This document shows, piece after piece, positions 1 through 64,000 of a stretch of DNA of 64,000 nucleotides (position 1 is its first letter; the number at the start of each line of letters is the position of its first letter). Made by a program: the position numbers and the translations under genes. The notes beneath the pieces were generated by a model, which saw only the letters and a program-made list of their open reading frames with translations, did not search any database and was not told where the DNA came from. This DNA comes from Sphaerolaimus hirsutus (taxonomy: Eukaryota > Nematoda > Chromadorea > Monhysterida > Sphaerolaimidae): positions 5,766,001 through 5,830,000 of the forward strand of contig OZ038454.1 in NCBI GenBank assembly GCA_964036195.1. The letters are read 5' to 3'.

Positions 1-331
1 CCCTCTCGGGACCACTATGAAACAATCACCCCCCGGGGGTATTTCGAGGAAATACAGTAGGTTTATATTGATTTATTCCCGGGTTTTTTTCCAGAGAGGT
101 TTTATTATATTTTCTTTTTGAGAGATCTATTCAAACATTATATTCAAGTGTACCCTATTTCCTCGAAATACCACCACTTGAATTAACCCCCCCCCTCGAA
201 ATACCCCCAGATGTTTTCGAGCTGAGGGAAAAATTCAACCATCTTGAATAACCCCCCCTCGAAATACCCCTCTCAAAATATCCACTCAGAAAAAATACGC
301 CCCCTGGGTGTATTTCGGGGAAATACGGTCA
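1..331. repeat. Fragments of the CCGTATT/TCGAAATACCCC MITE family
   Basis: Positions 1-60, 150-210 and 240-331 hold degraded pieces of the element seen complete at 40585-41036: blocks of C or G runs next to TCGAAATACCCC or its complement, ending near GGGGAAATACGGTC at about 315-331. The fragments are in both orientations. No gene is seen. Confidence 0.6.
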
Positions 332-559
332 TTTCTCAAAATCACCCATTTTTCAAGTAATTTGAGCCGATTCATAAAAATATACTTATCACAAAAAACA
401 GCCCTGAAGTTCTTATTCAAGGATATACGGTATCGTCCATTGCATTCACTGCCTCCAAAGACGTTGGAAAAAGCGGCTTTAATATGCAATTTATCACAGC
501 AGCGTCATAAACAGATTGAAGTTTCATTTATCTGTATTCCATCCCATTGCGAATGCGCT

Positions 560-793
560 GGTGCCAGTTCCGCAAATTGAGAAGTGAGAAGAAAAATGGC
601 AAGTAAATTGGAAAAAGCGAAGTAAAATGGCAAGTAAATTGGCAAAAGCGAAGTAAAATCGCAAAAGCTAAAAAATACCTATATATAATTTATCTTCGCT
701 TTTGCCATTTTACTTCTCAATTCACTTCGCTTTTGCCATTTTTCTTCGCATTTACAATTTTACTTCTCACTTTCAATTTGCAGAACTGGCCCC
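560..793 (+). repeat. Introner-like palindromic element
   Basis: The left end reads GGTGCCAGTTCCGCAAATTG and the right end is its near complement, finishing GAACTGGCCCC. The interior is an inverted repeat of AAGTAAATTGGCAAAAGCG units. The left end matches the donor end of the introner at 57512. The right end continues CCCCTGG rather than CCCCAG, so no AG acceptor is present and I cannot show that it is an intron here. Confidence 0.6.
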
Positions 794-1524
794 TGGTTTA
801 TTCAGTACATTTATGCCCGTCATATGCAATTGCTTTTTCCATGATTCTTTGGGGTGCAATTTCGACGGAGTGTATACTCGGCGGACTATTTACAAAGTTT
901 GCGCCCAAAATTATTTATGTTTTAGTCGATAACGCTTATGTTACATGCCCGTGATGCTTATGTACACGCTTTCACAACAAAAATAGGTAAATAAAAGAAA
1001 AAGGCGGAGTCGGGTACAACCAACTGTTTGGGGACACTTGCTTTTACTGATGATGACGTCATGATGGAGCGTTTCATTCAAAAAATGCATAGCCCGCCTT
1101 GCACCGAGTATACTAATGCGTAACGTTTTTTATGTGTGATGAACGTTTTTAATAAATCGACTACATTGCCCCATAACCATCATTGAAGGTGGTTAATTGT
1201 TGTTGTTGTTTGTTTTTTTTTGCTGGCACTTTAGACGTGATTATTTGTTGGAGACCTTCGTGACGACACCAATTCCTTCAGTGGACAAGTAACAAGGTAA
1301 TTAAGAGAGTCTTCAATGTCATGTTGAGTGAATATTTATATTCACACATTCATTTACACAAACAGATTTGTCAGTTATAACTTTTTCTGTGACCTGAAGC
1401 AACATCTAAGCACTGTTACTTAACTTTTCACATACATAGGTAACTCACCATTTTTCTTGTCGCTTAATAAATTTCCGAAGTGGATGATTTCAGCTTGAAA
1501 GATGATAAGAAATACACCCGGAGA
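794..1524. other. Intergenic, nothing recognised
   Basis: AT-rich DNA with no supported coding exon. Part of it (about 880-1080, ending TGATGACGTCATGATGGAG) is related to a segment inside the receptor gene at 11230-11470, so it is probably repeat-derived. Confidence 0.5.
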
Positions 1525-1932
1525 CATAGGTATTTCGAGGAAACCTAGTAGGAACCTGTGCTTTTATTCAAATACCGTATTTCCTCGAAATACCCCCACC
1601 CCCTCGAAATACCCCCACCCCCTGGAAATACCCCCCTCAAAATGGACACTATGAATTTATACACCCCCCCTCGAAATACCCCCAATTTTAGTGTATAGAG
1701 AACGTAAACTACAAAAGCTGCGGTTTGTGACCCGGGAAACGCAGAACACACGTTAAAGACATTGAATGTGTTATGTTAAAACAACGTTACAAACAACAAA
1801 TTAGTACTGGGATTTCAAAAAAATTTCTGGCGAAATAATAAACCGCCCCTCGAAATACCCCCTTCGTTTAACCCCCCCTAAAACATTCCACTCTGAGAAA
1901 ACCCCCGGGGGGTTATTCGAGGAAATACAGTA
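1525..1932. repeat. CCGTATT/TCGAAATACCCC MITE, rearranged
   Basis: Several blocks of TCGAAATACCCCC and C runs lie between ATTTCGAGGAAACCTAGTAG (about 1532) and TTCGAGGAAATACAGTAA (about 1917-1934). These are two degraded terminal repeats of the family. The middle includes about 70 bp (1684-1750) also present in the copies at 24480-24560 and 40855-40920. Confidence 0.6.
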
Positions 1933-2597
1933 ATCGTGTATCTTCTGAGTTCCTTTTTTATTTTTAATCCACAAAAATCGAACGCAACAGCTAGCCCTTG
2001 GCGCAAACACCCTTACCCCGGTAGAGAGTAAAAAAATGTGGGGGGGGGTACAACAATAACATCTCAGCTTGTTATTTCTGGAGAATATTTCAACTTTGCA
2101 TTTGATGTCACTGCATGCATTCAAAACATAGAAAGCTACCTACTGATAAGCACATTTATACAAAATATTACATATACCTATTTACATACTTATTTACTCA
2201 TTTGTGTATTCATTTTATTATACCTGAACGTCATTTCCTTTCAATAATGAATAATGGATAAAATACATCTTGGGTGTTGTGAGTTCCATTAAAAACATTA
2301 CTGTTTATCAACCACAGAGCCATATGCAATTTGGAGTTGTTTTTTGTAATCGCAGCGCAAGCTCACTATGTACCGTATTTTCTCGAATTATTGTATTTAT
2401 TGAAATGCCATGTATTTATTGAAAATGGCGGCATTCATTGAAAAACAGTTTCCAAATTTTTTTACTTTCTAAAAAGCTTGCGAAGGCTTGAAATCGCGTA
2501 AAAACTTTTCGAATGTATTTTAATTATAACTTATTTAAGACTACGGGATGCCTGGCAATTGTGCGATAACAGTTTGTAATAAATACTCATGTGCAAA
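1933..2597. other. Intergenic, nothing recognised
   Basis: AT-rich sequence with a poly-G run at about 2040 and a degraded CCGTATTTTCTCGAAT terminus at 2373. No coding exon can be supported. Confidence 0.4.
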
Positions 2598-2697
2598 CTG
2601 GGGGCACTCCCAGACCCTGTAAAAAGCCCTGTAAAATGTCAAATGTCATGCAAAGTGTCAAAAGTCATGGAAAATGCCCTGCAATTTGGTAACTCGG
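2598..2697 (-). repeat. Half introner-like element
   Basis: It starts CTGGGGGCACTCCCAGACCC, which is the complement of the acceptor end of the introners at 10674 and 12808, followed by the same arm (CCTGTAAAAAGCCCTGTAAA ... GTCATGGAAAATGCCCTGCA). It stops at the palindrome centre (ACTCGGTTG). The second arm and the donor end are missing. Confidence 0.7.
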
Positions 2698-3177
2698 TTG
2701 CTATTTTCAGTAAAGTAGGTATATTAAACAGAATCGTTTACATTTCTCCTCATTAAGTCGTTCAATTTTGTAGCACTTCATGTTTAATCTTTGCAAAAAT
2801 TTCGCCCAAAATATCGGCGCCCTCACACAATATCCACATTTTACAATGGTCAAATAATGAAAGTCAAACAAAATACGTACATAACTTTCCGGAGAAATCT
2901 AAAATACAACACTTTGTGTTTACTTCACATGTCATCGTTGTAAACATCTACGCTCAAATCCATTATCTTAAGTGCAACATAAGATTTGCATAAATGTTTT
3001 ATTCGACTTGATGCATTTCTATTTACTTCGCCGCTTCTGTGATTGCGAAATAGCAAAAAAAACGCCAATCTGAACATTACGTTTTTTAACTGATAATATG
3101 ATTTAGGTAGGCATCTCTCCCATAATACCCGGATACCAACTTTAAAGTTATATAGCGTATTTCTTCTGATATAACTA

Positions 3178-3275
3178 CATACCTTCAATAGAACGGCACC
3201 TCCAATAGAACGGCAGGTAAGACGGTTGATGAAAAATAAAACGGCACTCTTCTATTAGAAGAAATACAGTACTTT
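3178..3275. repeat. Fragment of CTATTAGAAGAAATACAGTA repeat
   Basis: Units of CCAATAGAACGGCA are followed by the terminus CTATTAGAAGAAATACAGTA. The same family occurs at 4818-4937 (TACCGTATTTCTTCTAATAG) and near 61610-61665. The ends resemble the TA-flanked CCGTATT family. Confidence 0.55.
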
Positions 3276-3364
3276 GGGCAAGCTTAGTTTCAAAGCTGAT
3301 TCATGAGCAGTGCTCAATTTTGAGTTGACTGGTGTTGGTAAACTAGCGTGGGCAGTGCCATTAA

Positions 3365-3569
3365 TAGTGATGGAAATGCACCGGGGCACCGATGCCCCGG
3401 TGCTCGGCACCGAAGAGCAGCAGCGCCGGTGCTGGTGCTGTGCGGTGCCGTTTTTTTGAGGGTGCCCTGACGGTGCCGGTGCAATTTTTTCAAGAATAGC
3501 ACCGGTACCGGTGCGGTGCGGTGCCATTTTTTGAGGGTGCCATTTTGACAATATGGCACCGCATAACTA
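3365..3569. mobile_element. hAT-like MITE with GGTGCCG array
   Basis: Termini are TAGTGATGG and a degraded ATAACTA. Flanking octamers GCCATTAA and GCCATTAC are a near-perfect 8-bp target duplication. The interior is an array of GGTGCCG/CACCGG motifs and C-rich spacers. Eight-base duplications and YAGNGNTGG ends are typical of the hAT superfamily. No transposase is encoded. Confidence 0.7.
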
Positions 3570-4555
3570 GCCATTACATAAAGAAGTGTCTGCTCCGGCG
3601 CCCCTAGTATTTGCATCCTATAAGTATCACTCAAAGCACCCAGTAGTTCAATATTTTCAGCTGTCAATCAGAGACACACATAGTCACATATGCCCTTTCC
3701 ATCTATGAGATATTTGCACGAGAAGAGCACTCTCACATTTACTGAGAAACACTTCGATAGAAAATTTCATCGCATGCACGCACACACGCACACACATGCA
3801 CAGCATGCTTCAAGAGGTTTGTCATGATCATTCAAGGAATCAAAAAATCAAAATAATTTCCAAAATTCTGAATTTTTTTTGACTCTTGATATTTTAGACA
3901 CTTTAAATCTATTTTTTCATAGAAAATGTCTATACTTTTGCAATTTTTTCCAGGGATTTCAAGCCCACAAATTTTAACATGTCAAATCAATTGACAAGTG
4001 ATATTTATTGCATCTGTGGCATAAAAATGTAGAAATGGCATCGAAAGGGGCCACGAAGGGCATCTGCACAGCATTGGTCTAATAATGTGTGTCTGTTGGA
4101 AGGCATTTTACAACAGGGACAGAGAAACACAGATCTCTGACAACTTGTTGCCTGCTTGCCTGACATGCTTAAAAAATAGTGGCAGCTCATGCAAATTCTG
4201 CTTTCCATTTTCCGGCATTTCATTTTTCCATTTTCCAGCAAGTACAAGAATTTTTCATTGCCATTTTCTGGCAAGTGCAAAATTTTCTAATTTCCATTTC
4301 AATTTTTTTCGACACCTCAGCCACAACTCATGTCGCCACCTATATTCCAGCACTCATCTGCCCCATTAGAGCTTCCCACAGCCTTAAGAGCCAAACATAG
4401 AGCTTATATTTTACTTGGGATTGGATTGGTTAAAGGGTGATGGCAAGCACAAGTTTGAAAACGTTTTTTTTAATTTATTTTATCAAAATTTTATAATTGA
4501 ATAATTTTTTCTTATTGTTGGCCCATTTTAGGTTCAACATTAGTTAGGTCTATCG
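3570..4555. other. Intergenic, nothing recognised
   Basis: AT-rich with a CACACA-rich patch near 3778-3800 and TTTTCCATTTTC-like low-complexity DNA at 4190-4310. No exon with homology or clear splice structure was found. Confidence 0.4.
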
Positions 4556-5352
4556 CAGAGTTGTTAAAATACCGGTATTTTTGGAAAGCGTAAGCGTAAG
4601 CGTAAATACACTTTCCAAATTTTCAGTATGGATACTGAAAGCGTAAGGTATTTTTAAAACACCTGGGAAAGCGTAAATAAAAGCGTAAGCGTAAAAAAAT
4701 TTTAAGAGACGTTTTCTCAGTGAATTCTTTCCAAATCAAGCTCTCAGCGACATTTTTCTGATGTCAACTTAGTAGTCTGCCTCATATGTTGTTTGGCAAT
4801 TCATCGGCAGCGACACTTACCGTATTTCTTCTAATAGAAGAGCACCGTTCAATTTTTTGGTCAACTTTATTTGCCTGCCGTTCTATGGGAGGTGCCGTTC
4901 TATTGGAGGCTGCCGTTCTATTAGAAGAAACAAGGTAAGTCATCTTTGTATTTTCCAACTTGGAGTTACTGCTGTCGACGGCGACAACATCGTCGTCGGA
5001 ATCCATTTTCAGCCCAAAATTTCTTATCTGAAGCCACGATTTTGCTCGACGACACAGTATTAGCAAGACACAATTTGTAAATGTGCCACTTTTTCCAGCA
5101 CATTACTGCATGCACGCAGTAATTTTTTGGTATGCAGTTTTGTTCATTCTTTTTTGTGGTTTTATGCTTTTTCAAAAGTGTAAAACTGAACCGTGTGAAA
5201 AGCTTTTTTACGCTTTTAGTACCTGGGTATTTTGGCCGGGAAAGCGTAAAAAAGCGTACGGGTATTTTATGAAAGCGTAAGCGTAAGCGTAAGTATAAAT
5301 ACCCATTTACCCGGGTATTTCGGGTAAGCGTAAATACGCTTTCGCAACTCTG
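4556..5352. mobile_element. hAT-like MITE with AAGCGTAAG arrays
   Basis: The termini are CAGAGTTG and CAACTCTG, with an exact 8-bp target duplication GTCTATCG at 4548-4555 and 5353-5360. Both arms carry repeats of AAAGCGTAAGCGTAA. A second element with ends TACCGTATTTCTTCTAATAG ... CTATTAGAAGAAACAAGG lies inside at about 4818-4937. No transposase reading frame was found. Confidence 0.85.
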
Positions 5353-6350
5353 GTCTATCGCCATGTGTGCACATCAAATACACTTCAAAAGGGCCACAGT
5401 TGAACTCATTTAAAAAAATTATCTCCAGTGTCATGAAATATAAAATTCAATAAAAAATCCAAAATTTCAAAAAATCCAAAAAACCATCTAAAAAACTTCA
5501 AAAATTTCACAATTTTGCCATCGCAAAGTAACGAGAAGCACGCGTGCGCGCGTTGCAAATGGCTCAGCGTTGATCTAATCACTGAATAATGTATGCATAT
5601 CTGCATTCTGGACTTCTGTTTGCTGCGGCTGCGCGCATGGGACTTGGTTGGGCGGGGGGTTGCCAGTTTTTGTGGAAAATGGCATATTTCAGTGACTAAA
5701 ACTGTGTATAAGTGTGTGTAGTTAACGTTGGCAGCGTGCCAACCATCGAAAATTGACTGCCGAGTATGACGAGTGGAAAATATCGCCAGAAATAGATTAT
5801 TGCATTTACACTTTCTTTTCGGCAACAACACATTTTCCGATTATCAGAACACGCGAGTTCTCGTTGGCATGCCGCCAAGGTAAGACACAAGACTGAACTA
5901 TAGCTTAAAGCTTGTAAAACTATAGAAAAAATGGTACCAAGCGCCGAAATTTCGTGCACATGTGCCCCAAGTACAGTTTCCGGTAAAAAATCAGTCAACA
6001 TTCTATCCAGGCTTGCAGTTACTTTTTGGACCGTGCGGATTAGCGTGTTAAATCCACTACGTGTTACTTTTTCGCTATTTTGGAGGGTTTTATGAGCCAC
6101 AAATTATGCGTGATTATGTAAAAAACGTTAACACGCTGGCCACATGTTTGTACGTACGTCATATATTAATCATAAATAATATTCACCCCCTATGAAACCT
6201 GAGAATGTGTCTATTCTCATAAGTCTACTATTATTTCTACCCAATTCCGTCTGCAAGTTTTATTGTCATTAGTTATTTTAAGACAAATGATCCCACATTA
6301 TTCTTGTGCCGTGTTTTCTGCCTCTGTAAATAAATATGAAGGAATAAATA
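5353..6350. other. Intergenic, one weak minus-strand open frame
   Basis: The only notable open frame runs on the minus strand from an ATG at 6100 down to about 5930 (start MAHKTLQNSEKVTRSG). It has no motif I recognise, and I cannot define its other exons or a function. TA-rich DNA without other signals fills the rest. Confidence 0.25.
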
Positions 6351-6664
6351 CCGTATTTGCTTGAATAATCATCCTGGGGAATTATTATTTCGTCAGACAT
6401 TTTTGAGGGGGGAATTATTCAAGGGGGGAATAATTATTTCATCAAAGTTTTCAAGCATGTTTCCATCAACTCATTTCACGAAATATGCGTTAGATACACA
6501 ATAACGTGCTATTTTTGTTAAAATTAGGTAACACAAATTAATCAAATCTTTAAAGGGGGGGATTATTCGAGGGGGGAATTATTATTTCCTCACTCGTCTT
6601 ACAGGGGGGGATTATTCGAGGGGGGGGAGAATTATTCAAGGGGGAATTATTCAAGCAAATGCGG
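6351..6664. mobile_element. TA-flanked CCGTATT MITE
   Basis: Ends are CCGTATTTGCTTGAATAATC and GATTATTC...CAAGCAAATGCGG, each next to TA. The interior has G-run blocks (GGGGGGGATTATTCGAGG). TA target duplication fits Tc1/mariner-type transposition. Non-autonomous. Confidence 0.75.
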
Positions 6665-6918
6665 TAAATAAATTTTAAGGGAATAAGGAGTTCCTGCACT
6701 ACAAAATAAAAAACCCAATTGTTGAAAACAACATTTGGAACTGATTGAATTTTCGTCAGCTTTTGTCATTTTATCGCGTTATAAAAGAACCCGTGTCACA
6801 TGTTGCGGGTGCATTCAAAACTAACATAATAATGATAGGTTTCAGTTCATCATAAAAAATTAACTTAGGCTAAGCAAACACGTCACGTTGCATGCGTGAT
6901 GTCACCGTTGAAAAATCC

Positions 6919-7020
6919 CGGGGGCACTCCCAGACCCTGTGAAAAGCCCATGTAGAATGTGAAATGTCGTGCAAAGTGGCAAAAGTCATGGAAAATGCAC
7001 TGCAAAATGGCAACTCGGTT
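6919..7020 (-). repeat. Half introner-like element
   Basis: GGGGGCACTCCCAGACCCTG is followed by one palindrome arm, ending at the centre CAACTCGGTTG. It matches 2598-2697. The other arm is absent. It sits directly left of duplication unit A. In the other copy the equivalent position falls in the assembly gap. Confidence 0.65.
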
Positions 7021-7362
7021 GTGAAAAAAAATTATTTTTGTTTCATTTGATTTGATTTTAGTTTATTTTTCAACCTACCATTTTAATTTTATTTTTTTTT
7101 CAAATGAGATTTTGCCAACCATGCCTTTTTAATGGTCTGGGGGTGACCCAATGACAATTCTCTGTCAAGTTTTATAAGGCCTCATTTAACATTTTGTTAC
7201 ATTCCAGTTTCATTAAGTTAATTGCATTGTTGTTCATACAATGAATAATTGCCTTATGCATACATTCATGACTGACCATTCCAAAAAATCCTGAAAAATC
7301 AGTCCCGTGAATAACCCCCACAGCAAAATACCTGGAAATTAAATCCCCGGGGATCTTTTACA

Positions 7363-8550
7363 TTTTTATACGGTAGATGTGTGGGACGTGGGTGCACAAG
7401 CAAATTTCCTAAGTGCCCGAGGCTAAAACGTCATCAGACAATTTGAGCGAGCAACACAGCGATTTCAGAGAAGAAACAAAATGGACAAATTTCACGCGTA
7501 ATTGCTTAAATTTATTTACAACTTACACGGGTTTGTGCTTAGAAAATCAGTAGCATGCAAATGTGCTTATTGCCTGGTACAATTTGCAGTGTCTATGGCG
7601 CTACGCACAATGGATGTCAACTGGATTCCATGTCAATTCAGATTTTAGTTGACGAGTTGCAGGAAAAAAATTTCAACTCGAAAAATAAGGAAGCACTGCC
7701 GCTATCTTTAACCATTCTATCAAAATCAAACACCAAATGTCAACTGGTGCCGATCCCAATTCAAAGCTTGCTGACGAGCCGATGAATGACGTTCAAACGC
7801 AAGCTGGGAACAGAACCAATTGACATTTGGTGCCGATGTCAACTAGCGTGTGTGGGACCATTGTCACTTATCATGTCACATATAATAATTTCAGATATAC
7901 ATTTTCTGTACACGTATGCTTTTCAAAAGTACGCGCACAGGTGAGTACAGGTACTTTGTTTGAGTATATGTAAATGTATTTATCCAATACTCGAGTACCC
8001 TAAATCCTCGAACAAGACCCCAGGGGAGTTATTTTTTAAGTCCGAAGTTTTTGAGGGGGGAGTTATTCAGGGGGGAGTTATTCGAATGGGGGGGGAGTTA
8101 TTTTTTATGTTATTCAAAAAAGTATATCGCACATTTTTGTCTTCTAAGAGAGTTTTGCATCGTTTTCTGTTTTTTTTTATCAAAACAATTTTTCAAGGAT
8201 GTCGTTATGACGGAGTGCTTAGTTCAGAAAACTGTATAGCATGCAGTCAACGAAATATAGTGGGACTACGCAAAGTGTCCTATGCAAATGCACTATAAGG
8301 TGCCCGTATTTAGACATTCAGGCACCTAAGACAATTAAATATGTAGATTTTATTTTCACAACATGGACATTAACTTTCCCACGTTTAAGCAGGGCATTGA
8401 GTGAAAGCCTATGTCAAATGTAAATGTAAAACAGCGAGGTATTTTGAGATCGAGCGGGCGCTAGATGTGAGTGAAAATGCAGTGCGCACGCATCAATTAA
8501 CGTTTTTATATTTCCATACTATTTATTATGGCTGCTCACTTTGAGGTGGG
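7363..8550. other. Unit A-specific segment, repeat-derived
   Basis: This segment has no counterpart in unit B, where 23463-23574 is found instead. It contains a GTCAACTAGCGTGTGTGGG-type element (about 7590-7865) related to 39929-40125, and a degraded CCGTATT-type element at about 7990-8110. No gene is supported. Confidence 0.5.
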
Positions 8551-9114
8551 ATCTACCGTATCTCATGTGAATAAAGGACCATGTTTTTACAATTTTTTTC
8601 TCGTGAAATAAAATCATTTACAGTCTTCAACCGAATTGGGTGCACATTGGGGGAATTGGGTTCTTACTGTGATTTTGTTCTGCAAAATATGGTAGCATTC
8701 TTTGTAGAGCGCAGAGTCCGATCAGTATACTATTTTACATTTATTCAGGTACCTATTTAGGTGTTTATGTATGTATATCTCATAAGTTATAACGTTGACA
8801 TAACTGCACACTTCTGACAATGTGATGAAATGACATCACTATACACTACTACAAATTTCTCAATTTTTTTCCGTATAAGTTGAACGTATAAGTTGACACA
8901 GTGAGCTTGCACGGGCGCAAAACACAACTTAAATTCACTTTTTACATTAACAAACTTTACACTTTACAGGGCTCGCGACTGCCCTCTGCAGTGTTCTAGT
9001 TTTTTCCCCCACACAACATTCGTTAATTACAGATTTTCTACAACATACAAATTTCAACCCTAGAATATCTAATCATACAAACATATTTAGATAATTAATT
9101 AATTAATTTTCACA

Positions 9115-12100
9115 ATGTTCGGACAGAAAGACAGCACTACACCATCACCGTTATTGGGTCTCGATATAAAGATCGACATAAATGATGAGAGGAAAAATGA
9201 AATAACACTGAGTTGTACACTCCAGGTGCGTGAATTAAAGTGACTTCGAAAATATTTTTTAACGTAGCTTGCTTCAACCTAGCTTCACAAATGCTTCACG
9301 CGCTTCCAAAAATGTGTAAGACACTTCACGCTGCTTAGCGCTTCCACACGCTTCACCAACATAAGAACGCAGCGTCAGCGTCATATTAAAATGAGTGAAG
9401 TGTCTTCACGCAAATTTTAGTGAAGCGTCAGGAAGCGATGGTGTGCTGCGTGAAGCGTCGGGAAGCGTCAGCGTGAAGTACTTCACGACGCTTCACCGCG
9501 TATCCATACACCCATTTTTTGCTTTGAGCGTGTGTGGGGCCATTTGTGTGCACACACTGGCGAACCACCGCACGCTAAAAATTGGCGGTACGCATCCGAA
9601 TGTTTTTGAGTTATTTTATGCACGTGCTTACTCAAAGTTGGTTCGAAAGGTTTTAGTTAGGAAAACGAAGAAGAAAAAAAAGTGCACAATTTCATGCTGT
9701 TCTGACGTTTTAGATGGGATCTTGTCTTAGTTATGTCGTTGCAAAGAACGTTCGAAATCGTATTGACAAATTCCAGTGTTCAATTTAGCAAAAACGGATT
9801 TGTGAAACAAATCAATGCAAAACATTTTCAAAATAGAGCTAGAGCAGTGCAAAATGTGGCTTCCTGGTAGCTCAGTCGGTTAAAGCATTCACACGCATCG
9901 TGAAAGGTCCCGGGTTCAAGTACAGGCCAGTGTGAAAACATTTTGTACCTTTTCTACAGACTCTTTAAATATATAATTTATTCAAATTTCCAATTTATCC
10001 ATTTAGTTTCCAACATCCATTTCAGAGCATTTACACGTAAAAAATTATTTTTTTCAGGATTTTCCAAAGGGGTCGGACAATGGGGAATATTTCGCGCACA
10101 TTTTACCAGGAATCGTAATGGTTACTTGCGCACTTGCCGGCCTTCTAGTAAACACCTGGGCAGTGCATTTGATCAGAAACTTACACCTGGCTGAGGTAAG
10201 TTTTGGATACTTGGTGGTTTTTATAAAGTTTTAGGAGGATTTGGGGTGGCGATAATATGATTTTAAGTGGAAGGTGGAAATGGAAAAAAGTGTCCCTCCC
10301 TGGTGAAGATTTGTAAAGCTGTGTAAAAAATTCGCAGTTTGAAAATCCCACTTTTGCATGAAAGTTGAATTAACTAGTTGAAATTGGCAAAATGTATTTA
10401 AGTATTTACCGCAAAGCTTTTACTTGTATATTTTTATTTTACATGACATTTTGGTCATTTGAGAGTTTGTCCGGGGAGTTTGTTAAAATTTTCTCACTTT
10501 TTATGTTAAATAATGTTGTGTTAATTAATGTTAATAATAATTTATGATTAAAGTATTTCTTTAAAATATTTACGTTGCAGTGTCTCCGCTGCTATCTATG
10601 GTCATTATTAGCTTGGGACAGTTTACTTCTCCTCACTGCAGTCCTTTTACGCTGCGATGTAGTCATCGGCCAGGTGCCAATCCCAGACCCTGTAAAAAGC
10701 CCTGAAAAATGTCAAATGTCATGCAAAGTGTCAAAAGTCATGGAAAATGCCCTGCAAAATGGCAACCGTTGCATGACATTTGACATTTTTCAGGGCTTTT
10801 TACAGGGTCTGGGAGTGCTCCCAGTTGTTACATGACGTCTATTCCAGAGACGTTCTCATCACGCTGGCGTGAGTGTTTACAAAAAAAAATTTTTTAAATT
10901 TTTTTCTAAAACATTTTATTGAAAAAACAGGAGGCATGTTTACGCACCAGCTGGGGCAACGTCAGTGGGAAGTTGCTGGACGCAATGTTTGATTGCGCTG
11001 GCTTGTTACATGGCTGTGTCGAGACCGCTGCACGCTAGATCGAGTTTGTTGAATGGGGGGGGGGGGGTAAAAGACCGTTTTTTCAAAACAAAGTACCGTA
11101 TTAAAAAAAATGTTTTTCAAAAATATGGAAATCTTAAAAAAATATTATTTAAAAACGTGAATTTGAAAGTGTGAATGTGAGCAATCAACAAAAATTAACA
11201 TCAATATTTGCATTTTCCAAATTTTGAGTATATTCGGCGGACCGCAAAGTATGCGCCCATATATATTTATGCCTTGGTCAATAACGGGAGAGCTGGATAC
11301 TTATGTATGCACTTACACAAAAAAATATTGAAAAAAAAGAAAAAGGCGGAGTCAGGTACAAACGAGGAATGTTTTTTCCGTCATGTTTTTTCGTTTTTTT
11401 TTGCTGGAATTATTTTAATTTTATTAATGATGACGTCATGATGGAGTGTTTCCTTCAGAAAAATGCATAGCATGCGGTCCGTCGAGTATACTTTATTGGT
11501 TCATTTGACTTTTACCGAGAAACCCCCCCCCCTCCCACAAAAACAGCGTTTTCCAACAAAAAACACACAAAAATTTGCAGACTGGCTGCACACGCAACCC
11601 TGCATAGGTATATTACTTGTAGCAGTATCGACAATGATCTATTGCGCTCCATATTTCTACGAATTGGAAATAATTCCATGCAAGAGGGTGGGAAGTTTGG
11701 AACTTGGCGCGGAATTGATTGCGACAAAATTGAGAATGAATAAATGGTATCAGGTGAGAGAAGAGTGCGTATTTTGGGGGTGGGAAGCATAAATAGTTGA
11801 TAAAACGTATTATACGTATAGGTAATGAGTAATGAGTAATCAGTAATGTGTAAATACGTTGACGTTTCCTCCGTAAAAAGTACATGTATTTACCAGGGGT
11901 TTTGTAGATTTGGACCCTCGCGGGGGTTCATATAGATAGCAAATCGCTCCTCCGGAGGGATAGATAGCTGAAAAAAATTTGGGGGGGGGAGGTTGGGGGG
12001 GGGGGGTCGCGGGGGTTCAAAATATAGGTATAGAAGTGAGGAAAAGGAGAAAAAAACGCTAAAAGTAGTGAAAAATGGCTAACAATGGGTATATAAGGAC

Positions 12101-15100
12101 ATTAAGGCAGTTAGACGCATGAACTAGTGATTTTTGAAATTAAAATGTATATAAAGGTATGAAAAATAGCGATTTTGAGCGAAAATTGGGGTAAAGTTTC
12201 TCAAAAATCGCTCCAGATAGGTAGATAGCTGGCCGATCTGGGGGGGGGGGTTTAGGGTATATTAACCCAAAATTTTGGATGATTCGTATTGGATGATGAC
12301 ACTTGGAAAATTTTCCAGATATTTGAAACATTCACACAATTCGGCAGTGGTAACAGGGGACTTGTATAGAATTTAGGCATCAATCTAAAAATCGTGCTCC
12401 AAATTATCGACCAAATATTCTTTTCATTATACAACTAGTGGTGTAAAAAGCGCCAGGACTTTGGCGCCAAGCGCCAAAAGCGCCATGCGCTTTTCCGACC
12501 CCCAGCGCCAAGCGCCAATGGCGCCATAGCAAAATAGCGCCATGGCGCTTTTCATGGGGATGACGCCAAGCGCCACAGCAAGTTAGCGCCATGGCGCTTT
12601 TTGCTTTGGCGCTAGCGCCAGGCGTCAGCGCCATGGCGCTTTTACATCACTAATTACAACCCTTTTCACAGCTGTTTTATCGCGTGATCGGCCATATAAC
12701 AGTGGTAAATGGAGGGCCACTAATATTGATAACATACACTGCTGCGAGAATGGCCTGTATTATGCGACAATCACCTGCATCCGTGAGTTGTTGAACTAAT
12801 AGCTCAGGTGCCAGTCCCAGACCCTGTAAAATGTAAAATATAATGCAAAGCGTGTAAAGTCATGGAAAATGCCCAGCAAAATGGCAACCGAGTCGCCATT
12901 TTGCAGGGCATTTTCCACGACTTTTGGCACTTTGCATGACATTTGACATTTTACAGGGCTTTTTACAGGGTCTGGGAGTGCCCCCAGATACTTATTTGAA
13001 AAATATTGACAAACATATTAGGCCCTAGAATAGTGTTACCCGGAAAAAGTCAGATGAAAATTAATTGCTGAGATAAATTATTTGAGCAAATACTGTAGTA
13101 CAGAAATACCTATACATTTTCCTACGAAAGCACCATGCCTGTGAACAGCGCAATCGGTAGCTTTTAAAATGCATTTATCCGGTTAAAATTATGCACAAGC
13201 AAATGCACGTAAATACAGTCAGTCCAATAAAACAATTTCTAAAAAAACCCTATTTGTATTCGATTCAGAATCAAGAAGGTCCAGTGAGTACGGCGGCATC
13301 GAGACAAAGCCACGTCGCGATACAGGTAAATACGATATTTAAATAGAGTTGTCTGTTAGGGTTCAAACGGGACCAGTTTTTCGGACCGGGACCGGAACTA
13401 GGGTTGGCCGATGTTTTTTTTAAAACGTTTTTTTTTTTAAAACGACGTTTTTTATATAAAAAAACATGACGTCCGAAATGTTTTTTTTTTAAAAAAAACA
13501 TCGACCAAAATTTTTAGTACTAAGCACTAGGTATTTTGCAAAATTTTTGCGCGCAAGCGCGCAATTTTACACACAAATTGACATTGGTGGTTGTTTTCAT
13601 TGGTTTTGTGGCATTTTTAGTATCAAAGTATCCATTTATATATGCTACCATGGGTTAATAAGCCGTCATATGTCGGTGTAGCATATAATATTGAGGTAAT
13701 GTGCTTCCATGTACCTCCACAGTGTGTAACTTCACTCCCAAAGTAACAACCTCCTTTTATAACCTTGTTTGATCACTATTCCGTGCCAAACTTTACCTGA
13801 AGTCACAAACATTCGACTATAAGGCGATATACGAACGTATCAACAAAGAAATGGATATTTTTGACACAAATCACCACTTATAATGCTATCCCATGGCTCA
13901 ACAGCCATTATATGGTCATATATAACATCACAGAGTATTGCCATTGTCTGATATACATATATATGTTGACACAAGGTCGTATCTGGGAGCTTTTAAAAAA
14001 AACAACGTTTTTTATTTAAAAAACGTTTTTTTATATAAAACATAGAGTTAAAAAAACGTTTTTTTCCAACCCTAACCGGTAACGGAACTTTTCTATCGGT
14101 ACCTGGACCAGGTCCGGAATTTATTTTTCTCGGGACCGCCCCCCCCCAGTCCGGAAAATTTTCCGAACCATGTACCGAAACCGTGGTCCCGTTTGCACCC
14201 TATTCAATTCACTAATCACACCAGGGTGCACTCCCAGACCCTGTAAAAAGCCCCGTAAAATGTCAACCGTCATGCAAAGTATCAAAAGTTATGGAAAATA
14301 CCCTGCAAAATGGCAACCGAGTTTCCATGACTTTTGACACTTTGCATGACATTTTACATTTTACAGGGTCTGGGTGTGGCACCAAATGTCACAAACAAAA
14401 AAAGTGAGACCCCAAACCCTCTGCAGATATGCATTAAATACGTGATTTGCCATTCGCTGCCATTGGTGCTGAACATAATCGAATTGGTGGATGCGGGCAA
14501 CAGGAATTATTTTGGCTTGGGGCCAAATTTTATGATGGCAATGGCAGACGTGAGCAACCTGGGCGTGGTGGTGCACAGCGCCACAAATCCTATAGTATAT
14601 TACAGGTGAATTTTGATGGTAAATATTTTGTATGGGTGCACACACACACACTAGTTGACGTCGCAATTCGTGTCAACTGCGTGTCAACTAAATAACCCAA
14701 TTTGTTTAAAGCATCACACATAACAGAAACAATGAAAATTAAGGTCATTGTAAAGTGCCGGCTAATATAATTGAGCTTTTGATGACATATGGATTCCATC
14801 AATTGTATCTCACTCCCCAAGCACAGTTGGGCCATGTGGTCTGGTGTGGAGTTGCCCCCAGGTGTTTACTACATCCACCCCTGGGGGGACCCTTGTGGCT
14901 GCTCTGATGTAGCTACAGGGGCATGTCCCGTAAAAATTATCAAATTTTCATCTGGCCATTATAAATGAGCTTTTTTAAAATTTGGTTGAAATAGGCATTT
15001 TTATATTGTAAAACCAGTGGAAAAGCTCACAGGTGGTGGAAAACAATCACTCAAAAAGAGAACCAACCCGTTTTTTGTACCACAGGGTCCAGGTTCTCTG

Positions 15101-16484
15101 ACAAGCCATAAAAGACTACCTGAACAAATCCCTCTGACATGCAGAAATCATCCCTTTTCATGACTGGTGCTAGGTGAAACCTTTATGATGGGGGGTTGCC
15201 TTTGGGTGACATATACACCTTGATGTGGTGCATCTTTTATCACCCTCCCCCCTCCCTGAACCCCCCTCAAAAAAGTTGTGGTTGAACAAAGGAACAAACT
15301 TTTTTCATCTGGAATCTCATTTTGGTTTTGTGTTCACCTGGCCCCAGACACATCTGGTACACTGTCTGTCATGGCCTCCCCATGCTCACTACTTGCCAGA
15401 CAAAAATTTCCAATGGTCTGGAGCCAGCACAATCATATTTTTGGGGCTAGGTGAACACAATCCCAAAATGAAATTTCAAGATGAAAAAAGTTTGCTCATT
15501 TGTGCAACCACAACTTTTTCTGAGGGGGGTTCAGGGTGGGGGAAGGGGTGATAAAAGATGCACCACATCAAAGTGTATATGTCACCCAAAGGCAACCCCC
15601 CATATAAAGGTTTCACTTAGCACCAGTCATGAAAAGGAATGATTTCTGCATGTCAAAGGGATTCGTTCAGGTAGTCTTTTATGGCTTGTCAGAGAACCTG
15701 GACCCTGTGGTACAAAAAAAGGGTTGTTTCTCTTTTTGAGTGATTGTTTTCCACCACCTGTGAGCTTTTTCCACTTGTTTAATAATATTAAAATGCCTAT
15801 TTCAACCAAATTTTAAAAAAGCTCATTTATAATGGCCAGATGAAAATTTGATAATTTTTACGGGACATGCCCCTGTGGCTACATCAGGGCAGCCACAGGG
15901 GTCCCCCCAGGGGTGGATGTAGTAAACACCTGGGGGCAACTCCACACCAGACCACTTGGCCCAACTGTGCTTGGGGAGTGAGATATAATTGATGGAATCA
16001 AGATGTCATCAAAAGCTCAATTATATTAGCCGGCTCTTTATAAAATAAACCATGCCATATTACCTAGGAAAGGTGAAATCACGTAATTAACCAAAATTTA
16101 GTTGATTTTGATGTCAACGAGTGTGTGGGGGTCCAATGTCACAAAGATCTGATTAAAGGACTCTATTCATCTTTTTTCAGAGCAAGACGCAGCAGACAGT
16201 TGGCAGAAAATGCAGTTAATGAATCAAAAAATTGTGCCCCAGTAAAAGAAACTTCTACACGGTTGCTGACAACGGGAGTTCCAAAGGTGTCATTTATTTT
16301 TGGCGCAATTGCAAACATGCACAAATTTCCAAAGTTGATGAGTTTGTTTAAAACGCATTTGGGTTTACCAGAATGTTTAGTCCGTCAATTGCTGTTGACA
16401 GATATAAGACATGATCCATTCTGGTCAACTCAGTTTTTAAAACAGAGTTATACTCGGCAGACACGATACTCTACAAACAGATAG
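9115..16484 (+). CDS. Rhodopsin-family G protein-coupled receptor, copy A
   Basis: Ten exons join in frame to 440 codons: 9115-9225, 10058-10195, 10581-10673, 10825-10868, 10931-11043, 11581-11753, 12672-12782, 13269-13325, 14427-14605, 16181-16484. Seven membrane segments are visible. TM1 has the GLLVN asparagine, TM2 LAWDSLLLL has the conserved Asp, and TM7 ends in NPIVYY (NPxxY). TM6 reads CHSLPLVLNIIEL, resembling invertebrate FMRFamide/myosuppressin-type neuropeptide receptors. This identity is inferred from motifs only; the ligand is unknown. The motif after TM3 is ACYMAVSRPL instead of (D/E)RYxAVxxPL. Intron 3 is entirely an introner-like element (10674-10824). The exon 5 donor is taken as GTTTGT, because it is the one whose phase fits exon 6; a poly-G tract follows it. 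Compared with copy B nearly all coding differences are synonymous, so both copies look functional. Confidence 0.88.
9239..9510. repeat. Array of CTTCACGC/GCGTGAAG motifs
   Basis: Receptor intron 1 holds many copies of CTTCACGC, AGCGCTTC and GAAGCGTC in both orientations, and the same array is present in unit B (25340-25560). It is built like the interiors of the hAT-like MITEs, but I could not fix its ends. Confidence 0.5.
9861..9933 (+). tRNA. tRNA-like sequence (possible tRNA-Cys pseudogene or SINE head)
   Basis: Within receptor intron 1. An A-box-like TAGCTCAGTCGG and a B-box-like GGTTCAAGTAC are 30-odd bases apart. The anticodon stem TTCAC/GTGAA pairs perfectly around a 7-base loop, ACGCATC, giving anticodon GCA (Cys). 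Acceptor ends TTCCTGG/CCAGTGT pair over five bases. Position 33 is C instead of U and the T stem pairs poorly, so it is probably not a working tRNA gene. Also present at 25924-25996. Confidence 0.45.
10674..10824 (+). mobile_element. Introner: palindromic element forming receptor intron 3
   Basis: The intron starts GTGCCAATCCCAGACCCTGT immediately after the exon sequence ATCGGCCAG and ends GGTCTGGGAGTGCTCCCAG immediately before TTGTTACATGAC. The two halves are near-perfect reverse complements around GGCAACCGTTGC. Removing exactly this 151-bp stretch joins codons ...VIGQ and LLHDVYSRDV... in frame (phase 0). The element therefore supplies both donor and acceptor. Related elements lie at 12808, 14225 and 57512 and in unit B. 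Confidence 0.9.
11893..12262. repeat. GGGGTTTTGTAGATTTGGAC / GATAGATAGCTG repeat
   Basis: It starts CAGGGGTTTTGTAGATTTGG, then CGCGGGGGTTCATATAGATA, two poly-G tracts and the motif GATAGATAGCTGGC. The same set of motifs occurs in unit B (27950-29560), at 41290-41515, 43310-44070, 53340-54065 and 60690-61530. It is a dispersed repeat with G-rich interior. Confidence 0.6.
12436..12652. mobile_element. hAT-like MITE with GCGCCA arrays
   Basis: Termini TAGTGGTGTAAAAAGCGCC and GGCGCTTTTACATCACTA. The interior is an array of GCGCCAAGCGCCAAAAGCGC. Flanks TATACAAC and ATTACAAC are an imperfect 8-bp target duplication. It is shared with unit B (29725-29941), so it predates the duplication. Confidence 0.75.
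12808..12987 (+). mobile_element. Introner-like element inside receptor intron 7
   Basis: Left end GTGCCAGTCCCAGACCCTG follows CAG; the right end is GGTCTGGGAGTGCCCCCAG. It is 180 bp and near palindromic, centred on ACCGAGTCG. It lies within a larger intron that already has its own donor at 12783, so here it does not define the intron. Shared with unit B (30094-30273). Confidence 0.8.
13357..14202. mobile_element. hAT-like MITE with GGACCGG motifs, interrupted
   Basis: Ends TAGGGTTCAAACGGGACC and GGTCCCGTTTGCACCCTA. The arms carry GGACCGGGACCGGAAC repeats. A second element (13399-14074) is inserted in it. In unit B the uninterrupted version is 31057-31219. Confidence 0.8.
13399..14074. mobile_element. 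Nested hAT-like MITE with AAAACGTTTT arms and GCGCGCAAGCGCGCA core
   Basis: Ends TAGGGTTGGCCGATG and TTTTTTCCAACCCTA. The subterminal arms are poly-A/poly-T with ACGT. The core contains GCGCGCAAGCGCGCA at about 13549 followed by CACACAAATTGACATTGGTG. It is absent from the matching element of unit B, so it was inserted or lost after the duplication. A near copy with an exact target duplication is at 49852-50472. Confidence 0.8.
14225..14383 (-). mobile_element. Introner-like element, reverse orientation
   Basis: GGTGCACTCCCAGACCCTG starts the element and GGTCTGGGTGTGGCACC ends it, with a palindrome centre at ACCGAGTTTCC. The donor-type end (GGTGCC) is on the right, so it lies antisense to the receptor within intron 8. 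Shared with unit B (31242-31412). Confidence 0.75.
14753..16038. mobile_element. Large foldback element with long inverted-repeat arms
   Basis: Ends AAGTGCCGGCTAATATAATT and its complement finishing GCCGGCTCTT, flanked by TA on both sides. The two arms are near-complementary over most of their ~600 bp (for example GCTACATCAGGGCAGCCACA at 15878 against its complement near 14897). Unit B has the empty site at about 31770 (CATTGTATAAAATAAACC). No transposase was seen. TA duplication suggests a Tc1/mariner-type process. Confidence 0.85.
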
Positions 16485-16778
16485 GAGTTATGTCTTCGGC
16501 TGGCAGACGGCCAGCCAATAACTTATGGAAGACGTCATGAAGACGACGGATGGCGAGAGATGATGATCGGGATGAAAGTGATCATGTCATGATGGAGTGT
16601 CTCCTCTGGAAAAATGTACGGTGTAATATCATCCGAGTATACCAGCTTTGGAAATTTCGACTGTTAACCAGTAAGTTATTACACCAATTTGTAAAAAATT
16701 TCGCAGACAACTCTCACTGCCAGCCAGCGTCAGGCACATCTAAATTGTGGAAATTCCCCCCAATCCACAAAATTTACC

Positions 16779-19700
16779 ATGAGAAAAAGTGTATGTGAAA
16801 GGAAATTAACAAAAAGTGAAAAAATCGCTTTGAGAACTGTTCGGAACGAGTGTGGCCTTACCAATGAAAAAATTGGCATGGCTGTACTCACTGCAATAAT
16901 AGAGGTGAAGCCAAGCTTAAAAAACAGATTTGTAATTGGTGATAGCTTGGAAAATTGGAGAGAATGTGACCAAGTAAAACAGTTGGTGAGAACATTGCAT
17001 TTATTAAAAATTCATATTCAAATTTCAATTTATTTTTTATTTGAGACCGACTTATTAGACATGCATGATGTGCTTATTGATTGTAGAAATAGAATAAGTA
17101 GTAATTTCTTGCATGACAAAGGACATAACTATGTTTGGATATTTACATGTGTTGTATTTTCAATTTTGTTCTGATTTATACCTACCTACATATTGGTGGA
17201 ATGTAAATGGATGGGTTACAGTGTGTAGGTATTTTAGCAATGGATACCACAGTACAGTAGTAGTCAAACAGATCATTAAAATCTCGCTCAATCGAGTGTT
17301 TCTGACGAAAATCACTCAGCCACAGTCTGGGCACTGTCAACCTGAGCCTGATCCCCAGCTGCCCCGTCTTCTCCGCGAAGAAAGTAGCCATTGTCACATC
17401 CAAGATCGGTCAGCTCACCAAGATTGTCAGCTTGCTGGGCGCACACGTCGATACAGGGCGCCGAGTGCTCTCTTATAGCGTCAAAGCACTTATCGTGGTC
17501 GGCCGAGTGGACATTCACAGAGCCTGGGAAGTGCCATGTGAAGTGGCAAATGTCATGTGAAGTGGCAAATGTCATGCAAAATGGTGAATGTCATGCGGAT
17601 GCGAAGTGACGAAATTCATGTAAAATGTCAAAACTCATGTAAACTCCCGATTCAAAGCTTGCTGACGAGCCGACGAACGACGTTCAAACGCAAGCTTTGA
17701 ATTGGGAATGAAACCAGTTGACATTTGGTGTCGATGTCAACTAGCGTGTGTGGGGCCAATAAGTAGCGATGGAAAAGCGCCAGAGAAAATGTGTGTATTT
17801 CACACTGCACATGTGAGATTCATCTTCGGAGATGTCAAATTCACCTCCGGGCATGTGAGATTTCACGTTATGTGAAAGTAGACATCTTAGAATGGCCCCT
17901 ATTTTCAAACAATTGTTTAAAAAACAAGGCCACCGCTAAGTCGGACAATATTACCTAGATATTACATTCCATGTTCATATACATTGTAGATAGCATTTTC
18001 CACTTTTCATATCAGACATGGAACGCGCACAATATCACAAAGGTGCTTATTAAGCGGTTGCCGGCGGGATTACAGTAACCGTTTCACAGCGTTCCACGTT
18101 GTAATTGGACATTTGCCAAAAAAATCAATACTCCCATTGGCATGTTCTGAAACAGAGTGACCAACCATCCAGCGTGTCAGTATGATTGTCACAAAATTAG
18201 GGCTCAAATGGGATCGACTTTTCAGGATCGGGATCAGGATGACCCTGTGCCTGTGGCCATGTAAACTCGCTAGACATGTAGACCCGCCAGTAATGTATTT
18301 CAGGGGGAATTAGCACAGTACACGGGTTAGCGGCAGAGGGTTTACATGATTAGTAGAGTAAACTATTTACATAGCACAGGCTGCACTGCGTGTGCACTAA
18401 CATTGTTTTGTAACTCTTTGGATGATACTGTTCGAAGAAACGTAAAAAAATCATAAATCAGTTGCAGCGCACTTGAGTTTTCAATTGCTCTTGCAGTTCA
18501 AGTGTACATGCATGCAGACCACGCAGAACAATGCTTACCATGTCGAGAAAAACACGATAAAATGATAATAAATTGAAAATGACTATGAATTTCACAAAAT
18601 TCACAATCCCTCACATTCAAACATAATTACACAAAAATTCCCAAAATTTGCAGTCAAAAACAGTTGGAAACTACCTGCACAACTATTTAATGATGCACAC
18701 GTCAGAAACAGAACAAGAAACTGAGAATTATGCAAAAATGATCATAACTCCCGCAGAACTTTCAGCTAGACATTTTGACTTGGGCATCAATTTGAGCAAC
18801 AGGGAATGGCTTGCATTCAGAGCGACCATGGAAAAACTTCTGGGGACCGTTCCAGAAATACGCGGACAGTCGACGGAATGTGAGCTTTTCAAAATTTTAA
18901 ATTTTTTTGTTCACGAATAAGCCTAAAAATTGTTGTAAAGGTGCCAAAGATATTAACATACCGTATTACTTCGAAATACCCCCATTGGGTGTCTACAATT
19001 TCGCCAGCGACATTTGAGGGGGGTTAATTATGGGGGGATATTATTTCGTCAGAAATTTTCGTAAGGATCGTAGTAAATAGTAGGCATTTGCGTACCCAAA
19101 ACAGGTAATAAGTGTGTCCAAGCAGGATATATTTGGACATAAAAATGTAGATAGATACTGCAAACTTGCAGTAATAAATACATCATGTACATCGCATGAT
19201 TCCGGAGGGGTGGTAGGATTCAAACGGGATCCCGATCCCGAAACCTCAATCCCGATCCCGATCCCTGAAATTTGAAAAAGCCAATCCCGATCCCGAGACT
19301 TTAAAAATCCCGATCCCGATCCCGGAAAAATTCACAACCACAAAAGGTGCACTTTTAAATGACCATTTTGTATGCAGTTTGCAAAAATTTTGCGCGCAAG
19401 CGCGCATTTCCGCACCTACCTCTATATATCTGTTCCATGGGCATGGACACCACTACAAATGTACTCGATACAGTGCCCATTACCATAGTTTAAGATTAAT
19501 ACACATGCAAATTTGGTAGACAGTGGTGTGAATGACAATGCCAGGCAGCCCATTGCGCAGTGCCTAAATGAAGCTATAGCATTGTTTTGGATGCCAATTT
19601 AATCCAACGTTTCTGGCATCCATTGTTTTTGGTGTTTTGGGTCATTTTGTGAAATGTCAGGAAAAACCCTGACAACCAATTTTTTGGGGCCTAAATCCCG

Positions 19701-20234
19701 ATCCTGAAAAAAAGACAATCCCGATCCCGAAAGGTCAATCCCGATCCCGAAATTTCAAAAAGACAATCCCGATCCCGATCCCGAAAGGCCAATCCCGATC
19801 CCGAAATCTCAAAAAACCAATCCCGATCCCGATCCCGAAAAGTCAATCCCGTTTGAACCCTAAGGGGGGGGGGTATTATTTCCCCAGCCCAATTTGAGGG
19901 GGGTTATCTCGAGGAGGAAGTTAATTCAAAGGGGGGGTGATAATTCGAGGTAATACGGTATGAGATTTTCATGAAACGCAATTTAACAAAAATTACATGC
20001 TCAATTATTATTGGCACGCTTCCAACGTGTGACATAAATAATTGCCAGTGCAGAGTATCAAATCCGCCCAGGTTACCAACAAAACATACGTAACAAATAA
20101 TCTTTCGCACAGCCGCCGCAAATGGCCCAGAAAGAAGCATCGCATCAGAAAATACCAGACAGGCGCTGGTCACGTTTCTGACCCAATTCATTTGGCAAGC
20201 GAAAAAAGGATTCTTAGAGTACGCGTCGAATTGA
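16779..20234 (+). CDS. Globin, copy A
   Basis: Three exons (16779-16985, 18654-18879, 20113-20234) give 184 codons, phases 0 then 1. The N-terminal helix reads LTKSEKIALRTVRNECGL. A Gln in VKQLSK sits at the distal E7 position and the His of SARHFDLGI is the likely proximal F8 haem ligand. The C-terminal helix is ALVTFLTQFIWQAKKGF. The layout resembles invertebrate (nematode-type) globins that use Gln at E7; role in oxygen binding or sensing is inferred. The start is the first in-frame Met and a further upstream exon cannot be excluded. It begins 295 bp after the receptor stop on the same strand. AATAAA signals follow the stop at about 20330-20360. Intron 1 contains a conserved antisense exon. 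Confidence 0.85.
17312..17523 (-). CDS. Conserved antisense 3'-terminal exon of unknown protein, copy A
   Basis: This minus-strand open frame starts after the acceptor-like CACTTCCCAG and ends at TGA. It encodes about 70 residues with four cysteines (CFDAI, PCIDVC, LGCDNG) and an acidic, Gly/Ala-rich tail. I do not recognise the family. Compared with the unit B copy (33497-33702), about seven of eight substitutions before the tail are synonymous in this frame, while the same changes alter many residues in the plus frame. This argues for real minus-strand coding. The C-terminus differs: TVAE here, AG in copy B, because of a small indel. Upstream exons were not found. The exon lies inside globin intron 1. 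Confidence 0.55.
17524..17765. repeat. Repeat mosaic in globin intron 1
   Basis: GTGAAGTGGCAAATGTCATG units (17536-17650) resemble introner arms. They are followed by a GTTGACATTTGGTGTCGATG ... CTAGCGTGTGTGGGGCC terminus of the family seen complete at 39929-40125. Conserved in unit B. Confidence 0.5.
18961..19958. mobile_element. TA-flanked CCGTATT MITE carrying a nested GATCCCG element
   Basis: Termini CCGTATTACTTCGAAATACC and TTCGAGGTAATACGG, both next to TA. The nested element 19214-19862 has ends TAGGATTCAAACGGGATC and CCCGTTTGAACCCTA, flanks AGGGGTGG/AGGGGGGG (near 8-bp duplication) and an interior of GATCCCGATCCCG repeats plus GCGCGCAAGCGCGCA at 19391. Located in globin intron 2; no counterpart in unit B. 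Confidence 0.75.
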
Positions 20235-21316
20235 TGTTACACGATTTTGGCGATCTCAAATGTGATCTCGTATTGATAATTATTGTGGGGACTTTTTGTG
20301 GAATTTGACTACGTTGGTATATAAATGGAATAAATAAACAAGACAATAAATAAATAAATAACGCAAATAAAAAAAGAAACATGAAATCAATTTAAAAAAT
20401 GGATTATTCTAACTAGGAGCGTAGTGAACTCTAAGAAAATGCGGCAGAAGCGCAAAATTAAGGACTTTGATGGACGCCGCGCCGATCCTGAGATGAACTG
20501 GCGAAATTATTACGGTATTGATCAATTCCATACCGTAATTATCGAATACGGTATCGGAATAGGCAAAGTGACGCCAGGAGAATAGCAGAACCAAACCAAT
20601 CGGGATCGAAAATGAGTGGCATGGGGGCTGGGGAAGGGGGTTGGTTTAGAAAATTCTCCGGCTATATCTTTCCTAGATATTGAGCTGCTTATTCACTCAC
20701 ACAGATCATGTCAAGTCAATGCGAATATTTTAGCTAAACTCGGCAAACATGAAAGGAGTCAGTGATTCCGCCTTTACGTACCAATTTCAAATTTCGTTAA
20801 AATTGTTGAGTGAATTTCGAATTTGAATGAATGGATTCCATTCGATTCACGTTAAATCTTATTCAATATGACATTTTATGCGAGAACAGGATAAACTGGA
20901 TGCACATATTGACATATGAAAGCGGATAGCAAGGTATTTCATTGTAACAACCCGGACAAATTCCAACAAAAACATACATACGTGTGCGTGCGAAAGAACG
21001 AAGGAAGAACGACCCTAATCACTGTACACCACTAGCGAAATCTGGATCATTTTGGAAATCTAAAAATTGCTCTGATTAACATAAAATGCTAAGTTTGTTT
21101 GTAATAATAAGAAATTGTCGTATATTTATCAAGTGTAGATCTTAAATTCAATTATCGTCGGTGACTTTTCACTTTCGTAATTGAAAAATTTGTTGAAAGT
21201 CATCCCTAAGCATGAAATACGAGTGTCGATTACAATGAAATTGGGTTAGAATGGCACTTGTACAAAAATTCGTTAGACCATTGACTCGCATAATGTCTGC
21301 CGAGTTTACTACTTTA

Positions 21317-21698
21317 CAGTGCGCGCAGATATTTTGCTTTGCATGCGCCGGTCCGCATAAGCTCCGCCCACTTTGGTGTGAATGCCCGCGAGCGCTAAGC
21401 ACGCATTTTCGGTCAGGCGTGTCACTTTTGTGTGTGGCTCAACAATGAAGTTAAATTGCTATATATCTTACATCTCGCAGGGAACACACATATTTTGAGG
21501 TGCAGAGAGGTATTTTCGCTATTTTCGTCTATATAGATGGTTATATACCTAATTTTAGCCTATTTTATTTAATCGATTTCGAAACAAGTTTCGGCCGGCT
21601 GTTTTGGGCTGGCTACCGAGTTCCCGTACGGGGTCTCTTCGTCTGGTTGTTTAGATGGCCGAAAAATAAATAAAAAACAGAAATTTCTGCGCGCACTG
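21317..21698. mobile_element. TA-flanked MITE with CAGTGCGCGCAGA ends
   Basis: Ends CAGTGCGCGCAGA and TCTGCGCGCACTG, with TA on both sides. Unit B has the uninterrupted sequence TACTACTTTAGAATAAC at about 37346-37362, so this insertion is specific to unit A. Internal sequence has no coding capacity that I can support. Confidence 0.8.
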
Positions 21699-22028
21699 TA
21701 GAATAACTCCTACTTTTGTGAAGCAAATTTCCATCGATTGTCCACCACTTTACTAACACCCAAAATTGTTTTGCACTTTTTTTTGCAGACCTTTCCCTCC
21801 ACAATCGAATCTTGTGAACTTCATCATTTACTTCAACTTTTTGCAGTAGCAACGATTTAAAAACCATATTTCAAAGTATATCCGAAAGTTCAATTCAAAA
21901 GGAGGATTACAAAATACGGCGAAATTGACGTACACATGAACTATGCAAAAAAACCCAGATCTTTTCCAATCAGACAATAGTCCGCAAACGAGAACACAAA
22001 AAAATAAAAAATAAAAACGGACCAAAAA

Positions 22029-22839
22029 TCAATCCGCACTCGCGGACTTTGATCTTTTCCTCAAGGGACCCAATTCATGTTCGATATCCGCGCAGGCGCT
22101 CTCAATTTGGAAGTTTTTACTCACCAACTGCACCCATCTGAAACATAAATGGGGTGAAAGTAGGGTTCAAACGGGATTGAGGTTTCGGGATCGGGACCAT
22201 AAAATCCCGAAATTTCGGGATTCGGGATCGGGATCCGGTTTGAACCCTAGGTGAAAGTTGCGGTTCGAAAAATATGGACCGTAAAACGGTACGGTAAAGG
22301 TTCACAGTTTACAGACAATAAATACGGTACGGTAAATTGTCAAACCGTAGTGAGACCATTTTCAGTGAGTACCGAAAAACGCGGCCGAGAAAACGAGTAA
22401 ATCTGGTAAACTCAAAACAACGCTGTCAACTTCCTCGACACATTTCTTCACTTGACATTTGCGAAGCTAGTGTGTTATAATTGCGCTGTCAATTCCACAC
22501 TGTAAATAATAATATATACTTTTCACTTTTTCAAATTCACATTTCAGCCTTTTTACTCATCAAATTTCTCATCAAGTCGAAAATCTTGAAATCAGCCCCA
22601 GACCAAAAAAGCAACCAAAAAAAATACAAAAAACAACCAAAACCGACTCGGTCTCGAACCGCTTCAACTGCGCGCCGGCCTCCAGCTGCATGTGTTTCCG
22701 TTTAACATGCACATCCTGTACGCGTGCGGCCGTGTGCCGCACCTGCTGCTCGGCGTGGCGCGACAGCCGCTCCAGGGTGGTGTTGTATGCGCGCCACGCG
22801 GCGCCCCCGTGCGACCAGAGCAGGGAAAGGTTGGTCAGT
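22029..22839 (-). pseudogene. BCAS2: Truncated BCAS2/SPF27 duplicate (exons 4-5 only)
   Basis: Exon 4 copy is 22648-22839 and exon 5 copy is 22029-22137. Both keep open frames, the splice dinucleotides and the stop, and join in phase as in the full gene at 37678-40298. Exons 1-3 are missing, because the duplication ends in intron 3 at the poly-G tract at about 22840-22870. Without exons 1-3 it lacks the start codon and the N-terminal half, so it should not make SPF27. It is a duplication-born fragment rather than a decayed gene. Confidence 0.85.
22161..22249. mobile_element. Short hAT-like MITE with GATCGGG motifs
   Basis: TAGGGTTCAAACGGGATTG ... GGTTTGAACCCTA, flanked by the exact 8-bp duplication GGTGAAAG (22153-22160 and 22250-22257). 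It lies in BCAS2 intron 4 and is shared with 37810-37905, so it predates the tandem duplication. Confidence 0.85.
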
Positions 22840-22923
22840 CTGGGGGGGGGGGGTGGGGGGGGGGGGGGTAACAGAGGAAAGGAAAATGATTACCAATGAT
22901 TGGAAAATGGTAGTGCAGGTCAG

Positions 22924-23137
22924 GTGCCAATCGAGACNNNNNNNNNNNNNNNNNNNNNNNNNNNNNNNNNNNNNNNNNNNNNNNNNNNNNNNNNNNNNNN
23001 NNNNNNNNNNNNNNNNNNNNNNNNNNNNNNNNNNNNNNNNNNNNNNNNNNNNNNNNNNNNNNNNNNNNNNNNNNNNNNNNNNNNNNNNNNNNNNNNNNNN
23101 NNNNNNNNNNNNNNNNNNNNNNNNNNNNNNNNNNNNN
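22924..23137. other. Assembly gap beginning inside an introner-like palindrome
   Basis: 200 Ns occupy 22938-23137. The last bases before them are CAG then GTGCCAATCGAGAC, which match the donor end of the introner family. Long inverted repeats often break assemblies, so the gap probably hides the rest of the palindrome and the junction between the two duplication units. Confidence 0.7.
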
Positions 23138-23462
23138 GTTTCATTTTATATTATTTTAGTTTATTTTTCAACTTTCCATTTTATTTTATCTATTTTTTGA
23201 GATTTTGCTAACCCTGCCTTTTTAATGGTCTGGGGGGTGACCCAATGACAATTCTCTGTCAAGTTTTATAAGGCCTCATTGAACGTTTTGTTACATTCCA
23301 GTGTCATAAAGTTAATTGCATTGTTGTTCATACAATGAATAATTGCCTTATGCATACATTCATGACTGACCATTCCAAAAAATCCTGAAAAATCAGTCCC
23401 GTGAATGACCCCCACAGCAAAATACCTGGAAATTAAATCCCCGGGGATCTTTTAGATACGGT

Positions 23463-23574
23463 TAGGGTTGGAAAAAAAACGTTTTTTTTAACTCGATGTT
23501 TTTTTTAAAAAAAACACGTTTTTTTTAAAAAAAAAACATCGAGTTAAAAAAAAAACGTTTTTTTTCCAACCCTA
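23463..23574. mobile_element. Short hAT-like MITE, AAAACGTTTT type
   Basis: Ends TAGGGTTGG and CCAACCCTA. The interior consists only of A runs, T runs, ACGTTTT and ACATCGAGTTAA. It lacks the GCGCGCAAGCGCGCA core of the longer relatives. It replaces the segment 7363-8550 of unit A. Confidence 0.75.
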
Positions 23575-23999
23575 GGTGGGATCCACCGTATCTCATGTGA
23601 ATAAAGGACCATGTTTTTACAATTTTTTTCTCGTGAAATAAAAGCATTTTCAGTCTTCAACCGAATTGGGTGCACATTGGGGGAATTGGGTTCTTACTGT
23701 GATTTTGTTCTGCAAAGTATGGTAGCATTCTTTGTAGAGCGCAGTATCCGATCAGTATACTATTTTACATTTATTCAGGTACTTATGTATGTGTTTATGT
23801 ATGTATATCTCATAAGTTATAACGTTGACATGACTGCACACTTCTGACATTGTGATGAAATGACATCACTATACACTATTACAAATTTCTAAATTTTTTC
23901 CAGAACGTATAAGTTTACACAGTGAGCTTGCACGGGCGCAAAACACCACTAAAATTCACTTTTACATTGACAAACTTTACACTTTACAGGGCTCGCGAC

Positions 24000-25056
24000 T
24001 AGTGATGGAAAAAGCGCCAGGCGTTTAGCGCCAAGCGCCAAAAGCGCCATGGCGCTTTTCCTACCCACAGCGCCAAGCGCCAATTGCGCCAGAGCAAAAT
24101 AGCGCCAAGCGCCAAAAGCGCCATGGCGCTTTTCTGGATGTCAGCGCCAAGCGCCAATGGCGCCACACGGTAATGGCGCCAAGCGCCAATAGCGCCAGCG
24201 CCAAAAAAATTTTCTTCAATTCGTTTGTAGAATAATGACTACCGTATTACCTTGAAATACCCCCAGGGGGTTTATTATTTCGCCAGCAAAATTTGAGGGG
24301 GGGATTATTCGAGGGGGGGGGGTTTATTCGAGGGGGGGTCTATTATTTCGCCAGAAATTTTCGGAAATTCCCCATACTCAGACATAGAAAAATCAAACAA
24401 TTACATAGATATAAATGTGGTTATAGGCATATATAACTGTTTATACACATAAACCCTACGCAACATCACTCAATCATCAGTTTTAACGTGTGTTCTGCAT
24501 TGTACAGATCACAAACTGCGGTATTTGTCATGTACGTTCCCTTTACACTCAATTTTAGGGGGGGTATTTCGAGGGGGGGGGGGTTTATTATTTCCTCAGC
24601 CGAATTTTAGGGGGGGGTATTTCGAGGGGGGGGGGTTAATTCAAGGGGGGGGATAATTCGAGGTAATACGGTACTTGTATTCTATGTAAATAAAGTTGTC
24701 TCCTTATATTAATCAATATTTAATAAATATGTCCCATAACACCCTTACATAAATCAATATTTATACAGTTGACCTCAAAGTTGATAAACTCAAAGTTTCG
24801 ATTTCCCAGCATCATGGCAATTGTTATAATCAAGGTTGGCGCTTTTTTGGCGCCATTTAAAATGCCGGCGCCAGGCGCCAATAGCGCCACCAGAAAATGG
24901 CGCCAAGCGCCAAAAGCGCCATGGCGCTTTTTGAGAGCCCGGCGCCAAGCGCCAATGGCGCCACGCTAAAATAGCGCCAAGCGCCAAAAGCGCCATGGCG
25001 CTTTTTGCTTTGGCGCTAGCGCCAGGCGCCAGCGCCATGGCGCTTTTCCATCACTA
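24000..25056. mobile_element. hAT-like MITE with GCGCCA arrays, unit B-specific
   Basis: Ends TAGTGATGGAAAAAGCGCC and GGCGCTTTTCCATCACTA, with the exact 8-bp target duplication CTCGCGAC (23992-23999, 25057-25064). Unit A shows the empty site CTCGCGACTGCCC at about 8983. A TA-flanked CCGTATT element is nested at 24242-24671. Confidence 0.9.
24242..24671. mobile_element. Nested TA-flanked CCGTATT MITE
   Basis: Ends CCGTATTACCTTGAAATACC and ATAATTCGAGGTAATACGG with TA on each side, inserted within the GCGCCA element. It contains several long G runs alternating with TATTTCGAGG. Confidence 0.8.
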
Positions 25057-25198
25057 CTCGCGACTGCCCTCTGCAGTGTTCTAGTTTTTCCCCCACACAA
25101 CATTCGTTAATTACAGATTTTCTACAACAAACAAATTTCAACCCTAGAATATCTAATTATACAAACATATTTAGATAATTAATTAATTAATTTTCACA

Positions 25199-28100
25199 AT
25201 GTTCGGACAGAAAGACAGCACTACACCATCCCCGTTATTGGGTCTCGATATAAAGATCGACATAAATGATGAGAGGAAAAATGAAATAACACTGAGTTGT
25301 ACACTCCAGGTGCGTGATTTAAAGTGACTTTGAAAATATTTTTTAAACGTAGCTTGCTTAAACCTAGCTTCACAAATGCTTCACGCGCTTCCAAAAATGT
25401 GTAAGACACTTCACGCTGCTTAGCGCTTCCACACGCTTCACCAACATAAGAAGGCAGCGTCAGCAGCGTCAGATTAAAATGCGTGAAGTGTCTTCACGCA
25501 AATTTTAGTGAAGCGTCGGGAATAGTCAGCGTGAAAACACTTCACAACGCTTCACCGCGCATCCATACACCAATTTTTTGCTTTGAGCGTGTGTGGGGCC
25601 ATTTGTGTGCACACACTGAAGAAACACCGCACGCTAAAAATTGGCGGTACGCATTCGAATGTTTTTGAGTGATTTTATGCACGTGCTTACTAAAAGTTAG
25701 TTCGAAAGGTTTTAGTTAGGAAAACGAAGATGAAAAGAAAAAGGTGCACAATTTCACGCTGTTCTGACGTTTTTAGATGGGATCTTGTCTTAGTTATGGC
25801 GTTGCAAAGAACGTTCGAAATCGTATTGACAAATTCCAGTGTTCAATTTAGCAAAAACGGATTTGTGAAACAAATCAATGCAAAACATTTTCAAAATAGA
25901 GCTAGAGCAGTGCAAAATGTGGCTTCCTGGTAGCTCAGTCGGTTAAAGCATTCACACGCATCGTGAAAGGTCCCGGGTTCAGGTACAGGCCAGGGTGAAA
26001 ACATTTTGTACCTTTTCTACAGACTCTTTAAACATATAATTTCTCCAAATTTCCAATTTATCCATTTACTTTCCAACATCCATTTCAGAGCATTTACACG
26101 TAAAAAATTATATTTTTCAGGATTTCCCAAAGGGGTCTGACAATGGGGAATATTTCGCGCACATTTTACCAGGAATCTTAATGGTTACTTGCGCACTTGC
26201 CGGCCTTCTAGTAAACACCTGGGCGGTGCATTTGATTAGAAACTTACACCTGGCTGAGGTAAGTTTTGGATACATGGTGGTTTTGATAAAGTTTTAGGTG
26301 GATTTGGGGTGGAGATAATATGATCTTAAGTGGAAGGTGGAAATGGAGAAAGGGCCCCTCCCTGGTGAAGATTTGTAAAGCTGTGTAAAAAATTCGCAGT
26401 TTCAAAATCCCACTTTTGCATGAAAAAGGGGCCACGCACGGTTGAATTAACTAGTTGAAATTAGTAAAATGTAAGTATTTACCGCAAAGCTTTTACTTGT
26501 ATTTTTTTATTTTACATGACATTTTGGTCATTTGAAAGTTTGTCCGGGGAGTTTGTTAAAATTTTCTCACTTTTTATGTTAAATATGTTGTGTTAATTGA
26601 TGTTAAAAAATAATAATTTATGTTTTAAAGTATTTTTTTAAAATACGTTGCAGTGTCTCCGCTGCTATCTATGGTCATTATTAGCTTGGGACAGTTTACT
26701 TCTCCTCACTGCAGTCCTTTTACGCTGTGATGTAGTCATCGGCCAGGTGCCAATCCCAGACCCTGTAAAAAGGCCTGAAAAATGTCAAATGTCATTCAAA
26801 GTGTCAAAAGTCATGGAAAATGTCCTGCAAAATGGCAACCGTTGCATGACATTTGCATTTTTCAGGGCTTTTTACAGGGTCTGGGAGTGCTCCCAGTTGT
26901 TACATGACGTCTATTCCAGAGACGTTCTCATCACGCTGGCGTGAGTGTTTACAAAAAAAGTTTAAAAAAATTTTTTCTAAAAAAACATTTTTTTGAAAAA
27001 AAACAGGAGGCACGTTTACGCACCAGCTGGGGCAACGTCAGTGGGAAGTTGCTGGACGCAATGTTTGATTGCGCTGGCTTGTTACATGGCTGTGTCGAGA
27101 CCGCTGCACGCTAGATCGAGTTTGTTGAATGGGGGGGGGGGGGGGGTAAAAGACTTTTTTCAAAACAAAGTACCGTATTGAAAAAAATGTTTTTCAAAAA
27201 TATGGAAATCTTAAAAAAATATTATTTAAAAAAGTGAATGTGAGAAATCAACAAAAATTAACATCAATATTTGCATTTTCCAAATTTTAAGTATATTCGG
27301 CGGACCGCAAAGTATGCGCCCATATTTATTTATGTCTTGGTCAATAACGCGAGAGCTGGATGTATGCACTTATGTATGCACTTTCACAAAAAATAAAATA
27401 TTGAAAAAAGAAAAAGGCGGAGTCAGGTACAAACGAGGAATGTTTTTTCCGTCATGTTTTTTTTCGTTTTTTTTTTTGCTGGAATTATTCAAATTTTATT
27501 AATGATGACGTCATGATGGAGATGCGGTCCGTCGAGTATACTTTATTGGTTCATTTGACTTTTACCGAGAAACCCCCCCCCCTCCCACAAAAACAGCGTT
27601 TTCCAACAAAAAACACACACAAATTTACAGACTGGCTGCACACGCAACCCTGCATAGGTATATTACTTGTAGCAGTATCGACAATGATCTATTGCGCTCC
27701 ATATTTCTACGAATTGGAAATAATTCCATGCAAGAGGGTGGGAAGTTTGGAACTTGGCGCGGAATTGATCGCGACAAAATTGAGAATGAATAAATGGTAT
27801 CAGGTGAGAGAAGAGTGCGTACTTTGGGGGTGGGAAGCATAAATAGTTGATAAAAACGTATTATACATATAAATAGGTAATGAGTAATGAGTAATCAGTA
27901 ATCTGTAAATACGTTGACGTTTCCTCCGTAAAAAGTACATGTATTTACCAGGGGTTTTGTAGATTTGGACCCTCGCGGGGGTTCATATAGATAGCAAATC
28001 GCTCCTCCGGAGGGATAGATAGCTGAAAAAAATTTTGGGGGGGGGGTTTGGGGGGGGTCGCGGGGGTTCAAAATATAGGTATAGAAGTGAGGAAAAGGAG

Positions 28101-31100
28101 AAAAATGGCTAAAAGTAGGTGAAAAATGGCTAAAAATGGGTATATAAGGACATATAGTACTAAAAATAGCTGAAAATAGGCAGTTAGACGCAGGGACGTA
28201 TCCAGGATTTTTGAGCGGGGGGGGCTGCTTGTTTACGGAGGCCGGCGAGGGGGGGGGGGCTCAGCCCCCCCCCCTAAAATTTTAGCTACATAGTGGCGGA
28301 ATGGCGCCATGGCGCTGGCGCCATTAGTAGGCGCCACGCCATCGCGCCATTGGCGTTGGCGTCAGCGCCATGGAATGCTGTATATGTATGTAAATATACA
28401 TACAAAACAGCAAAAAAACACAACATTGAGTGTATTTATAATGATTTGTGGCCACATGGAGCAAATCCAATGACAATACCTTATGTCTGGTGAAGAATGC
28501 GCGCTTGCGCGCAAAATTTTTTACGCTGACGTTGAAAAAGTCGCATTTTCCGGTCACTTTTTGGAGGTCGCCCCGGGAGGGGGGGGGGGGGCTGCAGCCC
28601 CCCCGCCCCCTAGGGTGGCAGACGGTACGGGCTTGCGGTAAACCGTACGGTACGGTAAATTTTCCATTTTGCAGTAAACGGTATGGTACGGTAAATCTTC
28701 AATTTTGCGGTAAACGGTACGGTACGGTAAATCTGAAAAGTGCGGTACGCGGTACGGTACAGTACGGTACGGTAAATTTCCGATGTCAGAAATGTATCAA
28801 TGCGGGGCTACAGACAACCTTTAATTCATAAATTGAAACCAAATTCAATTTCACAATCTAATAAATGGCCTTAAGAACACAACAAAAGTATGATGACAAA
28901 AAAAATTACATTACCCATAATGTAGGACCATATTCAAGGTGTAGAAGGAAGAAATGGAGAAAAAATTGCCAAGTGGGAGAAAAATTGCTAAAAGTAGGTG
29001 AAAACAGTTGAAAATGAGTATATATAATTACACATAAACACATAAAGTAAATACATTGAGTCTAATGTTTCATACTTTAAGAGTATCTAGGAAAACAATG
29101 TTGTGAAATTTGCGCGCTTGCGCGCAAAAAAAATTTCAGAACACCACATTAATTATCATCAATAAAGAGCCATATTTAAGGATAATCTTAGTAAAATTTA
29201 CCGCATTTTCTGCGGTAAATGAGTGCGGTACGCGGTACGGTACGGTAAATTTTGGAAAATGCGGTACGCGGTACGGTACGGTAAATTTCTAAAAGTGCGG
29301 TAAACGGTACGGTACAGTACGGTAAATTTCCCAAAAATGCGGTACGGTACGGTAAATTCTGCCACCCTACCGCCCCCCCCCCCCCTGGATACGGCCCTGG
29401 TTAGACGCATGAACTAGTGATTTTGGAGGTTAAAATGTATATAAAGGTATGAAAAATAGCGATTTTGAGCGAAAATTGGGGTATAGTTTCTCAAAAATCG
29501 CTCCAGATAGGTAGATAGCTGGCCGATTTGGGGGGGGGGTTTAGGGTATATTAGCCCAAAATTTTGGATGATTCGTATTGGATGATGACACTTGGAAAAT
29601 TTTCCAGATATTTTAAACATTCACACAATTCGGCAGTGGTAACAGGGGACTTGTATAGAATTTAGGCATCAATCTAAAGATCGTGCTCCAAATTATCGAC
29701 CAAATATTCTTTTCATTGTACAACTAGTGGTGTAAAAAGCGCCAGGACTTTGGCGCCAAGCGCCAAAAGCGCCATGCGCTTTTCCGACCCCCAGCGCCAA
29801 GCGCCAATGGCGCCATAGCAAAATAGCGCCATGGCGCTTTTCATGGGGATGACGCCAAGCGCCACAGCAAGTTAGCGCCATGGCGCTTTTTGCTTTGGCG
29901 CTAGCGCCAGGCGTCAGCGCCATGGCACTTTTACATCACTAATTACAACCCTTTTCACAGCTGTTTTATCGCGTGATCGGCCATATAACAGTGGTAAATG
30001 GAGGGCCACTAATATTGATAACATACACTGCTGCGAGAATGGCCTGTATTATGCGACAATCACCTGCATCAGTGAGTTGTTGAACTAGCTCAGGTGCCAG
30101 TCCCAGACCCTGTAAAATGTAAAATATAATGCAAAGCGTGTAAAGTCATGGAAAATGCCCAGCAAAATGGCAACCGAGTCGCCATTTTGCAGGGCATTTT
30201 CCACGACCTTTGGCACTTTGCATGACATTTGACATTTTACAGGGTTTTTTACAGGGTCTGGGAGTGCCCCCAGATACTTATTTGAAAAATATTGACAAAC
30301 ATATTAGGCCCTAGAATAGTGTTACCCGTAAAAAGTCAGATGAAAATTAATTGCTGAGATAAATTATTTGAGCAAATACTGTAGTACAGAAATACCTATA
30401 CATTTTCCTACGAAAGCACCATGCCTGTGAACAGCGCAATCGGTAGCTTTTATCCGGCTAAAATTATGCACAAGCAAATGCACGTAAATACAGTCAGTCC
30501 AATAAAACAATTTCTAAAAAAACCTATTTGCATTCGATTCAGAATCAAGAAGGTCCAGTGAGTACGGCGGCATCGAGACAAAGCCACGTCGCGATACAGG
30601 TAAATACGATATTTAAATAGAGTTGTCTGTTAAGCCGGAATTACAGCTCAGCGGCGTTTGACGTGAAATGATGACGACGTAAAATTGATTACATCAAAAT
30701 AGACATAGGTACAGCCTTGAAATTTCAGAATTTGATAGTTCTAGTAATTGTGTGTAATGTCCTAAAAAAATTACTAAAATAATTATTATGTAATAAGTTA
30801 TTTATTTTTCGTCAAAATTTACACATTCTACGTCAACATTTCACGTCAAACATTTTACGTCACCAAAAAATTTTGACGTTAAATTAATAACTACTTAAAT
30901 AATGATTATTTGATAAATTTTTTTGGGACATTACACACAATTACTTGAACTATCTAATTCTGAAATTTCAATGCTGTACCTTTGTCTATTTTGATGTAAT
31001 CAATTTTACGATGTCATCATTTCACGTCAAACGCCGCTGAGCTGTAATTCCGGCTTAAGGGTTCAAACGGGACCAGTTATTCGGACCGGGACCGGGACCG

Positions 31101-32215
31101 GAACTTTTCTATCGGGACCTGGACCAGGTCCGGAATTTATTTTTCTCGGGACCGGGCCCCCCCAGTCCGGAAAATTTTTCCGAACCATGTACCGAAACCG
31201 TGGTCCAGTTTGAACCCTATTCAATTAACTAATCACACCAAGGTGCACTCCCAGACCCTGTAAAAAGCCCCGTAAAATGTCAACCGTCATGCAAAGTATC
31301 AAAAGTTATGGAAAATACCCTGCAAAATGGCAACCGAGTTTCCATGACTTTTGACACTTTGCATGACATTTTACATTTTACAGGGCCTTTTACAGGGTCT
31401 GGGTGTGGCACCAAATGTCACAAACAAAAAAGTGAGACCCCAAACCCTCTGCAGATATGCATCAAATACGTAATTTGCCATTCGCTGCCATTGGTGCTGA
31501 ACATAATCGAATTGGTGGATGCGGGCAACAGGAATTATTTTGGCTTGGGGCCAAATTTTATGATGGCAATGGCAGACGTGAGCAACCTGGGCGTGGTGGT
31601 GCACAGCGCCACAAATCCTATAGTATATTACAGGTGAATTTTGATGGTAAATATATGGGCGCACACACACACTAGTTGACATCGCAATTCGTGTCAACTG
31701 CATGTCAACTAAATAACCCAATTTGTTTAAAGCATCACACATGACAGAAACAATGAAAATTAAGGTCATTGTATAAAATAAACCATGCCATATTACCTAG
31801 GAAAGGTGAAATCACGTAATTAACCAAAATTTAGTTGATCTTGATGTCAACGAGTGTGGGTGTCCAATGTCACAAAGATTTGATTGAAAGACTCTATTCA
31901 TCTTTTCCCAGAGCTAGACGCAGCAGACAGTTGGCAGAAAATGCAGTTAATGAATCAAAAAATTGCGCCCCAGTAAAAGAAACTTCTACACGGTTGCTGA
32001 CAACGGGAGTTCCAAAGGTGTCATTTATTTTTGGCGCAATTGCAAACATGCACAAATTTCCAAAGTTGATGAGTTTGTTTAAAACGCATTTGGGTTTACC
32101 AGAATGTTTAGTCCGTCAATTGCTGTTGACAGATATAAGACATGATCCATTCTGGTCAACTCAGTTTTTAAAACAGAGTTATACTCGGCAGACACGATAC
32201 TCTACAAACAGATAG
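25199..32215 (+). CDS. Rhodopsin-family G protein-coupled receptor, copy B
   Basis: Ten exons of the same lengths and phases as copy A: 25199-25309, 26121-26258, 26654-26746, 26897-26940, 27007-27119, 27631-27803, 29961-30071, 30543-30599, 31455-31633, 31912-32215 (440 codons). Motifs are as in copy A, including ACYMAVSRPL after TM3 and NPIVYY in TM7. I count one amino-acid change (Val to Leu in TM1) against about ten synonymous ones, so purifying selection has acted on at least one and probably both copies. Intron 3 is again an introner. Intron 6 has grown by a 1.2-kb nested MITE (28191-29399), and intron 8 by a TTAA element. The C-terminal 100 residues have no motif I recognise. Confidence 0.88.
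25924..25996 (+). tRNA. tRNA-like sequence, copy B
   Basis: Paralogue of 9861-9933. Same A box, perfect TTCAC/GTGAA anticodon stem and GCA anticodon with C at position 33. The B box is GGTTCAGGTAC. Probably a tRNA-derived remnant. Confidence 0.4.
26747..26896 (+). mobile_element. Introner forming receptor intron 3, copy B
   Basis: Paralogue of 10674-10824. It starts GTGCCAATCCCAGACCCTG directly after ATCGGCCAG and ends GGGAGTGCTCCCAG directly before TTGTTACATGAC. It is 150 bp; the palindrome is slightly less perfect than in copy A. This copy happens to be open in the receptor frame, so intron retention would not stop translation. Confidence 0.88.
28191..29399. mobile_element. hAT-like MITE with CAGGGACGTATCCAGG ends, carrying a nested element
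   Basis: Ends CAGGGACGTATCCAGGATTT and CCTGGATACGGCCCTG, with exact 8-bp target duplication GTTAGACG (28183-28190, 29400-29407). Unit A has the empty site at about 12110-12125. It includes GCGCCA motifs, GCGCGCTTGCGCGCA at 28499, and a second element at 28611-29369. Confidence 0.92.
28611..29369. mobile_element. Nested hAT-like MITE with GGTACGGTAA arrays
   Basis: Ends TAGGGTGGCAGACGGTACGG and AATTCTGCCACCCTA, with exact 8-bp duplication CCGCCCCC (28603-28610, 29370-29377). Both arms are arrays of CGGTACGGTAAATT. The core has GCGCGCTTGCGCGCA at about 29115. Confidence 0.9.
29725..29941. mobile_element. hAT-like MITE with GCGCCA arrays, copy B
   Basis: Paralogue of 12436-12652 at the same position of receptor intron 6, with the same termini and array. 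Confidence 0.75.
30094..30273 (+). mobile_element. Introner-like element in receptor intron 7, copy B
   Basis: Paralogue of 12808-12987: GTGCCAGTCCCAGACC at the left, GGGAGTGCCCCCAG at the right, 180 bp. Confidence 0.8.
30634..31054. mobile_element. TTAA-flanked MITE (piggyBac-like target)
   Basis: Ends GCCGGAATTACAGCTCAGCG and CGCTGAGCTGTAATTCCGGC, flanked by TTAA at 30630-30633 and 31055-31058. It is an inverted repeat with ACGTCAAA-rich arms. Unit A lacks it (13350-13360). TTAA target use is characteristic of piggyBac-type transposition. Non-coding. Confidence 0.85.
31057..31219. mobile_element. hAT-like MITE with GGACCGG motifs, copy B
   Basis: The uninterrupted counterpart of 13357-14202: AGGGTTCAAACGGGACC at the left and TTTGAACCCTA at the right, with GGACCGGGACC repeats. 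Its left end abuts the TTAA element. Confidence 0.75.
31242..31412 (-). mobile_element. Introner-like element, reverse orientation, copy B
   Basis: Paralogue of 14225-14383 in receptor intron 8, ends GGTGCACTCCCAGACCC and GGTCTGGGTGTGGCACC. Confidence 0.75.
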
Positions 32216-32509
32216 GAGTTATGTCTTCGGCTGGCAGACGGCCAGCCAATAACTTATGGAAGACGTCATGAAGACGACGGATGGCGAGAGATGATGATGG
32301 CGACGAAAGTGATCATGTCATGATGGAGTGTCTCCTCTGGAAAAATGTACGGTGTAATGTCATCCGAGTATACCAGCTTTGGAAATTTCGACTGTTAACC
32401 AGTAAGTTATTACACCAATTTGTAAAAAATTTCGCAGACAACTCTCACTGCCAGCCAGCGTCAGGCACATCTAAATTGTGGAAATTCCCCCCAATCCACA
32501 AAATTTACC

Positions 32510-35500
32510 ATGAGAAATAGTGTATGTGAAAGGAAATTAACAAAAAGTGAAAAAATCGCTTTGAGAACTGTTCGGAACGAGTGTGGCCTTACCAATGAAA
32601 AAATTGGCATGGCTGTACTCACTGCAATAATAGAGGTGAAGCCAAGCTTAAAAAACAGATTTGTAATTGGTGATAGCTTGGAAAATTGGAGAGAATGTGA
32701 CCAAGTAAAACAGTTGGTGAGTGGAACATTGCATTTACAAAAGAAATCATTTTCAAATTTCAATTTATTATATATTTGAGACCGACTTATTAGACCTGCA
32801 TGATGTGCTTATTGATTGTAGAAATAGAAAAAGTAATAATTTCTTGCATGACGAAGGACATAACTATGTTTGGATATACATGTGTTGTATTTTCAATTTT
32901 GTTCTGATCAGGGCCGTATCCAGGGGGGGGGGGGCGGGGGGGCTGCAGCCCCCCCCTCCCGGGCTGAGACCAAAAAGTGACCGGAAAATGGCACTTTTTC
33001 AACGTCAGCGAGAAAAAATTTTGCGCGCAAGCGCGCATTTTTCACCAAACGTGATGTATTATCTACAGATTTGCTCCCTGTGGCCGAAATCGTTACAAAC
33101 ATGCTCAATTGTGTGCTGTTTGCTGTATTTGTATGTATATTTACATACATATACAGCGTTCCAAGGCGCTGGCGCCAACGCCAATGGCGCCATGGCGTTG
33201 CGCCTACTAATGGCGCCAGCGCCATGGCGCCATTCCGCCCCTGTATACGTAAAATTTTAGGGGGGGGGGCTGAGCCCCCCCCCCCCGCTCGCCGGCCTCC
33301 GTAAACAAACAGCCCCCCCCCCGCTCAAAAATCCTGAATACGTCCCTGGTTCTGATTTATACCTACCTACATATTGGTGGAATGTAAATGGATGGGTTAC
33401 AGTGTGTAGGTATTTTAGCAATGGATACCACAATACAGTAGTAGTCAAACAGATCATTACAATCTCGCTCAATCGAGTGTTTCTGACGAAAATCACTCAG
33501 CCAGCCTGGGCACTGTCAACCTGAGCCTGATCCCCAGCTGCCCCGTCTTCTCCGCGAAGAAAGTAGCCATTGTCACATCCAAGATCGGTCAGCTCACCAA
33601 GATTGTCAGCTTGCTGGGCGCACACATCAATGCATGGTGCCGAGTGCTCGTTTATAGCATCGAAGCACTTATCGTGGTCGGCCGAGTGGACATTCACAGA
33701 GCCTGGGAAGTGCCATGTGAAGTGGCAAATGTCATGTGAAGTGGCAAATGTCATGCAAAATGGTGAATGTCATGCGGATGCGAAGTGACGAAATTCATGT
33801 AAAATGTCAAAACTCATGTAAACTCCCGATTCAAAGCTTGCTGACGAGCCGACGAACGACGTTCAAACGCAAGCTTTGAATTGTGAACGAAAACAGTTGA
33901 CATTTGGTGTCGATGTCAACTAGCGTGTGTGGGGCCAATAAGTAGCGATGGAAAAGCGCCAAAGAAAATCTGTGTATTTCACACTGCACATGTGAGATTC
34001 ATCTTCGGAGATAGCAAATTCACCTCTGGGCATGTGAGATTTCACGTTATGTGAAAGTAGACATCTTAAAATGGCCACTTTTTTCAAACAATTGTTCAAA
34101 AACCAAGGCCACCGCTAAGTCGGACAATATTACCTAGATATTACATTCCATGTTCATATACATTGTAGATAGCATTTTCCACTTTTAAGTATTCATATCA
34201 GACATGGAACGCGCACAATATTACAAAGGTGCTTATTAAGCGGTTGCCGGCGCGATTACAGTAACCGTTTCACAGCGTTCCACGTTGTAATTGGACATTT
34301 GCCAAAAAAAGCAATAATCCCATTGGCATGTTCTGAAACGGAGTGACCAACCATCCAGCGTGTCAGTATGATTGTCACAAAATTAGGGCTCAAATGGGAT
34401 CGACTTTTCAGGATCGGGATCAGGATGACCCTGTGCCTGTGGTCATGTAAACTCGCTAGACATGTAGACCCGCCAGTAATGTATTTTAGGGGGAATTAGC
34501 ACAGTACAGGGGTTAGCGGCAGAGGGTTTACATGATTAGTAAACTATTTACATAGCGCAGGCTGCAGTGCGTGTGCACTCACATTGTTTTGTAACTCTTT
34601 GGATGATACTGTTCGAATAAACATAAAAAAATCATAAATCAGTTGCAGCGCACTTGAGTTTTCAATTGCTCTTGCAGTTCAAGTGTACATGCATGCAGAC
34701 CACGCAGAACAATGCTTACCATGTCGAGAAAAACACGATAAAATGATAAGACCCCGTTTACACGGATTTTTTGTGACGACTCGACAAAAATAAAACGTTC
34801 AATAAGTATAGTAAAAATGTTCCATATTTATGAGAAAAAGTGGTCAATAATACATTTTACCTAGGCGAATATGCATGTCGAATTGCACAGTCGTGCTTGT
34901 AGCTCATGAGTTACAGGCGTTTGAAAACTTTTGCAGTTGTCGGACAGTTGTTGGACTGTCTCCGACAGCCAGCGACAATAGCAAACTTTTTTCGAACGTT
35001 ATAAATCTTGAGCTACAAACACGAGTCTGCAATTTGGCCTGCATATTCGCTTAGGTAGAAGGTATACTTGACCACTTTTGCTAATGAATATGGAACCTTT
35101 TTACTCAACTTATTGAACGTTTTATAGTATTCGAGTCGTCACAAAAAATCCGTGTAAACGGGGTCTAATAAATTGAAAATGACTATGAATTTCAAAAAAT
35201 TCACAATCCCTCACATTCAAACATAATTACACAAAAATTCCCAACACTCGCAGTCAAAAACCGTCGGTAACTACCTGCACAACTATTTGATGATGCACAC
35301 GTCAGAAACAGAACAAGAAACTGAGAATTATGCAAAAATGATCATAACTCCAGCAGAACTTTCAGCCAGACATTTTGACTTGGGTATCAATTTGAGCAAT
35401 AGGGAATGGCTTGCATTCAGAGCGACAATGGAAAAACTTATGGGGACAGTTCCAGAAATACGCGGACAGTCGGCGGAAAGTGAGATTAAAAAAAATTATT

Positions 35501-36283
35501 TTGTCCTTTCATGAATAAGCCCAAAAATTTGAAGTTTGCTGACCCGCGTAATTTTCGCAAGTGCAGCAGTAGCAAAAATTGGGATAAGTCTTTAAGCATC
35601 GGCAGCTTAAATGTTCAGTACTTCAGTTCAGTTCATTCACCAAGTGGCAGTTCCAAGCCCTGTAAAGTGTAAAGTAAAGTGTCAATTGTCATGCAAAGTT
35701 CAGTAGTAAAATCTTTTCTTTTTTGTTTTGATTGTCACTTTACTTTGCATTTGACTTTACATTTGACACTTTACTTTACACTTTACACAGCTTGAAACTG
35801 CCCCCAAGTATTTCACAGTCTGCCAATGATACGCGCAATGTGCAAATTGATTCGCGCAGACCCATTCATATACTTTTTCTCTCACCTTTCACGGGTGTTT
35901 CATGCTGGAAACGTGCCAACGATATTTAACATTCAACGATTTTCATAAAACGTCGAAAAATTTCATTGCTCTTACAGCATTGTAAATAAATACGTTAGCG
36001 TATTCACAACAATAATTTTGTTTTGATATTTTAACAAAAATTATATGCTTTAATTATTATTGGCACGCTTCCAACGTGTGACATAAATAATTGCCAGTGC
36101 AGAGTATCAAATCCGCCCAGGTTACCAACAAAACATACCTAACAAATAATCTTTCGCACAGCCGCCGCAAATGGCCCAGAAAGAAGCATCGCATCAGAAA
36201 ATACCAGACAGGCGCTGGTCACGTTTCTGACCCAATTCATATGGCAAGCGAAAAAAGGATTCTTAGAGTACGCGTCGAATTGA
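32510..36283 (+). CDS. Globin, copy B
   Basis: Exons 32510-32716, 35254-35479 and 36162-36283, the same lengths and phases as copy A (184 codons). The Gln of VKQLSK (E7) and the His of SARHFDLGI (F8) are kept. Differences from copy A are about eight synonymous changes and three to four amino-acid changes (Lys/Asn at residue 3, Leu/Met, Thr/Ala, and Ser/Thr at the split codon), so both copies look maintained. Intron 1 holds two unit B-specific insertions (32909-33348, 34749-35165) and the antisense exon 33497-33702. It begins 295 bp downstream of the receptor stop on the same strand. Confidence 0.85.
32909..33348. mobile_element. hAT-like MITE with CAGGGCCGTATCCAGG ends
   Basis: Ends CAGGGCCGTATCCAGG and CTGAATACGTCCCTG, with exact 8-bp target duplication GTTCTGAT (32901-32908, 33349-33356). 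The empty site is at about 17166-17175 in unit A. The core has GCGCGCAAGCGCGCA at 33018 and GCGCCA motifs. Confidence 0.92.
33497..33702 (-). CDS. Conserved antisense 3'-terminal exon of unknown protein, copy B
   Basis: Paralogue of 17312-17523 with the four cysteines conserved (CFDAI, PCIDVC, LGCDNG). The only internal amino-acid difference is Asn here for Arg in copy A; the rest are third-base changes. The end is SAQAG before TGA. Function unknown; other exons not found. Confidence 0.55.
34749..35165. mobile_element. TA-flanked MITE with AGACCCCGTTTACACGG ends
   Basis: Ends AGACCCCGTTTACACGG and CCGTGTAAACGGGGTC, TA on both sides. The empty site in unit A is GATAATAAATTG at about 18563. 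The arms are ~190 bp and imperfectly complementary. Non-coding, located in globin intron 1. Confidence 0.88.
35644..35808 (+). mobile_element. Introner-like element, TGTAAAGTAAAGTG type
   Basis: Left end GTGGCAGTTCCAAGCCCTG, right end CAGCTTGAAACTGCCCCCAAG. The arms contain GTGTAAAGTAAAGTGTCAA and its complement. The same subtype is at 62639-63077. It lies inside globin intron 2 of unit B and has no counterpart in unit A. Confidence 0.6.
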
Positions 36284-37677
36284 TGTTACACGATTTTGGT
36301 GATCTCAAATGTGATCTCATATTGATAATTATTGTGGGGATTTTTTTGTGGAATTTGACTACGTTGGTATATAAATGGAATAAATAAACAAGAAAATAAA
36401 TAAATAAAAAAGAAACATGAAATCAATTTAAAAAAATGGATTATTCTAACTAGGAGCGCAGTGAACTCTAAGAAAATGCGGCAGAAGCGCAAAATTAAGG
36501 ACTTTGATGGACGCCGCGCCGATCCTAAGATGAACTGGCGAAATTATTACGGTATTGATCCATTCCATACCGTAATTATCGATTACGGTATCGGAATAGG
36601 CAAAGTGACGTCAGGAGAATAGCAGAACCAAACCAATCGGGTTCGAAAATGAGTGGCATGGGGGCTGGGGGAGGGGGTCGTTCTAGAAAATTCTCCGGCT
36701 ATATCTTTCCTAGATATTGAGCTGCTTATTCACACAGATCATGTCAAGTAATGCGAATATTTTAGCTAAACTCGGCAAACATGAAAGGAGTCAGTGATTC
36801 CGCCTTTACGTACCAATTTCAAATTTCGTTAAAATTGTTGAGTGAATTTCGAATTTGAATGAATGGATTCCATTCGATTCACGTTAAATCTTATTCAATA
36901 TGACATTTTATGCGAGAACTGGATAAACTGGATGCACATATTGACATATGAAAGCGGATAGCAAGGTATTTCATTGTAACAGCCCGGACAAATTCCAACA
37001 AAAAAGTACATACGTGTGCGTGCGAAAGAACAAAGGAAGAACGACCCTAATCACTGTACACCACTAGCGAAATCTGGATCATTTTGGAAATCTAAAAATT
37101 GCTCTGATTGACATAAAATGCTCACTTTGTTTGTAATAATAAGAAATTGCCGTATATTTATCAAGTGTAGATCTTAAATTCAAATATCGTCGGTGACTTT
37201 TCACTTATCTAATTGTAAAATTTGTTGATGGTCATCCCTAAGCATGAAATACGAGTGTCGATTACAATCAAATTTGGTTAGGATGGCGAAAAATTTCTAC
37301 AAAAATTCGTTAGACAATTGACTCGCATGATGTCTGCCGAGTTTACTACTTTAGAATAACTCCTACTTTTGTGAAGCAAATTTCCACCGATTGTCCACCA
37401 CTTTACTTACACCCAAAATTGTTTTGCACTTTTTTGCAGACCTTTCCCAACACAATCGAATTTTGTGAACTTCATCATTTACTTCAACTTTTTACAGTAG
37501 CAACGATTTAAAAACCATATTTCAAAGTATATCCGAAAGTTCAATTCAAAAGGAGAATTACAAAATACGGGGAAATTGACGTACACATGAACTATGCAAA
37601 AAAACCCAGATCTTTTCCAATCAGACAATAGTCCGCAAACGAGAACACAAAAAAAATATTTAAAAACGGACCAAAAA

Positions 37678-40298
37678 TCAATCCCCACTCGTGGACTTTG
37701 ATCTTTTCCTCAAGGGACCCAATTCATGTTCGATATCCGCGCAGGCGCTCTCAATTTGGAAGTTTTTACTCACCAACTGCACCCATCTGAAACATAAATG
37801 TGGTGAAAGTAAACGTTCAAACGGGATTGAGGTTTCGGGATCGGGATCGGGACCATAAAATCCCGAAATTTCGGGATTCAGGATCGGGATCCCGTTTGAA
37901 CCCTAGGTGAAAGTTGCGGTTGGAAAAATATGGACCGTAAAACGGTACGGTAAAGGTTCACAGTTTACCGACAATAAATACGGAACGGTAAATTGTCAAA
38001 ACCGTAGTGAGACAATTATCAGTGAGTACCGAAAAACGCGGCCGAGAAAACGAGTAAATCTGGTGAACTCAAAAAAAACGCTGTCAACTTCCTCGACACA
38101 TTTCTTCACTTGACATTTGCGAAGCTAGTGTGTTAATTGCGCTGTCAATTCCGCACTGAAAATAATAATAGGTATCTACTTTTCACTCTCTCAGATTCAC
38201 ATTTCAGCCTTTCTACTCATCAAATTTCTCATCAAGTCAAAAATCTTGAAATCAGCCCCAGACCAAAAAAGCAACCAAAAAAATACAAAAAAACAACCAA
38301 AACCGACTCGGTCTCGAACCGCTTCAACTGCGCGCCGGCCTCCAGCTGCATGTGTTTCCGTTTAACATGCACATCCTGTACGCGTGCGGCCGTGTGCCGC
38401 ACCTGCTGCTCGGCGTGGCGGGACAGTCGCTCCAGGGTGGTGTTGTATGCGCGCCAGGCGGCGCCCCCGTGCGACCACAGCAGGGAGAGGTTGGTCAGTC
38501 TGGGGGGGGGGGGTGGGGGAGTGAAGAAGTATCCAGAGTTCATGTGCCTTATAGCTTTTTTCTACCGACTTTATAAATATGTGCGTGTATACCTATACAC
38601 ATTAATTTGCAGTTTAACCCTGCACGATTTTCCCCCTTTCTGCCTTCTACACCTTGAAAACAGGGCCGTATCCAGGGGGGGGGGGGGGCTGCAGCCGCGC
38701 GTTTTTCACCAGACATAAGGTATTATCATCAGATTTGCTCCATGTGGCCGCAAATCGTTATAAATACACTTAATGTTGTGCTTTTTGCGGTTTTTGTATG
38801 TATATTTTACATACATATACAGCGTTCCGTGGCGCTGGCGCCAACGCCAATGGCGCCATGGTGTGGCGCCTACTAAAGGCGCCAGCGCCTTGGCGCCATT
38901 CCGCCACTCTGAAGCTAAAATTTTAGGGGACCCGTTCCCCGGCCTCCGTAAACAAGCAGCTCCCCCCCCGCTCAAAAATCCTGGATAAGTCCCTGCTTGA
39001 AAAAGCCTAAACATTCGTCCCCCGTGAACCCCCCCCCCCAAAGAAACGACTTATCCCTCCTGAGTAGCGAATTTTCCTAGACTTTGACAATCAATAATAC
39101 TCGATCGGCAACAACAACCCCCCCCCCAAAAAAAAAAAGCTAAAAAATCCCACCCCCAAAAAACCCCCACCTGGCATGTTGGTGCTGCAGCTGTGCCCTG
39201 GCATTGGACACGGAATCAGTCCACGCGGCCACGTCGGTCAGGCGCGCCGTCGCCGGCCCCGGCAGCTCGTATCTGGGTGGGGAAATGAATTTTTGAAATT
39301 TTAGATTGGGGGGGGGGATTTTTGAGTTTTTCGTTGGATATTTTGGGTTTGTTTGAAAAATGCGAAGTAGCCAAAAATTGGTGGATCTCGATGAAATGTG
39401 TGAAATTTGTAATAATAATAATTCAATAGAGCTAGTGACAACGCAAGGAAATTGGTTTACCTAGTGATGCGAAACTGATTGCGAGGACATCGCTTTTCGA
39501 TGTAGATATTTTTCGATATCGATATCAAAGATTGCTTCAAATACAAATTTGTTTTTGATTCAAAATTATCGATATACTAATGTCAAACCTGATGCAGCCA
39601 CATTCAACAAATCTGAGCATTACATTTTCAAAACAAGAACATAAACAAACTTAAATTTTATTAAATAAATTTAAAACAACAACCTTTTCATAGACAACAT
39701 TTCCATGGGATGTCTGCCGGCGACCCTTTCCATTTCCGATCGCAAAATGTCTGTGCTCCATTGATCGATGACTTCTTCCGGTGGCAGCAGATTTGCTAGG
39801 TAATCAGTAGTCGCTGGGAAACGTACACATTCAGCCTCAATCAGGGACAGGGCCTATATTCGGGGGGGGGGGGTATTTAAGTGGGGGGGTCCAGGGGCCA
39901 CATTCGATGGCTAAAATGCTTTGTGCCATTGAGGCTTTGCGCTCTTATTGACCCCACACACGCTAGTTTACAACGACACCAAATGTCAACTGGTTACGTT
40001 CCCATTTTAAAGCTTGCTGACAAACAGTCTTCAAATGAAAGCTTTGAATTGGGATCGGAACCAGTTGACATTTGGTGTCGACGTCAACTAGTGTGTGGGG
40101 CCAATAAGAGCGCAAAGCCTCAATGACCCCACATAACACACACAAACCCCAACCCCAACTCACCGCCTGCTTAGCGTGCTCGTCATACCCCGCGTCAATA
40201 TACGGCAGCGCGTCCACCAATAATGACGCGTCATCATCTGCACCCCCGCCGGAGCCTGTGCCCAGTGCCAATTTGGCCGATTGAGATTGGATGGACAT
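37678..40298 (-). CDS. BCAS2: BCAS2 / SPF27, pre-mRNA-splicing factor of the PRP19 complex
   Basis: Five exons (40164-40298, 39684-39853, 39171-39272, 38308-38499, 37678-37786) join without frame breaks to 235 residues; the human protein is 225. Family-specific stretches are visible: DALPYIDAGYDEHAKQA near the N-terminus, MLSMKRYELPGP in the middle, then HVKRKHMQLEAGAQL and WVQLVSKNFQIE. The protein is a core subunit of the PRP19 (NTC) spliceosome complex, acting in the nucleus in catalytic activation. The start is the first Met of exon 1, preceding the conserved block. The tail carries a basic RKRSKS run. Exons 4-5 lie in duplication unit B and are duplicated at 22029-22839. The exon 4 acceptor follows directly on a poly-C tract. 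Intron 1 contains a MITE (39929-40125) and intron 3 a hAT-like element (38661-38995). Confidence 0.95.
37810..37905. mobile_element. Short hAT-like MITE in BCAS2 intron 4
   Basis: Paralogue of 22161-22249, with 8-bp duplication GGTGAAAG on both sides. The left terminus has decayed to TAAACGTTCAAACGGG. Confidence 0.8.
38661..38995. mobile_element. hAT-like MITE with CAGGGCCGTATCCAGG ends in BCAS2 intron 3
   Basis: Ends CAGGGCCGTATCCAGG and CTGGATAAGTCCCTG, with exact 8-bp duplication CTTGAAAA (38653-38660, 38996-39003). The interior has GCGCCA motifs and G/C runs. It lies just outside the duplicated segment. Confidence 0.9.
39929..40125. mobile_element. MITE with GACCCCACACACGCTAGTT ends
   Basis: Inverted repeat in BCAS2 intron 1. 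The outer arms are GAGGCTTTGCGCTCTTATTG and its complement, the inner ends CCCCACACACGCTAGTTTAC and GTCAACTAGTGTGTGGGG. The interior has AAGCTTGCTGAC/AAAGCTTTGAATTGGG. Relatives or fragments occur at 7590-7865, 17640-17765, 33830-33940, 48394-48632 and 52810-53045. Confidence 0.7.
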
Positions 40299-40584
40299 CT
40301 GGGTGGGGGAGGTTAAGGTGGGAGTTTTGTAATCTTCCTATTTTTGAAAATGCAACTCGACCTGAGGTGAGATGAAATACATATTTTCCACAATAACGAC
40401 GCGCTGTGTGTGCGGCGCTCGGGTGCAAACGGGTGAAGGGCAGAGTTAGTACATTTTTGATCAAACTTTTCAATAAAAAAGAAAAATTCATTTGCATAAG
40501 ACGCTGAATATGTGAATATATGGCGAGCGATGCAGCCAAAGCAACAGTTGAATTAATATGTACATGTGTGGATATATATATATA

Positions 40585-41036
40585 CCGTATTTCCTCGAAA
40601 TACCCCCCGGGGGGTGATTGTTTCATAGTGGTCCCGAGAGGGGGGGGGTTAAACGAGGGGGGGGGTATTTCGAGGGGGGGGGGTGATTGTTTCACAAGAA
40701 AATTTTTGAAAACCAAGTACGAAATTGTCGTCTGAAACGTACGCAGACGTCGAAAAATGCAACAAAAACCGCCATTTATAAGGTTCTGTAGACTAATATT
40801 AGTATGTAGATGGTATGTACACTGTTCTAACGTGACACCGACAGTGTTTTAACGTGTGTTCTGCAGTACACTGAACACAAACTACAGTTATTGTCATGTA
40901 CGTTCCCTTTACACTCAATTTGGGGGGGGGGGTATTTCGAGGGGGGGGGTGATTGTTTCATAGTGGTCTCGAGAGGGGGGGGGTCAAACGAGGGGGGGGG
41001 TATTTCAAGGGGGGGGTATTTCGAGGAAATACGGTA
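40585..41036. mobile_element. TA-flanked CCGTATT MITE, well preserved
   Basis: Ends CCGTATTTCCTCGAAATACC and GGTATTTCGAGGAAATACGG with TA on both sides. Long G runs alternate with TATTTCGAGG and GTGATTGTTTCATAGTGG. About 70 bp of the centre (CAACTACAG...TACGTTCCC) is shared with 1684-1750 and 24480-24560. Confidence 0.85.
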
Positions 41037-42127
41037 ACGTACTACTGTAAAACTGACTGCGCACCTTGCACTGAAATCTAACATAACTGAAAAAGACCAC
41101 TATATAAAAACATATTTTTTCTAACATTGTAAAACATAAGGAAATTTATAGAAATTATCTAGCGGTGTTTCAATCACAATTTTGTAAAATTATGCGCAAG
41201 CACGTTATGTCTAGTCAGTATTTATATCAATCAGCCACAAACTCCACAAAAATAGGCAATATAAGTGTAAAGAAAGTTACATAGGTAGGAAAGGGGGGGG
41301 GGGTTGGCCAAACCGCCCAGCTATCTATCTATCCCGGTGACAAATATTTTTAGCGATTTTTCTCCATTTTCTTCCTTATACACCTTGAAAAAGCCTATAT
41401 ATCAAACCCCCGCCCCCCCCCCCCAATTTTTTTCCAGCCATCTTTCTTTCTCGGAGGCCGCTCAGCTATCTATCCAACACCCCCCCCCCCGGAGCGTCAA
41501 AATCTAGAATACCCCTGGAAAGTTATCATGTCAAAGTAACAAGGATAAACATGAAATATTCATTTCTGAACAAAAACACCAGTCACTTACAGGTTCTATT
41601 GTCACGTAACTTGTTTGAGTTATGATTTCAGTATCACCTGTCACTTGCGGAATTGACCCCTGTAGTTAAACCGAGTCAAAAGCAAGCACTGGGGGGATTA
41701 GCCGCAATTTCTCAAATAACTAATGATACCAACTGCGAGTAAGCCAAGCTCAATTGACAAAAGACAACAATAAAAAAAACAACTGTGAACCAGTAAATAA
41801 GGCGAAATCAGTCAAAATTATTCAACAAGGATCCGAAAAACTTTGAAATATATTCCAAAATTTAAACACATTGGAAACACTTCACACACATTGAAGAATA
41901 TTTTTTGGTGTTTAATCACATAGGACAATATTGGAAAATCATTAAGGGTAGATCCAATTTTTGAAACTTTGCCAGGATTTCAGAGACCAGTTTCAGAGAA
42001 GGGCTAATTAAAATAAACAGTCTCAGCGCACACCCCATCGACCCACCACCAAAAATTAATTGGCACCAAAATCACTTTACAGCACAAAAATACATAACCC
42101 AAAAATTCACGCCCAAAATCTCGAAAA
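41037..42127. other. Intergenic; one GATAGATAGCTG-type repeat
   Basis: At 41290-41515 the dispersed G/C-rich repeat with CAGCTATCTATCTATCCC motifs is present. At about 41640-41665, CACTTGCGGAATTGACCCCTG resembles the right end of an introner-like element without a left end. The rest has no recognised feature. Confidence 0.5.
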
Positions 42128-43146
42128 TCACTGCCGCCTGTTTCTGCGTTCGCGTTCAGGGGCCGATGTCATTTTGGACACAACCGCGCCAGTGCCAGCG
42201 GCCAAAATCGCGCCAAAAACTGCGCCAACGCCAAAGGCTAATTCTTTGGCGTAGGTTTCGTACCAGGGCTTTTCGGAATCGTCGTGCGGCAGCTGAGATT
42301 GATGTGGTTTTTATGTGAAAAATGATACATAATGACTAAAACCAAACAGCAAGTGACTGTGTGGGAAACAGCAGTTTTTCGGTAACTGAAAGTTGCGGTA
42401 AACTGAAGTAAATCTTGAAAGTTGCGGTAAACTTGCGGTACGGTAAATTTAAAAAAATTTTCCAAAAAAACCTGGTCAGCCTCCAGTTGAGAAGCATAAT
42501 CATCTTCATCCAAATAAATTCGATCAAAATCGAACAAATCGGTGGGTGCGCGGCATTTTGGACAAGCCTGTTGCCTGGAAAATAAAAAAATTACGAGAAT
42601 TCCCATTGCTAGCTTCGCGAGTGGGCGGAGTCACAAGCGGCTCGTGCGATAAAAGTCGCTCCCATTTTCCAAAGGCAAAATTTCCACTTTCAGTTTTACA
42701 GCACCTGCAAAATTCTCGCCCTTTCCCGGTTCTTGGAAAGTGAAAATTCGTGAGGCTAAGATTTCGGGTAACATAACACCATCCAAACATACCAAATTTT
42801 CATCGAAATCACTTATATCTGCACCTACCTACACAAAAATTGCAAATTCTAACGCGCATCTGAATACTTTTCAAAAATTTTCATATTCAACCCCCCCCCC
42901 CCCAAAGCCAACTGACCTCCTCAACCAAGTAGTCACACACTGTTCATGAAATACATGACCACACCTCTTCAGCGCGGCCACCGGTACGTGGTCACTTTTT
43001 TTTGAAACGGGAATCAATTCACATTGGCAAATAAGACAGGCCAAGGCGCTGGCTTGGGAAATGGACTGGTTGTGAAGTGGGTCATTTTTATGTGTGGCTT
43101 GTGAAGTGGGTTTTTGGTGACTGGACGATTGTTGTCTTGTGGACAT
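42128..43146 (-). CDS. RING-H2 finger protein with C-terminal membrane segment
   Basis: Three exons (42917-43146, 42472-42574, 42128-42292) join to 165 residues. The RING-H2 motif spans exons 1-2: CLICQC as the first Cys pair, then CGHVFHEQC and CPKC, giving C3H2C3 ligand order. An acidic linker (YLDEDDYASQLEADQ) follows. A Gly/Ala-rich hydrophobic segment (ELAFGVGAVFGAILAAGTG) looks like a transmembrane helix near the C-terminus, then a basic tail (RERRNRRQ). Such proteins are usually E3 ubiquitin ligases at membranes; substrate unknown. The first Met near a conserved-looking Ser/Gln-rich N-terminus was chosen; an in-frame Met at 43212 would add 22 residues. Intron 2 contains CGGTACGGTAAATT motifs, a MITE fragment. 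Confidence 0.82.
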
Positions 43147-43309
43147 TTTGGGATGGGATGTAGAATGATTTGGGATGTCTGGAATTGGAAATGTGAGAAT
43201 TGTTGTGATCATTTACATGCTGGGGGTATTTGTTATGATCCAAAGTGAATACTTTCAGTCAATCACGAATGTCGACACCCAGAAATAAATTGTCCGAACA
43301 CCAATGCAG

Positions 43310-44070
43310 GGGTTTAGTAGGGGGGGGCTGGGGGGGCGGGGTTCCCCCCCAAATCCGCCAGCTATCATGTATCCCGGAGGCCCGCTGAGCTATCTATCTA
43401 TCCCGGAGGCAAAATTTTGGGTTACTATCCCCTAAACCCCCCCCCCCAATCTGCCAGCTATCTATCTATCTATCTGAAGCGATTTTAAAGAAATTTTGCC
43501 CCAATTTTCGCTCAAAATCGCTAATTTTCGAACCTTTTTATAGTTGTTCACCTTCAAAATTCTAATTCATGTTACGTATTGCCTATTTTCAGCTATTTTT
43601 TGTACTATATGTACTTATATACCTATTTTTAGCTGTTTTTCTCCTGGGTTTCTTTTTTCAGAGTGGAAATTTTGAGGGGGGGGGGCTTTTTCGAGGGGGG
43701 GTTTATATTTTCGTCAGAAATTTTCACGTAATTCATAGTAAAGAGTACGCTTTTATATAAATACACAAAACAGGTAATCAACATGTCCAAGTAGGGTATA
43801 TTTGGACATATCAACGTCTATCGCTACACAAACTAGTACATGTGTAGCTGCGATGCAAACTGCGACCAATACATACATAATGTACACTGCATACATCATG
43901 TACATAATTCCAGACGGGGGTATTTCGAGGGGGGGGGGTTATTTTTTCCCCAGCCCAAAAACACCTGGGGGTATTTCGAGGGGGGTTGATTTAAGGGGAA
44001 TTCAAATTCAATTGAATCGAGGAAATACGGTATATGAACCCCCGCGGGGGTCCAAATCTACAAAAGTCTA
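43310..44070. repeat. Composite of GATAGATAGCTG repeat and CCGTATT MITE
   Basis: It begins CAGGGGTTTAGTAGGG, contains CGCCAGCTATCATGTATCCC and CAGCTATCTATCTATCTATC, then G-rich TATTTCGAGG blocks, GAGGAAATACGGTATATG (about 44018), and ends TGAACCCCCGCGGGGGTCC. A TCGAGG-type element is nested in the other repeat. Confidence 0.6.
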
Positions 44071-45053
44071 AATGCGTCCAAAAGTGACAATGCAAATGAA
44101 TTATCAGTTTCCAAAATTAAGGCAGTCAACATTTAGTACGTGTTTGGGAACATCAGTGTAGAATGATCTGTTTTTCAAAACAAATATCTACACAAAAAAA
44201 CTCCGAAAATATCACCGAATAGCAGTGTATCGGAATAAAATATGGTTGCAATTTTGCCCCATAGATTGAAAGACTGTATTGCTGACTCAAAGAAAAACAA
44301 GTTTCTTTCTTTTAACTTCATAAGCTAAAAATGAAACAGTGGAATAAATGTGACATTATGTATTTATAATATTTATATTTTCATGCAATAATCCATTGCT
44401 GACAAAAATGTATTAAATCTAAATAAAGTCTAAATAAATACAATAGCAGCGAAAATTAAAAACAGACAAATAAAGCTCCTAAGCAGTGATTTGTATTTCA
44501 CAAATTCACTTGATTTGTACCGAAATGTACTGACGTAAAAACATGGCCAAAACCGGCCAAAATATAAAAAAAAACATGGCCTGAAATATTCAAAAAAATA
44601 GAAATTATGCAGAATGGTATACCAAGCAAGGAAAAATCTAGGAAGACTATCATAAAGTAAAGCATATTTGACTTAAAATAACCAACATAGCACATTAACT
44701 GACAATTAACCGGACTAATTTTTGGCAATGGGGGCACACAAAAGTTCTGTACAAAAATTTAAAATCGAATCAGTTATGAATAGGGGCTCAAAGGGGGTTC
44801 TAGGGCTCGGACTAAAAATTAACGCCACTTTACCATATTTTCATTTGTTTGCATCGTGATCCTGGAGCGGTGCCAACTCCAAAAGCGTTCTAAACTGATC
44901 AAACTGAACTGAACTATTTTGATGAATTACGCACCCAATTCACACACAAAGCTATGTACTGTGAATCTTTTATAGTTTTTATTCAGGGATATGTTGCACA
45001 AAGTGCACGTTACTTTTTTGCTTTCATATGTCTGGATCCCATTTGAACACTAA
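44071..45053. other. Intergenic / 3' side of wolframin
   Basis: AT-rich with no supported exon. A minus-strand AATAAA at about 44978 lies 75 bp past the wolframin stop and is a plausible poly(A) signal. Confidence 0.4.
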
Positions 45054-48000
45054 TTATGTGGGAATATGGAACAAAGGGGCGAACAAAAAGTTGAAAAAGA
45101 ATTTAAACGAGTAAAACATGTGCGACCAAACATATCCACCATAAAGTTGATTCACAACCAATTTTCTTGGCACGGATTCAATTAAAATTCCATCATTTCC
45201 AATTTTGGCTGGCACAGCGTCAGAATTCTGATTTTGCCAAGCCGAGCATCGATTACATTCCAATGATAAAAGTCGCAATTTCGGCGGATATCGATATATT
45301 GGATATTCCTCGAAAAACGCTACGAATGTGACCACGTCGCCTGAGAATGGGATGGAATTATCTTTAAAATGCTAAAAATTTAGGGTGCCTTTTACGTTAA
45401 GTGGGCAAGTGACAAGGAAAAGTGGTGCGTACAGTTAAGTGGAATTTCAAGTAACGAGATGACCAATAACTGATGAGTATAATTTGTAAGGAACTTACTT
45501 GTCAATTGACCCAATCCTTACAACTTTACTCATTTCGTAATCACTGTCCCATAGACACGCATTTATTGTTCCGGAAATTGTGAAAGATTGTGTGAAGTTT
45601 TTCAGAGAATGACCCAAAAGTTCTCACAAATATCCACATTTAAACTCTAAAAAAATAAAAGAGGATACCACCCAAAAACAAACCTTCATCCAAAAGCTCG
45701 AGCATATTCTTAAACGGATGTCCAGCCCTCAAAATGATAGTTCCTTTGTTACTGCTAATCATATGCTGCCCATATGGCCCGAAAACTTCAATTTCAAATG
45801 TGTAAACATTTTTGTGAGTCAGCGAACAGTGCTCATCTATATTTGCATCTTTTGCGGAGTTTTTGGATATCTGAGTTTCAGATTCAGTTCCCGGTTCTGG
45901 ATTACTGAAAATTGTGGAGGGTTTGTTGGAAAAAATTCCATTTGTAAATATTTTGTGTGAGGGTCGAAAGATATTGTATTTCGATATCAAATATAAAAAC
46001 AATTATCAAAAAATATACACGCCCCATTTCAAGTGACAAATTTCAGACGCTTTCAGAAGGCCAATCCAGCACTCCGTAAAATTCCACATTAAATAATACC
46101 AAATGCCATGTAACATGTGTGTTTTTTTTGCATTTTAAATTGGACTTGACATGTTTTTTACCCAAAATCCCACACGGTACGAAACTCGAGCCTCGTAAAA
46201 CTTTACACTACAAAACAAAACCCCCCACAAAACAAACCCCTTATCACCAGCGCCCTTAGCACGCTGTCTATTTCTATCATCTTCATTCCACCAATCGAGA
46301 CCCGTTTTAGTGTGTCCATAAAAACATTTCAACCAATCAGCGAACGAGTCCGGTAAATAGTCTAGAAGCACTTCGTAACTGTTATCGATTTTTACTAGTC
46401 GAACTACTTGTACAGTGCCTTTCCATTGTACGGCGGTGTCTGAGAGATGGGTGTTTTTGGGGGTTTCAATTACAATTGGGGTTTGGGGTACAATTTCAAT
46501 TTCCATAAAAAACAGCATAAAGAATGCAAATGGCAAATCATACCAGGTAAAAAATAAAAAAAATGTGATTTCGCCAACTAAAATCGCAGTTGACACAGAA
46601 AGCAGTTGACACTGATGCCAGTGTCTTAAAAACCAGAAAAGTCAACCCAAAACCGAACCTTTCAACTCCAAACACGCATACTGCTGCCTGAGCGCATTGC
46701 TTCTTTTTCCCGGGCCGCAAGTAGTTTCAAATTCCTTCCAAGTAACATTTGTCACGTGTTTTTCCCAACTGAAACCCAGTCGACCGTGATACAACATTGT
46801 TATAGCGGCTAAAACTAGAAGAATGTAGAATAGGAGAATTAGATAGCCGCTGGATTTGTTGCGATTCGAAAATATGTCTGAGAAAAGGTGGAATTACGGG
46901 ATGTAGGCCAATTAGTATGTAAACCCGCTAGACATGTAGACCCGCCAGTCATGTATTTTAGGGGAATTAGCGGCAGCAGGTTTACATTATTGGTATACTA
47001 AATTGTGCAGTGCAGTGCGTGTGTTGTGATAATCTCCCATAAAATACATTACTGGCGGGTCTAGGGATGGCCAGCGCTTTTTTTCAAGCGCTTTTTTTTT
47101 AAAAACGCCGCTCTATTTAAAAAAAAGCGCTAGGGTCCCAGCGCTTTTTTTAATAAAAAAGCGCTGGCAAAAATTTTAGTACTTATACACTAGGTATTTT
47201 GAAAAAATTTTGCGCGCAAGCGCGCACTTTCACACACAAATTGACATTGGTGGTTGTTTTCATTGGTTTTGTGGTATTTTTAGTGTCATTGCATTCTATT
47301 CATAGTTCTATTCTGTTCATGTCATAGTGTCTAAATATTCCTGCATGCTATCATGTAATAATAAGTTGTGATATGTTAGTGTAGTATTGAATATTCAGCC
47401 AATGTGTTCCCACATACTTCTACAGCGGGAAACATTAGTCTCAATGTATTAGCTTTCCCTGATAGCCTTATTTGTAAGCACTTTCATCCCTAACTTTTCA
47501 CTTAACTTCACGAAACATTCACAAACAGTGATATACATTATGAGTCACATAAAAAAGTATTTTTTCGGCAGAAATCAGCACTTATCATGTTATCACATGA
47601 CTACACAGCCATTCTATGGCTATATATCATCACAAGTACTGCCACTTCTCTGATATACCTGTATATATTGATACAGAACCATACTTGGGAGCTTTTTAGG
47701 GAACATCTCGACATTTTTTGAAAAAAAGCGAAAAAAGCGCGTTTTTAAAAAAGCGCTTTTTTAAAAAAAAGCGGGCCGTTAAAAAAAACGCTTTTTTCCA
47801 TCCCTAGGCGGGTCTACTTGACTAGCGGGTTAGCATGACATTTCTGATGGTTCTGCGCACACTAGTTTACAAATGACACCAGTAAGCACAAAATTGAATA
47901 CTCATAAATTAGCGTTGAGTGTATATAAGTCTAAGTATTTAATGAATTCGCTCTCCGTCAACTGGAACCTCCAAAATCTCTCACAAGAGCAAAAAAATGT

Positions 48001-51000
48001 CAACCAACCATCCAATTTCCATCCGCGTTTCTTCTTCAAAAACCCCGCAATTCTCTTGTACAAAAACGGCACCAAAATCAAACCCAAAGTCAGTGCGGCC
48101 TTGCAAAATCCGGCAAAAGTGACAGTATGCCTCAATTGCGCCACTGCGAATGCCAGTGTTAAAACAAGTGCACCGGTGTTGGGCCAAAATGTGAGCAAGA
48201 TCGCGCTCACTGAAAAGCGTGTGCAAAATTAGATCGATGCAAAATTGAGTGTGCAAAATAATATGTTGCAACTTGCAAACCTGTAAGGGCTACTGTGAGT
48301 GGTTGAATTGACAGGTCGCCTTTCAGAAGTACCATGATTGCTACTTCGGACCACATGAGACAGACCTGCGCGTGAAGAAAGACTTTGGCCCTATACGGAC
48401 TAGTTGACAATCAAATCGGATGTCAAATGGGTCAACTGGTTAACATTTCGGTTTACACTAGTCTCGGATTTTAATCTGTAATTCGCGGAACGTAGTTCAA
48501 ATGCACATACCAATATTGATTCCTTTTCGACATAACAGCATGTCAGTTGAAAATGTGCAGTTGTTCTATCAACTAAAGTCTGAATTGACACGCTATGGAA
48601 ACCAGTTGACACCTAATGTGTAGAGCCAATCAACGGCTAAATATTTATTCCGGTCATACACCCGGCACGTAGAAAACTCACATTCAACACGATAAGCGAT
48701 CAACTTAATCAAACATTTTAAAATATAGTTTTAAATTCCCCACCCAAAAACCCACCAATTGGGGCACAATAACCTTCCATGGGTTGCACTTCATTTTAAC
48801 ACACTTCACCACGATGCCAGCATAAATAACCGGTACCAATAAAATGCAAAAAGTGGGCACGCCCACCGATACAACTACTAGGCCGATTTTAAAGCAGAAA
48901 ATTGGCTTTACTAGCAGTGAGAATTGTGCGACGGGTAGATTTAGACGCACAGCGAACGCGTGCAAACTGCGAGGGGGGGGGGGGGGATTTTTTTAAATTG
49001 TTTTATTATTATTATTGAACCAATTTATCGATGGGATATAAGAAATAGTGAGGATAAACTTTGAAAGCGGTAGATCAATTTTTAAGTTAATATGTGATTA
49101 CTGCGTTAAAATGGGTGTAGCGCCAAGCGTCATGGCACTTTTCTGATTCTCAGTGCCAGGTAGGGTTGGGAATTTCAAAATTTTCGGTTCCGGTTCTCGG
49201 TTCTAAAAAATTTCGGTTCGATTCTCGGTTCCTCGAAATTTTCGGTTCCGGTTCTCGGTTCGGTTCTTGAGTTCGGTTCCGGGTCTAAGTGCCGGTTCTC
49301 GGTTCCGGTTCGGGTATTTTTTTCGGTTCCGGTTCTCGGTTCCAAAATTGTGCTCGGTTCTCGGTTCGGTTCCCCAACCCTAGTGCCAGGCGCCAATGTC
49401 GCCACACCAAAAGCGCCATTTGACTGGCCATGACCATGACGCTTTCACATCACTGCCCCCACATAAACAGCACCCACCTGGAAGCGAGATTAGCGAGCAG
49501 GGCGGCCATGGCGTACTGGTCGACCATGTCGCTCAGGGTGGCCATGGTGAACACGCTCATCACGCACGCCAAAACGCACAGCAGCAGACTGGGAGATGGG
49601 GGCAGTTGGTATATTCAGGTGACAACACATTGCAAGGTGGTTAGCGTTGGCAGTGCGCCAACAATGACTAGTGCATGCGACGATACTAAAATGATATAAT
49701 AATTTGTTGCTTTTTCAAACTTTCTGTTTCTATTTTTGTTTACTTTTTTACAACAACGAATCTTTACGTCACATTGCTGTAGTCTCATGCGTTGGCTACG
49801 CTGGCACACTTCCAACGAGAGACTCGTAATAAAATCAATCAGTATAATCAGTAGGGTTGGCCGATGTTTTTTTTAAAACGTTTTTTTAAAAAAAACAACG
49901 TTTTTTTTGTACTAAACACTAGGTATTTTGCAAAATTTTTGCGCGCAAGCGCGCAATTTCACACACAAATTGACATTGGTGGTTGTTTTCATTGGTTTTG
50001 TGGCATTTTTAGTATCAAAGTATCCATTTATATGTGCTACCATGGGTTAATAAGCCGTCATATGCTGCTGTACTATATAATATTGAGGTAATATGCTTCC
50101 ATGTACCTCCACAGTGTGTAACTTCACTCCCAAAGTAACAAGCTCCTTTTATAACCTTGTTTGATCACTATTCCGTGCCAAACTTTACCTGAAGTCACGA
50201 ACATTCGACTATAAGGCGATATACGAACGATATGTTGACGAAAAATGGATATTTTTGACACAAATCACCACTTATAATGCTATCCCATGGCTCCACAGCC
50301 ATTATATGGTCATATATAACATCACAGAGTATTGCCACTGTCTGATATACCTATATATGTTGACACAAGGTCATATCTGGGAGCTTTTAAAAAAAACGTT
50401 TTTTATTATAAAAAAAAACGTTTTTTTTTTAAAAACATCGAGTTAAAAAAAAACGTTTTTTTTTCAACCCTAATAATCAGTCAAGTATAAATCAGTGCGC
50501 GTGTAAAATGTTGTGCGGTCCACGTTGATAACTATTTACACAGAGCATGTTACCATGTTTTCGTGGATTTAGTCAATTGGAAGAATGTGACGTCGATTAA
50601 ACCGTGGCGCCTTTACATATTCACTAATTTCAAAACTTTCGAAAGCTCATAAAACCACGCAAAAACCAACCCATTAGGTGTTCGCTCTGGGCCCGCCATG
50701 GCGTAAGTAAAAATAAAGCCAGCCAAGGACACGAAAAAGTATATGTACGGTTCAGATGAGTGCCAAGAATAGAGCCCATGTAGATGACTGGGGGTAATCG
50801 CCTGAAAATCAAGGCATTTTCTGTGTTTTGTATACGCCGGAACATACATTTGGCCGGAACTCTCTCTGCAAGTAATCCCGCTCAGCAAGTAGTAGCGGCC
50901 TGCAAGTAATTATGACCGTTCTGCAAGTGCGCATGGCTTGCAAGTAGGTGGCCAGCGCTTTTTTTTCAAGCGCTTTTTTTAAAAGCGGGGCCGCGGGGCC

Positions 51001-54000
51001 GTTGAAAAAAAGCGCTCTTTATCCATCCCTACTTGCAAGTATACATCCCAGCTAGCATTGAAAAATGGGTGTTTTTGGGAAAACATAATCTTAGAAAATC
51101 TTAAAATAAAAATATAATAAAATCTATGTGAAGGATAACCTGGTCACAATTTGGGACATTTATATATTTTACATACCAGAAAATTTCAAAAATCCTATAT
51201 TTATTTACATTTTATTCAGGTTTTCCATGTGAACAAGATATAGAGAATATTTCATTCAAAAGAGTATCCCTAAGAATTTCAAAGAGTCAATATCTCAAAT
51301 AATTTTTTCATGGAATATTTTAGATAGATTCAATGACATTAAGGTTTTGAGAGATTTTATGAGATTATATTGATTTATATTTTCTCTAAATCACCATTTT
51401 TAAATGCTAGCTGGGATGCATGCTTGCAAGGCGAGCGCACTTGCAGAGTGGTCATAACTACTTGCATGCTGCTACTACTTGCAGAGAGATACATTGTAGG
51501 TTTTTCCTAATTACAAAAAAACAACCACCCACCTTCCGTTCATCATCCTCACTAAAAACATTCAACAACCTCTGCCAAGTTTCCACATCGTGCATCACGT
51601 GCTTGTCGCGGAACATTTTCAGCGTGAAATACACCATGCAGGCAAATGCGAAGTAGGATAGAAATACCGGGACTAGTGATAGCATTTGGGGCACGCTGTA
51701 ATGTGGGTGGGGGGACTTTTGACTAGTTTACGTTGTGATTGCGGGTTGAAAATCGGTCTCGTTTCAACACTTGCTCGCAGCGAGGGCATAAATTGGGGTA
51801 ACCCCCAAACGCTCATTTTAGCCATCTATCTCAGACCTCACGCAGCTATTTATCTATTCCGAGAGGGAATGTTTCATTACTGTAAACCAGAATACTCCAC
51901 CCAAAATCTTAGGAGAAAATTTTGAATGATTTTGCCCCAACCAAAAAAATCAACACTCTTTCGTATCGATATCACCCTAGAGAAAGTTCAAAAATTAAAA
52001 TTAAAAAAATATCTTTCAAAACCCACTGCTACACAACTAAAAATTTCTTGTGGTGACCGGCACGTTTTTTCAACAAAAAAAAGGAACCTGAAAGCCTGCA
52101 CGATGCAAATGAGCAGGAGTGTCTGGATGTGGTGCAGCGGGAAAACCACATAGAGAATGTTTCTCCATTGTTCCTGCAATTTGCCCACGACGAAATCCAC
52201 CAGCAAATCCAACTGCGTTTGAATCTGCGCACAATTGGGGGGTTTAAAAATTATGTCAAAATAAATTTTTTTTGAAAATTAAAACACGAAATATATTATA
52301 AAAAATGGCAACCTCAATGTTTTCAGAAATGTGGATAAAAGAATTTACTAATTTATGTGACAAGGACATTTCAATAGGATTTCATCAAAGGTATCTATCA
52401 TCAAAGATTTCATCAAATCATCTATTGTCTTTCGCGCAAGCTCACACTTTCATACTTTTTATACTTTCATACTTTCACTTGCATACTTTTCATACTTTCA
52501 AGCGCACACTTTTTATTTCCACTACCCACCATGCAAAAAAAATCAACAAAACAAGAAAACCCAACCATTCTGTGTCCAAAAACTTTGCCCACGGTATCAT
52601 AAGGATTTTCATTTGCCTGATTCGCAAGCGCGGCTGCCATGGCCGAAATTTTCTCCTGTGCATTTTGTTCAATACTTTTGTCCTCTTTGTCGACAAAAGT
52701 TTGGCGTCTGGCATCAGGAGTTTTGGCGTCATGTATCCCATGTGTCGTCGCGTTTTCGGATACTTCGGGATCGCACAGCTGGAAATTGGGTAAATTGCGA
52801 TCTATTGATCTAATGGCCCTACACACACTAGTTTTCACCGTGACTGATGTGAAATGGCGACATGGCGACATCCAGCCTACTCTTATTGTATGCTATATGT
52901 GTTTTAGTTTTCAAATTTTCACTTTTATTAATTAAACTTCTAATTTAAATAAAATCAAATCATTCACCCGTGTTCATTAATTTGCATTTGAAAAAAATTC
53001 AGTTTTCCCACGAAGTCACGGTGAAAACTAGTGTGTGTGAGCACATTCCCACAAATATTGAAACCTAAACTTTTGTTTTATCAAACATCAATGCATACAA
53101 AAGCATACGCATTGACTTCCGAAAAAATTAGGGGCCGAGTGTTATGGGCCACAATTCACACAGAGAAAAATGGTAGATGAAACGTGATTCACAACGAATA
53201 TGACAAATTAATTACATATAAATTGAAATAACCCAAAAAAGAATGTCGAGTTAAAAAATCGATTTGAATTTTTTTTACGGGGTGCTCCAAAAATCAAGTT
53301 TTTTTAACCAACCCTACCCACTAGTCTTCGCATCAAGGGTCTGTTACCCCCCCCCCCAAACGCTACAGCTATCTATCTCAGGGCCGTATCCAGGGGGGGG
53401 GGCGGGGCTGCAGCCCCCCCCCTTCCCGGGGCGAGACAAGAAAGTGACCGGAAATTGCGACTTTTTCAACGTCAGTGTAAATTTTTTTTCAGATTTGCTC
53501 CATGTGGCCGCAAATCGTTTTAAATACACTCAATGTTGTGCTTTTTGCTGTTTTGTATGTATATTTACATACATATACAGCGTTCCATGGCGCTGGCGCC
53601 AACGCCATTGGCGCCATGGCGTGGCGCCTACTAATGGCGCAAGCGCCATGGCGCCATTTTGCCACTATGTAGCTAAAATTTTAAGGGGGGCCCCCTCGCC
53701 GGCCTCCGTAAACAAGCAGCCCCCCCCCCGCTCAAAAATCCTGGATACGTCCCTGATCTATCTATCCCGGAGGCCGCTCAGCTATCTATCTATCTCAAGG
53801 CGAAATTTTTGGCTACTATCCCCTGACCCCCCCCCCCCAAATCGCCAGCTATCTATCTATCCCGGAGCGATTTTTGAGAAATTTACCCTAATTTTCACTC
53901 AAAATCGCTACTTTTCATACCGATTAAAATATATTCATCATCAATATGTATGTCCTATCGCACATTTGCAGCTATTTGTGTGCTTATGTACCTATTTGTA

Positions 54001-56948
54001 CCTACTCTTAACCTATTTTTAAGGTTTTTTAACCCGCGGGGGTCCAAATCTACAAGACCCCTGCTTCGCATTTATTCACCAAACCCCAGTTACAAAATTC
54101 GAACTGACCAAATGATCGAATGCAGTTTTGTGCTGCGTCGCATCGTCCACAAATGGCAACTGACTGGGCGGAGTCAACGCGAGCGATTCCTTGCGTGCGA
54201 CCCGGTCACATTTCGTTATGTGATCGAGTAGATCTGGAATTGTGTATTGAAATTGAAAGTGTGAAATGTGTCAAGAAGGTGAACTGGCTATAAAGGTATG
54301 AAAAAAGCAAATCCTGCTTTTAAAAAAAAACATGAGATTTTGAAATTTTGAGATATATTTGGGAGAGTTTGTAAAAATATGTTGCATATTTTTACAAACT
54401 CTCCCAAATATTTCTTAAAATCCCCGCACTCCCGTAATATTTGATGTTAAATAGAAAGTAAAAGACTAAATTTCAAACGATGCTCGATTCAAGTGTTCAA
54501 CATTCAATATTTTTGTCAATTTCACATTTGACAGAGTGCGGGACTGCCCCCACCCCCCCCCCCCCCAAAAAAAAATGTCCCAAAAATTTACAAACCTTCT
54601 TGCGTCAGGTGATCACTTTGTTCCACTTTTTCCAACATTAGCAAAAGTGCATTTTCTTCGGAAAGAGTCGACTGCCTTGCCAAAACCCCGTGCAACTTTT
54701 GGGCAGCTCGCAAAAAATTCTCATCCGGTGTTTCCTCTGTGTGTTGGATAATGGATATCTCTTGGATATGTTTAAGTAGGGCCAGAATTATATATGAAAA
54801 TGCAAACGGTAAGTAGAGTTATGTCACGCACGTTAAATAGTAGATTTTACAGGCATTGGAACTGTTTTTTTTGTTAATGAGGGTGATTCTAAAAGTGCAA
54901 ATATAAATTTCGCGGATAAATTTTTCCACGAAATTTGTTGTCATAAACTTGGTATTTTCCACAATATCTATCCCCCATATTTACACCTCGATAAAACTTT
55001 TCAGAATGTCAACTAGAAAATACTTTTTATTCACTGAAAATAACAAACTTTAGACAAAAAGTCGATACCTTGGTTTCGTGTTTACTATACTATACAGCTA
55101 TACTCTTCTATCCACTTACATAACATAAACATTTTCAAAATGACAACGAACTAAACTGTCTCCTTTTATAACGTCAGCCAGCATCTTTTTTGACATCGAC
55201 AAAGGCAGTTTCTTTATAAGCCAAATATATACGTCAAGTGGGTCTGGAATGAAAATATGTCAAGTGGTTGATTTTGTTCGGGAACATGCGGGAGTTTGTT
55301 AATGATTATATTTGGTTAGATTCGAATTATATGATAACATGTTACTGTTAAATTCAATTTTGATTTTATTTTCGAAAATGTGCTTTATCACACGCAGAAT
55401 GCATTCCATGGATCAAGCCATTAATAAACAGCAGCATCAAACACAACTAAGTTAGTCAATGGAGTAACTTTGGCACACGAATTTGTATTCCTGTATTCAA
55501 ACGTTCTTGCATGCGAAATCATAAGTGCGTTCTCTTTTTCTAAAAGTCAATAACGCCAAAATTTTGATTTCGAGAAAATGCCATTCTAAGTTTCAGTTCT
55601 AATTCTCTATCAGTGTTGCATGTCCAATGCGCTCGCTCGCAGACTACTATAAAGTTCTGAATGTTGATTTTAAAGTGTCAAATTTTCTGCCTTTCCCTCA
55701 ACATATAGGAGCCGCGGCATTTCCATAAAATGCATTAGGATAGGACAAGGGGTGAACTGAACAACGGTTTTATCGACTTCTCGTTAAAATTCAGCGCGCC
55801 ATGTCACTTTCAGTCCCAAAAACGAACATGTCCTTCTACTTAAACGAACCATTTCCTTCCGGCGACAGGGAACGACCTTTATCTTCATTATCGCTGAGCG
55901 GCGGCCGCTCTGGTCCAACAAAATTATCTGTAAGGAATAAAATGCACGGAATTTTGAATATTTGTTGATAAAACGTAAAAGTAAGGAACTTTTTAACAAC
56001 CCAGTTTTTGTAAAAGCTCCCAAATACAGATATAGTGAGTTGAGTTAGCATATACACGTACCTATATAAGAGAAGTTGTAGTACATTGTGATGCTACACA
56101 TGTCTTTGCCCATGGTTTCTTCGGCGCCTTTCACACTGTAATTTTTATTAAATTTGTAATTAAAATGCAATTTTTCAGCCATTTTTGTTGGATGCATATG
56201 AAATATTTTACATGTGTGAAGCCCCAATCGATCATAACCTGATCAGTCCCACTGCCTAAGACAAACATAACATTATATACATTGTGTGTTCATGCACACT
56301 AGATCACACTTTTTTTGATGTCGGAGGCTGTCGCTGTATTTGTTCAAGGGGCGTTGTCGGCGGCCTCATTAAAGCTACCTACCTCCGACAACAAGAAAAA
56401 AGTGTGATCTAGTGTGCATGAACACGCAATATATATAATTTTATGTTTGTCTTAGGCTATGGGGCTGATTTAGTCATGATCGATAGAGGCTTCACACATG
56501 TAAAAGATTTCTATGTATCGCACAACAATGGCTGAAAAATCGCATTTTTTTGTCGTCACAGTTTCACAGTGTAAACGCTGTCTTACCGTTAAAAATGTCG
56601 TTTTCAAACACAAGTATTGAAACAGTTTCTTTAAACAGTAGATGAAATTTTCATAGCTTATTTACTCGGTATTTTGCAAGTTTTTACATCACACTTTGGC
56701 TGTTTATCATGTTTCGGAGCTCCCGTTTTATAAAAAAAAACTTTGAACAACGTTTATTCCAGCATTGGAGAGAAACATTGGCAGTGAGCCAAAAATTATA
56801 AAAATTACACAAGAGTAAACAAACCAGGCATTCTTTGTGGCCCATCAAATTGGACGTTTTCCGGAGAATGGCCCCTACTTTCGTTACCGGGCCCCGATGA
56901 ATTCCGACTGCTGTGCCCACCGGGAGATGAGTCACGCCGTGTATCCAT
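45054..56948 (-). CDS. WFS1: Wolframin, ER membrane protein
   Basis: Seventeen exons, from the start: 56825-56948, 55850-55927, 55157-55243, 54596-54760, 54094-54233, 52530-52778, 52088-52224, 51533-51695, 50617-50801, 49478-49588, 48756-48966, 48281-48365, 48009-48209, 46659-46877, 46238-46439, 45684-45904, 45054-45340. They sum to 954 codons with every phase compatible (human about 890). Matches to wolframin include [14 protein letters not shown] (TM1), [30 protein letters not shown], the lumenal [42 protein letters not shown] and [11 protein letters not shown], and an Phe-rich C-terminus. Wolframin is an ER membrane protein linked to calcium and ER stress; the cytosolic N-terminus here is Ser/Pro-rich. 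The end of exon 6 is the least certain junction. Nine of sixteen donors have T at +3. Introns carry at least seven MITEs. Confidence 0.93.
47062..47806. mobile_element. hAT-like MITE, AAAAAGCGCTTTTT type
   Basis: Ends TAGGGATGGCCAGCGC and TTTTTTCCATCCCTA, with exact 8-bp duplication GGCGGGTC (47054-47061, 47807-47814). The core has GCGCGCAAGCGCGCA at about 47211 followed by CACACAAATTGACATTGG, as in 13399-14074 and 49852-50472. In wolframin intron 13. Confidence 0.9.
48394..48632. mobile_element. MITE of the GACTAGTTGAC type
   Basis: GGACTAGTTGACAATCAAAT is at the left and CAGTTGACACCTAATGTGTA at the right, with GTCAACTGG and AAAGTCTGAATTGACA inside. Related to 39929-40125. In wolframin intron 11. 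Confidence 0.5.
49161..49382. mobile_element. hAT-like MITE with GGTTCTCGGTTC arrays
   Basis: Ends TAGGGTTGGGAATTTC and TTCCCCAACCCTA, with exact 8-bp duplication GTGCCAGG (49153-49160, 49383-49390). The interior is GGTTCCGGTTCTCGGTTC. It is nested in a degraded GCGCCA element (about 49115-49455). Confidence 0.9.
49852..50472. mobile_element. hAT-like MITE, AAAACGTTTT type with core
   Basis: Ends TAGGGTTGGCCGATG and TTTTTTCAACCCTA, with exact 8-bp duplication ATAATCAG (49844-49851, 50473-50480). GCGCGCAAGCGCGCA is at about 49939. Very similar over its ~450-bp core to 13399-14074. In wolframin intron 9. Confidence 0.9.
50868..51492. mobile_element. Foldback element with two nested MITEs
   Basis: The outer arms are CTCTCTGCAAGTA... 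and its complement TACTTGCAGAGAG, with repeated CTTGCAAGT. Inside are a short TAGGTGGCC...CCATCCCTA element (50945-51031; exact 8-bp duplication CTTGCAAG) and an inverted-repeat element with ends CATCCCAGCTAGCATT and AATGCTAGCTGGGATG (51044-51418). In wolframin intron 8. Confidence 0.7.
52810..53045. mobile_element. MITE with CTACACACACTAGTTTTCAC ends
   Basis: CACACACTAGTTTTCACCGTGACT at the left pairs with AGTCACGGTGAAAACTAGTGTGTGTG at the right (about 20 of these bases form each arm). In wolframin intron 5. Confidence 0.7.
53379..53755. mobile_element. hAT-like MITE with CAGGGCCGTATCCAGG ends
   Basis: Ends CAGGGCCGTATCCAGG and CTGGATACGTCCCTG, with exact 8-bp duplication ATCTATCT (53371-53378, 53756-53763). 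It is inserted into the GATAGATAGCTG repeat (53340-54065) within wolframin intron 5. Confidence 0.88.
54353..54409. repeat. Perfect hairpin in wolframin intron 4
   Basis: Two arms of about 27 bases, TTTGGGAGAGTTTGTAAAAA... and its exact complement, are separated by about three bases. No element ends are apparent. A degraded introner-like end (GTGCGGGACTGCCCCC) lies nearby at 54537. Confidence 0.7.
56127..56575. mobile_element. Inverted-repeat element in wolframin intron 1
   Basis: Arms of about 200 bp: TTTCACACTGTAATTTTTAT... ACATGTGTGAAGCC... CACTAGATCACACTTTTTT on the left, complemented by AGTGTGATCTAGTGTGCATG... CTTCACACATGTAAAAG... ACAGTGTAAACGC on the right. No coding content. Confidence 0.7.
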
Positions 56949-57493
56949 TTCCGATTTCTGAGAAAAGAAAGACAATATATTGTGCTGTGATACAGAGTTT
57001 TCATGGATTACGATTCAAAAATTTCATTTGAAAGGATTGATAAAAATTTGGACTACAAAACTAATAAGTATCAACACAAAAGCAACCGCGCAGAATCTTC
57101 GACGAACGAGCGATTTTTCTTTTTTTTGTGAAAAAGCTACTTAAAGAACGAATGTGCCTTTTAGAAAAAGTTTAGCAATTCCGTGAGAAATAGAAAAACC
57201 TGTGCATTTAACCCAGCAAAAAAATTCTCTCGCAATGCTGTTTTATCTCGATGCATTGCAGTGTTGCAGAAAAGTCTTGAGAACGCTTAACGAAATAATT
57301 CGCGGAACTACTCACTCGTTCTCATAATAGCTGTTGGATACGCTTTCAAATTTTTTTTACGATAGCTTCCGATAGCGAATGTCACATCCACAGGAGCACT
57401 TTCCCTACAAATCACACTTATTTACCAAATACGCCACTAAAAACGCACAATTTCACATCGAACGAACAAATTCTCGAAAAACATCGTTCGCCG
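56949..57493. promoter_or_regulatory. Putative bidirectional promoter region
   Basis: This 545-bp interval separates the wolframin start (minus) from the start of the plus-strand gene at 57494, and carries no MITE. A shared promoter is inferred from the arrangement only; no TATA box or defined motif is claimed. An acceptor-like TTTCTCAG lies just 5' of the wolframin ATG, so a 5' untranslated exon is possible. Confidence 0.35.
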
Positions 57494-58339
57494 ATGGACA
57501 GTTCAGTGGAGGTGCCAATTCCGGAAGCGGACAATTGAAATACAAGTCATAAAGTTGTGTTGAGTCAACTTAAGTGTGAATAAGTGTGAAGTTAAGCACT
57601 AAGTGGTAACGAAGCGTGAAAATATTTTATGATTACACATATCAGATTATCAGATTCTGCTGGTGTCGAATCATGTTTATTTTTGAAAAGCTTTTTTTGG
57701 CCTATTTTATTTATATTTTATATTTTATTGCGATTTCGAAATTTTTGGCCAGCTGCCAAGTTGCCATAAGGAGTGTCTCCGAAATTTAGTGTGCCCAGTT
57801 CTATTGCCGCACCGCACACTGAAATTTTGCGTTCAGCGTTCGAACGTTTTTGCACGCTGAACTACAAACGCTGAAATCAAAATCTAAAGAACACAACGTT
57901 TTCGAAGTGTAAAAAGTACGGCTCGCATGCAAATTGCGCGAAATATTACAAATTCCGAATTTTTACGCTTCAAAAACGTCGTGCTCTTTAGATTTTTATT
58001 TCAGCGTTTGTAGTTCAGCGTGCAAAAACGTTCGAACGCTGAACGGAAAATTTCAGTGTGCGGTGCGCCATTTAATACCTCAATAAAATCACGTGCTTGA
58101 CCTGACTGGCTAATCACTACCCACATCACTTGATTCGCCCATCACTTCACATATTTACCACTTATGACTTTTCACTCGTTCACTTGTGAAATTGGCCCCA
58201 GACAGGTACGAGTGATGGTACACTTATCCGTCTGTGCGAAATTTCCCTGCTGCAGCTACTGAAACGAGTTGACGCGAATCGTTTGCCAGAAGTTTATGAT
58301 TCCGTGAAGGATGAACACTTTCGGAAATTGATACTCACC
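57494..58339 (+). CDS. 5' part of an unrecognised gene, split by an introner
   Basis: Exon 1 (57494-57511) encodes MDSSVE and exon 2 (58202-58339) continues in phase 0 with TGTSDGTLIRLCEISLLQLL and LKRVDANRLPEVYDSVKDEH up to a GTTTGT donor. The intron between them is entirely an introner-like element. I do not recognise the 52 residues; the segment is helical-looking (Leu-rich then charged), without Cys or membrane motifs. Later exons downstream were not identified. The gene is divergent from wolframin, 545 bp away. The in-frame splice across the palindromic element is the main support. The Met is the first available upstream of the donor. Confidence 0.55.
57512..58201 (+). mobile_element. 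Introner: palindromic element forming intron 1 of the plus-strand gene
   Basis: It begins GTGCCAATTCCGGAAGCGG directly after GTGGAG and ends CACTTGTGAAATTGGCCCCAG directly before ACAGGTACG. Ends are complementary (GCCAATTCC/GAAATTGGC). It is 690 bp; the outer arms (AAGTGTGAATAAGTGTGAA / CACTTCACATATTTACCACT) are diverged, and an inner inverted repeat at about 57806-58068 (CCGCACACTGAAATTTTGCG and complement) is nested. Excision leaves an open frame. Confidence 0.75.
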
Positions 58340-59224
58340 GTTTGTTCGGTTGGGGGATTTTGTGGGTATTTTCTTTTTGATAGGCCTTTCGATTTTCGAA
58401 AACGCCAGCAAGTTATTGCGGTGCGAATTTTGCTTGTTGCGTGCGACACCCCAAAAATTTCTTTTTTTCAGACCCACCCTATATCCAGTTGTAGAAAGTG
58501 GGGGGGGGGGGGTAGCAGAAAGATGCCTTTGATTTTCATATCGTTAGCCCCGCATGCAACCATATTAGGTATATTCGAATTTGAGCAATTCTTACCTAAC
58601 TGTTGCCGAGTTATAACGGTGGACGCCCAACAAAATGCTACCCCCCAGTGCGTCTGTGTTTGGGGGTAACCCCTTTACCACGCCCAAAATCCCACGCCAA
58701 AAGAATTGCATACGATAGCCGCGGATGTCGTCACCTGGAACCCCCAGCGCTGCAGTGCGCGCACATATTTTGATCCAATAAAAAAATGGCTAAAGCCAAC
58801 AAAAAGTGGACGCTGCAGCCAAACATCTGTATGCTTTTGAATGCACAAAAGTGATATATCATATACCATGCCATTTTCTAATTGAGCTATCAAAAGATGT
58901 ATATCAAGGGAAATGTATACAAATCTAATAATATAGGCTATCAACACAGCAAACTGCATCACAAGAAAACCATTTCACCAAACCTTTGTATGGCAGCATG
59001 GCTAAAAAATTTGGCTGTTTATTTTAAAATACCAACCTTTTCAAAATGTAGAAAGCCAGCCACCCCTAGTCACAAGTATGATCTGAATTGTTTGCTTAAT
59101 AATTTTTCACCTTATATAATTTGATTCATCCCGTTTTTATTTCATTACCTCATTTTAACTGTTGTGAGCCTCATTTAAAGAGATTATCAACCATGTTTGT
59201 GTCCAAATGGAAATACAATATGAC
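58340..59224. other. No supported exon
   Basis: Contains a poly-G run at 58500 and AT-rich DNA. A minus-strand open frame at 58675-58962 is hydrophobic but has no recognised motif or conserved context, and is not called. Confidence 0.3.
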
Positions 59225-59405
59225 CCGCTGTACTAAAATATCGAAATATCGAAAATATCGAAATATCGATATCGAATATCGAGCATATTTTCATATCGAA
59301 TATCGATATCGAATATCGAGGGTCCATATCGTATCGATATCGAATATCGACTTTCAGAAAAAAATATCGAATATCGAATATCGATGTCGAAAAGTCATAT
59401 CGTCC
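59225..59405. repeat. ATCGAATATCGATATCGA simple array
   Basis: Dense repeats of ATATCGA in direct and inverted register end in TCGTCCCAACCATAG. The array style resembles the interiors of the hAT-like MITEs; a related ATCGATATCGATATC patch is at 39508-39560. No flanking duplication was found. Confidence 0.55.
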
Positions 59406-59942
59406 CAACCATAGTGATGGACCTCAAAAAGTTTACAAAAATCACAAGTTTGTATAGGGAAAACGACACGCGCGGCTGAATAAATTCGCGTGCGGTTTTA
59501 TGATGTAGGCGGGCGCGTGTGCGCGGAGTAACAGTGACACATGCGTCCGTGCCATTACGCACAGGAATTTGTGCGTCCACTGTAAGCACCGTTTTTGCAT
59601 GCATTTGATATAAAAACTATTTATTTATATAAAAACATTCCTTGTGTAAATAGAAATTGAGATTGCGCGGGTAGAATCCTATGTAAATACGTAGCTACGG
59701 GGGTGGAAATTTTTTAGGAATCTAGTGTTCCAAAAAATAGATTTTTTTAAGCAGCCCGATTTAAAAAACAACAACGATTTTTTATCTTTTTAAATAAAAA
59801 TCGCTGGAGTTAAGATTAGTCTATTTTTCTTTGAAATTTTTCCCCTAGAGGGATATAGACTAATCAAAAGCTGTACAAATTGGTACCCAGTGTACCTATT
59901 TACTATCATGCCTTCTGCTGTAATATAATGACGTAGGCCTAC
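59406..59942. other. Intergenic, nothing recognised
   Basis: AT-rich; an ATTTTTTTAAG/AAAAATCGC type patch at about 59730-59810 resembles MITE arms. No gene. Confidence 0.3.
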
Positions 59943-60625
59943 TGTGCATGTTTAACCGCTGTGCATGTAGACCCTGCGCGCATTTTATCTCTACCCGGTG
60001 TGCATAGAGGCCTGGTGTGCATGGAGGGGGACCTATAAATATGCACACCGGTCTTCCATGCACACCATGCACCAACTTGCGCGCCGGGTTTATATGCACT
60101 TAAGGCATCAGTCCCCCCCCCCCCTATAGCCAAACCACTCGATTGTATCCCCTCCGCAGCCCATTTACAAATTTTACCGAAGCGATTTTTTTACTGACAC
60201 TAATCCGCATGTCGACGAGTGTTTGTAAATAAAATTGTAATTTGTAATTTCGATTATAGGTTCCAGTCACCATCACCATCACTGGTATAGTGGTATGTGT
60301 GTGGAAGTAGCTGGAACTGGAACCGATATTTGAACCAAAAATGTACAAATTTTCAGTTTTATTCAAATCAAAAGTTACTTACTTAAAAAATGTAATGAAA
60401 ATGGCAGATAAAATGTAACAAAAATAAAAATACGTATAAAAATTGAGCAATTCATGACAATTCATGATAGGCGGGGGGGGGGAATTGATGCTTTCTGTGC
60501 ATTGAAACCCGACACGCATGTGGGTGGCCGCTGTGCATGGAGGCCCGGTGTGCATGTAGGTCCCCATCTATGCACACCGGGCCTCCATGCACAGCAGGCC
60601 TTCATGCACAGCGGGTAAACATGCA
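59943..60625. mobile_element. Foldback element with TGTGCATG(G/T)AGGCC arrays
   Basis: Left arm CTGTGCATGTTTAACCGCTG followed by repeats of TGTGCATGNAGNCC; the right arm ends CAGCGGGTAAACATGCACAG. Each arm contains four to six copies of the ~18-bp unit. The interior (60110-60480) is single-copy-like with a poly-C and a poly-G tract. Confidence 0.7.
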
Positions 60626-60689
60626 CAGAGGCACAGGCACAATATAATCAATTTAGGTAGATCACATTTGAACAACCCAACTTAGTAGC

Positions 60690-61530
60690 GGGGTTCCCCC
60701 CGAAAAAAATCCGCCAGCTATCTATCTATCCCGGAGGCCAAATTTTGGGCTACTATCTCCTAACCCCCCCCCACTCTCGGCCAGCTATCTATAGATCTGG
60801 AGCGATTTTAGAGAAATTTTGAACCAATTTTCACTCAAAATCGCTAATTTTCATACCTTTTTATAGTTTTTCACCTTAAAAAACGCTACTTCATGTATTT
60901 CATTGCCTATTTTCAGCTATTTGTGTACTTAGATGCTTATATACCTATTTTTCACCTACTTTTAGCGATTTTTCTCTTTTTTTTCGTCTATACCTCGGAA
61001 AAGCCTATATGAACCCCAGCGAACCCCTCAAACCCCCCTCCCAACCCACCCCCAATTTTTTTACAGCCATCTATCCCTTCGGAGGATCTAGGTATATCAA
61101 CGGGGGTGCACTGATACGCACATCTGCCTGATACGCACATTTTCACGTTTTTTTCACTTGACACTTTTTCAAGTGATTTTCAGATATGAGACAAGTGAAG
61201 AACGCTGCGCAATGACATTAGTGAAATTTTTTCACTTCACTCATATCTGAAAATCACTTGAAAATGTGTCAAGTGAAAAACAGTGAAAAATGGCTATTTT
61301 TCACTGTTTTTTCACTTGACACATTTTCAAGTGATTTTCAGATATGTGTGAAGTGAATAACGCTGCGCAATGACATTAGTGTACTTTTTTCACTTTACTC
61401 TTTTCTGAAAATCACTTGAAAAAGTGTCAAGTGAAAAAAACGGGAAAATGTGCGTATCAGGCAGATGTGCGTATCAGGCCTGTCCCATATCAACCCCCCG
61501 CGGGGTTCAAATCTTCAAAACCCCTGCAAC
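60690..61530. repeat. GATAGATAGCTG repeat with nested CTGATACGCACAT palindrome
   Basis: CAGCTATCTATCTATCCC blocks, GGAGCGATTTTAGAG and CAACCCCCCGCGGGGTTCAA identify the dispersed repeat. A palindromic element with ends CTGATACGCACATCTGCCTG and its complement (about 61110-61480) is nested. Its arms contain TTTTCACTTGACACTTTTTC and CAAGTGATTTTCAGATATG units. Confidence 0.6.
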
Positions 61531-62170
61531 AACCATTTGCAATTTTGTCGGCAGCAATAGCATGTGCTTGCTGAGAATACTTTTTGAATCATTTTGAACC
61601 TGCTGTTCTTTTGGAGCTGCCGTTTTATTGGAGGTTTGCATGCTGTTCTATTAGAAGAAATTCTGTATATCAGGCATGAAACTGCGCTTTAACTGCTGCA
61701 TAAGTAGGTACAATCAAAGTGCTTGGGAGTGCACCATGGTAAATTTCCAAGCAATTTTTGCAACTTTCCGTTCTTTTTTTAATTTTTAACTTTCTTAGGT
61801 TTGACGTTGGAAACGTCGTGGTTCCAAAAACTTTTTGTTATATAATACTAAAATATTTGCTAGCGATTTTTTAAAAATATGATCAGGTGCAAATATGATT
61901 TTTGTAATCGTATTTTTTATCTAAAAATCGCTTTTAAAAATCGCTTGCCAAACCTACAGGAAACGCCACCATTAGATGCAATTGCGACATTCCGCCCTCC
62001 CTCGTGCTAACATCAACAAACAAACAAAAAAGTGAACAGGCTTAAATTCCATGAAGCCAGAATAAATTGCTAGATGTTGCTAAATAAAATATGTACATTA
62101 AGCTTATCATATATCCATTTGATGTGTTTGTACTTACCATTTTTTCAATATAAAGCATATTTCCAATATA

Positions 62171-62390
62171 ATGTACCCTCTAAGAGAAGGTAAAACTTTT
62201 GGCTTTTTTGAATGTGATGAAATAAATATAAGGCATACATCCAATAGAAGGTATACCTCTTATATATGGCACAGCTGGCTGCGTGCCAAAATGCATAAAA
62301 TTGTAAAAAAAACGTTGCCAAACAAGGCGGAAAAACATGAAACTGGTGCCGAAGGGCACCCGGACAACTTTATGTTTTACTTGTTTAAGA
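62171..62390. other. Open segment beside two introner-like elements
   Basis: An open frame exists on both strands. Because the neighbouring introner-like elements are oriented on the minus strand (donor end at the right), a minus-strand exon ending into this segment is possible. I recognise no domain in either frame and do not call a gene. Confidence 0.25.
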
Positions 62391-62613
62391 CTGGGGCCAG
62401 TTCCGCAAGTGGAAAAGTTAAGAGTTAAAACTTAAGAGTTGAGTAAAATGACAAATGACAAGTTATGAGTAAAGTTAAGAGTTAAGAGTTGAGTAAAACG
62501 ACAAATCATTTTACTCAACTCTTAACTTTTAACTTTACTCTAAACTTATCATTTATCATTTTACTCAACTCTCAACTCTTTACTCTCAACTTTTCCACTT
62601 GCGGAACCGGCAC
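62391..62613 (-). mobile_element. Introner-like element, minus orientation
   Basis: On the minus strand it starts GTGCCGGTTCCGCAAGTGG after GACGCAG and ends CTTGCGGAACTGGCCCCAG before TCTTAAAC, so both GT and AG are present in introner positions. The arms are AAAAGTTAAGAGTTGAGTAAAA-like repeats and complement, about 110 bp each. Confidence 0.7.
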
Positions 62614-62638
62614 CTGCGTCACCATTTTGTTACATTCC

Positions 62639-63077
62639 AGGGGGCAGTCCCAAGCCCTGTAAAGTGTAAAGTAAAGTGTCAAATGTAAAGTAAAGTGTCA
62701 AGTCAAATGTCAAATGTAAAGTCAAGTGTCAAATGTAAAGTCAAGTGTCAAGTCAAATGTCAAATGTAAAGTAAAGTGTCAATTGTGTATCCAAATCGAT
62801 TTTTTTTGTATCCAAATCTTATGTTTTTGTATCCAAATCTTGTTTTTCGAAATAAGATTTGGATACAAAAACATAAGATTTGGATACGAAAAATAAGATT
62901 TGGATACACAATTGACACTTTACTTTACATTTGACTTGACACTTGACTTTACGTTTGACACTTTACTTTACATTTGACATTTGACTTGACACTTGACTTT
63001 ACATTTGACATTTGACTTGACACTTTACTTTACATTTGACACTTTACTTTACACTTTACAGGGCTTGGGATTGGCAC
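62639..63077 (-). mobile_element. Introner-like element, TGTAAAGTAAAGTG type
   Basis: On the minus strand it starts GTGCCAATCCCAAGCCCTG and ends GGGCTTGGGACTGCCCCCTG, with G replacing the expected A of the acceptor region. The arms consist of AAGTGTCAAATGTAAAGT repeats. The centre is TTTGGATACAAAAACATAAG and complement. It lies 25 bp from the previous element. Confidence 0.65.
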
Positions 63078-64000
63078 CAGTCTGACAAAGTGAATAGCTT
63101 TGTTGTTCACTGTTGGTAAAATGATTGCAAAATCTGGAAAAAAACAATTGAATATAACAAAATATAAGGTATAAAGTTATCCAATAAAAAGCTGACAAAA
63201 TCAATATAAGGTACACTTATATTGGAGGTAATACGGTAGCTAGTCAATAGCTGAAAGGTGCTGGGAAAAATGTGCAACTATATCCATAACAACTGAATTT
63301 TCAAGTATCATATTCTTGGCAGCTCACGCACAACTGAAAGCTGATACCCTTTTTTCAAAGCCCCTGAACTTCATACTTGGATGCATTTTAGAAAGCTGGG
63401 CAAAATTGAACTTTATAAATGTGCCACCATTGTTGTTTATTCTTACTGGTGGCTAAACCTTGAACTGAAACATAGACTGGTTTACTTTGATTACCTATAA
63501 AAATACATAGATTGTGTACATACATAAACATTTGAAAGTAACTGTCAATTTTATTACATTGAATATTGGAACTAAGGAATGCAATGGATCCCTCTGTATT
63601 GGATACAGACTTTTTGCCCGATCCAGAAACATTCTTTTTCTTTGAAAAATACCATCAAGGTTAAATCGATTTTGTGTGGGTCATCATTGGGAGTAAATGG
63701 ATTATTGCAAAAACAAAATTGACTTATAATTTAAGTACTGTTTATGTAAATAGTAGTTCAATGACCCAGATGCAAAAAATAAGTTTAATCAACTACCTCA
63801 CTTTCAAAGAAACGGTGTGCAAGTGTGTTCTTTCCATTATGCACTGCATTGAAAATTGATCATGTCGCAGACTGAAAGGTAAACATTTCAAATGGACACT
63901 GTATTACATTTCATTTGCATATCCATGTTTTGTCAAAATTATGATAAAAATATTTGTGAACATTCATTCATTTCCATAGCAAACTTAATTCCCCATTGAC
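63078..64000. other. Right edge; possible gene start at 63584
   Basis: Plus strand 63584-63655 could be a first coding exon: MDPSVLDTDFLPDPETFFFF then EKYHQ, with a GTTAAA donor at the end. There is no homology I recognise and no second exon in the window. Between 63160 and 63240 a degraded TATTGGAGGTAATACGGTAG terminus of the CCGTATT type is present. Confidence 0.2.

Follow-up and report, generated by a model that had tools for sequence, protein, structure and literature searches.

Is the foldback, transposon-like element that separates two exons of a receptor-like gene in the nematode Sphaerolaimus hirsutus exactly one intron, and has the same element made introns elsewhere in the genome? 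The origin of new introns is an old question, and animal introners have been reported from few groups. The available part of Gozashti et al. (2022; PMC9860276), on introners that have terminal inverted repeats and make target duplications, reports introners from just two groups among animals and land plants, both of them animals. The locus was analyzed in a window of 64,000 nt (the whole stretch of DNA under study; G000:C6:5766001-5830000), and further copies were sought across the genome (348 Mb). The element is very probably an introner, as argued here from sequence and protein homology.

The Window Copy and Its Reading Frame

The element lies between two exons of a gene that was recognized by eye as a receptor from its NPIVYY motif and TM-like exons. 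By inspection, an acceptor (...TTGCAG) precedes the upstream exon. The coordinates of the element, its exons, and the other family members in the window are listed in Table 1.

Table 1. Features of the receptor locus and family members in the window.
Feature	Position	Strand	Remarks
Upstream coding exon, receptor-like gene	10581..10673	+	Ends ...IGQ; open frame; GPCR identity by eye
Left target-site duplication CAG	10671..10673	+	Final three exon bases, retained in exon
Very probable introner, foldback MITE, 148 bp	10674..10821	+	Left end GTGCCAATCCCAGACCCTGTAAAAAG, right end (inward) GGAGCACTCCCAGACCCTG
Right target-site duplication CAG	10822..10824	+	Would give the AG of the putative 3' splice site
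Downstream coding exon, starts LLHDVYSRDVLITLA	10825..10868	+	Join in frame; then GTGAGT donor (by inspection)
Second family member, CAG duplication	12808..12984	+	Within ordinary intron of same receptor gene, not whole intron (by inspection)
Family member opposite to gene	14225..14382	-	+ strand flanks CAG left, CAA right; just upstream of TM6-TM7 exon (by eye)
Same putative intron in tandem-duplicated receptor	26747..26893	+	Element 144/147 aligned positions identical, 1 gap
Duplicate of 12808 copy	30094..30270	+	
Duplicate of 14225 copy	31242..31411	-	CAA both sides
Related subfamily, TTCCAAGCCC ends, duplication CAA	35644..35804	+	Read by eye
Related longer foldback copy, CCCAAGCCC subfamily	62641..63077	-	Duplication CTG/CTG in element orientation

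The outer 17 bases of the element are GTGCCAATCCCAGACCC at the left end and, read inward, GGAGCACTCCCAGACCC at the right end. The arms of the inverted repeat, described as near-perfect in the original prediction, are indeed 98% complementary over 49 nt (10678-10726 and 10769-10817). The in-frame join claimed after excision was also recovered: removal of 10674-10824 (151 nt, 1 mod 3) gives ...DVVIGQ/LLHDVYSRD..., the slash marking the junction, and retention shifts the frame and then leads to a stop. The element had been described as exactly one intron, with GT as its first and AG as its last bases. The interval 10674-10824 does join codons, and GT (at 10674) and AG (10823-10824) are present; the element proper ends at 10821, and the AG belongs to the target-site duplication, not to the element. 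Since the final CAG is the right target-site duplication, the terminal CAG of the putative intron would be duplicated exon sequence. Splicing of the window copy may also use one of two in-frame alternatives: an inner donor, seen by inspection, which would add 18 nt, or an AG that lies 9 nt before the end.

The RNA of 10660-10840 folds at -104.3 kcal/mol, compared with -44.7 (sd 4.37) for 200 shuffles (z = -13.64), and a chance palindrome was rejected on this value. An old intron that was invaded later was also rejected: the exons directly abut the duplications.

Searches with the window receptor returned little. It had no Pfam match, its best match against PDB was an unrelated protein at only E = 0.013, and a genome search for an intronless paralogue matched only the receptor itself and its tandem duplicate. 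Scanning the window for Rfam families and tRNAs gave 0 hits.

Owing to a tandem duplication (units at about 8545-23000 and 23570-39400; start-to-start ~16 kb; pieces about 92-97% identical), the window holds two sets of the receptor gene with its elements. The copy in the duplicated receptor was rejected as an independent insertion; it is the same insertion, copied by the ~16-kb duplication. Not every family member is an intron, as the copy at 12808 demonstrates. By inspection, ordinary introns in the window appear to follow GT-AG. Intron sequence holds many long runs of G and GC-rich micro-repeats (11040-11080, 11940-12010, and others, by eye). A tRNA-like stretch at 9857-9930 (GGTAGCTCAGTCGGTTAAAGC...GGGTTCAA) was seen by eye and was not called by ARAGORN; it is perhaps a SINE remnant. 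The window also contains an N run within the ORF at 22706-23200, which shows up as X in translated ORFs.

Family Size, Ends, and Target-Site Duplications

A similarity search with the window copy gave at least 95 matches (the best 40 of 789 candidates were scored). A 24-base left-end pattern with one base free matched the genome 2,588 times, 1,303 and 1,285 times on the two strands, and the reversed-pattern control matched 0 times. The 16-base right end matched 4,389 times.

Fifty copies, found with the window copy or its inner repeat as query, were curated by hand from 81 rows. Both-strand repeats, segmental or near duplicates, and partial copies were left out, and some ends were adjusted by hand. 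The duplicates left out were the window copies at 26747, 30094, and 31242, and L001, L002, L009, L011, and L020. For C1, 51 copies were paired; 50 of these (23 of the 24 CAG/CAG copies among them) and two CTG/CAG pairs beyond the common range made up a set of 52. Copies are partly non-independent (L064 and L065 are paralogues, as are L084 and L085).

The left end read GTG in 47 of the 50 curated copies. The right end read GGG in 37 and GGA in seven, and both ends were GTG in two. The asymmetry of the outermost bases that had been claimed for the window copy (GTGCCA against a GGGGCA-type end, read inward) therefore recurs through the family.

Flanking triplets were equal in 29 of the 50 curated copies and in 10 of 200 shifted comparisons. 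The pairs included CAG/CAG (13 copies), CTG/CTG (13 copies), and CTG/CAG (seven copies). Altogether, 26 copies were CAG/CAG or CTG/CTG, and nine more had CWG at both ends. Genome-wide, left ends were preceded by CAG in 2,183 cases and CTG in 1,900; right ends were followed by CAG in 1,874 cases, CTG in 1,295 (together 3,169 of 4,389), and other triplets in 1,220.

Probable Exact Introns in Conserved Genes

The original prediction had proposed to count copies lying exactly at exon-exon junctions; such copies were found in independent genes for which solved or curated homologues exist. With the element and one duplication removed, the nicotinic receptor, which holds two copies, aligned gap-free over 102 residues with the solved alpha-7. 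After the same removal gap-free alignments with solved homologues were obtained for the cytoplasmic dynein heavy chain (93 residues), CNOT9 (90 residues), and Na,K-ATPase (78 residues). The BCKDHA alignment crossed the junction and had a one-residue gap well downstream. Element ends coincided with putative exon ends in unrelated genes, the exon boundaries being drawn from protein homology.

Junction-spanning Pfam matches above the curated cut-off were found for three of the 20 sense peptides in the first set (C2, C2H2 zinc finger, and Srx) and 11 of the 40 in the C1 set (CHGN, Abhydro_lipase, AMP-binding, Oscp1 twice, Srx, Xan_ur_permease, E1_dh, Rcd1, Calpain_III, and LRR_6). The remaining 46 of 60 sense peptides had no such match, nor did any of the 20 antisense peptides. 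The contrast of 14/60 with 0/20 gave a Fisher p of 0.016, the 20 first-set sense peptides having been chosen by eye and the antisense ones mostly for long open runs; for C1 alone, 11/40 against 0/10 gave p = 0.09. The C1 Pfam set comprised 40 of 52 peptides (L057, L065, L074, L077, L085, L086, L089-L092, L094, and L095 were left out). Its frames were the longest ones except for L056, L068, L072, and L076, for which the second-longest was picked by eye.

The codon score was higher in the sense orientation for 35 of 51 C1 copies and in antisense for 14, with two ties (p = 0.004); by class, the difference was significant for CAG/CAG only. This small codon model is too weak to classify single copies or to count coding copies: a score of at least 3 was reached by eight of 101 copies in sense and by two in antisense, and several homology-verified genes were missed. 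Stop-free runs (sense:antisense) stood at 5:5 for CTG/CAG, 11:7 for CTG/CTG, and 14:7 for CAG/CAG. ORF length alone thus gave a mixed outcome as a test of the coding strand.

Judged from sequence, the family has the defining features of introners: element ends at exon boundaries, a restored protein, and, at one site, an intron absent from paralogues. At that site, the receptor position occupied in L064 and L065 is unbroken in two paralogues (C2:19409625-19409864 and C6:12055138-12055377; 51% and 46% identical), each reading 240 nt over 80 codons with no stop.

Some genes hold more than one copy, each at its own position. Two introners were seen in the nicotinic receptor (L031), probably two in a C2-domain gene (L004), and two of different classes in OSCP1 (L056, L076). 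The element of L092 may lie in antisense next to a GDT1-like gene (the match, at E = 0.0038, falls below the cut-off and does not span the junction).

The CTG Class and Its Apparent Shift Towards CAG

The most interesting part lies outside the original finding. Many insertions sit at CTG and terminate either in TG or in what was probably a TG before it became AG; the original prediction had not foreseen them, and an apparent drift towards CAG accompanies them. Seamless removal at CTG sites requires a GT...TG intron. CTG/CTG copies occurred in at least seven conserved genes: the nicotinic receptor (at the second junction), CNOT9, BCKDHA, OSCP1, an SLC23-type permease, an Srx-type receptor (in two paralogues, L064/L065), and a calpain-like gene. 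One GPCR copy was flanked by ATG/ATG. A terminal AG was present in CAG/CAG and CTG/CAG copies, the window copy included, and absent in CTG/CTG copies. For the 18 CTG/CTG copies of the C1 set, none of the equivalent removal windows ended in AG, and GT..TG was the sole one starting with GT.

Mixed pairs were skewed. CTG/CAG outnumbered CAG/CTG by 8:1 in C1 and 7:2 in the first set (pooled 15:3, p = 0.0075), and the genome-wide share of CAG was higher at the right end than at the left (59.1% vs. 53.5%; Fisher p = 1.5e-6). We infer that the CAG excess at the right end reflects selection for a proper acceptor after CTG insertion. The change needed is the replacement of T by A at the penultimate base of the intron, which would turn TG into AG and appears as a drift from CTG towards CAG. 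With similar copies numbering in the thousands, and a fair proportion of the sampled ones lying in conserved genes, the order of events can be read: CWG insertion, a splice-competent end from the element, and then a putative single substitution that turns the acceptor TG into AG.

TG would be produced about half the time because the CWG target gives CTG about half the time. The chances are roughly even that TG then serves as the sole usable 3' end about as readily as AG, with the hairpin hiding the nearby AG and keeping the ends together, the spliceosome accepting TG, and selection later changing TG to AG.

Hairpin Folding and Proposed Mechanism

Pairing was compared among the 52 C1 copies. 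The inner AG (TTTTACAG, 19 nt upstream of the end; motif in 43 of the 52) had a median unpaired probability of 0.000. The median was 0.50 for the terminal AG or TG and 0.50 for the donor. Two points were counted against the introner reading: judged by the usual consensus, GTGCCA makes a weak donor, and TTTTACAG is a better-looking acceptor than the terminal end, with use of it shifting the frame by 19 nt.

The element is proposed to be a non-autonomous transposon with terminal inverted repeats, of the Harbinger-like (PHIS) type, which would insert mostly at CWG and duplicate these three bases. The left end has GT (GTGCCA) where the right keeps GGG, so that a correctly oriented element would carry a 5' splice site with it, and the 3' end of the intron would come from the duplicated target. 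RNA would then be spliced at the element ends. A CAG target would give exon-CAG/GTGCCA...CCCCAG/exon, a GT-AG intron whose removal would restore the old coding sequence exactly. A CTG target would give GT...TG, with TG the presumed acceptor; copies of this kind are still present in conserved genes, and others would since have changed T to A at the intron end. The hairpin may have a role in splice-site choice, as the folding model suggests. It may bury the strong, frame-shifting inner acceptor and place the true ends side by side and partly open, with the mismatched outermost bases keeping them open. The inner AG at 19 nt would satisfy the human distance rule of at most 28 nt even if it is not joined.

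Alternative Explanations

An ordinary MITE inside existing introns, with ends that match splice sites by chance, would account for those copies that lie within ordinary introns or have no evident coding flanks (12808-12984 and, by eye, several of the 52 C1 copies). It is a very improbable account of the family: in several independent conserved genes, whose exons join gap-free, the intron consists of nothing but the element and one duplication, with exon codons abutting both sides, paralogues at one site are intronless, and the end asymmetry and the right-end CAG excess are unexplained by a chance MITE. Removal might instead take place in somatic DNA rather than RNA, by a programmed elimination like that of ciliate IESs. 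Exact DNA removal that leaves one target copy would give the same proteins with no need of an AG, and it would explain the CTG/CTG copies in conserved genes without a new splicing rule. DNA excision is strand-indifferent, yet the Pfam matches fell in the GT-first orientation; nor would it raise CAG at one end only, and the asymmetric GT end would be purposeless. Somatic elimination is thus highly unlikely, and for the CTG/CTG class it is only weakened, the strand bias of that class alone being 11:5 by codon score (p = 0.21).

The introner reading may also be right for the family while the CTG/CTG copies are not GT-TG introns, being either recent insertions that still do harm or introns that use an AG farther upstream and so add residues. 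This is a live possibility, falling somewhat short of an even chance. In the available part of a study of human TG 3' splice sites (PMC2374985), these sites occur in U2 introns with an AG within 28 nt, as alternatives to that nearby AG and never as sole acceptors. An in-frame AG lies within 80 nt upstream in 11 of the 18 C1 CTG/CTG copies (at 9 nt in three copies and at 45-72 nt in most of the rest). In the nicotinic-receptor CTG/CTG copy such an AG, at 18 nt, would lengthen the protein by six residues, and the CAG excess itself suggests that TG is not ideal. Against this stand the CTG/CTG copies in conserved genes, the 1,295 right ends that are still CTG, and the removal windows, of which GT..TG alone begins with GT. 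CNOT9 has just two AGs in the 80 nt upstream, at 19 and 31 nt, and each of them shifts the frame; residues added from an upstream AG would break the gap-free alignments.

Comparison with Known Introners and Non-canonical Introns

As far as the available part of Gozashti et al. goes (PMC9860276), the introners described there resemble the present family in three respects: they are non-autonomous DNA transposons that make introns on insertion; one splice site lies in the element and the other is co-opted from the duplication (the example in their Figure 2C is without inverted repeats); and protein length is unchanged in most families. The present family differs in its 3-bp CWG target, which would yield both GT-AG and GT-TG classes, with signs of later change from TG to AG. 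No introner family with a mixed GT-AG/GT-TG outcome was found in a search of introner literature outside subscription, as far as the sources were available.

In the tunicate Fritillaria, 95% of introns are non-GT/AG, and introners with weak splice sites are named as a possible source of splice-site divergence (PMC13326754, available part). The likeness is that of an animal genome in which many introns break the GT-AG rule. The difference is that here the deviation occurs only at the 3' end, in the CTG class, and the ordinary introns of the window look GT-AG.

Like the human TG sites in the available part of PMC2374985, the introner copies usually have an AG upstream, at 19 nt; unlike at those sites, use of this AG would put the message out of frame, and the folding model predicts that the hairpin buries it. 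If TG is the sole acceptor, it would break the rule stated for human U2 introns and would offer natural material on how a hairpin selects a 3' splice site. A single genome would then display, as ongoing processes, the gain of introns, their non-canonical splicing, and their maturation.

Transposon Affiliation

The introner probably derives from a CWG-targeting, Harbinger-like (NuwaI-type) transposon. In the available part of PMC4482050, the NuwaI group of PHIS (Harbinger-related) transposons, present only in animals in the surveyed set, makes 5'-CWG-3' duplications and has repeats that usually begin with GGG. The introner shares the CWG duplications. Its right end reads GGG in 37 of the 50 curated copies, whereas its left end, GTG in 47, differs at the second base, a change that makes GT.

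Genes with DDE_Tnp_4 are abundant (at least 163 genome matches). A mobilizing transposase with introner ends was not found in the two DDE_Tnp_4 kinds examined among these matches: the first kind has a right end that differs from the introner's, and the second merely contains a related foldback copy.

One Harbinger-type transposon with DDE_Tnp_4 (L097 1-3605, L099, and L100) showed 99% identity over 3.6 kb among these three copies. It is abundant, many of the at least 163 matches being near-identical in score. Its right end lies near ...GCGCGGGGCC, and several TGA occur in the transposase stretch, perhaps an intron. In L098 a related foldback copy (3578-3775; CCAAAGCCC subfamily) stands directly before an exon, open by inspection, that belongs to a different Harbinger-like transposase gene; the arrangement looks like the invasion of a transposon by an introner.
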